Below, piece after piece: positions 1 through 40,000 of a stretch of DNA of 40,000 nucleotides; position 1 is the first letter of the stretch, and the number at the start of each line of letters is the position of its first letter. Under the pieces are notes generated by a model. It saw only the letters and a program-made list of their open reading frames with translations, was not told where the DNA came from and did not search any database. The position numbers and the translations under genes were made by a program. This DNA comes from Phaeobacter gallaeciensis (GTDB taxonomy: Bacteria > Pseudomonadota > Alphaproteobacteria > Rhodobacterales > Rhodobacteraceae). The stretch spans positions 1,917,501 to 1,957,500 of the forward strand of contig NZ_CP015124.1 of NCBI RefSeq assembly GCF_001678945.1, read 5' to 3'.

Positions 1-753
1 GCCCGCCTCTGGCTTGGCGTACCAGTTTTCCGCGGCCGAGGCGAAAAGCGGCCAGCCTGTGGGATCATAGCCTTCGGGGGCAGGCAGGATCGCGGCAGAG
101 CGGCGCAGCGGTGCCACATTGACTGGCAGGGCTCCCGCCAGCGCCGCAACCTGCGACGCCCAGGCCCCGGCAGCATTGATCACAATGGGCGCAGTATATG
201 TGTCATCACCCGCCTGCACCCGCCAATCCTGACCTGCATGGGTCAATGCGCTGACCCGCGCCCCGGTCACGATCTGGCCGGCCCGCCGTTTCAACAGGCT
301 GGCATAGCCCGCCAGCATCCGGTCAACGTCGATATCCTGCGCATCCCATTCAATCAGCGCACCCGCAATCCGTTCGGGGCGCAAGATGGGAACCAATTCA
401 ACCGCTTGCTCTGGTGACAACCGCTCCAGCCCGACAGCGCCTGCCGCATAAGTCTCAAGCGCGGGCAGTTCGCTTTCGTCGGCCACCAGCATCTCGCCGC
501 GCGGCGACAAGAGTGAGCGATCCGAAATACCTTCCGGCGCTTCCAGCACCGGCGCCGAGGCCGCGTTGAGGGCACGCAGCGTGTCATTGCCGTAGTTGCG
601 GATGAAGATGGCCGCCGACCGGCCGGTGGCGTGATAGCCGGTCTGCGGCTCTGCCTCCAGAACCAGCACCGACATATCGCGGGCCAGTTCAGCAGCTGCC
701 GAAATCCCGGCGATCCCGCCGCCGATCACGATGACATCAAAGTTCGCGCTCAC
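1..753 (-). CDS. FAD-dependent oxidoreductase, DAO family (partial, C-terminus off window)
   Basis: Flavin-dependent amine or amino-acid oxidase/dehydrogenase of the D-amino-acid oxidase superfamily. The visible 251 residues start at a GTG. They begin with a Rossmann dinucleotide-binding motif (VIVIGGGIAG, about residues 6-15), followed by the E of LVLEAEP and the TGRSAAIF segment typical of glycine-oxidase-like enzymes. A second FAD-contacting stretch, IVINAAGAWA, lies near residue 205. The GTG overlaps the stop of the upstream deacetylase gene by four bases (GTGA), and an AGGAGG-like Shine-Dalgarno precedes it, so the start is well supported. It is the last visible gene of the polyamine-type operon and probably oxidises an amine or amino acid produced there. 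The substrate cannot be named. Confidence 0.85.
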   Translation of the reverse strand, partial: MSANFDVIVIGGGIAGISAAAELARDMSVLVLEAEPQTGYHATGRSAAIFIRNYGNDTLRALNAASAPVLEAPEGISDRSLLSPRGEMLVADESELPALETYAAGAVGLERLSPEQAVELVPILRPERIAGALIEWDAQDIDVDRMLAGYASLLKRRAGQIVTGARVSALTHAGQDWRVQAGDDTYTAPIVINAAGAWASQVAALAGALPVNVAPLRRSAAILPAPEGYDPTGWPLFASAAENWYAKPEAG

Positions 754-1775
754 GCTTCCTCCTGAAACCCGGTGAGGGTTCGTGTCAGGTTTTCGCCAAG
801 CGAGTCGGAGAGGTAGCCTCCCTCCTGCACAAAGAGAACCGGCAGGCCGGTGGCCGCAATCGCCGCGCCGATGCGGGCAAAGCCCTCTTTGGTCACCGCC
901 AGCCCCTCGAAGGGATCGTCAATCGAGGCATCCAGCCCCAGCGCCACGACCAGCACATCAGTGCCAAAGCTTTTCACACGCTGAAGGGCGGTGGCCAGGG
1001 TTTTCAGGTAATCCTCGTCCCCGGTGCCGCGCGACAGGGGCAGGTTTAGGTTATAACCCAGCCCCTGACCTTCACCGCGTTCCTGTGCATGGCCCCAGAA
1101 GAACGGGTAGAACCGCGCCGGATCCGCATGGATCGAGACAGTCAGCACATCGTCACGACGGTAGAAGATACCCTGGGTGCCGTTGCCGTGGTGCACGTCC
1201 ACATCCAAGATGGCCGGGCGCAGGCCAGCGGCGCGCAGCCGCTCTGCCGCGATGCCGGAATTGTTGAGAAAGCAAAAGCCCCCCGCCAGATCGCCAAAGG
1301 CATGGTGCCCCGGCGGGCGCGACAGCACATATGCCGAGCGTTCGCCGCCAAGGATCAGATCGGCGCCGGTGACAGCCGATTGTGCCGACCAATAGGCCGC
1401 CTCCCAGGTGCCTTCGGCAATCGGGCAGGCGGTATCGGCTTGGTGGAACCCAGCCTGTCCCACGGCGGATTTGGGATACCCGTCGGTCCGGGCTGCAGGG
1501 TGGATGTTGGGAATGACCTCTTCACCGGCTCCGGGAATACGCTGCCAGCGGGTATAGATGTTCTCCAGAAAGGTCAGGTACTCCGCCGAATGCAGCGCTG
1601 CAATCGGGCCAAGACCGGCATCCTGAGGCGCCTGAAAGCTGCACCCGGCTGCCACTGCGCCTGCATGCAGAACCTCGATCCGCTTCGGTTGTTCCGGATT
1701 GGGTAGAATGGCGCCGTTCGCCATGAAATGCTTTGGATCGTGGTTCCACTGGCGTTCGTCAAAAACCGCTTTCAT
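750..1775 (-). CDS. Histone-deacetylase-family protein, acetylpolyamine amidohydrolase-like
   Basis: Zinc amidohydrolase of 341 residues in the arginase/deacetylase fold, expected to remove acetyl or acyl groups from N-acetylated polyamines or similar small amines. The catalytic pieces are all visible: RPPGHHA at 153-159 (His157/His158), DVDVHHGNGTQ from 191 with zinc ligands Asp193 and His195, the third ligand Asp282 in GLDASIDDP, and the catalytic Tyr321 in QEGGY. I place the start at MKAVFDERQ because its ATG overlaps the GNAT stop (ATGA) and follows AGAGGAG. A longer in-frame start eight codons upstream looks wrong. Together with the Pot-type importer and aminotransferase this points to catabolism of an acylated polyamine. 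Confidence 0.88.
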   Translation of the reverse strand: MKAVFDERQWNHDPKHFMANGAILPNPEQPKRIEVLHAGAVAAGCSFQAPQDAGLGPIAALHSAEYLTFLENIYTRWQRIPGAGEEVIPNIHPAARTDGYPKSAVGQAGFHQADTACPIAEGTWEAAYWSAQSAVTGADLILGGERSAYVLSRPPGHHAFGDLAGGFCFLNNSGIAAERLRAAGLRPAILDVDVHHGNGTQGIFYRRDDVLTVSIHADPARFYPFFWGHAQERGEGQGLGYNLNLPLSRGTGDEDYLKTLATALQRVKSFGTDVLVVALGLDASIDDPFEGLAVTKEGFARIGAAIAATGLPVLFVQEGGYLSDSLGENLTRTLTGFQEEA

Positions 1776-2263
1776 GTCTCTCCTCTCAGGGCCGCGCATC
1801 CGGCCTCATCCAGTATCATTTCCGTCTGCGACACGGCGGGTTTGAACCCGAGCCTGTCGTAAAACCTGCGCGCATCCGGGCTGTCGTCATAGACGTTGAG
1901 CTTCAGAAACCGTGCATCCCATCTGCTCTGCGCCTCTTGCAGCACCGCTGCCAGCAGGCGCTGGCCCAGCCTTTGCCCGCGCACATCCGCCGCAACCCAA
2001 AGGTCGGCCACATAGACCCCGGCCGCCCCGCGCACGGTGGAAAACACCGGCGAGAACAGGCTGGCCCCGACCGTGCGCGCCGCCACAGGCGGGCCTGCCT
2101 CGGCCAGTAGCGCGCCAAAGGCGGGATCAGTACCGAACCCTGCGCGCATCAGATCAGCCTCCCCCGCAACGTGGCGATCGCCCAGATCCTGCGACAACTG
2201 CGTCAGCGCCCAATGCAACGCAGGCACATCCTGCGCCCCTGCCGGGCGAAACCGGATCTCCAT
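1772..2263 (-). CDS. GNAT family N-acetyltransferase
   Basis: Small cytoplasmic acetyl-CoA-dependent acyltransferase of 163 residues, the normal length of a single GNAT domain. The N-terminal strand (EIRFRPAGAQDVPAL) is typical. The acetyl-CoA pyrophosphate loop appears as DVRGQRLGQRLL around residues 97-108, followed by the conserved C-terminal YDDSPDARRFYDRLGF motif. Its start shares one base with the stop of the BKACE gene (TGATG) and its stop overlaps the deacetylase start by four bases, so it is translationally coupled to both. Pairing an acetyltransferase with an acetylpolyamine deacetylase suggests both act on the same amine. The actual acceptor is unknown. Confidence 0.88.
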   Translation of the reverse strand: MEIRFRPAGAQDVPALHWALTQLSQDLGDRHVAGEADLMRAGFGTDPAFGALLAEAGPPVAARTVGASLFSPVFSTVRGAAGVYVADLWVAADVRGQRLGQRLLAAVLQEAQSRWDARFLKLNVYDDSPDARRFYDRLGFKPAVSQTEMILDEAGCAALRGET

Positions 2264-3189
2264 CAGATCGCGGTCCGGTCCGCGCCCTTCAGGGCCAGCA
2301 TCTGGCGTGCTTCGTCGGGGCTGGCGACCTCGCGGCCCAGGTCCTCGACGATGCGGCGGATCTTGGTCACCTGCTCGGCATTGGTCTTGGCCAGCTGCCC
2401 ACGGGAAATCATCAGACTGTCTTCCAGCCCGACCCGCACGTGGCCGCCCATCGCCGCCCCCATGGTGATCAGCGGCATCTGGTGGCGACCCGCTGCCAGC
2501 ACCGAGAACATATAGCTATCGCCAAACAGCTTGTCGGCGATCAGTTTCATATGGGTGAGGTTCTCCGGATCCGGCCCGATACCGCCCAGAACACCGAATA
2601 CGAACTGAATGAACAGCGGCGCCTTCACGAGGCCCCGGTCCACGAAATGTTTCAGCATATAAAGATGGCTGACATCATAGCATTCGAACTCGAACCGAGC
2701 GCCGCGCTCTTGGCCGATCTCGGTCAGGATCCGCGCCATGTCGCGCGGTGTGTTCTTGAACACCAGATCATCCGAGTTTTCCAGGAACGGCTTTTCCCAG
2801 TCGTGTTTCCATTCGGTGATCCGCTCGGCCGCCGGGTAAAGCGCGAAGTTCATCGTGCCCATGTTGAGGCTGCACATCTCCGGCTCGGCCATCTTGGGGG
2901 CTGCCAGCCGGTCCTCCAGCGTCATCACGGCGCTGCCCCCGGTCGAGATATTCAGCACCGCGTCGCTGGCCTGCTTGATGCGGGGCAGAAACGCCTTGAA
3001 ATGTTCGCTGCTGGCCGAGGGCTGACCGGTTTCGGGATCGCGCGCGTGCAGGTGCAGAACAGCTGCGCCTGCCTCTGCCGCGCCCAGCGCGTGCTCGGTG
3101 ATCTCATCCGCCGTCACCGGCAGATAGGGCGACATCGACGGCGTATGAATCGAACCGGTGATGGCGCAGGTGATCAGAATCTTGGACAT
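2263..3189 (-). CDS. BKACE family (DUF849) beta-keto acid cleavage enzyme
   Basis: Zinc enzyme of 308 residues in the family of 3-keto-5-aminohexanoate cleavage enzyme. The family condenses a beta-keto acid with acetyl-CoA to give acetoacetate and a new acyl-CoA. The protein opens with ILITCAITGSIHTPSMSPYLP and carries the zinc-binding HLHARDPETG with His46 and His48, the positions known for family zinc ligands. The C-terminal GLEDSL segment is also family-typical. Substrate specificity in this family varies widely, so the keto acid cannot be named. It lies three bases downstream of an aminotransferase, which suggests that transamination of an amino acid or amine yields its keto substrate. 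Confidence 0.9.
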   Translation of the reverse strand: MSKILITCAITGSIHTPSMSPYLPVTADEITEHALGAAEAGAAVLHLHARDPETGQPSASSEHFKAFLPRIKQASDAVLNISTGGSAVMTLEDRLAAPKMAEPEMCSLNMGTMNFALYPAAERITEWKHDWEKPFLENSDDLVFKNTPRDMARILTEIGQERGARFEFECYDVSHLYMLKHFVDRGLVKAPLFIQFVFGVLGGIGPDPENLTHMKLIADKLFGDSYMFSVLAAGRHQMPLITMGAAMGGHVRVGLEDSLMISRGQLAKTNAEQVTKIRRIVEDLGREVASPDEARQMLALKGADRTAI

Positions 3190-3192
3190 GTC

Positions 3193-4530
3193 TCAGCCGA
3201 CTTTCAGTGCGGGGTGTATTTCATCGGTGAACTGGACCAGCGAGGCATCAAGGCCTTCGATGATCTCATCCAGATGGGTGTCATTCACGATCAGCGGCGG
3301 ACAGACGAGGATATGATCGCCCTCCACCCCATCGCGGGTGCGGCGGGAATAAACGATCAGCCCCTTATCATAGGCAATATCGACGAACCGCTGATAGGCG
3401 TTCAACCCCTTGGGCAGCGGCGCCTTGGTGTCGCGGTCCGACATGAATTCAAAGGCGGTGAGCAGCCCTTTGCCGCGCACATCGCCGATGATTTCGTGCT
3501 TCTGCATCAGCCCGTGCAGGCGTGCGATCAGCTTGTCGCCCATCTCGGTGGCGTTCCGGCACAGGTCCTGTGCCTCGATCTCATCCACCACGGCCAGACC
3601 AGCAGCGCAGGCCAGCGGATTGCCGGCATAGGTAAACCCATGGGCAAAGCCGCCCGCATCCAGCACCGGGTCGACCAGACGTTCATCGGCGATCATCGCG
3701 CCCAGCGGCACATAGCCCGAGCCGATGCCCTTGGACATCACCACGATATCGGGCTGTGCATTCCAGTGCTCACAGCCAAGGAAGGTCCCCGTGCGCCCGG
3801 CGCCGGTCATGACTTCATCCATGATCAGCAGCACGCCATAGCGATCACAGATCTCGCGGATCCGCTCCATATATCCGAGCGGCGGCACCAGCGCGCCCGT
3901 GGAGGCGCCCCCGACCGGTTCCAGAATAAAGGCAAGAACGCTGTCCGCTCCTTCGGCGAGGATCTTCGCCTCCAGCATGTCGGCGTAATGCAGACCGGTT
4001 TCCCTGTCGTTCGGGTCGAGACCATCCAGATAGGCGCGCGGCGCGGGCACCTTTGGCATTTCGCGCATCATCGGCGCAAAAGGCTGCGACAGGGTGGTAT
4101 AGCCGGTGACGGCCAGCGCCCCCAGGGTGCAACCATGATAGGACGGGCTGCGCGAGATCACCTTCCAGCGGCTGTCCTGCCCGGTGGCCAGAGCGTATTG
4201 GCGGGCCATCTTCATCCCGCTTTCCACCGCTTCCGAGCCGCCAGACACGAAGAACACCTTATTCAGACCCTTGGGCATGCGCCCGGCCAGACGTGCAGCC
4301 AGTTGTTCAGAGGCTTCGGTTTCGAAATGCAACCGATAGCCGAAGGTGGATTTCTCCATCTGCCGCTGCATCGCGGCCAGCACGTTTTCATTGGAATGCC
4401 CGATGTTGCAGACCATCGCCCCGGATGAGCCATCCAGATAGCGCCTGCCATCCTTGTCCCACATATAGACCCCACGGGCCTGTTCCAGCACCGGTTTGCG
4501 GCCTCGGCCCTGATAGAAAAGATTGCTCAT
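3193..4530 (-). CDS. Class III (omega) aminotransferase, PLP-dependent
   Basis: PLP-dependent transaminase of 445 residues, fold type I, subgroup with beta-alanine/omega-amino acid:pyruvate and polyamine aminotransferases. Visible family features: YLDGSSGAMVCNIGHSN near the N-terminus, the phosphate-binding SGGSEAVE around 96-103, the cofactor Asp in LLIMDEVMTGAGRTG, and the Schiff-base lysine in VVMSKGIGSGYVPLGAM at about residue 275. The ATG at 4530 follows an AGGA. It sits between the ATPase gene and the BKACE gene, so it probably converts the imported amine or omega-amino acid to the aldehyde or keto acid that BKACE then uses. Donor and acceptor are inferred only from context. Confidence 0.9.
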   Translation of the reverse strand: MSNLFYQGRGRKPVLEQARGVYMWDKDGRRYLDGSSGAMVCNIGHSNENVLAAMQRQMEKSTFGYRLHFETEASEQLAARLAGRMPKGLNKVFFVSGGSEAVESGMKMARQYALATGQDSRWKVISRSPSYHGCTLGALAVTGYTTLSQPFAPMMREMPKVPAPRAYLDGLDPNDRETGLHYADMLEAKILAEGADSVLAFILEPVGGASTGALVPPLGYMERIREICDRYGVLLIMDEVMTGAGRTGTFLGCEHWNAQPDIVVMSKGIGSGYVPLGAMIADERLVDPVLDAGGFAHGFTYAGNPLACAAGLAVVDEIEAQDLCRNATEMGDKLIARLHGLMQKHEIIGDVRGKGLLTAFEFMSDRDTKAPLPKGLNAYQRFVDIAYDKGLIVYSRRTRDGVEGDHILVCPPLIVNDTHLDEIIEGLDASLVQFTDEIHPALKVG

Positions 4531-4569
4531 GCTGTGATCCTGCTCGCGAACGTGTCTTGCGTAAAACCG

Positions 4570-5649
4570 TCAGGCGCCAGCCAGCGCCGCGCAATCCTGC
4601 GGGCGGAATGCGGCGATGACAGATTGCCCTTCGGCAAAGGGGCGGCCGTCGATCATGTTGATCGCCTGTAGCTGGGTGTCCCCAACGCGCAGGAAATACC
4701 GGACGGTCTGCCCCTGATAATCAACGGTCTCGACCACGGCCTCGGCGGTGACGAGACCAGAGGTATCGCTGCCCGGCGCCATCAGCACCAGCTTCTCTGC
4801 GCGCAGGACCAGCTTTGCTGCGGCGCCTTCGCTGGCGGCGGCAGCCTTGTCCGCGGGCACGGGAACCTTGCCGAACAGCGGCACGTCCAGCAGCGCGGCC
4901 TTGGCGTCGCGGGACACACAGGTGCCAGCCAGAATGTTGGAGGCGCCAAGGAAATTGGCGACGAATTCGCTGGCGGGGGTATTATAGACTTCTTCGGGGG
5001 TGCCGACCTGCTCGATGCGACCGGCGCTCATCACCACGATCTTGTCCGACATGGCCAGCGCTTCGGACTGGTCATGGGTCACAAAGACGGTGGTGACACC
5101 GATCTGGGCCTGAATGCGCTTCAGCTCGACCCGCATGTCTTCGCGCAGGTTGGCATCCAACGCCGACAGGGGTTCATCCAGCAGCAGCACTTCGGGTTCG
5201 ATGACGATGGCACGGGCCAGCGCGATCCGCTGCTGCTGCCCGCCCGACAGTTCCTTGGGATAGCGGCTGCCCACGTCCGGCAGCTGCACCAGATCCAGCG
5301 CCTCCTGCACCCGGCGGGCCACATCGGATTTGGGGACATCACGATATTTCAGGCCAAAGGCGATGTTTTCGGCCACGGTCTTGTGCGGGAACAGGGCGTA
5401 GTTCTGGAACACGATCCCCAGGTTGCGCTTGTGTATCGGTACATCGTTGACGCGCTTGCCACCGATCAGGATTTCGCCCTCGCTCGGATCCAGCAGGCCC
5501 GCGATCATCCGCAGGTTCGTGGTCTTGCCGCAGCCCGACGGCCCCAGCAGCGTCACAAAAGCGCCTTCGGGGATTTCAAGATTGGCCTGATGCACGGCCG
5601 TGAAGGTGCCAAAACGTTTGACGATGTTGTTCAGGGTGACGGAACTCAC
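4570..5649 (-). CDS. ABC transporter ATP-binding protein, PotA-like
   Basis: Cytoplasmic ATPase of a polyamine/opine-type importer, about 359 residues. Walker A is GPSGCGKT, the Q-loop lies in VFQNYALFPH, the signature is LSGGQQQRIALARA and Walker B runs into VLLLDEPLSALD, then the switch His in TVFVTHDQ. The C-terminal third (from about 240) has the TOBE-type extension seen in PotA and FbpC. I choose the GTG at 5649 because GGAGAG lies eight bases upstream. An in-frame TTG nine codons earlier would place that Shine-Dalgarno inside the gene. It follows the binding-protein gene by 65 bases that include a hairpin. Confidence 0.9.
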   Translation of the reverse strand: MSSVTLNNIVKRFGTFTAVHQANLEIPEGAFVTLLGPSGCGKTTNLRMIAGLLDPSEGEILIGGKRVNDVPIHKRNLGIVFQNYALFPHKTVAENIAFGLKYRDVPKSDVARRVQEALDLVQLPDVGSRYPKELSGGQQQRIALARAIVIEPEVLLLDEPLSALDANLREDMRVELKRIQAQIGVTTVFVTHDQSEALAMSDKIVVMSAGRIEQVGTPEEVYNTPASEFVANFLGASNILAGTCVSRDAKAALLDVPLFGKVPVPADKAAAASEGAAAKLVLRAEKLVLMAPGSDTSGLVTAEAVVETVDYQGQTVRYFLRVGDTQLQAINMIDGRPFAEGQSVIAAFRPQDCAALAGA

Positions 5650-5682
5650 GGGGTGCTCTCCGGATGGAAGGTTCAAAGGTGC

Positions 5683-5705
5683 CCCCTCCCCGTTCGGGGA
5701 GAGGG
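5683..5705 (-). other. GC-rich hairpin between binding-protein and ATPase genes
   Basis: An inverted repeat with a TTCG-centred loop (CTCCCCG / CGGGGAG, extendable with one bulged A) lies in the 65-base gap between the two genes. There is no T-run on the transcribed strand, so it is not a classical terminator. Such hairpins often protect the 3' end of the abundant binding-protein message. That role here is inferred. Confidence 0.5.
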
Positions 5706-5714
5706 CGGGAGGGA

Positions 5715-6869
5715 TCAGTAGCCCTTCTGGACGCGACCGAAGGTTTTCGACCAGTCGGCTTCGTGACCGTTCCAGAAGTCCGGATCGGCAAAGGTCAGAC
5801 CATCCAGCGTGCCGGTAGGGTCAAAGGCCGGCAGGGTCGGGATCTTGTCGCCAAGATCGACCTTGGTTGGATCCAGCGCGGTCGGGTAGTTCTGGCCTTC
5901 GGCCACCGCGATCGAGGTTTCCGGCGCCAGCATGAAGTTCAGCAGTTCTTCGCAGGCTTCCATCGGCGAGCCTTTCATCACGAAGAGGCATTCCTGCCAG
6001 CCGAATCCGTTGGGCGGATCCATGTAACCGATGTCATGGCCCTGCTCCTGCAGCGCAAAGATGCGGCCGGACCAGGCTTCGGTGACGTAGATCTCTTCTT
6101 CGGCCAGAAGGCTCATCAGTTCGGCGCCCGAACCCCAGTATTTCAGGCTGAGGTCGCGGTGGGTGCGGACCGCATCCCATGCTGCCTCTTCATCCGAAAT
6201 CTCGTTCGGGTTCTGGCCGGTCTGCAGCGCCGCGTACCACATGCGGGTGCGCCAGTCGCTCCAGCCTGCGATCTTGCCCTTGTAGGCTTCCTCGATCAGG
6301 ATCTTGGCGCCTTTTTCCTTCATCTCGTCGTCCGAGATATGCTTGCGGTTATAGGCCAGACCGGTGGTGCCGTAGTCATAGGGAACGCAGGACAGTTTGC
6401 CGCCCGACACGCCGCGGAACACATCGACCAGTTTCGGGATCACGTATTCGAGGTTGGGGATGTTGGCCTCATTGAGTTCCGAGCTGAGGCCCAGCGCGTG
6501 ATAGCGTGCGTAGTCGAAGACGCCCGACAGGTGCGCGATGTTATATTCGCCCGGCTGGCTGGCCTTGACGCGCGACAGATATTCGTCGCCACCGCCGAAT
6601 GTGCCGTCAACAACCTTGATACCGGTCTTGCCGGTATAGGGATCAAAGGCGTGCTTGCGGAAGGCTTCGCTGACAACGCCGCCCCAGCCGTCGAACCGGA
6701 CCTGCTCGGTGGTCGCCGCATGCGCGTATTTGGCAAAGGGCGTAGACACGCCATAGGCCAGACCCGCCGCGCCGATCAGCCCCAGAAAGCTGCGGCGATC
6801 CAGATCACCGTTCATATAGCGCTCGCGGGCGCGCTCATACCGGGTGGTATTGTCCATTTTCTTGGTCAT
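5715..6869 (-). CDS. Extracellular solute-binding protein, PotD-like, Tat-type signal
   Basis: Periplasmic binding protein of 384 residues for the adjacent importer. The N-terminus carries RRSFLG at residues 25-30, a hydrophobic stretch, and AHA near residue 51 as a likely cleavage site: the pattern of Tat substrates in the polyamine-type SBP family. The mature part shows SRVKASQPGEYNIAHLSG and a C-terminal region FMLAPETSIAVAEGQNYPTA typical of this family. The ATG at 6869 has GGAG seven bases upstream. A much longer open frame continues upstream across the permease gene, but it is only an overlapping frame. Gene order is unusual in that the SBP lies between the permeases and the ATPase. Confidence 0.9.
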   Translation of the reverse strand: MTKKMDNTTRYERARERYMNGDLDRRSFLGLIGAAGLAYGVSTPFAKYAHAATTEQVRFDGWGGVVSEAFRKHAFDPYTGKTGIKVVDGTFGGGDEYLSRVKASQPGEYNIAHLSGVFDYARYHALGLSSELNEANIPNLEYVIPKLVDVFRGVSGGKLSCVPYDYGTTGLAYNRKHISDDEMKEKGAKILIEEAYKGKIAGWSDWRTRMWYAALQTGQNPNEISDEEAAWDAVRTHRDLSLKYWGSGAELMSLLAEEEIYVTEAWSGRIFALQEQGHDIGYMDPPNGFGWQECLFVMKGSPMEACEELLNFMLAPETSIAVAEGQNYPTALDPTKVDLGDKIPTLPAFDPTGTLDGLTFADPDFWNGHEADWSKTFGRVQKGY

Positions 6870-6925
6870 TTCAGTCTCCATGTTGGTCTGTATTTTGTTG
6901 GTCTTATTTGGGGAGGGCGCGGTTC

Positions 6926-7729
6926 TTACGTGCCGCTTTTGCGGGCCATGGCCCGGGCGATGGCTGCACCGAGGAGCGGCAGGCCAACGGTCATCACGAT
7001 CATCACGGTGCCCAGCGCGTTGATCTCCGGGCTGATCGAGTTTCTCAGCATGGCGAAGATCTGCGTCGGCACGGTTTCCACGCCGCCGGGCTTCCAGAAC
7101 AGAGTGCCGGTGATGTCGTCGAAACTGATGGTAAAGGCGAAGAGCCCCCCGGCCAGAACGGCAGGCAGCATCAGGGGCAGCGTGACCTGAAAGAAGGTCT
7201 GCACTGGCGAGGCGCCAAGGCTCATCGCGGCCTCTTCGACGTCGCGCTTGATCGACACAAGCCGCGCCTGCACCACGAGGATCACAAAGGGCAGCGTGAA
7301 GATCACGTGACCTGCCAGCAGGAGGCCAAAGCTCTTGTTGATGCCAAGGAAGTTCAGGAACAGCAGCAGCGCCACCGCCAGCACCACCTCGGGCACCAGG
7401 ATCGGCGCGATCAGAAGGGTCGAGATCGCATTGGCCCCCGGCACCCGGTAGCGCACCAGTGCAAGACTGGCCAGAACGCCGAGCGTTGTCGAAATCAGTG
7501 CGGTCAGCAGACCGAGGATGATCGAGGTACGAAAGGCGCGCAGGATCGCATCGTTCCCTGCCAGTTCCACGAACCAACGGAAGGAAAATCCGGTCATCGG
7601 GAAATTGCCAAACTGGCTAGCGTTAAAGCTGAGCAGCACAACCACGGCCACTGGCAGGAACATGAAGATATAGACGAGGACAGCCCAGCCCCGGATCAGG
7701 CTCCAGCCCATGTTGAAACGACCTTCCAT
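6926..7729 (-). CDS. ABC transporter permease, PotC-like
   Basis: Inner-membrane permease of 267 residues with about six hydrophobic segments. The first is VLVYIFMFLPVAVVVLLSF. The EAA loop that docks on the ATPase is clear: EEAAMSLGASPVQTFFQVTL, about residue 165 onward. The segment SFDDITGTLFWKPGGVETVP is characteristic of PotC/PotI-type permeases. Its ATG shares one base with the stop of the preceding permease (TGATG), so the two subunits are translationally coupled. Substrate is inferred to be a polyamine or related cationic compound. Confidence 0.92.
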   Translation of the reverse strand: MEGRFNMGWSLIRGWAVLVYIFMFLPVAVVVLLSFNASQFGNFPMTGFSFRWFVELAGNDAILRAFRTSIILGLLTALISTTLGVLASLALVRYRVPGANAISTLLIAPILVPEVVLAVALLLFLNFLGINKSFGLLLAGHVIFTLPFVILVVQARLVSIKRDVEEAAMSLGASPVQTFFQVTLPLMLPAVLAGGLFAFTISFDDITGTLFWKPGGVETVPTQIFAMLRNSISPEINALGTVMIVMTVGLPLLGAAIARAMARKSGT

Positions 7730-8595
7730 CAGCCCAGCCCCTTCATCAGCTGGGCCATGCCCAGGTAGCGGTTATAGATCATCACCAGCGCCCCAAGCAC
7801 CGCCAGAAGCATCAGCGACAGGGCCGAGCCAAGAGGCCAGTTCAGCTGGGTAATGATGGCTTCGAACACGAGGTTGGCGAACATGGCATCGCGCGGCCCG
7901 CCCAGAACCAGCGGGGTGATATATGTGCCCGCGCCCAGCACGAAGCAAAGCAGACCACCGGCGGCCAAACCCGGCAGCGATAGCGGCAGGGTGACTTGCA
8001 GGAACGCCTGCCAGCGGGTCGCGCCCAGAGAATTGGCGGCGTTTTCAAGATTGGTATCGATGCCGTCGAGGCTAACGAAGATATTGAGAATCATGAAGGG
8101 CAGCAGGAAGTGCACCAGACCCAGAATGACCGTCACCTCGTTATAGAGCATCTGAATCGGCTCATCGATGATGCCCAGCGCCAGCAGCGCCGAGTTGAAG
8201 GCGCCAGATACACCCAGAATGTTGATCCAGCTCATCGTGCGGATGATGTAGCTGATCCAGAAGGGCAGCATCAAAAGCAGCAAGAGCACCGCCTTATTGC
8301 CCTGCGAACGGGCAATGAAATAGGCCGAAGGGTACCCCATCAGGGCGCAGGCCACGGTGGTGATCGCCGCAATGCGCAGGGTACTGATCAGAATATCCCG
8401 GTAGAAAGGATCGCTCAGCGCCTCTTGCCAGTTATCAAGGTAGAAACCCGCCACATCGGCGCCGGTGGCGGTGCGCAGCCAGAAACTGTAGACCAGAATA
8501 AACAGCAGCGGGACGAACAGTAACAGCGTCACCGCAGACAGGGCGGGGAACAGCAGAATCCAAGGCTGACGCGCCTCTCGTTTTTCGACGGACAT
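7729..8595 (-). CDS. ABC transporter permease, PotB-like (first gene of operon)
   Basis: Inner-membrane permease of 288 residues, first gene of the leftward operon. It has a long N-terminal hydrophobic segment (ILLFPALSAVTLLLFVPLLF), further membrane segments, MLPFWISYIIRTMSW typical of PotB-type subunits, and an EAA loop ENAANSLGATRWQAFLQVTL near residue 180. An AGGGAAAG-like Shine-Dalgarno precedes the ATG at 8595. The 98-base gap to the divergent LysR gene must hold the operon promoter. Confidence 0.92.
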   Translation of the reverse strand: MSVEKREARQPWILLFPALSAVTLLLFVPLLFILVYSFWLRTATGADVAGFYLDNWQEALSDPFYRDILISTLRIAAITTVACALMGYPSAYFIARSQGNKAVLLLLLMLPFWISYIIRTMSWINILGVSGAFNSALLALGIIDEPIQMLYNEVTVILGLVHFLLPFMILNIFVSLDGIDTNLENAANSLGATRWQAFLQVTLPLSLPGLAAGGLLCFVLGAGTYITPLVLGGPRDAMFANLVFEAIITQLNWPLGSALSLMLLAVLGALVMIYNRYLGMAQLMKGLG

Positions 8596-8650
8596 GGTCT
8601 TTCCCTGTTAACGCCCACTTAATCCGGGCTTGACGGAAGCATGCAAAACC

Positions 8651-8704
8651 TGATCACCATAGATCAAATAGATAATCAAAATTGTGAATATAGATGGAAT
8701 CTAT
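8651..8704. promoter_or_regulatory. Candidate LysR operator region in divergent promoter
   Basis: The divergent gap holds TGATC-N6-GATCA (8651-8666, a LysR-type dyad), three copies of ATAGAT at 8659, 8668 and 8690, and an inverted ATCTAT at 8699. The last pair forms ATAGAT-GGA-ATCTAT across the regulator's own first codons. A TTGACG at 8630 could be a -35 element for the regulator. LysR regulators usually bind such dyads between themselves and the target operon. Binding is inferred. Confidence 0.45.
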
Positions 8705-9668
8705 GGAAAGCGACGGGCGCTTTGCCCCCGAGCGTATTGCCCGCGAGTTGGACTGGAACCTGCTGCGCACCTTCGTGGTACTGGCAGAAAGCCACTCGAT
8801 CACCGAGGCGGCACAACAACTGCGGCTGAAACAGCCTTCGGTTTCTGCCGCGCTGAAGAAGCTGGAGGACCGCATCGGGCGCAAGCTGATCGACCGCTCG
8901 CCGGGGCATTACCAGCTGACCGATGCCGGGCGGCTGCTCTATCGCGAGGCATTGGACATCAACGGCTCCATCCTGCGGTTGTCCACACTGATGCGGGAGC
9001 TGACGGATGAGGTGCAGGGCCACGTCAAGATCGTCATGGCCAGCCACGTTGTCTGCCCGCTGTTTGACGAGGTACTGGCCGATTTCCACCTCGCACACCC
9101 CAAAGCCACCCTGTCGATCGACGTGCGCACCAGCGCCGCCGCCATCGCCGAGGTGGCTGCAAAACGGGCCTCTTTTGCACTGTGCCTGGTGCGGGATCAC
9201 AACCCAAAGCTGGAGTACCGGCGTCTGTACCGGGAATTCTTTGGTCTGTTCTGCGGCCCGCGCCATCCGCTGTTCGGGCGCAAGGATCTGAAACTGTCGG
9301 ATCTGGCCGGGCACAGTTCGGTCAGCTTTGAAACCGACCGGCTGCACGATGTGCTGAAACCGGTGACAGTAATGCGGGCGCAGGCCGAACTGGGCGACAA
9401 GGTTACCGGCCTGTCCAGTCACCTTGAGGAAGTTCACCGCATGATCGTGGCCGGTGTCGGTATCGGCCCCCTGCCCGTCCACGTGGCGGCGCGGGATGTC
9501 CGGGATGGGCAGCTCTGGCAGGTCCCGCCATATGATGATCTTCCCGCCATCGACGTGCATGTGGTCTGGAACCGCCACGCCGCAAAAAACCGGGCCGAGG
9601 AATTGCTGATCGACGGCTTACTGGAAGCGATTGCAGCCACCCCGATCGAGCAGCGAACCTATCGCTGA
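8694..9668 (+). CDS. LysR family transcriptional regulator
   Basis: DNA-binding regulator of 324 residues. The winged HTH spans about residues 18-80, with TFVVLAESHSITEAAQQL and the recognition segment QPSVSAALKKLEDRIGRKL. The rest is the periplasmic-binding-like effector domain, starting near VKIVMASHVVCPLF. Two ATGs (8694 and 8703) are possible starts; neither has a strong Shine-Dalgarno and both lie in a palindrome. The first is used here, giving about 18 residues before the HTH. Divergent orientation to the amine operon suggests it controls that operon in response to the imported substrate or a catabolite. Confidence 0.9.
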   Translation: MESMESDGRFAPERIARELDWNLLRTFVVLAESHSITEAAQQLRLKQPSVSAALKKLEDRIGRKLIDRSPGHYQLTDAGRLLYREALDINGSILRLSTLMRELTDEVQGHVKIVMASHVVCPLFDEVLADFHLAHPKATLSIDVRTSAAAIAEVAAKRASFALCLVRDHNPKLEYRRLYREFFGLFCGPRHPLFGRKDLKLSDLAGHSSVSFETDRLHDVLKPVTVMRAQAELGDKVTGLSSHLEEVHRMIVAGVGIGPLPVHVAARDVRDGQLWQVPPYDDLPAIDVHVVWNRHAAKNRAEELLIDGLLEAIAATPIEQRTYR

Positions 9669-9692
9669 ATCAGTACTGACCTTGAAACCCGC

Positions 9693-10049
9693 TTAAAGCG
9701 ACAAGCGCCACGCGCCCTTATCGTCCTTGCAGAACTTGCGCTTTGGCTGCAAAGCCTTCTCCCTACCCTTCATGTGCGCTTCGTGCTGCAACATGATGCA
9801 GTTGGCATTCCGGTTGATGATCGTCACCGTACCATGAGCCTCGGTTTCGGGATTGCTCCACGCTTCGACCGTGCCGGTCTTTGGCTGGCTGATGCTGTAG
9901 AGGACAGCCTCAGCCTGGATCATCATCTCCATATCCAAAGGCGACAGGCCCGATTCCGCAAGAATACGGCTCAGCGGCTTGCCGATGGAGGGGACGGCAG
10001 CCAGAACCGCAATGCTGGCGATGGCAACAACTCTGACAAACCTGTTCAT
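9693..10049 (-). CDS. Small secreted protein, RT0821/Lpp0805-like surface-protein pattern
   Basis: Protein of 118 residues with an N-terminal signal peptide (basic MNRFVR, hydrophobic VVAIASIAVLAAVPS). The second half has the pattern WSNPETEAHGTVTI, a Cys in NANCIML and a final FCKDDKGAWRL. This resembles the family annotated as RT0821/Lpp0805 surface proteins, whose function is not known. The start ATG follows GAGGT. It lies convergent to the LysR gene and is transcribed alone as far as can be seen. Family placement is tentative. Confidence 0.65.
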   Translation of the reverse strand: MNRFVRVVAIASIAVLAAVPSIGKPLSRILAESGLSPLDMEMMIQAEAVLYSISQPKTGTVEAWSNPETEAHGTVTIINRNANCIMLQHEAHMKGREKALQPKRKFCKDDKGAWRLSL

Positions 10050-10177
10050 ACGTTCGGACCTCGCTATAACACTTTTTGATCTCGGCGCACCCGAAAGGCG
10101 CTAAATATCAATACACTGCGGTATCCTCCGGCGCATGTCCATCCCATCCACCGGATGGCTGACAGCAATTGTCGCTG

Positions 10178-11050
10178 TCAGGAAAACTTGCGGAATAGCC
10201 GCGTCATATCGAACAGTTCATCCAGCCGTTCATAGCGCTCGCGGGTTTCATCCCAGCCTTCTTCCTGGGTGGCAGAGATCATCGCCTCCAGCAGCATCAT
10301 GGTGGAGATGTTCGAATCCCATGCCGACGGGATTTCAACCCAGCAATTGAACGTATAATGGGCAACCGAGGTGATCGGACTGGCCCATTGGTCCGTGATC
10401 AGGATGATTTTCACCCCACGTTCGGCCGCCAGTTCCGCAAGCCGTTGCAGGTTGGTTTCATAACGCCGTACGTCGAACATCAGCAAGGTGTCACCCTCGA
10501 CCATGTCCAGCACGTAATGGGGCCAGGTAGCCGAAGACGAGGTCATATGCGTCACGTGCTGACGGATCGCCTGAAAATGGGTGAAGGCATAGTCGGCCAG
10601 CGCCCGGGTGATCCGCCCGCCCACCACATAGAGCCGCCCTTCGGTATCGGCCAGCTGGTGCACCGCGCGGTCGAATTGTTCGTAGTCGAGGTTTGAAAAG
10701 GTCTGACCAAGGTTGTCCGTCACAGCTTGTGCGAATCTGTTCAGCAGATGTCCCTCGGGCGCCTCGGATGCCCAGTTCGCGCGTCGTTGCGTCGGGCCGG
10801 ACACCTGCGCCTCCAGCTCTTTCAGCAGCGCCTGATGGAACTGCGGGTAGCCCTTGAAGCCGAGTTTTTGGACCATCCGCGCCACCGTCGGGGTCGAAAC
10901 CTCGGCATTCGACGCGACGATGGTGATCGAGGCCAGCCCCGCCGCAGGATAGTTTTCGAGCAGAGCATTGGCGAACTTGCGCTCGGACTGGGTCAGCGTC
11001 GAATAGTGTTCGCGGATCAGCTCTCGCACACTGGCGGCGGGTTTGGACAA
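10178..11050 (-). CDS. RpiR/MurR family transcriptional regulator
   Basis: Regulator of about 290 residues. The N-terminal HTH_6 domain is visible in RELIREHYSTLTQSERKFAN and SNAEVSTPTVARMVQKLGF. A SIS domain follows (RLYVVGGRITRALADYAF, then GDTLLMFDVRRYETN and KIILITDQWASPI), which in this family binds a phosphosugar or other small effector. I choose the TTG at 11050 because GAGG lies upstream and the length then fits the family. The open frame upstream to 11176 has an unlikely cysteine-rich translation. It is divergent from the N-formylglutamate-amidohydrolase/TRAP/GS cluster and is the probable controller of it. Confidence 0.82.
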   Translation of the reverse strand: MSKPAASVRELIREHYSTLTQSERKFANALLENYPAAGLASITIVASNAEVSTPTVARMVQKLGFKGYPQFHQALLKELEAQVSGPTQRRANWASEAPEGHLLNRFAQAVTDNLGQTFSNLDYEQFDRAVHQLADTEGRLYVVGGRITRALADYAFTHFQAIRQHVTHMTSSSATWPHYVLDMVEGDTLLMFDVRRYETNLQRLAELAAERGVKIILITDQWASPITSVAHYTFNCWVEIPSAWDSNISTMMLLEAMISATQEEGWDETRERYERLDELFDMTRLFRKFS

Positions 11051-11147
11051 GGGGGCACACCTCTGTTTCGGTCGATCAAAAAACGGGCATTCGCCGCATC
11101 CTACATCGCGCGGAAAACGACCGCAGAAAAAACTGCCTGAAACGATA

Positions 11148-11181
11148 TTGACAGAAAATGCCCCACGTGAAAACATTTTTC
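11148..11181 (+). promoter_or_regulatory. Candidate promoter with overlapping RpiR-type palindrome
   Basis: A consensus TTGACA lies at 11148-11153, with a weak -10 (AACATT, 11172-11177) 18 bases later. A perfect palindrome, GAAAA-CAT-TTTTC at 11169-11181, overlaps the -10, as expected of a repressor operator. The ATG of the downstream gene is at 11201, preceded by GGGGAG. Assignment to the RpiR protein is inferred from the divergent arrangement. Confidence 0.45.
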
Positions 11182-11200
11182 CAAAATCGGGGAGTACTGA

Positions 11201-11986
11201 ATGTCACCGGGCGATTCCAACGCTCTGAGCGAGGCTACCGAAGTCTTCAACGCCGACGGCGCGGGGGAGGTGGTGATCCTGTGTGAGCACGCCAGCCACC
11301 ACATTCCTGCGCGCTACAAAGGGCTTGGCCTCGCTGAAGCCGACCGCACCAGCCATGCTGCCTGGGACCCGGGCGCCCGGGCGGTGTCGCTCGCCCTGTC
11401 CGACGCTCTTGATGCGCCGCTGGTGGCCAGCCGGGTGTCGCGGCTTGTCTACGACTGCAACCGTCCGCCCGAAGCCGCCTCGGCCATGCCGGAAAAGTCT
11501 GAAGTGATCGTGGTGCCGGGCAACTGTGACCTGACGCCCGAACAACGCGCCGAGCGTGTTGACACGGTCTATACCCCGTTCTGTCAGGCGGTCAGCGACG
11601 TGCTGGCAGCGCGCAAGGCCAAAGACCTGCCGACGGTTCTGGTCACCATGCACAGTTTCACACCGGTCTATTTCGGCGAACACCGCGCCGTTGAAATCGG
11701 CATTCTGCACGACAGCGACACCCGTCTGGCCGATGCCATGCTGGCCGAGGCCCCTCGCCTGCCGCAGCGTAGGATCGCCCGCAACGATCCCTACGGCCCA
11801 GAGGATGGCGTCACCCATTCCCTGCGCCTGCACGGTCTGGAAAACGGGCTCGCCAATGTGATGATCGAAGTGCGTAACGATCTGCTACGCACCCCGCAGG
11901 ATGAGGCCGCCATAGCCGAAGACCTGCTGGTGCTGCTGCGTCCTGCGCTTGCCGCGCTCAAGGCCGGGAGGCAGGCCAATGCCTAG
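11201..11986 (+). CDS. N-formylglutamate amidohydrolase family protein
   Basis: Amidohydrolase of 261 residues in the N-formylglutamate deformylase (HutG-type) family, which cleaves an amide bond on glutamate. Family motifs: VVILCEHASHHIPARY near residue 26, the RLVYDCNRPP segment around 90, VLVTMHSFTPVYFGEHR near 150, RNDPYG near 198 and ENGLANVMIEVRNDL close to the C-terminus. There is no histidine-utilisation gene nearby. Instead it leads an operon with a TRAP importer, a glutamine-synthetase homologue and two oxidoreductases, so it may hydrolyse a gamma-glutamyl amide at the end of that pathway. Its stop lies eight bases inside the next gene. Confidence 0.88.
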   Translation: MSPGDSNALSEATEVFNADGAGEVVILCEHASHHIPARYKGLGLAEADRTSHAAWDPGARAVSLALSDALDAPLVASRVSRLVYDCNRPPEAASAMPEKSEVIVVPGNCDLTPEQRAERVDTVYTPFCQAVSDVLAARKAKDLPTVLVTMHSFTPVYFGEHRAVEIGILHDSDTRLADAMLAEAPRLPQRRIARNDPYGPEDGVTHSLRLHGLENGLANVMIEVRNDLLRTPQDEAAIAEDLLVLLRPALAALKAGRQANA

Positions 11987-12575
11987 TTTCATTCTGCGAT
12001 ATGTCCGCATGATCGATGCGCTGAACCGGTTCATTGGCCGGTTCGCGATGTATCTGATCTTTGCCCTGATCGGGGTCCTGCTGTGGTCCTCGGTCTCCAA
12101 GACCTTCTTCAACCCGTCACTCTGGACATTGGAGACCGCACAATTCGTGATGGTCGCCTATTACATCCTTGGCGGGCCCTATTCGATCCAGATGGGATCG
12201 AACGTGCGGATGGACCTGTTCTATGGCGGCTGGAGCACCCGAACCAAAGCCTGGGTCGATGCCTTCACCGTTCTGTTCCTGATGGTCTACCTTGGGATTC
12301 TGCTTTACGGCGCGGTCAGTTCCACCGCCTATAGCCTTGGTTATTTCGGGATGGAGCCTTTTTCCTTCTTTGGTGACCTCATCTGGACGCTGGTGAGGGA
12401 GGGGCCGACCGCGGCGGGTGAAAAACTCGGCTATCTCGAACGCAGTTCCACCGCCTGGCGACCCTTCCTGTGGCCCGTCAAATTCACCCTCTGCTTCGGT
12501 GTCTTTCTGATGCTGCTGCAATGCCTTGCCGAATTGTTCCGGGATATCGGACGCCTGCGCGGAGTGGACCTCTGA
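11979..12575 (+). CDS. TRAP transporter small permease subunit (DctQ type)
   Basis: Inner-membrane subunit of 198 residues with four hydrophobic segments: FAMYLIFALIGVLLWSS, FVMVAYYILGGPYSIQ, VDAFTVLFLMVYLGILL and FTLCFGVFLMLLQCL. The segment GSNVRMDLFYGGWS is typical of DctQ proteins. A loop between the third and fourth segments (about 118-160) is longer than in many homologues. The ATG at 11979 follows GGGAGGCAGG and overlaps the previous gene by eight bases. It shares one base with the large permease start (TGATG). Confidence 0.9.
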   Translation: MPSFILRYVRMIDALNRFIGRFAMYLIFALIGVLLWSSVSKTFFNPSLWTLETAQFVMVAYYILGGPYSIQMGSNVRMDLFYGGWSTRTKAWVDAFTVLFLMVYLGILLYGAVSSTAYSLGYFGMEPFSFFGDLIWTLVREGPTAAGEKLGYLERSSTAWRPFLWPVKFTLCFGVFLMLLQCLAELFRDIGRLRGVDL

Positions 12576-14077
12576 TGCCCTATGAAATGATCGCCCTCGT
12601 GATGTTTGCCGGCATGATGCTGATGCTGATGACCGGCCAGCGCGTCTTTGGCGCCATCGGTTTTGTCGGCGCGGTTGCCGGTCTGCTCCTCTGGGGCACC
12701 GGCGGTGTCGAGATCCCGTTTTCCGCCGCGATGAAGCTGATGAAGTGGTATCCACTGCTGACGCTGCCGATGTTCATCTTCATGGGCTACGTGCTGTCGG
12801 AATCGAAGATCGCCGACGATCTGTACCGCATGTTCCACGTCTGGATGGGACCGGTAAAAGGCGGCCTGGCCATCGGCACCATCGGCCTGATGGTTCTGGT
12901 CTCTGCCATGAACGGCCTGTCGGTCGCCGGCATGGCCATCGGCGCCACCATTGCGCTGCCGGAACTCTTGCGGCGCGGCTATGACAAGATTCTGGTGACA
13001 GGCACAATTCAGGCTGGGTCCAGTCTAGGCATTCTGGTGCCGCCTTCGGTCGTGCTGGTGCTTTATGCGATGATCGCACGACAGCCGGTGGGTCAGCTGT
13101 GGTTGGCCGGCGTGGTGCCGGGCCTTCTGATGGCCACCATGTTCATCGCCTACATATATTTCCGCGCCCGGATGCAGCCGGACCTTGGCCCGGCGATGAC
13201 ACCCGAGGATCTGGCCGAATACGACCGCGTCAGTGACCACCCGCTGCGCCTGAACCATATCGTTCTGGCCGCGCTGGTGCTGATCCCACTGGTGGTGAAG
13301 CTGGACTTCGTAGCGCCGAAATCGGCCATCGGTCTGGCGCTGGCGGCAGCGGCGCTGTCCTTTGTCACCCGAAAGATCCCGCTGTTCTACACCGACCTGT
13401 TCCTGAAAGAGAAATACCGCCTCTTGTTCTCGGGCGTGCTGCCGCTGGCGATCTTTGCCGCGATGATGATCCCCTTCGTCAACGGCTGGACCTCGCTGGT
13501 GGAAAGCTCGGCCATCGGTGCCATGACCGCCTTTATCGCTGCGGTGCTGAAGGGGCGCATGAACAAGGAGGTGTTTGAAACCTCCGTGCGCTCGACGCTG
13601 GGCATTTCCTGCATGTTCATGTGGATCATCCTTGCTGCGCTGGGGTTCGGCGCGATCTTTGACGGGCTGGGCGCCGTGAAGGCGATCGAGGATCTCTTCA
13701 CCACGCAGCTGGGCCTTTCCCCCTGGATGATCCTGATCCTCATGCAGCTCAGCTTTGTCATTATGGGCACTTTCCTGGATGACACCGCGATGCTGGTGAT
13801 CGTGGCGCCGCTTTATGTGCCGCTGGTCGGGGCGCTCGGCTTTGATCTGATCTGGTACGGGGTGCTTTACACCATCACGACGCAGATCGCCTATATGACG
13901 CCGCCTTTTGGCTACAACCTGTTCCTGATGCGCGCCATGGCGCCGCCGGAAATCGGGCTGAAGGACATCTATGTCTCTATCATCCCCTTTGTCGCTGTGA
14001 TGATCGTGGCGCTATCTCTGGTGATGCTGTTCCCGCAGATCGCCCTGTGGCTGCCCGATCTGGTCTACGGAAAATAA
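12575..14077 (+). CDS. TRAP transporter large permease subunit (DctM type)
   Basis: Main membrane component of 500 residues with roughly twelve hydrophobic stretches, beginning MPYEMIALVMFAGMMLMLM. The family signatures AGSSLGILVPPSVVLVLYAM (near 146) and TTQIAYMTPPFGYNLFLM (near 430) are clear. TRAP systems use an ion gradient rather than ATP. An open frame extends 35 codons upstream, but the overlap with dctQ (TGATG) fixes the start here. The ligand is unknown; the downstream enzymes suggest an amine, amino alcohol or amide. Confidence 0.93.
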   Translation: MPYEMIALVMFAGMMLMLMTGQRVFGAIGFVGAVAGLLLWGTGGVEIPFSAAMKLMKWYPLLTLPMFIFMGYVLSESKIADDLYRMFHVWMGPVKGGLAIGTIGLMVLVSAMNGLSVAGMAIGATIALPELLRRGYDKILVTGTIQAGSSLGILVPPSVVLVLYAMIARQPVGQLWLAGVVPGLLMATMFIAYIYFRARMQPDLGPAMTPEDLAEYDRVSDHPLRLNHIVLAALVLIPLVVKLDFVAPKSAIGLALAAAALSFVTRKIPLFYTDLFLKEKYRLLFSGVLPLAIFAAMMIPFVNGWTSLVESSAIGAMTAFIAAVLKGRMNKEVFETSVRSTLGISCMFMWIILAALGFGAIFDGLGAVKAIEDLFTTQLGLSPWMILILMQLSFVIMGTFLDDTAMLVIVAPLYVPLVGALGFDLIWYGVLYTITTQIAYMTPPFGYNLFLMRAMAPPEIGLKDIYVSIIPFVAVMIVALSLVMLFPQIALWLPDLVYGK

Positions 14078-14126
14078 CCAAAAAGAGCCCTGTTCGGGGG
14101 CCCTATTTCAACAAGGAGAAAACGAG

Positions 14127-15161
14127 ATGACGACAAGACGTAAGTTTTTGACCACCGCCGGTGCAGGCGCAATGGCGGCGCCGCTCGCCACACCGGCACT
14201 GGCGCAATCCACAATCAAATGGCGCATGCAGACCTATGCCGGTGCGGCTCTGGCCGAACACGTGGTGAAACCCGCCATCGATATGTTCAACCAGATCGCA
14301 GGCGACCGCATGCAGATCGAGCTGTATTTCGCCGATCAGCTGGTGCCCACCGGCGAATTGTTCCGCGCCATGCAGCGCGGCACCATCGACGCGGTGCAGT
14401 CGGATGATGACTCCATGGCATCGCCCACCGAAGTCACCGTCTTTGGCGGCTACTTCCCGTTCGCCTCGCGCTACTCGCTCGACGTGCCGGTGCTGTTCAA
14501 CAAATATGGCCTGAACGAAATCTGGGACGAAGAATATTCCAAGGTTGGCGTGAAACACATCTCGGCCGGTGCCTGGGACCCCTGCCACTTTGCCACCAAA
14601 GACCCGATCCGCAGCCTTGAGGACCTCAAAGGCAAGCGCGTCTTTACCTTCCCGACCGCCGGTCGCTTCCTCAGCCAGTTCGGCGTGGTGCCGGTCACCC
14701 TCCCCTGGGAAGACATCGAAGTCGCCATGCAGACCGGCGAACTTGACGGTATCGCATGGTCGGGCATCACCGAAGACTACACCGTTGGCTGGGCCGATGT
14801 GACCAACTACTTCCTGACCAACAACATCTCGGGCGCATGGGCTGGCTCCTTCTTTGCCAACCAGGGCCGCTGGAACGAGCTGCCGGAAGACCTGCAGACC
14901 CTGTTCCGCGTCTGCTGTGATCAATCGCACTACTACCGTCAGTGGTGGTACTGGGGCGGCGAAGCAGATCTGCGCGTCAACGGTCCGAAGATGGAACTGA
15001 CCTCGATCCCCGATGCCGAATGGGCCACCGTTGAAGAAGCGGCCTATAAATTCTGGGATGAGATCGCAGCCGAAAGCCCCACCAAGGCGAAGGTTGTCGA
15101 GATCATCAAGAAGTACAATTCGGACATGACCAAGGCCGGTCGCCCCTACCGCTACGGCTGA
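14127..15161 (+). CDS. TRAP transporter substrate-binding protein (DctP type)
   Basis: Periplasmic binding protein of 344 residues. The N-terminus MTTRRKFLTTAGAGAMAAPL is a Tat-type signal ending near ALAQ (residues 24-27). The mature protein starts STIKWRMQTYAG. It contains family features such as ELYFADQLVPTGELFRAMQR, the central LEDLKGKRVFTFPTAGRFLS with the conserved ligand-binding Arg region, and GELDGIAWSGITEDY. GGAG precedes the ATG by eight bases. It closes the three-gene TRAP set and is separated from the next gene by 134 bases with two strong hairpins. Confidence 0.92.
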   Translation: MTTRRKFLTTAGAGAMAAPLATPALAQSTIKWRMQTYAGAALAEHVVKPAIDMFNQIAGDRMQIELYFADQLVPTGELFRAMQRGTIDAVQSDDDSMASPTEVTVFGGYFPFASRYSLDVPVLFNKYGLNEIWDEEYSKVGVKHISAGAWDPCHFATKDPIRSLEDLKGKRVFTFPTAGRFLSQFGVVPVTLPWEDIEVAMQTGELDGIAWSGITEDYTVGWADVTNYFLTNNISGAWAGSFFANQGRWNELPEDLQTLFRVCCDQSHYYRQWWYWGGEADLRVNGPKMELTSIPDAEWATVEEAAYKFWDEIAAESPTKAKVVEIIKKYNSDMTKAGRPYRYG

Positions 15162-15184
15162 TAGGCCCCGGTCCTAGACCCTAC

Positions 15185-15273
15185 ATCCGGCCCGCCACCT
15201 ATATGCGGGCCGGATACCCTGAACAGGAATTCGCCCGCAGGGGTCGGACGGAAACGCGTCCGCCCCTGCGGGC
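15185..15273 (+). other. Two tandem strong hairpins between dctP-type and GS-type genes
   Basis: Two perfect 11-base-pair stems lie in tandem. Hairpin 1: 15185-15195 with 15205-15215 (ATCCGGCCCGC / GCGGGCCGGAT). Hairpin 2: 15233-15243 with 15263-15273 (GCCCGCAGGGG / CCCCTGCGGGC) plus an inner GGACG/CGTCC. Neither is followed by a T-run. They probably stabilise the upstream binding-protein message or attenuate the downstream genes. Function is inferred. Confidence 0.6.
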
Positions 15274-15295
15274 CGCAACACACAAAGGGCCCCTC

Positions 15296-16648
15296 ATGCT
15301 CTCCTTCGACACGCTTAAATCTCAGGTTGCCGACGGCACTGTTGACACCGTTCTGGTGTGCCTTGTGGACATGCAGGGACGCCTGATGGGCAAACGGTTC
15401 CACGCCAAACATTTTGTCGCCAGCGCCTGGGAAGAAACCCATTGCTGCAACTACCTCTTGGCCACCGATCTGGAGATGGCGACGCCCGACGGCTATGCCT
15501 CCACCAGCTGGGAAGGCGGCTATGGCGACTATGTGATGAAACCGGACCTTTCCACCCTGCGCCCGATGCCCTGGCTGGAAGGCACGGTGATGGTGCTTTG
15601 CGATGTGCTGGACCACCACACCCACAAGGAAATCCCCCATTCCCCCCGCGCGATCCTGAAAAAGCAGATCCAGCGGCTGGCCGATATGGGCTATGATGCG
15701 ATGATGGCCACCGAATTGGAGTTCTTCCTGTTCGAGAAAAGCTTTGGCGAGATCGCCAAATCCGGCTTCCGCGATCTGACGCCGATCTCGGCCTATAACG
15801 AAGACTACCACATCCTGCAGACCACCAAGGAAGAGCACGTGATGCGCCCACTGCGCAATCACCTGTGGGATGCGGGCATTCCGGTCGAGAACACCAAGGG
15901 TGAGGCCGAGGCCGGTCAGGAAGAGCTGAACATCAAATATGATGCCGCGCTCAACACCGCCGATCACCACACCATCGCCAAACACGCGGTGAAGGAAATC
16001 GCCTGGCAGCAGGGCCATGCCGCGACCTTCCTACCGAAATGGCACCAGGACAAGGTCGGCTCATCTTCCCACGTGCACCAGTCCCTGTGGAAGGATGGCA
16101 AACCCGCCTTCTATGACGAAAACGATGAACTGGGGATGAGCCAGCTGATGAAACACTACATGGCCGGGATGCTGAAATACGCCCCCGATTACATGTATTT
16201 CCTGGCCCCCTACATCAACAGCTACAAACGCTTCATGAAAGGCACCTTTGCCCCGACCCGGATCATCTGGTCGGTGGACAACCGCACTGCGGGCTTCCGC
16301 CTTTGCGGCGATGGCACCAAGGCAGTGCGTGTCGAGTGCCGCGTCGGCGGCTCGGACATCAACCCCTATCTGGCCATGGCCGCGCAGCTGGCTGCAGGCA
16401 TCGCGGGCATCGAGGAACAACTGGAACTGGCCCCCGCAGCCAAGGGTGACGTCTATCAGGGCGAGACCGGCATGCTGCCCGGCTCCCTGCGCGATTCCCG
16501 CGAGGCGCTGAATGGCTCGACCCTGCTGCGCAAAGCCTTTGGCGACGATGTGGTCGACCACTACGTGCGCGCCGCCGAGGTGGAGATCGAAGACTTTGAA
16601 CGCGTGGTGACCGACTACGAAATCGCACGCGGATTTGAACGGGCCTGA
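15296..16648 (+). CDS. Glutamine synthetase family protein, PuuA-like gamma-glutamylamine ligase
   Basis: ATP-dependent ligase of 450 residues with the glutamine-synthetase fold. The GS active-site segments are recognisable: ATELEFFLF near 140, GEAEAGQEELNIKYDAALN near 203, GSSSHVHQSLW near 258 (catalytic-loop His), TRIIWSVDNRTAGFRL near 320 and VECRVGGSDINPYLAMAA near 344. The last differs from the EFRLPD form of true GS and looks like PuuA-type enzymes that attach glutamate to an amine. I start at MLSFDTLKSQ rather than 31 codons upstream, because the upstream stretch forms hairpin 2. Neighbouring alcohol and aldehyde dehydrogenases support a gamma-glutamyl route. The amine substrate is unknown. 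Confidence 0.87.
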   Translation: MLSFDTLKSQVADGTVDTVLVCLVDMQGRLMGKRFHAKHFVASAWEETHCCNYLLATDLEMATPDGYASTSWEGGYGDYVMKPDLSTLRPMPWLEGTVMVLCDVLDHHTHKEIPHSPRAILKKQIQRLADMGYDAMMATELEFFLFEKSFGEIAKSGFRDLTPISAYNEDYHILQTTKEEHVMRPLRNHLWDAGIPVENTKGEAEAGQEELNIKYDAALNTADHHTIAKHAVKEIAWQQGHAATFLPKWHQDKVGSSSHVHQSLWKDGKPAFYDENDELGMSQLMKHYMAGMLKYAPDYMYFLAPYINSYKRFMKGTFAPTRIIWSVDNRTAGFRLCGDGTKAVRVECRVGGSDINPYLAMAAQLAAGIAGIEEQLELAPAAKGDVYQGETGMLPGSLRDSREALNGSTLLRKAFGDDVVDHYVRAAEVEIEDFERVVTDYEIARGFERA

Positions 16649-16689
16649 CGCCACGGCGCCTTGCTCCGGACCCCGAAATACTGACACGG

Positions 16690-16706
16690 CAGGGGAAAGC
16701 CCCCTG
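16690..16706 (+). other. Short intercistronic hairpin
   Basis: CAGGGG-AAAGC-CCCCTG forms a six-base-pair stem in the 80-base gap between the GS-type and aldehyde dehydrogenase genes. No T-run follows, so read-through is expected. Confidence 0.4.
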
Positions 16707-16728
16707 ACAGCAAACACAAGAGGATGGC

Positions 16729-18111
16729 ATGAGCCAGACACTGAAATGTATCTCGCCGATCGACGGATCGGTTTTTGCAGAGCGTGAAACCCTCTCGCGC
16801 GAGGACGCCTTTGCCGCCGCCGAGCGTGCCCGCGCCGCGCAGGCCGCCTGGGCCGCCCGCCCCCTGCAGGAGCGGATCGACCTGGTGATGGCCGGTGTCG
16901 CCAAGGTCGGCGAGATGAACGACGAGATCGTTCCCGAACTCGCCCATATGATGGGTCGCCCCGTGCGTTTTGGCGGCGAATTCGGCGGCTTCAACGAGCG
17001 CGCCTCGCATATGGCGGAGATCGCCAAGGAAGCGCTGGCCGATATCGAAGTGGGCGAAGACGAGACCTTCAAACGCTATATCAAACGCATTCCCCAAGGC
17101 GTCGTCTTTGTCGTGGCGCCCTGGAACTACCCCTATATGACCGCGATCAACACCGTGGCCCCGGCCCTGATAGCGGGCAATACCGTGGTGCTGAAACACG
17201 CGACGCAAACCCTGCTGGTGGGTGAACGCATGGCAGAAGCCTTCCACGCGGCGGGCGTGCCTGCGGATGTGTTCCAGAACGTGTTCCTGGATCACGACAC
17301 CACCTCTGAACTGATCGCGGCAAAGGCCTTTGATTTCGTGAACTTCACCGGCTCGGTCGGCGGCGGTCAGGCGATGGAGCGCGCCGCGGCTGGCACCTTT
17401 ACCGGCGTTGGCACCGAACTCGGCGGCAAGGATCCGGGCTATGTCATGGAAGACGCGGATATCGACGCAGCAGTCGATACGCTGATCGATGGGGCAATGT
17501 TCAACTCGGGCCAGTGCTGCTGCGGGATCGAGCGAATCTACGTGCATGAAAGCGTCTATGACGCCTTCCTCGCCAAGGCGCTCGAGATCGTCAAAGGCTA
17601 CAAACTGGGCAACCCGATGGATCCCGAAACCTCCATCGGCCCGATGGCCAATGTACGGTTCGCCAAGGAAGTGCGCGAGCAGATCGCCGAGGCACTGCAG
17701 ATGGGCGCCGTGGCCCAGATCGAAACCTTTGCCGAGGATGACGGCGGTGCCTACCTGACGCCGCAGATCCTGACCAATGTCACCCACGACATGCGGGTGA
17801 TGCGCGACGAAAGCTTTGGCCCTGTCGTGGGCATCATGAAGGTCTCCTCGGACGAGGAAGCCATCAAGCTTATGAACGACAGCGAATTCGGCCTCACGGC
17901 ATCGCTCTGGACCTCGGATGTGGACCGCGCCCAGCGCATCGGCGATCAGATCGAGACCGGCACCGTCTTCATGAACCGCGCCGACTATCTCGATCCGGGC
18001 CTGTGCTGGACCGGCTGCAAGAACACCGGGCGTGGCGGCGGCCTGTCGGTGATCGGCTATCACAACCTGACCCGTCCGAAATCCTATCACCTGAAAAAGG
18101 TGACGGGCTGA
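16729..18111 (+). CDS. Aldehyde dehydrogenase family protein
   Basis: NAD(P)-dependent aldehyde dehydrogenase of 460 residues, slightly short for the family but complete. VFVVAPWNYPYMTAINTV and NTVVLKHA (cofactor lysine) lie near 123-155, and NFTGSVGGGQAM is the nucleotide-binding turn. The general base Glu is in GTELGGKDPGY, and the catalytic cysteine is in NSGQCCCGIERIYV at about residue 263. The C-terminal ESFGPVVGIMKV is present. In this cluster it probably oxidises a gamma-glutamyl aldehyde formed by the iron alcohol dehydrogenase next to it. The exact substrate is inferred. Confidence 0.92.
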   Translation: MSQTLKCISPIDGSVFAERETLSREDAFAAAERARAAQAAWAARPLQERIDLVMAGVAKVGEMNDEIVPELAHMMGRPVRFGGEFGGFNERASHMAEIAKEALADIEVGEDETFKRYIKRIPQGVVFVVAPWNYPYMTAINTVAPALIAGNTVVLKHATQTLLVGERMAEAFHAAGVPADVFQNVFLDHDTTSELIAAKAFDFVNFTGSVGGGQAMERAAAGTFTGVGTELGGKDPGYVMEDADIDAAVDTLIDGAMFNSGQCCCGIERIYVHESVYDAFLAKALEIVKGYKLGNPMDPETSIGPMANVRFAKEVREQIAEALQMGAVAQIETFAEDDGGAYLTPQILTNVTHDMRVMRDESFGPVVGIMKVSSDEEAIKLMNDSEFGLTASLWTSDVDRAQRIGDQIETGTVFMNRADYLDPGLCWTGCKNTGRGGGLSVIGYHNLTRPKSYHLKKVTG

Positions 18112-18145
18112 ACCAATCCCGTCCGGGGCGCTCTGCGGCCCGGAC

Positions 18146-18170
18146 CGCGCCCGCCCCCACGGCGGGCGCG
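18146..18170. other. Perfect 10-bp GC hairpin between ALDH and ADH genes
   Basis: CGCGCCCGCC-CCCAC-GGCGGGCGCG forms a perfect stem-loop in the 142-base gap, flanked by further GGCCCGG/CCGGGCC-type partial repeats. There is no T-run. Apart from these hairpins I see no gene in the gap. Confidence 0.5.
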
Positions 18171-18253
18171 ATCGCGCCCACCCCGGTCGGGCCCGGTCCT
18201 TGTGTCACTCTGAATGTCCCCCGGCCTAATGGCCCTTATGAAAGGCAATATCC

Positions 18254-19399
18254 ATGTCTCTCGTTGGAAACTGGTCCTATCCGACCGCAATCAAATTCGG
18301 CGCTGGCCGGATCAAGGAACTCGCCGAGGCCTGCGCGCAGGCTGGCATCAAGAAACCGCTGCTGGTCACCGACAAGGGACTGGCGGATCTGCCCGTGACC
18401 CAGTCCACACTGGACATCATGGAGGCTGCGGGCCTTGGACGTGGCATGTTCTCCGAGGTTGATCCCAACCCCAATGAAAAGAACCTCGAAGCGGGTGTTG
18501 CCGCCTACAAGGCCGGTGGCCATGACGGCGTGATCGCCTTTGGCGGCGGCTCCGGCCTCGACCTTGGCAAAATGGTCGCCTTCATGTGCGGCCAAAGCCG
18601 CCCGGTCTGGGATTTCGAGGATATCGGCGACTGGTGGACCCGCGCCGACGCCGAGGCCATCGCGCCGATCATCGCCGTGCCGACCACGGCTGGCACCGGC
18701 TCCGAAGTGGGGCGCGCCTCGGTGATCACCGACAGTGTCACGCATCAGAAGAAGATCATCTTCCACCCGAAGGTGCTGCCCACCGTGGTGATCTGCGATC
18801 CCGAACTGACCGTGGGCATGCCGAAGTTCATCACCGCAGGCACCGGCCTTGATGCCTTTGCCCATTGCGTCGAGGCCTTCTCTTCGCCGCATTACCACCC
18901 GATGTCCCAGGGCATCGCGCTGGAAGGCATGCGTCTGGTGAAGGATTACCTGCCCCGCGCCTATGCCGACGGCACCGATATCGAAGCGCGCGCGCAGATG
19001 ATGTCCGCCGCAGCCATGGGCGCCACCGCGTTCCAGAAGGGCCTTGGCGCCATCCACGCCATGAGCCACCCGATCGGCGCGCATTTCAACACCCACCACG
19101 GCACCACCAACGCGGTCTGCATGCCTGCGGTTCTGGACTTCAACGCCCCGGTGATTGCCGACCGGTTCAACCAGGCGGCGGCCTATCTGGGTATTGAAGG
19201 CGGCTTTGACGGCTTCCGCGCCTATGTGCAGGAACTGAACGACAGCCTCGGCATCCCGCGCAAGCTGTCGGATCTGGGTGTCACCGAAGCCTCGATCCCC
19301 GAACTGGTCAAGGGCGCGATCATCGATCCGTCTTGCGGCGGCAACCCGATCGAGCTGACCGAAGAAAACCTTACAGAGCTGTTCAAAGCCGCCCTGTAA
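18254..19399 (+). CDS. Iron-containing alcohol dehydrogenase
   Basis: Type III metal-dependent alcohol dehydrogenase of 381 residues. The NAD-binding GGGSGLDLGKM is near 97, PTTAGTGSEVGRASVITD near 142, and the metal-binding region contains GLDAFAHCVEAF (Asp and His ligands) and GAIHAMSHPIGAHFNTHHG (two further His) near 262-280. AGGCAATATC precedes the ATG as a weak ribosome site. It is the last gene of the rightward cluster and is followed by an intrinsic terminator. It probably oxidises the hydroxyl of a glutamylated amino alcohol, feeding the adjacent aldehyde dehydrogenase. Confidence 0.92.
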   Translation: MSLVGNWSYPTAIKFGAGRIKELAEACAQAGIKKPLLVTDKGLADLPVTQSTLDIMEAAGLGRGMFSEVDPNPNEKNLEAGVAAYKAGGHDGVIAFGGGSGLDLGKMVAFMCGQSRPVWDFEDIGDWWTRADAEAIAPIIAVPTTAGTGSEVGRASVITDSVTHQKKIIFHPKVLPTVVICDPELTVGMPKFITAGTGLDAFAHCVEAFSSPHYHPMSQGIALEGMRLVKDYLPRAYADGTDIEARAQMMSAAAMGATAFQKGLGAIHAMSHPIGAHFNTHHGTTNAVCMPAVLDFNAPVIADRFNQAAAYLGIEGGFDGFRAYVQELNDSLGIPRKLSDLGVTEASIPELVKGAIIDPSCGGNPIELTEENLTELFKAAL

Positions 19400-19426
19400 G
19401 GACGCCGTCCATTCGCACGTTCGGCC

Positions 19427-19463
19427 AAGGCGCCTCCCTGTCTTGCAGGGGGGCGCCTTTCCG
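19427..19463 (+). terminator. Intrinsic terminator after the ADH gene
   Basis: AAGGCGCC (19427-19434) pairs with GGCGCCTT (19452-19459) and CCCTG pairs with CAGGG inside. A T-rich TTTCCGTTT follows. It lies in the gap between two convergent operons. Confidence 0.75.
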
Positions 19464-19486
19464 TTTCGGGACCCGTGCTAGTCTCG

Positions 19487-21217
19487 TCAGACGGCGGCCC
19501 TGTGTCCGGCGCCTAGATCACGCAGGATCAGTTTTTCGGGCGACTGGCCGACTGGTAGCACGGGCGTTCCACTGGCATCACCAGCCTGCCGTTCTGGCAG
19601 AGGCCGCGTGGGATCCGGAACCGGCACTGCGGACAGCAAACGGCGGGTATAGGGATGGCGGGGCGAATGCAGCACCGCATCACGCACGCCTTCCTCGACC
19701 ACCTGCCCCAGACGCATGACCATGACCCGGTCCGCAACCTGTTCGATCACCGCCATGTCGTGGCTGATGAAGAGGAAGGCCAGCCCGTCCTCGTCCTGCA
19801 GGCTTTGCAACAACTCCAGAATCTGCGCCTGAACCGAGACATCCAGCGCCGAAACGCTTTCGTCCGCGACAAGGATCTTTGGCGACAGTGACAAGGCCCG
19901 CGCGATGTTGATCCTCTGCCGTTGCCCGCCGGAAAACTCATGCGGATAGCGCTGCATCATGTCCGGCGACAGGCCGACGCGGCGAAACAGCTCTGCCGTG
20001 CGGTCACTCATCTCCGATCCACTGGACAGACCGTGAATGACCAGAGGTTCGGCCACTTGCTCGCCAACGGTCATCCGCGCATCCAGCGAGGCACCGGGGT
20101 CCTGAAACACCATCTGAATGTCCCGACGCACCGGCTTCAGCGCGCCTGGGCCCATGCCATGGGTCTGCTGCCCCAGAACCGAGATCGAGCCCTGCCATGG
20201 CACCAGCCCCAACAGGGCCTTGCCAATTGTTGATTTGCCACAGCCGGATTCCCCGACCAGCGCCAGGGTTTCTCCGGCACGCACGGTAAAGGACACCTGT
20301 TCCACCGCGTGGACCCGCGCCTGCACCCGGTTGAGGATACCGCCGCGCATATCGAACCGCACCGACAGATCGCTGACCTCCAGCACCGGGGCGCCCTTTT
20401 CCATCTCAGGGCGAGGCGGCGCGGTGCCAAGACGGGGAACCGCGGCCAGCAATTCCCGGGCATAGTCGCTTTGCGGGGCGGCAAAGAGATCGCGCACAGG
20501 GGCGCTTTCCACCTCTTGTCCGTGGCGCAGGATCACCACCCGATCCGCCATTTCCGCCACCACGCCCATATCATGGGTAATCATTAGCACAGCGGTTCCA
20601 TGATCCTTTTGCAAGGCGCGGATCAGGTCGAGGATCTCTGCCTGCACCGTCACGTCCAGCGCGGTAGTCGGCTCATCGGCGATCAGAACCTCGGGATCGC
20701 AGGCCAGCGCCATGGCGATCATTACCCGCTGCCGCATGCCGCCGGACAATTCGTGGGGGTATTGCTTCAGCCGCCGTTCCGGTTCCGTCAGTTGCACATC
20801 CTGCAGCAATTTCAGCGCCCGCGCAGGGGCTTCGCCGCGATTGCAGGCACCATGTTCCAGCAGCACCTCGGCCAACTGGTCCTGCACCGTCATCAGCGGG
20901 TTGAGCGAGGTCATCGGCTCCTGAAAGATCATCGCCACCCGCACGCTGCGGATATCGCGGTAGCCACGCGGGCCAAGGGTCGTCAGCTCCAGATCGCCGA
21001 GTTTCACCGAGCCGCCCGCGATGCGGCACATCGGCTCTGGCAACAGCCCCATGATCGCCAGCGCGGTCATGGATTTGCCGGAACCGCTTTCGCCCGCCAG
21101 ACAGAGCGTTTCGCCCCGCTTCAGATCAAAAGACAGCCCATCCAGAACCGTCTTCGCCCCCGAAGGGGTGGCGACCTGAACACTCAGGTCGCGCACTGTC
21201 AGCACGGTCTCGCTCAT
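19487..21217 (-). CDS. Dipeptide-type ABC transporter ATPase, fused DppD-DppF
   Basis: A single 576-residue protein with two complete ABC domains, corresponding to the separate DppD and DppF ATPases. Domain 1: Walker A GESGSGKS at 42-49, signature LSGGMRQRVMIAMAL, Walker B EVLIADEPTTALD. Domain 2: GESGCGKS at about 340, FSGGQRQRINIARAL, then ILVADESVSALD. Each is followed by its switch His (MITHDMGV, FISHDMAV). I start at MSETVLTVRD because its ATG overlaps the acetamidase stop (ATGA). It is the last gene of the amiC-led operon and powers the transporter encoded upstream. Confidence 0.92.
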   Translation of the reverse strand: MSETVLTVRDLSVQVATPSGAKTVLDGLSFDLKRGETLCLAGESGSGKSMTALAIMGLLPEPMCRIAGGSVKLGDLELTTLGPRGYRDIRSVRVAMIFQEPMTSLNPLMTVQDQLAEVLLEHGACNRGEAPARALKLLQDVQLTEPERRLKQYPHELSGGMRQRVMIAMALACDPEVLIADEPTTALDVTVQAEILDLIRALQKDHGTAVLMITHDMGVVAEMADRVVILRHGQEVESAPVRDLFAAPQSDYARELLAAVPRLGTAPPRPEMEKGAPVLEVSDLSVRFDMRGGILNRVQARVHAVEQVSFTVRAGETLALVGESGCGKSTIGKALLGLVPWQGSISVLGQQTHGMGPGALKPVRRDIQMVFQDPGASLDARMTVGEQVAEPLVIHGLSSGSEMSDRTAELFRRVGLSPDMMQRYPHEFSGGQRQRINIARALSLSPKILVADESVSALDVSVQAQILELLQSLQDEDGLAFLFISHDMAVIEQVADRVMVMRLGQVVEEGVRDAVLHSPRHPYTRRLLSAVPVPDPTRPLPERQAGDASGTPVLPVGQSPEKLILRDLGAGHRAAV

Positions 21218-22155
21218 TCGAACACCACGTTCGGGAAGTAGAAGCTGACCACCCAGTTCGGCATGTCGACGATTTCGGAAATCCGCAGATCGCCGCAGAC
21301 GGAACACAATAGGTAGGCATCTTCGGCCGACAAACCCTTGGTGCGGCCCAGAAGGTCGACCATGGCGCTGACAGCATCCTTCGCGGCCTGCATCATGTCA
21401 TTGCCGATGCCTGTGGTGACTTCATACCCTTTGGCATCAAGATGGCGCGTCACCGGCCCCGGCGTGGAAAAACGCGGGAAGTTCAGGGTTTCCCCCTTCA
21501 CCACGTCCAGCGTGACCTCCACATCCATCGGCGATTCAATCGCGGTGCCGCAAACCTCGCCATCGCCCTGCGCGGCGTGGGTATCCCCGATGGAGAACAG
21601 CGCCCCTTCGCATTCCACCGGCAGATACAGCGTGGTGCCCGCCGCCAGATCACGGATATCGAGATTCCCGCCCATGCGGCGCGGAGGCACCACCGAATGC
21701 AGGCCTGCCTCGGCCGGGGCCAGACCTATAGTCCCGGCAAAGGGTTTTAGCGGCACCTTGGCCAGATCGGAGAACAGCGACGGCGCCAGCGTTTCCGGAT
21801 CGTAATCCCAGACCTTGAGATAGGGATCGGTGAACTGATCGGCGAGCAGGCCAAAGCCCGGAATATTCGCGGTCCAGCCGAACCCCGAGGGGTGGAAGGC
21901 TTCGATCTTGACCTTTAACACATCGCCGGGTTTGGCCCCATCGACATAGATCGGCCCGGTAACCGGGTTGATCTTGCCAAAATCCAGATTGGGCACATCG
22001 GCGCTGGTGCTGTCCTTGTTGAACTGCCCGCCCGAACTGTCGAGACATTGGAAATGCAGGCGCGATCCGGGAGCCACCGTTTCCACGGGCGGGAGCGAAT
22101 TGTCCCACCCGTGATGGTGTGCACCGTGGATCGTGTAATCACAGTGCTTACACAT
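21214..22155 (-). CDS. Acetamidase/formamidase family protein
   Basis: Amide hydrolase of 313 residues in the FmdA/AmdA family, which releases ammonia and a short carboxylate from formamide, acetamide or similar amides. Family features: HHHGWDNSLPPVETVAPG near the N-terminus, PNLDFGKINPVTGPIYVDGA, RRMGGNLDIRDL near 160, the conserved FSIGDTHAAQGDGEVCGTAIE near 190, and LLCSVCGDLRISEIVD near the C-terminus. It starts two bases after the stop of the binding-protein gene. It is embedded in an operon controlled by an AmiC/AmiR pair and a Dpp-type importer, which strongly supports an amide or peptide-amide substrate. Confidence 0.92.
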   Translation of the reverse strand: MCKHCDYTIHGAHHHGWDNSLPPVETVAPGSRLHFQCLDSSGGQFNKDSTSADVPNLDFGKINPVTGPIYVDGAKPGDVLKVKIEAFHPSGFGWTANIPGFGLLADQFTDPYLKVWDYDPETLAPSLFSDLAKVPLKPFAGTIGLAPAEAGLHSVVPPRRMGGNLDIRDLAAGTTLYLPVECEGALFSIGDTHAAQGDGEVCGTAIESPMDVEVTLDVVKGETLNFPRFSTPGPVTRHLDAKGYEVTTGIGNDMMQAAKDAVSAMVDLLGRTKGLSAEDAYLLCSVCGDLRISEIVDMPNWVVSFYFPNVVFE

Positions 22156-22157
22156 TT

Positions 22158-23783
22158 TTATTCAGCATCCTTCGAGTAGATGTAGTCATAGTTGACCGGA
22201 ATATGGACCGGATCAACGAACAGGCTGTCGTCGCCCGCGATCTTGTCCGAGGTCAGGGTGAAGCGTTGCTCGTTGAAGACCGGCACCCAGGGGGCATCCG
22301 CCATCACATCCAGATAGATGGATTTCCACGCCTCGATCCGGGCGTCAGCGTTTTCCGCACCGGTCATGGCGTCCGCCTCGGCAGCGCGGGCGTCCAGTTC
22401 CTCGTTGCAATACCAGGACCAGTTCCAGCCGCCCTGAACCGCGCCGGCACAACCCAGGATCGGACCGTAGAAGTTCGACGGATCCGGGAAGTCGGCGATC
22501 CAGGCCATACCACCGGACCAGATCATCGGCGCCTGATCCGCCTCACCGCCTGCGGCGATCACATTGGCCTGTGCCAGGCTGCGGATCTCGGCGGTGACAC
22601 CGATTTCCTTCAGGTCCTGCTGGATCGCCTGTGCAATCCGCGGGTTGGGATCGACGTTCATCACGTAAAGCTCGGTGGTGAACCCATCGGCAAAACCAGC
22701 CTCGGCCAGCATTTCCTTGGCGGCGGCGGGATCAAAGGCATAGCCTTCGTAATCCTCGGCGTAGCCCGGCATCGACGGCGGCAGCGGCTGGTTTGCCGGA
22801 ACCGCACGGCCGTTGATCAGCTTGACGATACGGTCCTTGTTGATCGCCATGTTGACGGCCTTGCGCACGGCGACATTGTCGAACGGCGCCATCTGGGTGT
22901 TCAGTGTGATATAACCGGTGTGCAGCTGGCCACCTTCGATAACGTTATCCTTCTGTGCCGGATCGTTCATCACCTGCAGGAACTGCGCGGGTGGGATGCC
23001 GTCGCCGGGCACATCCGCCTGCCCCTGTTGCAGACGCAGCAGGGCAACGGTGGGCTCCAGTCCGATTTCAAAGGTCACCTGATCCAGCTTGGGCAGGTTG
23101 GCGCGGTGGTAATCGGCGAACCGTTCGAACACCACGCGCTGGCCCGGCGCCCATTCCGCCAGTTTGAAGGCGCCCGAGCCGACCGGCTGGCGACCAAAAT
23201 CTTCGCCAGCCGCCTCGACCGCTTCCTTGGGCACGATGGAGGCAAAGTTCAGCGCCATCACATGGCCAAAGGTCGCGTCGGGACGGGACAGGGTGATCTC
23301 GATGGTCTTGTCGTCGATCACCTTGACGCCCGAAAGCCCCTCGCCTTCGCCCGCGTTCCAGCTGTCAAAACCCGCGATCATGCCAAAGAAGCCTGCGCCA
23401 GGAGAACGGGTTTCGGGGTTGGTCACACGCTCCAGCGAGTATTTCACATCCTCGGCGACAATCTCGCGGCCGTTGTGGAACTTGATCCCGTCCTTCAGGG
23501 AGAAGGTATGGGTCAGACCGTCCTCGGAAATGGCATAGTCGGACGCCAGTTCGTTGCGCAGCGCCGTTGTGCCCGGCTCATAGCCCATCAGCCCGTCGAA
23601 CAGCGATTTGATCATCGACCAGTTCTGCCAGTCATAGCCGATGGCGGGGTCCAGCGTCGCGACATCGTCCTTGTAGGTGACGGTCATGGTGCCACCCATC
23701 GGGGCATCTGCATTCACCTCTGCGGCTGCCATATGGCCGCACAAAGCCAGTCCGGCGACACCGGTTAAAAGAAATTTCTTCAT
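22158..23783 (-). CDS. ABC transporter substrate-binding protein, DppA/OppA family
   Basis: Periplasmic solute-binding protein of 541 residues (family 5). The signal peptide MKKFLLTGVAGLALCGHMAA precedes a mature chain starting near AEVNADAPMGG. Features are TMTVTYKDDVATLDPAIGYD, the YEPGTTALRNELASDYAIS segment, the family pattern FKLKDG-like FSLKDGIKFHNGREIVAEDV, and AVRKAVNMAINKDRIV. Family 5 proteins bind peptides, nickel chelates, opines or other solutes; here the operon suggests an amide. It lies downstream of its two permease genes. Confidence 0.92.
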   Translation of the reverse strand: MKKFLLTGVAGLALCGHMAAAEVNADAPMGGTMTVTYKDDVATLDPAIGYDWQNWSMIKSLFDGLMGYEPGTTALRNELASDYAISEDGLTHTFSLKDGIKFHNGREIVAEDVKYSLERVTNPETRSPGAGFFGMIAGFDSWNAGEGEGLSGVKVIDDKTIEITLSRPDATFGHVMALNFASIVPKEAVEAAGEDFGRQPVGSGAFKLAEWAPGQRVVFERFADYHRANLPKLDQVTFEIGLEPTVALLRLQQGQADVPGDGIPPAQFLQVMNDPAQKDNVIEGGQLHTGYITLNTQMAPFDNVAVRKAVNMAINKDRIVKLINGRAVPANQPLPPSMPGYAEDYEGYAFDPAAAKEMLAEAGFADGFTTELYVMNVDPNPRIAQAIQQDLKEIGVTAEIRSLAQANVIAAGGEADQAPMIWSGGMAWIADFPDPSNFYGPILGCAGAVQGGWNWSWYCNEELDARAAEADAMTGAENADARIEAWKSIYLDVMADAPWVPVFNEQRFTLTSDKIAGDDSLFVDPVHIPVNYDYIYSKDAE

Positions 23784-23813
23784 GATTCCAGTCCTCTGTT
23801 GGTTTTACCGTTT

Positions 23814-24734
23814 CTATTTGGTCTTGATACGGGGATCGATTGCCGGCGCCACGAGGTCCGCCAGAAGGTTGCCCAGAACGATCGCGGTGGCCGAAACCAT
23901 GGTCACACCCATGATGACCGGTATGTCCACGCGCTGGATCGCCTGCCAGGCCAGCTGGCCGATCCCGGGCCAGCCAAAGACGCTTTCCACAACCACGATG
24001 CCGGACATGAACAGCCCGATGTCGATGCCGATCATCGCGATGATGGGAAGAATGGAATTGGGAATGACGTGTCGCAGGATGATACGGGCCTTGCCCAGCC
24101 CCTTGGCCCGCGCGGTGCGGACAAAATCCTGGCCCAGCACGTCGATCATGCTGGAACGCATCATTCGGCTGTACCAGCCCGCACCGAGAAACCCGAGCGT
24201 CACCGCAGGCAGCACCACATGGCCAAAGGTGCCGTAGCCGCCAATCGGGAACCAGCCCAGCTTCACCGCAAAGACATAGAGCAGCAGAATGCCGATGACG
24301 AATTGCGGTGCGGAGATGCTGACAAAGCTAAAGATCATCAGCCCGTGGTCTGCGGGCTTGTTGCGGCGCAGGGCCGCGACGATACCGATGGTCAGGCCGA
24401 ACACCAGCTCGGTCACGATGGCCGCAACCATCAGCAACAGGGAGGCAGGCAGGCGGGCAGCGATCAGCTCGGAGACTTCGGCGCGTTGCAGATAGCTGCG
24501 CCCCATGTCGCCCTGAAACAACGCCGTCAGGTAGTTCCAGTACTGCACGACAAAGGGATCGTTCAACCCCAGCTGATCGCGGATGTTCTGCACCGTTTCG
24601 GCGGTGGCCGACCGCCCGGCGATCTGCCGCGCCGGATCGGCCGGCACCAGATACAGCAGGATAAATGTCACCAGCGTGATCCCCAGAAGGATCAGCGCGC
24701 TCTCCATCAGGCGGCGGACAAGATAGGCCTGCAT
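23814..24734 (-). CDS. ABC transporter permease, DppB type
   Basis: Inner-membrane permease of 306 residues with six hydrophobic segments. The N-terminus MQAYLVRRLMESALILLGIT is typical of DppB/OppB. The first periplasmic loop contains DPARQIAG and DQLGLNDPFVVQYWNYL. The coupling loop VRTARAKGLGKARIILRHV is near residue 185. Its ATG shares one base with the dppC-type stop (TGATG). Confidence 0.93.
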   Translation of the reverse strand: MQAYLVRRLMESALILLGITLVTFILLYLVPADPARQIAGRSATAETVQNIRDQLGLNDPFVVQYWNYLTALFQGDMGRSYLQRAEVSELIAARLPASLLLMVAAIVTELVFGLTIGIVAALRRNKPADHGLMIFSFVSISAPQFVIGILLLYVFAVKLGWFPIGGYGTFGHVVLPAVTLGFLGAGWYSRMMRSSMIDVLGQDFVRTARAKGLGKARIILRHVIPNSILPIIAMIGIDIGLFMSGIVVVESVFGWPGIGQLAWQAIQRVDIPVIMGVTMVSATAIVLGNLLADLVAPAIDPRIKTK

Positions 24735-25639
24735 CAGTGGCGTCCTTTCAGGGTCGGATCAAGAATGTCGCGCAGGGCATCGCCCACCAGATTAAAGGCC
24801 AGCGCCAGCAACAGGATCGCAATGCCGGGGAAGAAGACCAGCCAGGGGGCGGTGGTGAAATAGGTCTGGTTTTCGAAGATGATATTTCCCCAACTTGGCA
24901 TCGGGGGCTGCACTCCCACGCCAAGGAAGGACAGCGTCGCCTCCAGCAAGACCGTTGTCGAAATTCCCAGGGTGCCAAAGACAACGATGGACGACAAAAG
25001 ATGCGGCAGCAGGTGTTTGAACAGGATGCGCAGGTGGCCAGCGCCCAGCGCCCGCTGCACGGTGATGAAATCACGCTCGGCCAGCGACCGGGTCTCGGTA
25101 TAGATCACCCGTGCCATCTGTACCCAGTTCACCATCGCGATGACCAGCGCCACGATCAGCAGCGAGGGCTGAAAGATCGCCGCCAGAACAATCGCCAACA
25201 GCAGCGCCGGAAAGGCCATCATCAGATCGGTAAAGCGCATCAGCACCGCGCCGATCCAGCCGCCGAAATAGCCGGCCGTAATGCCAACCCCGGCGCCCAG
25301 CAGGATCGCGATCCCATTGGCAAGGATACCGATGATTAGTGAGGTGCGCGTCCCCAGAATAAGCCGCGAAGCCAGATCCCGCCCCAAAAGATCCGTGCCC
25401 AGCGGGAAATCCGCTCCCGGCGGCAGAGGCGCCCCGGCCAGACTTAGCCCGTCGAAGCTCTGCTCAAACGGGTCATGCGGCATGATCCACGGCGCCAGCA
25501 GCGCGGCGCCCACCATCAGGATGATGATCACCATCCCAAAGGCCGAGCGCGGCCGGGTCATCAGCTCATAAATCACACGTCGGCTGCGCGCGCCGCGGCC
25601 TGCTGTCATCTGACCGTCTGTGGCTGCTGTCATCGTCAT
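24734..25639 (-). CDS. ABC transporter permease, DppC type
   Basis: Inner-membrane permease of 301 residues. It shows the DppC features HDPFEQSFDGLSLAGAPLPP and FPLGTDLLGRDLASRLILGT after the first membrane segment, the coupling loop VQRALGAGHLRILFKHLLPH, and the C-terminal WLVFFPGIAILLLALAFNLV. Its ATG overlaps the amiR stop by four bases (ATGA). Gene order amiC-amiR-dppC-dppB-dppA inverts the common dppABC order. Confidence 0.92.
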   Translation of the reverse strand: MTMTAATDGQMTAGRGARSRRVIYELMTRPRSAFGMVIIILMVGAALLAPWIMPHDPFEQSFDGLSLAGAPLPPGADFPLGTDLLGRDLASRLILGTRTSLIIGILANGIAILLGAGVGITAGYFGGWIGAVLMRFTDLMMAFPALLLAIVLAAIFQPSLLIVALVIAMVNWVQMARVIYTETRSLAERDFITVQRALGAGHLRILFKHLLPHLLSSIVVFGTLGISTTVLLEATLSFLGVGVQPPMPSWGNIIFENQTYFTTAPWLVFFPGIAILLLALAFNLVGDALRDILDPTLKGRH

Positions 25640-26208
25640 GCCTGACCCCGCATGGCCGGGCGCGCCAGAAACCGGACGGCAGCATCTTCCAAGGCGACGC
25701 GCTCTACCATGGCAAAGGCACGCAGTTTCTTCAGGGCCGTCGCCTCATCGACGCCCTCAGAGCGCATGATGACAAGGACCGCCTGCAACAACTCCAGCCG
25801 CATCGAGGCGCGCCGGTTGCTTTCAGCCTCACGGCGGCGGGTTTCCATGCGTTCCTTGAACCGAGCAAAGCCCAGCACCAGCGCCGAGTAGATATTGGCG
25901 GTGGCATTGACCGGCAGATAGGCGTCCAGACCCTGCCGCACGGCCCATTCCAGGCGTCCCGGCGTTTCCGAGCCGATCAGCCCAAGGATCGGCATAGGCG
26001 CAGATTGCGGCGACCAGGGGAATTGCCCGTCCTCGGCCCGGTCAAGGTCCAGAACCAGCAGGTCAGCGCGGACATCCGCCACTTCCAGCGCGGGCCAGCG
26101 CCCTTCGGCCTTGATGCCAAGCGTGCCCAGACGTCGAACCAGTTGATCCCGCATTTCAGCGCTGGGATGCAGGACAAGAGCGTATTTTCCGGCGAAGCTA
26201 TAGGTCAT
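25636..26208 (-). CDS. amiR: ANTAR-domain antitermination regulator, AmiR-like
   Basis: Cytoplasmic RNA-binding regulator of 190 residues. The N-terminal two thirds are a receiver-like domain (YALVLHPSAEMRDQLVRRL, DLLVLDLDRAED) without a clear phosphorylation site. A helical linker (FKERMETRRREAESNRR) leads to an ANTAR domain at about 130-185, visible in ELLQAVLVIMRSEGVDE and AFAMVERVALEDAAVRFL. AmiR proteins bind leader RNA and prevent transcription termination when their partner AmiC releases them. The start overlaps the amiC stop by four bases, and a terminator-bearing leader precedes the pair, so the classical mechanism fits well. Confidence 0.88.
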   Translation of the reverse strand: MTYSFAGKYALVLHPSAEMRDQLVRRLGTLGIKAEGRWPALEVADVRADLLVLDLDRAEDGQFPWSPQSAPMPILGLIGSETPGRLEWAVRQGLDAYLPVNATANIYSALVLGFARFKERMETRRREAESNRRASMRLELLQAVLVIMRSEGVDEATALKKLRAFAMVERVALEDAAVRFLARPAMRGQA

Positions 26209-27308
26209 TTTACGATCCTCAAACTGGGCGTCTGGAGCGGCGGGGCGGATACAGGGGGAACGCAGGTCAGATAGGGGTCCGCAGCGACGGGGCCCTCGGC
26301 AGAAGACAGTAGATGAAACTGTGCGTTCTCGGCCTGCGCGATATGCGGTGTCAGCGATGCGTGTCGGGTGATGGGGTCGATCTGCACCGGCCCCAGAACC
26401 GTTTCATGGCGCGCATCGCAGGCCGCATGGAACACCGCCCTTGGCGCGGTGGTCCCGGTTTTCGCGACGGTTTCGGCCAGAATGCGAACGCTGGCATAGG
26501 AGGTGGCAAAGACGCAGGAACAGCGCCCGTTCGGCGATTTCTCCCGGGCACGGCGCACGAAACCCTCGGGGCCAAGCGGTTCGAAATAGGTCCCGGCCGA
26601 GATGATCCCGTCGCCATATTGGCCCAGCACATCAAGATCCGCTTCGGATTGGTTGCAGGACAGGATTGTCGGCCGCTGCCCGGTGGGCAATCCGCGCAGG
26701 AACGCCTCATTCGACGGACCGATCAGCGAGTTGACGACAACATCCGGCTGCTCAGAGATGATCTCGGAGAGGGCCAGATCGGAGTCCACATCGCCAAGTG
26801 GTACGAAACGCTCGCCGACGATCTCAACCCCGGCGGCGCTCAGCCGTTCGCGGGCCAGACGCAGCGTTTCCCAGCCCCAGACATAGTTGGAACCAAGCAG
26901 GTAGGCACGGCGCGTGCCTTGGCTCAGCACCCGGTCCAGCAGCGGGATCATATGATGGTTCGGCGCGCCGCCCATGTAGACGACGTGATCGTTGCTTTCG
27001 AAGCCCTCATAGGGGCACGGGTACCACAGCATCGCGCCATAACGCTCCAGCACCGGAATCATGTCCTTGCGGCTCCAGGAGGTGATGGCGCCCACCACGT
27101 GTGACACACCACCAGCAAGGATATCGCGGGTCATCGCCTCATAGGCCTCGGGGCGGCCCGCCGGATCACAGGTCACGGGCGCAATTCGGGCAATGCCCTC
27201 GCGCTCCAGATCGGCGATGGCCAGCTCGGCCCCCGCCAGTCCGGCCTGTCCCAGCGCGGCGTAGGGTCCAGAGGTCGAGAAGACCAGACCAAGATCGAAT
27301 TCCTGCAT
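26205..27308 (-). CDS. amiC: AmiC-like cytoplasmic amide sensor (periplasmic-binding fold)
   Basis: Ligand sensor of 367 residues in the Leu/amide-binding (family 5 peripla_BP) fold. It has no signal peptide: it starts directly with MQEFDLGLVFSTSGPYAALG, as in AmiC, which stays in the cytoplasm and sequesters AmiR. Family segments include GGVSHVVGAITSWSRKDMIP, LWYPCPYEGFESND, YLLGSNYVWGWETLRLARE and SCNQSEADLDVLGQYGDG. The ATG at 27308 is preceded by a GTGGGGTACT stretch. An upstream in-frame extension would read through the leader terminator and is rejected. It is the first gene of the amide operon. Confidence 0.88.
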   Translation of the reverse strand: MQEFDLGLVFSTSGPYAALGQAGLAGAELAIADLEREGIARIAPVTCDPAGRPEAYEAMTRDILAGGVSHVVGAITSWSRKDMIPVLERYGAMLWYPCPYEGFESNDHVVYMGGAPNHHMIPLLDRVLSQGTRRAYLLGSNYVWGWETLRLARERLSAAGVEIVGERFVPLGDVDSDLALSEIISEQPDVVVNSLIGPSNEAFLRGLPTGQRPTILSCNQSEADLDVLGQYGDGIISAGTYFEPLGPEGFVRRAREKSPNGRCSCVFATSYASVRILAETVAKTGTTAPRAVFHAACDARHETVLGPVQIDPITRHASLTPHIAQAENAQFHLLSSAEGPVAADPYLTCVPPVSAPPLQTPSLRIVK

Positions 27309-27323
27309 AGTACCCCACAAACT

Positions 27324-27361
27324 AAAAAGCCCCGCCACCCTGCAAGAGGGTGATCGGGGCT
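27324..27361 (-). terminator. Intrinsic terminator in the amiC leader (antitermination target)
   Basis: On the minus strand AGCCCCG pairs with CGGGGCT (27355-27361 with 27328-27334) and CACCCT with AGGGTG inside. The stem is followed at once by TTTTT (27328-27324), only 15 bases before the amiC ATG. A strong terminator placed between promoter and first gene only makes sense if it is regulated. The ANTAR protein AmiR encoded in the same operon is the expected regulator. Confidence 0.85.
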
Positions 27362-27451
27362 CAATTGCCAACGGCGATCAGGTCGCCATGTAGGCCCAAT
27401 AAGGCTTAACAGGACCGGGAAGTCAAACTCTTCGTGGCCGTTTTGTGACGG
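27351..27451 (-). promoter_or_regulatory. Leader RNA with candidate ANTAR-type hairpins and an antiterminator
   Basis: Upstream of the terminator two small hairpins can form: CCGT-CACAAA-ACGG (27438-27451, six-base loop) and GGCGA-CCTGA-TCGCC (27373-27387). TGATCG of the second (27375-27380) is also exactly complementary to CGATCA inside the terminator's left arm (27351-27356). That pairing would exclude both the second hairpin and the full terminator. The published ANTAR signature (two hexaloop hairpins with conserved A and G) is not matched exactly, so this is a candidate. No clear promoter was identified in 27452-27583. Confidence 0.45.
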
Positions 27452-27583
27452 TTCAGACGCGGGCGCCGATTTTTTAGGCAGCCGCGACGGCGGCCCTTTG
27501 GCGCCTGTTTCTATTGCACCCATGGCGTCGCAGACTGCCGTCCCGCCTGACCCATGATACCTTTGGCCGCACCGGAGTTGCGG

Positions 27584-27991
27584 CTAGCCAAACAGCGACA
27601 GCAGGATCCCCCCGACACAAAGAACGTTGGAAAAGATCAGCAGCGCAACCGCCAGAGAGCCAAGGTCCTTTGCGTGTTTTGCCTGCACCGACCATTCGGG
27701 CGATATCCGGTCGGTCAGCACCTCGATCGCGGTATTGAGCGCCTCGACCGCCAGCACGAGTGCAAAGAGAATGGCAAAGGCCGCAAGCTGTAGAGCAGAG
27801 GCCCCAAGAACCAGCAGCAGGAACCCCGTCCCAGCCCCCGCGACAAGCTCCAGCCGGGCGGCGGTTTCCCCCATCAACCGCTGCAATCCGCCAAGAGAAT
27901 ACCGCGCAGCGGCAATGACATGCGCAACGCCGGTCACGGCAGGCGGGATCTCTTGCGGAGTTGCGCCCTGCGATTGATCACGTACCGTCAT
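27584..27991 (-). CDS. dgkA: Diacylglycerol kinase, prokaryotic DgkA type
   Basis: Integral membrane kinase of 135 residues that phosphorylates diacylglycerol to phosphatidic acid. It shows three hydrophobic segments and the family motif EALNTAIEVLTDRISPEW with the catalytic Glu/Asn/Glu cluster, followed by AKDLGSLAVALLIF. The start overlaps the stop of the phosphoethanolamine transferase gene (ATGA). Coupling is logical: each transfer of phosphoethanolamine from phosphatidylethanolamine leaves diacylglycerol, which DgkA can recycle. The N-terminus is about 15 residues longer than E. coli DgkA. Confidence 0.92.
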   Translation of the reverse strand: MTVRDQSQGATPQEIPPAVTGVAHVIAAARYSLGGLQRLMGETAARLELVAGAGTGFLLLVLGASALQLAAFAILFALVLAVEALNTAIEVLTDRISPEWSVQAKHAKDLGSLAVALLIFSNVLCVGGILLSLFG

Positions 27992-29658
27992 GTTGCGGGC
28001 CTCGCGATACGGCAGCGCGACGCCAGATCCAGCTCCGGCTGCCGGACCTCGGTGCGGATGTCGAGGAGGCCCAGGACCGTATGGAACAGATTGTCCTGGC
28101 TGACAGGCTGATCGGTCATATCCTTCAGACAGGCGCCATCAAGATGCATCGCTTCGCGATAGCTTTCCGGCAGCCACATCAGGAACGGCACCCGAGTCTG
28201 CGCCTCCGGCGCCATGAACATCGGCGCGGCGTGGAGGTATAGCCCGCCCTCCCCTAGGGATTCACCGTGATCCGAGATATACATCAACGCCGGTAGAGCA
28301 TGGTCCTGCGCGTTCAGCATTGAAATCGCCTTGGCCAGGATGTGGTCGGTATAGGCGATGGTATTGTCATAGGCGTTCACGATCTCTTCCGGCGTGCAAT
28401 AATCGAACTCGGCTGTTCTGCAATCAGGCGTGAAGCGGGCAAACGCCTCGGGGTAGCGCCTGTAGTAGGCGGGCCCGTGGCTGCCGATCATATGCAGCAC
28501 CAGCACGGTGTCTTCCTTGATCGCTCCGATCTGCTGCGCCAGCGCCCCAAGAAGCGCCGCATCGCTGCACTCCCCATCGGCGCAGGCCGCCGGATCAAGC
28601 GTAACATCGACCTGCCGCGCCCCGGTGCGCCGGGCGATCCGCTGATCCCCGGTGTTGTTGTCGATCCACACAGGCTGCACCCCGGCATGATCCAGCACAT
28701 CCAAAAGGTTCTCCTGCCCCATGAAGGCGCGATGGCTGTAGTCACTCCGGCCCAGCGCGGAAAACATGCAGGGCAGCGACACCGCCGTCGATGTTCCACA
28801 GGACGAGGTTTCGCTGAAATTAAGGAGATCAAGCCCCGCCAGCTGCGGCGTGGTGTTCCGCGCATACCCGTTCAGCGCGAAATTCTGCGCGCGGGCGGTC
28901 TCTCCGGCGAAGATCACCAGCAGAACCGGTTTTTTAGCCGCCAGCAGGTCTTCCCCCTTGGCTGCATCCTGTCCCAGCGGTGCGACCTCTGTGTTGCTGG
29001 CCCGGATTTCCATCTTGGCGTAGCGGGCGATGGCGCCAATGGTGGCGCCGGGCTGGTAGCTGCCCATCAACTCGTGATGCTCTCGGATGACCGAGGCATT
29101 TGCCTTGAGGTTGACGAACAGGAAACCGAACGTCATCGCGAAGCTTGCGACAGCAGTCAGCGGCAGCTTCCACAGGATATGCCGGAACTTCGGATAGGTG
29201 ATGCGCGGCCAGAACAGCAAGGCAGCGGGCAGCACGCCTGTCAGCCCCATGTAACGCAGATAGGGCAGCGTGATCAGTTGCCGGGATTCCGCATAGGTAG
29301 TGTTCATCACGTTCTGGATCATCAGCTTGTCGATCATGATGCCCAGGTGCCCCTGATACCATGAGGCCGCCGCCGCCAGAAGAATGAGAATGGCAGCCAC
29401 CGGGCGCTGCACGCGCGGCCAGCTGAACGGGCTGAGGGTAAAGAACGTCAGCATCCAGACCGCAGCCCCGAACAGCACCACATTCATCGGCGCGCCCTCG
29501 AACAGCGTCGAGAGGTGCCTCCAGAACGCCGCGTTGAAGGCCACCAGCATATAAGTGGCGACCAGTATGTTGAGCATCGTTGGCGACAGCTCCGGTCGCC
29601 TGACCTGTGGCAGGCGGGCGTTCAGCCTTCTCACGGCTTCGGCAAATCGTCCATGCAA
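27988..29658 (-). CDS. eptA: Phosphoethanolamine transferase, EptA/lipid A type
   Basis: Inner-membrane enzyme of about 556 residues that transfers phosphoethanolamine from phosphatidylethanolamine to lipid A or a related acceptor. The N-terminal 180 residues contain about five membrane segments (LNILVATYMLVAFNAAFW onward). The periplasmic alkaline-phosphatase-fold domain has the metal-binding Glu in VIFAGETARAQNF, the catalytic Thr in SSCGTSTAVSLPCMF and DHGESLGEGG. I choose a TTG at 29658 because GGAGG lies eight bases upstream and the length then fits the family. The frame stays open to 30054, but that part has no membrane or family character. It is transcribed with dgkA. Confidence 0.88.
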   Translation of the reverse strand: MHGRFAEAVRRLNARLPQVRRPELSPTMLNILVATYMLVAFNAAFWRHLSTLFEGAPMNVVLFGAAVWMLTFFTLSPFSWPRVQRPVAAILILLAAAASWYQGHLGIMIDKLMIQNVMNTTYAESRQLITLPYLRYMGLTGVLPAALLFWPRITYPKFRHILWKLPLTAVASFAMTFGFLFVNLKANASVIREHHELMGSYQPGATIGAIARYAKMEIRASNTEVAPLGQDAAKGEDLLAAKKPVLLVIFAGETARAQNFALNGYARNTTPQLAGLDLLNFSETSSCGTSTAVSLPCMFSALGRSDYSHRAFMGQENLLDVLDHAGVQPVWIDNNTGDQRIARRTGARQVDVTLDPAACADGECSDAALLGALAQQIGAIKEDTVLVLHMIGSHGPAYYRRYPEAFARFTPDCRTAEFDYCTPEEIVNAYDNTIAYTDHILAKAISMLNAQDHALPALMYISDHGESLGEGGLYLHAAPMFMAPEAQTRVPFLMWLPESYREAMHLDGACLKDMTDQPVSQDNLFHTVLGLLDIRTEVRQPELDLASRCRIARPAT

Positions 29659-29945
29659 GGGGCATACCTCCGGTAAAATATATCTGGTCTGGGCCGTCTT
29701 CAGCTGCTGTCGCCTGGGACGCTTCGTTGCCTCGATCACCGGAAATCTCCGGCCATTGCGGCTGGCGCGGCGCGGACGAAAGAACTGATGACAAGCCTTT
29801 ACCTGCGCCACCGGATGCCGCAGCAAGCTTTCAGTAACCTTACATCTCTCCGGGTCGGCCGAAACGCGCCGGGCCAGGAACGTCATGCTTCTGTCAATTA
29901 GCTGCGGTACCTCTGGCGCCACGCGCAGCAGCACGGGCGAGCACG
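29659..29945. other. Divergent intergenic region between eptA and plcP-like gene
   Basis: These 287 bases separate the leftward eptA-dgkA pair from the rightward plcP-btaA-btaB genes. Apart from the eptA ribosome site (GGAGG on the minus strand near 29667-29671) and a candidate Pho box close to the right end, I see no gene, RNA or clear repeat. Confidence 0.5.
29880..29897 (+). promoter_or_regulatory. Candidate Pho box upstream of plcP-btaAB
   Basis: Two half-sites, ACGTCAT and CTGTCAA, are spaced exactly 11 bases apart (29880 and 29891). The known PhoB consensus is CTGTCAT-N4-CTGTCAT; matches are 5/7 and 6/7. The site ends 48 bases before the plcP ATG. Since betaine-lipid synthesis is induced by phosphate starvation through PhoB in related bacteria, the position makes sense. 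No convincing -10 was seen. Confidence 0.5.
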
Positions 29946-30538
29946 ATGAAGTACCGCACCCTCTTTCTGTCTGACATCCATCTGGGTACCCCGGGACGCA
30001 TTTCGGCGGCATCGAGGTGGTGCAGACGGCAGATTTCATCGCCGCCGACAACAAACGCTATCTGGTGACCCATGGCGACCAGTTCGATTCCGTGGTGGTC
30101 AATGCAAAATGGTTGGCCCACCTTGGAGACCGGGCCTACGATTTCATGCTCTGGCTCAACACCCGCATCAACCGGCTTCGGCATCTTTGGGGCGGGCAAT
30201 ACTGGTCCTTGTCCAAATGGGCCAAGCATCAGGTCAAACAGGCGGTCAATTTCATCAGCGAATATGAAAACGTCCTGACTGCCGAGGCCCGGCGCGGTGG
30301 TTATGACGGGGTTATCTGCGGTCATATCCACAGCGCCGCCCTCCGCGATATTGGCGAGATTTCCTACGTCAACACCGGCGATTGGGTCGAGAGCTGCACT
30401 GCCGTGGCGGAACAGGAAGACGGGCAACTGGTGCTGATCGACTGGACCCGCTCGGCCCGCCGCGCCCATCACCGCAGCCGCCGGGCGCGGCGCAAGGACA
30501 AACAGTCCGAAAAAGACAGGCAACTTGAAAATGTATGA
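29946..30538 (+). pseudogene. plcP: plcP-like metallophosphoesterase (phospholipase C), internal deletion and frameshift
   Basis: Calcineurin-type metallophosphoesterase related to LpxH and to PlcP, which cleaves phospholipids to diacylglycerol in phosphate-starved alphaproteobacteria. The first 17 residues (MKYRTLFLSDIHLGTPG, including the DxH metal motif) are intact. Immediately afterwards, near 29991-29996, the sequence jumps into another frame at THFGGIEVVQTADF, which normally lies about 80-90 residues downstream. The segment with the GDxxD and GNHD/E metal motifs is missing. The original frame stops at 30066-30068 after 40 codons. The C-terminal part is preserved to its natural stop (THGDQFD, CGHIHSA, NTGDWVESCTA). 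No active enzyme can result. btaA follows after 12 bases. Confidence 0.85.
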
Positions 30539-30550
30539 GAGGTGCCCCCG

Positions 30551-31780
30551 ATGAGTACGACCGCACAGGCGCGGCTGGATGCTGCCGTTTTGCAGGATGG
30601 CGATGCCGCAACCGGACGGCTGGAGCATCTGTTCTCGCGGCTGTTCCTGGGCCTTGTCTATCCGCAGATCTGGGAAGATCCGGTTGTCGATATGGCAGCC
30701 TTGAATATCAAGCCGGGAGACAATCTGGTCTGTATCGCGTCCGGCAGCTGCAACCTAATGTCCTATCTCACTGCAGGCGCCGCGTCGGTTACCGCCGTCG
30801 ATCTATCGCCTGCCCATGTGGCGCTGGGGCAGCTGAAACTGACCGCAGCGCGCTGCCTGCCGGATCATGCGGCGTTCTACCAGTTCTTTGCCCGAGCCGA
30901 TCTGGCCAGCAACGTAGCGCTCTATGACCGCTACATCCGCCCCAATCTTGACCCGCACACGCGGGATTTCTGGGACGCGCGGCAACCGATCCGCCGCCGG
31001 ATCTCCGTGTTTCAAAACCGGTTTTACCGGCACGGTCTGCTGGGGCGTTTCCTCGGCGCCGTGCATCTGGTGGCCCGCCTTGGCCGCGTAGACTTTGCGC
31101 CGCTTCTGGCAGCGCGGACGTTAGAGGACCAGCAGGCGTTTTTCGATGAAGAGATCGCGCCGCTGTTCGACATGTGGCTGGTGCGCAAACTGGCCGGGTT
31201 CCGCGCCGCCCTGTTCGGCCTTGGCATCCCGCCGGCGCAGTATGACAAGCTCGCCGCTGACGGTGGTGGCGACGTCCTGCCAGTACTGCGCGAACGGGTG
31301 CGCAAGCTGATGTGCGATTTCCCGATCCGGGAGAATTATTTCGCCTGGCAGGCCTTTGCCCGGCAATACGACCCCGCCCCGGATGGATCACTGCCCCCCT
31401 ACCTGAGCCGGGAGAACTTCGAGGCTCTGCGGCAGAGTGCAGACAACGGACGGATCGTGAACCGCTCCCTCACCGATCTGCTGGAAGCCGAACCGGACGG
31501 GTGCAAGGACGGCTACGTGCTGCTGGATGCGCAGGACTGGATGAATGATACGCAGTTGAATGCGCTCTGGGCGCAGATCACCCGCACGGCAAGACTGGGC
31601 GCACGGGTGATTTTCCGCACCGGCGGCAGCGCTAATATCCTGCCCGGCCGGGTCAGGCCCGATCTTCTGAACCAATGGGCCTATGACGCCGAAGCCTCGG
31701 CCAAAGGCACGGCAGAGGATCGTTCTGCCATCTACGGCGCCTTCCACCTCTACCGCTACAAAGGGCCTTCCCATGTTTGA
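30551..31780 (+). CDS. btaA: BtaA, SAM:diacylglycerol 3-amino-3-carboxypropyltransferase (DUF3419)
   Basis: Enzyme of 409 residues making diacylglycerylhomoserine, the first step of the betaine lipid DGTS. It uses diacylglycerol and S-adenosylmethionine. Family features: FSRLFLGLVYPQIWEDPVVD near residue 28, the nucleotide-binding-like LVCIASGSCNLMSYL, VTAVDLSPAHVALGQLK, and DAQDWMNDTQLNALW then RVIFRTGG near 330-360. I choose the ATG at 30551 with AGAGG eight bases upstream over an in-frame GTG three codons earlier. It is intact although the plcP-like gene in front of it, a likely source of diacylglycerol, is broken. Confidence 0.93.
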   Translation: MSTTAQARLDAAVLQDGDAATGRLEHLFSRLFLGLVYPQIWEDPVVDMAALNIKPGDNLVCIASGSCNLMSYLTAGAASVTAVDLSPAHVALGQLKLTAARCLPDHAAFYQFFARADLASNVALYDRYIRPNLDPHTRDFWDARQPIRRRISVFQNRFYRHGLLGRFLGAVHLVARLGRVDFAPLLAARTLEDQQAFFDEEIAPLFDMWLVRKLAGFRAALFGLGIPPAQYDKLAADGGGDVLPVLRERVRKLMCDFPIRENYFAWQAFARQYDPAPDGSLPPYLSRENFEALRQSADNGRIVNRSLTDLLEAEPDGCKDGYVLLDAQDWMNDTQLNALWAQITRTARLGARVIFRTGGSANILPGRVRPDLLNQWAYDAEASAKGTAEDRSAIYGAFHLYRYKGPSHV

Positions 31781-32420
31781 TTCAGCGCCCGATACCCACG
31801 CTGATCTGATGGATCAGACCTACCGCCATCAACGGATGATTTATGATCTGACCCGCAAATACTACCTGTTCGGACGCGACCGTTTGATTGCAGACCTCGC
31901 CCCCAAGGAAGGTGCACATATCCTGGAGGTGGCCTGCGGCACCGGGCGCAACCTGCATCTGGCGGCCCGCAGATACCCGCATTGTGCCTTTTACGGGTTG
32001 GATATTTCGTCCCAGATGCTGCGTTCGGCACAGGCGAAATTGAAAGACCGGGCACAGCTGGCTCAGGCAGACGCCTGCGATTTTGACGGTGCCACGCTGT
32101 TTCAGCGCCCCCGGTTCGACCGGATCTTTGTCTCCTACGGGATTTCGATGATCCCGGACTGGAAGACCGCCCTGCGCATGGCGGCCGCGCATCTGAGGCC
32201 CGGCGGTGAACTGCATGTGGTGGATTTCTCGGATCAGTCCGGATGGCCCGACTGGTTCGAAGCATCCCTGCGCCGATGGCTGGCGAAATTTCACGTCAGT
32301 CCGCGGCTGAACCTTAAAACCACCCTGCACAGGATTGCCGCAGAGACCGGCGGCACGGCAGAGCATCGCCAGCTTTACCGCGGCTATGCGCAGTATGGCG
32401 TGCTGCGCAGGCCGCGTTGA
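31773..32420 (+). CDS. btaB: BtaB, SAM-dependent N-methyltransferase for betaine lipid
   Basis: Class I methyltransferase of 215 residues that trimethylates the BtaA product to give DGTS. The SAM-binding motif is HILEVACGTGRNLHLAARRY at about 48-67, followed by YGLDISSQMLRSAQAKL and the post-I acidic region ADACDFD. The N-terminus HADLMDQTYRHQRMIYDLTR is typical of BtaB. Its ATG lies eight bases inside the end of btaA, so translation is coupled. The C-terminal third (AKFHVSPRLNLKTTLHR, YRGYAQYGVLRRP) also fits the family. Confidence 0.92.
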   Translation: MFDSAPDTHADLMDQTYRHQRMIYDLTRKYYLFGRDRLIADLAPKEGAHILEVACGTGRNLHLAARRYPHCAFYGLDISSQMLRSAQAKLKDRAQLAQADACDFDGATLFQRPRFDRIFVSYGISMIPDWKTALRMAAAHLRPGGELHVVDFSDQSGWPDWFEASLRRWLAKFHVSPRLNLKTTLHRIAAETGGTAEHRQLYRGYAQYGVLRRPR

Positions 32421-32674
32421 CCTGATGGCTAGACCACGGCGCGGCTCTCCGGGCCTGCTGCGGACCGCTGCCTCTTTCAGGCAGCACCGGCAAAAAACCG
32501 ATCACAGACAAGGCATTCCGGGGTGCACAACTGGTTGTCACCGCGGCGATGCCGCGCCCCAAAGAAGCAGACTTCGCTGAGCAAGCACCACAGGCTGAGA
32601 TCCAGAGATTCACCCAATGGGGCCAGTTGACGTGGATCAACGCGCATATGCGGTAGGCCGCATATACATGCGTC
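32421..32674. other. Gap between btaB and arsR, with a 57-codon open stretch of unknown nature
   Basis: No recognisable complete gene. One plus-strand frame stays open from about 32486 to the stop at 32654-32656. It has a protein-like composition (TGKKPITDKAFRGAQLVV, then TQWGQLTWINAHMR) but no good start codon or ribosome site. It could be the tail of a lost gene. The arsR operator sits at the right end. Confidence 0.35.
32646..32665. promoter_or_regulatory. Palindromic operator before arsR
   Basis: ATATGCGG-TAGG-CCGCATAT is a perfect 8+8 inverted repeat ending nine bases before the arsR ATG. ArsR/SmtB repressors bind such AT-flanked dyads over their own promoters. A TTGACG lies at 32627 and a TATACA at 32663-32668, so the operator covers the promoter. 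No Shine-Dalgarno is visible before the ATG. Confidence 0.7.
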
Positions 32675-32962
32675 ATGCAAGAGATCCTAAACGCCATTTA
32701 TGACTCGACCCGCCGCGCCGCCCTCGCCATCGTTTGGGATGGCGGCGAGCACTGCGTCTGTGAGTTGATGGAGCGGCTTGATGTAAGCCAAAGCCGCATG
32801 TCGCGACACATGAAGGTGCTGCGCGAAGCTGGTCTGGTTATCGACCGGCAAGACGCTCAATGGGTCAGGTATCGTCAGAACCCGAATATCCCGGCAGAAA
32901 TCGCGGCTGTCATCTCTGCGGTCTTGCTGGCGGAAAACTCTCTCAAACAGGAGATGGCATGA
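32675..32962 (+). CDS. ArsR/SmtB family metalloregulator
   Basis: Winged-helix repressor of 95 residues. The N-terminal STRRAALAIVWDGGEHCVCELMERL includes CVCEL, the Cys-x-Cys metal site found in arsenic/antimony-sensing ArsR proteins. The recognition helix follows in DVSQSRMSRHMKVLREAGLV and the wing in DRQDAQWVRYRQN. No ribosome site is visible, so the message may be leaderless or weakly translated. The stop overlaps the permease start (ATGA), which makes this regulator and the permease one unit responding to a thiol-reactive metalloid. Confidence 0.9.
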   Translation: MQEILNAIYDSTRRAALAIVWDGGEHCVCELMERLDVSQSRMSRHMKVLREAGLVIDRQDAQWVRYRQNPNIPAEIAAVISAVLLAENSLKQEMA

Positions 32963-34017
32963 CCACAGATACCCAAGGACTCCCCGCGAAGCATACGACA
33001 CCGGATTGGCTGTGGTATGCGGCTGTTGTCGGGGCCGCGGTCGTTGGCTGGCTGGTATACGGGCAGTTGATCCCGTTTTCTGAATGGGTCACCAGCCTTT
33101 TGCCCGTTGCCCGTGACAGTCACACCGGCGAGGCGATCACCTTCTTCGTATATGACGTCCCGAAAGTGCTCCTGCTTCTTACCGGCATCGTCTTCGTGAC
33201 GGGTGTCCTGCGTAGCTGGTTCAGCCCCGAAAAGACGCGTGCCATCCTGGCTGGCAAGCGGGAGTTCTTTGGCTATCCGCTGGCCGCCTTTCTTGGTGTT
33301 CTGACACCGTTTTGTTCTTGCTCATCCGTGCCCCTTTTCATCGGTTTCGTCTCCGCAGGGGTTCCCTTGGGCGTGACGTTTTCGTTCCTGATTGCCGGCC
33401 CGATGGTCGGCCCGGTCGGACTTGGGCTGCTCTATGCTCTGGTGGGATGGAAAATCGCCACGATCTACCTTGTATTCGGTTTCACGATCGCAACCGTCAC
33501 CGGCTACGTGATGGGAAAGATGCGACTGGAACGCTATCTGCAGGACTGGGTGAGCGACCTGAATGCAGGTCCTGTTGGTGCCCTCCCCGAGGAGACGGTT
33601 ACTTTCGTCGACAGGTTGAAAACCGGCGCAGAGCAAGTCCGTGAAATTGTCGGCAAAGTCTGGATCTGGGTGCTGATCGGGATCGGAATTGGCGCGCTGA
33701 TCCACGGGTATGTCCCCGAAGCGATGATGCTGAAAATCATGGGCGGTGAGGCATGGTGGTCAGTGCCGGCGGCGGTCGTCTTGGGCGTGCCGATGTACAC
33801 CAATGCCGCGGGTGTCATTCCCATCGTCGAGGCACTGCTTGGCAAGGGCGCGGCCCTTGGCACGACGCTTGCTTTCATGATGTCGGTGATCGCCCTGTCG
33901 CTGCCCGAAATGATAATTCTCAAACAGGTGCTGACCCTACGTCTGATCGCGATTTTTATCGCCATTGTTGCCGCCGGTATTCTCGCCACTGGCTATCTGT
34001 TCAACTTCCTTCTGTGA
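32959..34017 (+). CDS. Permease of the ArsP/DUF318 (PF03773-type) family
   Basis: Membrane protein of 352 residues with about eight hydrophobic segments. It carries the family signature FLGVLTPFCSCSSVPLFIGF near residue 112, followed by GVPLGVTFSFLIAGPMVGPV, and the second-half counterpart VLGVPMYTNAAGVIPIVEAL. The cysteine cluster FCSCSS matches the one needed for organoarsenical efflux in ArsP. An acidic/basic loop (KTGAEQVREIVGK) separates the halves. AGGAG precedes the ATG by six bases, and the start overlaps the arsR stop. It probably exports a trivalent (organo)arsenical or related metalloid; the exact substrate is not determined by sequence. Confidence 0.88.
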   Translation: MTTDTQGLPAKHTTPDWLWYAAVVGAAVVGWLVYGQLIPFSEWVTSLLPVARDSHTGEAITFFVYDVPKVLLLLTGIVFVTGVLRSWFSPEKTRAILAGKREFFGYPLAAFLGVLTPFCSCSSVPLFIGFVSAGVPLGVTFSFLIAGPMVGPVGLGLLYALVGWKIATIYLVFGFTIATVTGYVMGKMRLERYLQDWVSDLNAGPVGALPEETVTFVDRLKTGAEQVREIVGKVWIWVLIGIGIGALIHGYVPEAMMLKIMGGEAWWSVPAAVVLGVPMYTNAAGVIPIVEALLGKGAALGTTLAFMMSVIALSLPEMIILKQVLTLRLIAIFIAIVAAGILATGYLFNFLL

Positions 34018-34051
34018 ACGCCCCATAGATCCGCTCTTGAAAGGACATCCC

Positions 34052-34288
34052 GTGAAATCTGTCAAAGTCTACGGTCCCGGCTGCAAGCGCTGTGAAACCA
34101 CAGAGAACATGGTCCGCGACGCAGCAGCGAAACTGGGCGTTGAAATCACCCTCGAAAAGGTGACGGACGCGAAATCCATCGCAATGGCAGGTGTCATGTC
34201 GACACCCGGGCTCGCGGTGGACGGCAAGCTTGTCCATGTGGGCGGACTTCCCGACCCGGCCAAGCTGGAGCAATGGCTAACCGCCTGA
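34052..34288 (+). CDS. Small thioredoxin-like protein (redox-active disulfide protein 2 type)
   Basis: Protein of 78 residues with a glutaredoxin/thioredoxin-like fold. The redox motif is GPGCKRCETTENMV (Cys-Lys-Arg-Cys at about 10-13) and the cis-proline segment is GVMSTPGLAVDGKLVHVGG. It starts at a GTG preceded by AAGGA. It follows the permease by 34 bases and commonly accompanies this permease family, perhaps keeping its cysteines or the metalloid reduced. That role is inferred. It is the last gene of the arsR unit. Confidence 0.88.
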   Translation: MKSVKVYGPGCKRCETTENMVRDAAAKLGVEITLEKVTDAKSIAMAGVMSTPGLAVDGKLVHVGGLPDPAKLEQWLTA

Positions 34289-34542
34289 GCAGCCGGATCT
34301 AAGCTTTAGCAGCCAATTTGCCTGGACACCGCGGACCATGCGCCAAGTCAACAGTCGCAAACCGGACGCAAAGCCAGTCGCAACAGGCTGGTGGTTTCCC
34401 GCCGTTGCGGAGGCTGGCATGCGGCATCTCGCCAAAGATGTAGTACACGTGACGTCCTCTGTGCAGCTCACTGAGGGCAGCCGTCCGACTAAGCTACCCC
34501 TGAAATTTAGACACTGACGTAAGCTGCGATTTGCTGTCTGCA
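34289..34542. other. Gap between thioredoxin-like gene and IS21 left end
   Basis: About 250 bases without a recognisable gene, RNA or terminator. A plus-strand frame runs open from within the thioredoxin region to about 34518, but its translation is not recognisable. Confidence 0.4.
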
Positions 34543-34653
34543 TGTGAACAAGCATGCAATTTTGACCCCGTAGCGGGAAATCGGCGTCCAAAAATGACCC
34601 CCTTATACTGATGTGAATGATGCTCCCGAGGTTATCGGGGAGCACAGAGTGGG

Positions 34654-35941
34654 ATGTTGGTCGTGGAGACGATAGCAAAGATCCGGCGGGCGTATTTTCA
34701 GGACAGGAAGCCGATCAAGCAGATCTGCCGGGATCTGCGGGTTTCGTGGAACACGGTACGTAAGGTGATCCGATCCGGCGATATGCGACCACTTGGTCTA
34801 AAGAGGAACAGGAGGCCTCGGCCGCTGCCTATGTGGCGCTAATCTTCAATCCAGGCGAGGCCTACCAGTTCGACTGGAGCCACGAGATTGTGGTGATCGA
34901 TGGGGCGACGACAACCGTGAAGGTGGCGCATGTCCGGCTTTGCCACAGCCGTATGTTGTTCGTCCGGGCCTACCCGCGCGAGACGCAGGAGATGGTCTTC
35001 GACGCCCACGACAAGGCCTTAGCCTTCTTCGGCGGAGCCTGCGCGCGGGGTATCTACGATAACATGAAGACCGCGGTGGACACGATCTTCGTCGGCCGCG
35101 AGCGCGCGTACAACCGGCGGTTCCAGCAGATGTGCGGTCACTACTTGGTCGACCCAGTCGCCTGCACACCTGCCTCTGGCTGGGAGAAGGGATAGGTCGA
35201 GAACCAGGTTGGGGTTGTCCGGCGACGGTTCTTCGTGCCGCAGCCCAAGTTCAAGAGCTACGCCGAACTCAATGCCTGGCTCGAGGATCGCTGCGTTGCC
35301 TGGGCCAAGTCCCATCCGCACCAGGAGCTTCGGGATCGAACGATCTGGGAAGTGTTCCAAGACGAGCGCGAGCCTGGTGCCCTACGTCGGCCCGTTCGAC
35401 GGCTTCCATTCCGTTCCGGCGTCAGTCTCGAAGACCTGCCTCGTCCGCTTCGACAAGAACCGGTACTCGGTGGATGGCCCCACCGTCGGTCGGCCCGTCG
35501 AGATCCGCGCCTATGCCGAGCGGGTCGAGTTCTGGCAGGACGGCAAGATCGTGGGACAGCACGCCCGAGCCTTCGGGCGCGACAAGGCCATTTACGACCC
35601 GCTGCATTATATCCCGGTGCTGGCCCGCAAGCCCGGAGCGCTCAGGAATGGTGCGCCCTTCAAGGATTGGGAATTGTCATCAGCGATCAGGCGCATTCAG
35701 CACAAGCTTGGCAAGGCGCCGAATGGCGACCGGCAAATGGTCCAGATCCTGAGCATAATCCCAACCGATGGCTGAATGCAGTGGGGGCTGCCTGTGCCGA
35801 AGCGCTGAACGAAGGGGCTCCCGCGGCCTCGGTCGTCATCAACATTCTGGCCCGACATCGTGAGCCGCCGCCGCCGCTGACCATCGATACGCCCGACGCG
35901 CTGCGATTGACCTGCGAGCCCGTGGCCGACTGCAAACGCTA
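34654..35941 (+). pseudogene. istA: istA transposase, multiply disrupted
   Basis: DDE transposase of IS21, normally about 500 residues. The HTH N-terminus is intact (VETIAKIRRAYFQDRKPIKQ, VSWNTVRKVI). Near 34783-34795 a stretch of roughly 60 codons is missing and the frame changes, joining to WSKEEQEASAAAYVALIFNP. The catalytic core continues as GEAYQFDWSHEIVVIDGATT. At 35193-35195 a TAG replaces the expected CAG of GQVENQ. Frameshifts follow near 35370 (DER to SLVPYVGPFDGF) and near 35772 (PTDG to LNAVGAACAEA). The last readable segment is [13 protein letters not shown]. The gene is dead. Confidence 0.9.
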
Positions 35942-35964
35942 TGACAGCCTAAGGAGACCCAACC

Positions 35965-36693
35965 ATAGAAAGATCACAAGTGCTGGACGCGATGAGCCAG
36001 CTGAAGGTCTACGGCATGAAGGCCGCCTACGATGAGACCATCGCCACGGCGGTGAAGCGCCAGCACGAACCGCAACAGATCATCGGCGATCTGCTGAACG
36101 CCGAGATCAGTGAGAAGCAGGCGCGCTCAATCAAATACCAGATGAAGATGGCCAAGCTGCCCCTGACGAAAGAAGTCGATGAGTTGAGCTTCGAAGGCAC
36201 GCCGGTCAACGAGGTGCTGGTCCGTGATCTGGCGACCGGAGAGTTTCTGGCGCAGCAACGCAATGTCGTGCTGATCGGCGGCACCGGGACCGGTAAGTCC
36301 CACCTGGCCGTCAGCATCGCCCGGTCGTGCATCCGCCGCGGCAGACGGGAGTGCTTCTTCAACGTTGTGGACCTGGTGAACAAACTCGATACGGAAGCCC
36401 GCGCCGATCGACAGGTACGCACGGCAGATCTGCTGTGCCCCATCGACTTCCTGATCCTCGACGAGCTTGGCTATCTCCCCTTCGTACAAACCGGTGGTCA
36501 GCTATTGTTCCATCTCATCAGCCGCCTCTTCGAGCGCACATCGATCATCGTGACGACCAACCTCGACTTCGGCGAATGGCCCTCGGTCTTCGGCGGCGCC
36601 AAAATGACCACTGCACTGCTCGACCACCTTACCCACCATTGCGACATCGTCGAAACAGGCAACGCGAGCTGGTGCTTCAAAACCCGAGAATAG
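35965..36693 (+). CDS. istB: IstB-like ATP-binding helper protein of IS21, ATG lost
   Basis: AAA+ ATPase partner of IstA, about 240 residues. Walker A is [20 protein letters not shown], Walker B is [12 protein letters not shown], and the C-terminal [20 protein letters not shown] and [13 protein letters not shown] are typical. The family start MERSQVLD is here encoded with ATA at 35965 in place of ATG, seven bases after AGGAG. Translation could use that ATA poorly or a GTG at 35980 five codons later. The rest of the frame is open. Without IstA it has no obvious use. Confidence 0.85.
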
Positions 36694-36824
36694 TCGAGCC
36701 GACGCTGGCCCGATACGGCTTCGCCGTGTGGAGGCTGCGCCGCATAGGGCCAGCTAACCGCACGTCAAACAGGGGGGCAATTTCGGATGCCTACGTGGGG
36801 TCAAAGTTTCGTGCCGATTGACAA

Positions 36825-37145
<321 letters not shown>

Positions 37146-37177
37146 GAGATTGTTGGTTATGATCGTTAGAGAGATTT

Positions 37178-37345
37178 TTTTGGTATTTACTAGGTTTGGC
37201 GGTGACCTACTCTCCCAGGGCTTAAGCCCAAGTACCATTGGCGCGACGGCACTTAACTTCCGGGTTCGGGATGGGACCGGGTGTTTTGCTCGTGCTATGA
37301 CCACCAAACCGAGTAAATACCAAAAGCCTCCGGCTTTTGGTATTT
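37178..37345 (-). repeat. Inverted repeats flanking 5S with a competing 23S-5S spacer hairpin
   Basis: AGTAAATACCAAAA (37312-37325) is exactly complementary to TTTTGGTATTTACT (37178-37191) across the 5S gene: a 14-base-pair processing stem. The same segment also pairs with 37332-37345 next to it, giving a 14-base-pair hairpin (37315-37345) with a three-base loop. The two folds are mutually exclusive. Such stems usually guide precursor-rRNA processing. Confidence 0.65.
37193..37310 (-). rRNA. rrf: 5S ribosomal RNA
   Basis: About 118 bases. The ends GGTTTGG and CCAAACC pair. The internal conserved blocks GGTCCCATCCCGAACCCGGA and GAGAGTAGGTC are present. It lies about 190 bases after the 23S 3' end and 47 bases before tRNA-fMet. 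Confidence 0.95.
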
Positions 37346-37387
37346 GCGGCAGGCAGGATATTTGCGAAGCAAATGCCCGTTGCCGCA
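37346..37387 (-). other. Second hairpin in the 23S-5S spacer
   Basis: Nested inverted repeats GCGGCA/TGCCGC and ATTTGC-GAA-GCAAAT lie between the spacer hairpin and the 23S end. They are likely part of the precursor processing structure. Confidence 0.5.
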
Positions 37388-37498
37388 GGCCCGTTATGTC
37401 ACGGGTCGTTTTCCAAAAGCGGAAGGTTTTTAGATCAACGTTTTGTCCAAGTTTCGTTTTGCTTTTTGGTGTTTACGAGACTGTCTGTTACTGGAACA

Positions 37499-40000
<2,502 letters not shown>

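Follow-up and report, generated by a model that had tools for sequence, protein, structure and literature searches.

The window, a 40,000-nt stretch of the Phaeobacter gallaeciensis genome, carries on its minus strand a seven-gene unit in the order amiC-amiR-dppC-dppB-dppA-hydrolase-dppDF, in which neighbouring genes overlap or are spaced by 2–30 bp. The first gene, amiC (26205..27308), encodes an amide-sensor homologue of 367 residues (Pfam Peripla_BP_5), and the second, amiR (25636..26208), a 190-residue protein comprising a receiver-like domain, a long helix and an ANTAR domain. These are followed by two permease genes of the dppC type (24734..25639) and the dppB type (23814..24734), both matching Pfam BPD_transp_1, by a dppA-type gene for a substrate-binding protein (22158..23783; SBP_bac_5), by the gene for a 313-residue hydrolase of the acetamidase/formamidase family, short type (21214..22155; FmdA_AmdA), and by dppDF (19487..21217), encoding a fused two-domain ABC ATPase with two ABC_tran stretches in Pfam. 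The open reading frames and Pfam matches confirm the seven-gene operon with an ANTAR protein, a sensor homologue, an ABC importer and a fused DppDF that a sequence-only reading of the same DNA had proposed. For amiC, the longer TTG-initiated frame, which reaches into the terminator upstream of the gene, gives way to a shorter one, the ATG at 27308 being most likely the true start.

Upstream of the unit, at 27584-32420, lie dgkA (diacylglycerol kinase), which shares the strand of the unit and has its end at 27584, and a gene for an EptA/EptB-type phosphoethanolamine transferase. The same stretch encodes a methyltransferase and a DUF3419 protein, a pair that we take to resemble BtaA/BtaB of betaine-lipid synthesis, and it may be a lipid-remodelling cluster. 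On the plus strand, genes for an aldehyde dehydrogenase and an iron-containing alcohol dehydrogenase (16729-19399) face the operon end. An IstB-type ATPase gene, as in IS21-family elements (35980-36693), adjoins the end of an rRNA operon, with tRNA-Met, 5S and 23S at 37069-40000 on the minus strand.

The hydrolase matches FmdA_AmdA (Pfam PF03069) with 208.3 bits against a gathering cut-off of 27, and PDB entry 2f4l with an E-value of 1.8e-43. Its proposed assignment as an FmdA-family hydrolase holds at the level of the acetamidase/formamidase family and does not extend to formamidase itself, for which the NCBIfam model (NF045496) gives 133.6 bits, far below the equivalog cut-off of 500. The transporter fares similarly: what had been called a Dpp-type importer is supported as a member of the broad peptide/nickel/opine class only, and the substrate-binding protein scores 216.1 bits with the dipeptide-specific DppA model (NCBIfam NF043070), whose equivalog cut-off is 1005. 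The importer would probably bring in an amide-like compound, which the hydrolase would split to ammonium.

A search of genome contigs with AmiC gives 40 loci, of which 39 have the same seven-gene order; the contig of the remaining one ends inside dppA. Within the window's family, AmiC is matched at E ≤ 1e-40 in 44 of 295 genomes. Plasmid records matching AmiC at E ≤ 1e-30 number 910 (717 of them Klebsiella), and those matching the hydrolase at E ≤ 1e-60 number 885 (730 Klebsiella). Six plasmid records inspected gene by gene, five alphaproteobacterial and one from Klebsiella, all have the same order, the amiR of the fifth alphaproteobacterial record being unannotated and detected by tblastn. 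For the leader analysis we collected 107 loci (L001-L107), of which 96 have amiC followed by a tblastn-detected amiR, so that amiR is present in every counted locus by construction of the set. The gene after amiR is dppC in 79 loci (Dpp-type), a second AmiC/UrtA-like gene in 12 (urea-type), the hydrolase gene in one and undecided in four. The other 11 were set aside, one lacking amiC and ten lacking a detected amiR, including L103 and L107, which were read by eye.

AmiC of the window is a family member by homology and by its adjacency to amiR, and matches the structure of Pseudomonas aeruginosa AmiC (1pea) with an E-value of 7e-37. The protein is probably cytoplasmic, since no signal peptide is seen by eye. 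A motif, NY[VI]W[GA]W, is common to all 76 Dpp-type and all 12 urea-type sequences aligned, and reads DYIYPR in P. aeruginosa AmiC; we assume that this stretch lines or adjoins the amide pocket. In a quick AmiC tree, the Dpp-type sequences separate from the urea-type (SH-aLRT 99), and those of Klebsiella and P. aeruginosa form long branches.

AmiR of the window scores 30.5 bits with Pfam AmiR_N, over the cut-off of 27, and 24.3 bits with Pfam ANTAR, just below the cut-off of 27.3, which is reached by eight and missed by two of ten relatives scanned. An AlphaFold2 model from 35 rows (mean pLDDT 92.8) contains helices at residues 100-135, 137-151, 155-169 and 173-182, and has P. aeruginosa AmiR (1qo0) and EutV as its best PDB matches; the absence of NasR and Rv1626 among the 50 structure matches listed carries no weight. 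From this model, the second protein is confidently predicted to fold like AmiR and EutV, with a receiver-like domain, a long helix and a three-helix ANTAR bundle. The RNA contact positions are named for EutV in the parts consulted of PMC8934654, and we read them in 78 Dpp-type and 12 urea-type AmiR sequences. Arg142 (76/78), Arg168 (77/78) and Met172 (78/78) are kept in the Dpp-type proteins. The lysine of the AKG motif is replaced by valine in 69 of 78 Dpp-type sequences, the window's included, and by isoleucine in three, and the position is valine or isoleucine in all 12 urea-type proteins. At positions 173-174 the Dpp-type proteins mostly have V/A and E/W. The lysine is of interest for NasR, where K347R lowers binding about tenfold (PMC7496416, as far as consulted); K347 would, by our own reading of the sequences, occupy the AKG lysine position.

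An intrinsic terminator lies directly upstream of amiC. Its hairpin, GAGCCCCGATCACCCT-CTTGC-AGGGTGGCGGGGCTT (27327..27362, minus strand), has a free energy of -26.2 kcal/mol folded alone and is followed by a U5 tract (27324..27328), read directly from the sequence, which leaves 15 nt to the ATG of amiC. A z-score of -3.56 is obtained for the fold of the 216-nt stretch 27520-27305 relative to 200 dinucleotide shuffles. A simple terminator scan of 17000-28500 finds 10 against 7.8 expected (sd 3.0), which is near chance, and the weight of the call therefore rests on conservation: of the 79 Dpp-type loci, 76 have a terminator called by script directly before amiC, the three others being a cut copy of the window's own locus (L002) and two with weak T runs (L014 and L032). 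The script also calls one in 11 of 12 urea-type loci, in the single locus with the hydrolase gene next and in two of the four undecided ones. The RNAalifold consensus of one leader alignment (alignment A1) consists of the terminator only, with double changes in 7 of 11 pairs. The strong terminator 15 bases before amiC, as first read, is hence real in the sense of both energy and recurrence.

Such a hairpin could merely shield amiC from transcription arriving from the dgkA side, with the operon promoter below the terminator or with constant read-through. The position of dgkA upstream on the same strand and the ordinariness of intergenic terminators are compatible with this explanation, but only 15 nt are left between the U tract and the ATG, and relatives whose upstream genes differ keep the terminator before amiC.

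A mini-hairpin, GGC[AATTGA]GCC (P2; 27358..27369, minus strand; -2.8 kcal/mol alone), is a candidate AmiR binding site, and the 5′ arm of the terminator has GA-GCC in common with it; a hexaloop mini-hairpin overlapping the terminator 5′ arm, as expected of an ANTAR leader RNA, is present. P2 was defined as GGC (or AGC), six nucleotides and GCC (or GCT), with the 3′ arm inside the 5′ arm of the terminator, and the pick is anchored on the terminator. By script it is found in 74 of the 76 terminator-called Dpp-type leaders, and by eye in L048, L084, L014 and L032. After removal of L002 and three duplicates identical to others, the 79 leaders reduce to 75 distinct ones, all 75 of which carry P2 on the 5′ base of the terminator (71 by script, four by eye). 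Because P2 is located at this base, P2 and the terminator are mutually exclusive, as in ANTAR antitermination. The P2 pattern alone is no rarity, with 7 occurrences in the window where 4.2 are expected, and covariation is unable to prove P2, since the GGC/GCC stem hardly varies.

Position 1 of the P2 loop is A in 75 of 75 leaders. Position 2 is A in 51, T in 20, G in 3 and C in 1, and position 4 is C in 46, A in 15, T in 12 and G in 2, the window's leader not being among the two with the G4 typical of ANTAR RNAs. Position 5 is G in 59, A in 10 and T in 6. In 69 of 75 leaders the terminator leaves A1 unpaired, yet A1 is invariant, which makes it a cleaner sign of P2 than G5; a terminator acting as a mere shield does not need it. 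G5, in contrast, may owe part of its conservation to the terminator, because position 5 pairs there in 50 of 75 leaders, in which it is G (42) or A (8) only. AmiR could act on the leader and G5 be kept just for terminator pairing near the U tract, with no shifted rule for the hexaloop. The Klebsiella Dpp-type leader, with G4 by eye, agrees with this idea, which we regard as somewhat unlikely; against it, position 5 is still G in 17 of the 25 leaders where it is unpaired (T in 6, A in 2).

In the urea-type leaders (n = 11, eight by script and three by eye, with L011 left out), G4 is present in nine and loop position 1 is A in six and G in five. Read by eye, P2 is AGGU[AAUGAA]GCCU in the Klebsiella leader and GAGC[AGGGUA]GCUC in an Agrobacterium record, both with G4, and the change from G4 to G5 is thus a feature of the sampled alphaproteobacterial Dpp-type branch and not of all Dpp-type units. 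Five leaders (L069, L070, L071, L082 and L100), all but L082 from rhizobia, have P2 loops with neither G4 nor G5 (AATATC, AGTTTC, AGTATG), and their promoter-like box precedes P2 by 86-87 nt. A link between the loss of G4 and AmiR residue 173 finds no support when relatedness is taken into account, as five independent pairs include none in the expected direction.

Three nucleotides upstream of P2 is a further hairpin, GGCGA-CCTGA-TCGCC (P1; 27373..27387, minus strand; -5.9 kcal/mol), close to where the transcript is predicted to begin. Hairpins of this type, defined by at least 4 bp, -3 kcal/mol or lower and a distance within 6 nt of P2, occur in 46 of 75 distinct leaders, compared with 10.9 (sd 2.7, maximum 19) in 200 shuffles. 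They vary widely, with loops of 4-9 nt (5 nt in the window). Under this rule P1 is not found in 29 of 75 Dpp-type leaders; three-pair stems, which ANTAR hairpins can have, would be missed. In some rows of the MAFFT alignments (A1 and A2) P1 is displaced by one column, and covariation in P1 was therefore left uncounted.

A candidate promoter precedes P1, with a predicted -35 box TTGACT (27421..27426) and, across a 17-nt spacer, a predicted -10 box CTTATT (27398..27403), a weak match located 28 nt before P2 (both minus strand). The simple automatic scan for terminators and sigma-70 promoters, whose yield was near chance, listed neither this promoter nor any other sigma-70-like site in the leader, as would suit an operon promoter below the terminator. 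Boxes of the form T[TG]GAC nonetheless precede P2 at recurring distances in 48 of 75 leaders, which argues against that arrangement, and we judge a plain shielding terminator to be highly improbable. Thirty-eight leaders have the box 54-63 nt before P2 (far) and ten have it 40-50 nt before P2 (near); in 11 it lies at another distance and in 16 there is none. P1 accompanies 35 of 38 far boxes and one of ten near boxes (Fisher 1.2e-6), and the 29 leaders without detected P1 divide into nine with near spacing, three with far spacing, six with another distance and 11 with no box. Near spacing would place the predicted start close to P2 and therefore leave no room for P1. On the AmiC tree, the promoter spacing shows only two independent changes, too few for a tree test, and the link between P1 and promoter distance is consequently only suggestive.

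An RNA model built from 34 leaders, the window's included, finds the window's own leader in its genome with an E-value of 1.7e-15; the next match is partial (0.02), and no second target is found. The pattern GGCAWNNGNGCCYYG, which by its form detects G5 loops only, has 19 sites in the same genome, of which only the window's overlaps a terminator; at one further site there is a hairpin whose T run stands apart from it. In the absence of a second P2–terminator site of these kinds, control is most likely local. A search of the leader against Rfam gives no match at gathering scores, the best E-value of 0.23 being below the cut-off and at chance level. These searches bear on yet another explanation, an attenuator independent of AmiR (a small-molecule riboswitch, or translation coupling), with AmiR acting elsewhere or otherwise. 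The unusual G5 loop and the loss of the lysine important in NasR would fit it, as would the sequence ATG-GCG-ACC-TGA, three codons and a stop, contained in the window's P1. Against it are the lack of an Rfam match, the shortness of the leader, the wide variation of P1 and the lack of any other P2–terminator site found in the genome, and we give it hardly any credence.

AmiR-dependent antitermination at an ANTAR-type leader attenuator is the best explanation of these sequences and a very probable one, and the AmiC–AmiR antitermination first suggested is supported by sequence evidence, namely by P2 over the terminator in 75 of 75 leaders, by the AmiR/EutV-like predicted fold and by the recurring promoter-like boxes. 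Against it stand the presence of G4 in only 2/75 leaders, the valine in place of the AKG lysine in 69/78 proteins, P1 undetected in 29/75 leaders, the window's ANTAR score below the Pfam cut-off, and a promoter that is predicted and has a weak -10 box. Transcription would start about 20 nt before P2, and RNA polymerase would reach the terminator before amiC and mostly stop. By analogy with P. aeruginosa, AmiC would keep AmiR inactive and release it on binding a small amide-like nitrogen compound. The freed AmiR dimer would then bind the P2 hexaloop, with P1 assisting where present; the closed P2 would withhold the GCC of the terminator 5′ arm, and polymerase would continue into amiC, amiR and the genes for the importer and the hydrolase. 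By predicted protein fold and P2–terminator overlap the unit belongs among AmiC–AmiR-like systems, but its P2 lacks the G4 of the ANTAR RNA motif. We propose, tentatively and with some doubt, that a large alphaproteobacterial branch of AmiR may have shifted its RNA rule from hexaloops with A1 and G4 to those with A1 and G5, and that at least two lineages may use a single hairpin without P1, with the promoter about 14 nt closer to P2. Such an A1/G5 loop rule, if true, would insulate AmiR from NasT where both occur.

Like the AmiC–AmiR/amiE system of P. aeruginosa, the unit has a binding-protein-like sensor beside an ANTAR protein and a terminator in the operon leader. It differs in that amiC comes first, in the P2 loop without G4 and in the AmiC motif noted above. 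The effectors in P. aeruginosa are amiE and a small channel, here replaced by a Dpp-type ABC importer and an FmdA_AmdA hydrolase. The proposed autoregulation fits the locus, as amiC and amiR sit behind their own terminator and the switch therefore feeds back on itself; it is nothing special, because the P. aeruginosa amiC and amiR are likewise located behind their own terminator. The amiC-amiR-urtABCDE units (L106, L107) have the same regulators with another, urea-type importer, and an FmdA_AmdA protein or a nitrilase is present.

NasS–NasT of the same bacterial family is likewise a pair of sensor and ANTAR protein. In a control, NasT matches were found in 24 of 61 genomes of the window's family, and P2 over the terminator in 18 of the 24 loci; it was not seen in the other six, some of which end early, and short matches of three to seven pairs at other terminator-like places were discarded. 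Unlike the Dpp-type leaders, the NasT leaders have P2 of the form AGC[ANNGNN]GCT, with G4 in 18 of 18. The NasT leader of the window's own genome sits downstream of nasTS and before nrtA (L108:9647-9924), with a canonical P2, GAGC[AAGGCC]GCTC, over the terminator.

PMC13209695 describes, for a Klebsiella plasmid, an operon that combines amiC and amiR with an acetamidase gene and four ABC genes, in a strain with acetamidase activity, the leader not being treated in the parts consulted; the gene set is hence already published and not new. From gene number, transporter class and plasmid matches, we infer that this acetamidase is the FmdA_AmdA hydrolase. The one Klebsiella record inspected, a Klebsiella variicola plasmid (L103), carries all seven genes in unchanged order. 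In the Klebsiella rows listed, the hydrolase is 70.5-70.8% identical to that of the window; AmiC, by contrast, is distant (36-37%), and the P2 of the L103 leader is canonical A1/G4 by eye. The unit of L103 is flanked by a copy of ISKpn26 and by creatininase-family fragments, with a ptxD/phn phosphite set nearby. The literature searched, with subscription journals and preprints outside its coverage, yielded no leader analysis of this operon. The leader set gives access, at the sequence level, to an operon that is uncharacterised and probably serves nitrogen scavenging; relatives of its AmiC and of its hydrolase each occur on more than 700 Klebsiella plasmid records.

According to the parts consulted of PMC3369931 and PMC8934654, dual hexaloops, A1/G4 and the overlap of P2 with the terminator are established features of the EutV system and have been described for NasR and AmiR as well. 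The EutV system resembles the present one in its second mini-hairpin, which overlaps the terminator, and in its ANTAR fold (PMC3369931, PMC8934654). In the same parts of PMC3369931, loop G4 is important for EutV and NasR, EutV induction requires both hairpins with A1/G4, and the eut linkers are 5-12 nt long, whereas the Dpp-type leaders mostly have G5, the window's linker is 3 nt and no P1 is found in 29 of 75 leaders. The leader set provides natural variants that bear on which loop base ANTAR proteins read, and on whether one hexaloop suffices, as proposed from the EutV–RNA structure in the parts consulted of PMC8934654.
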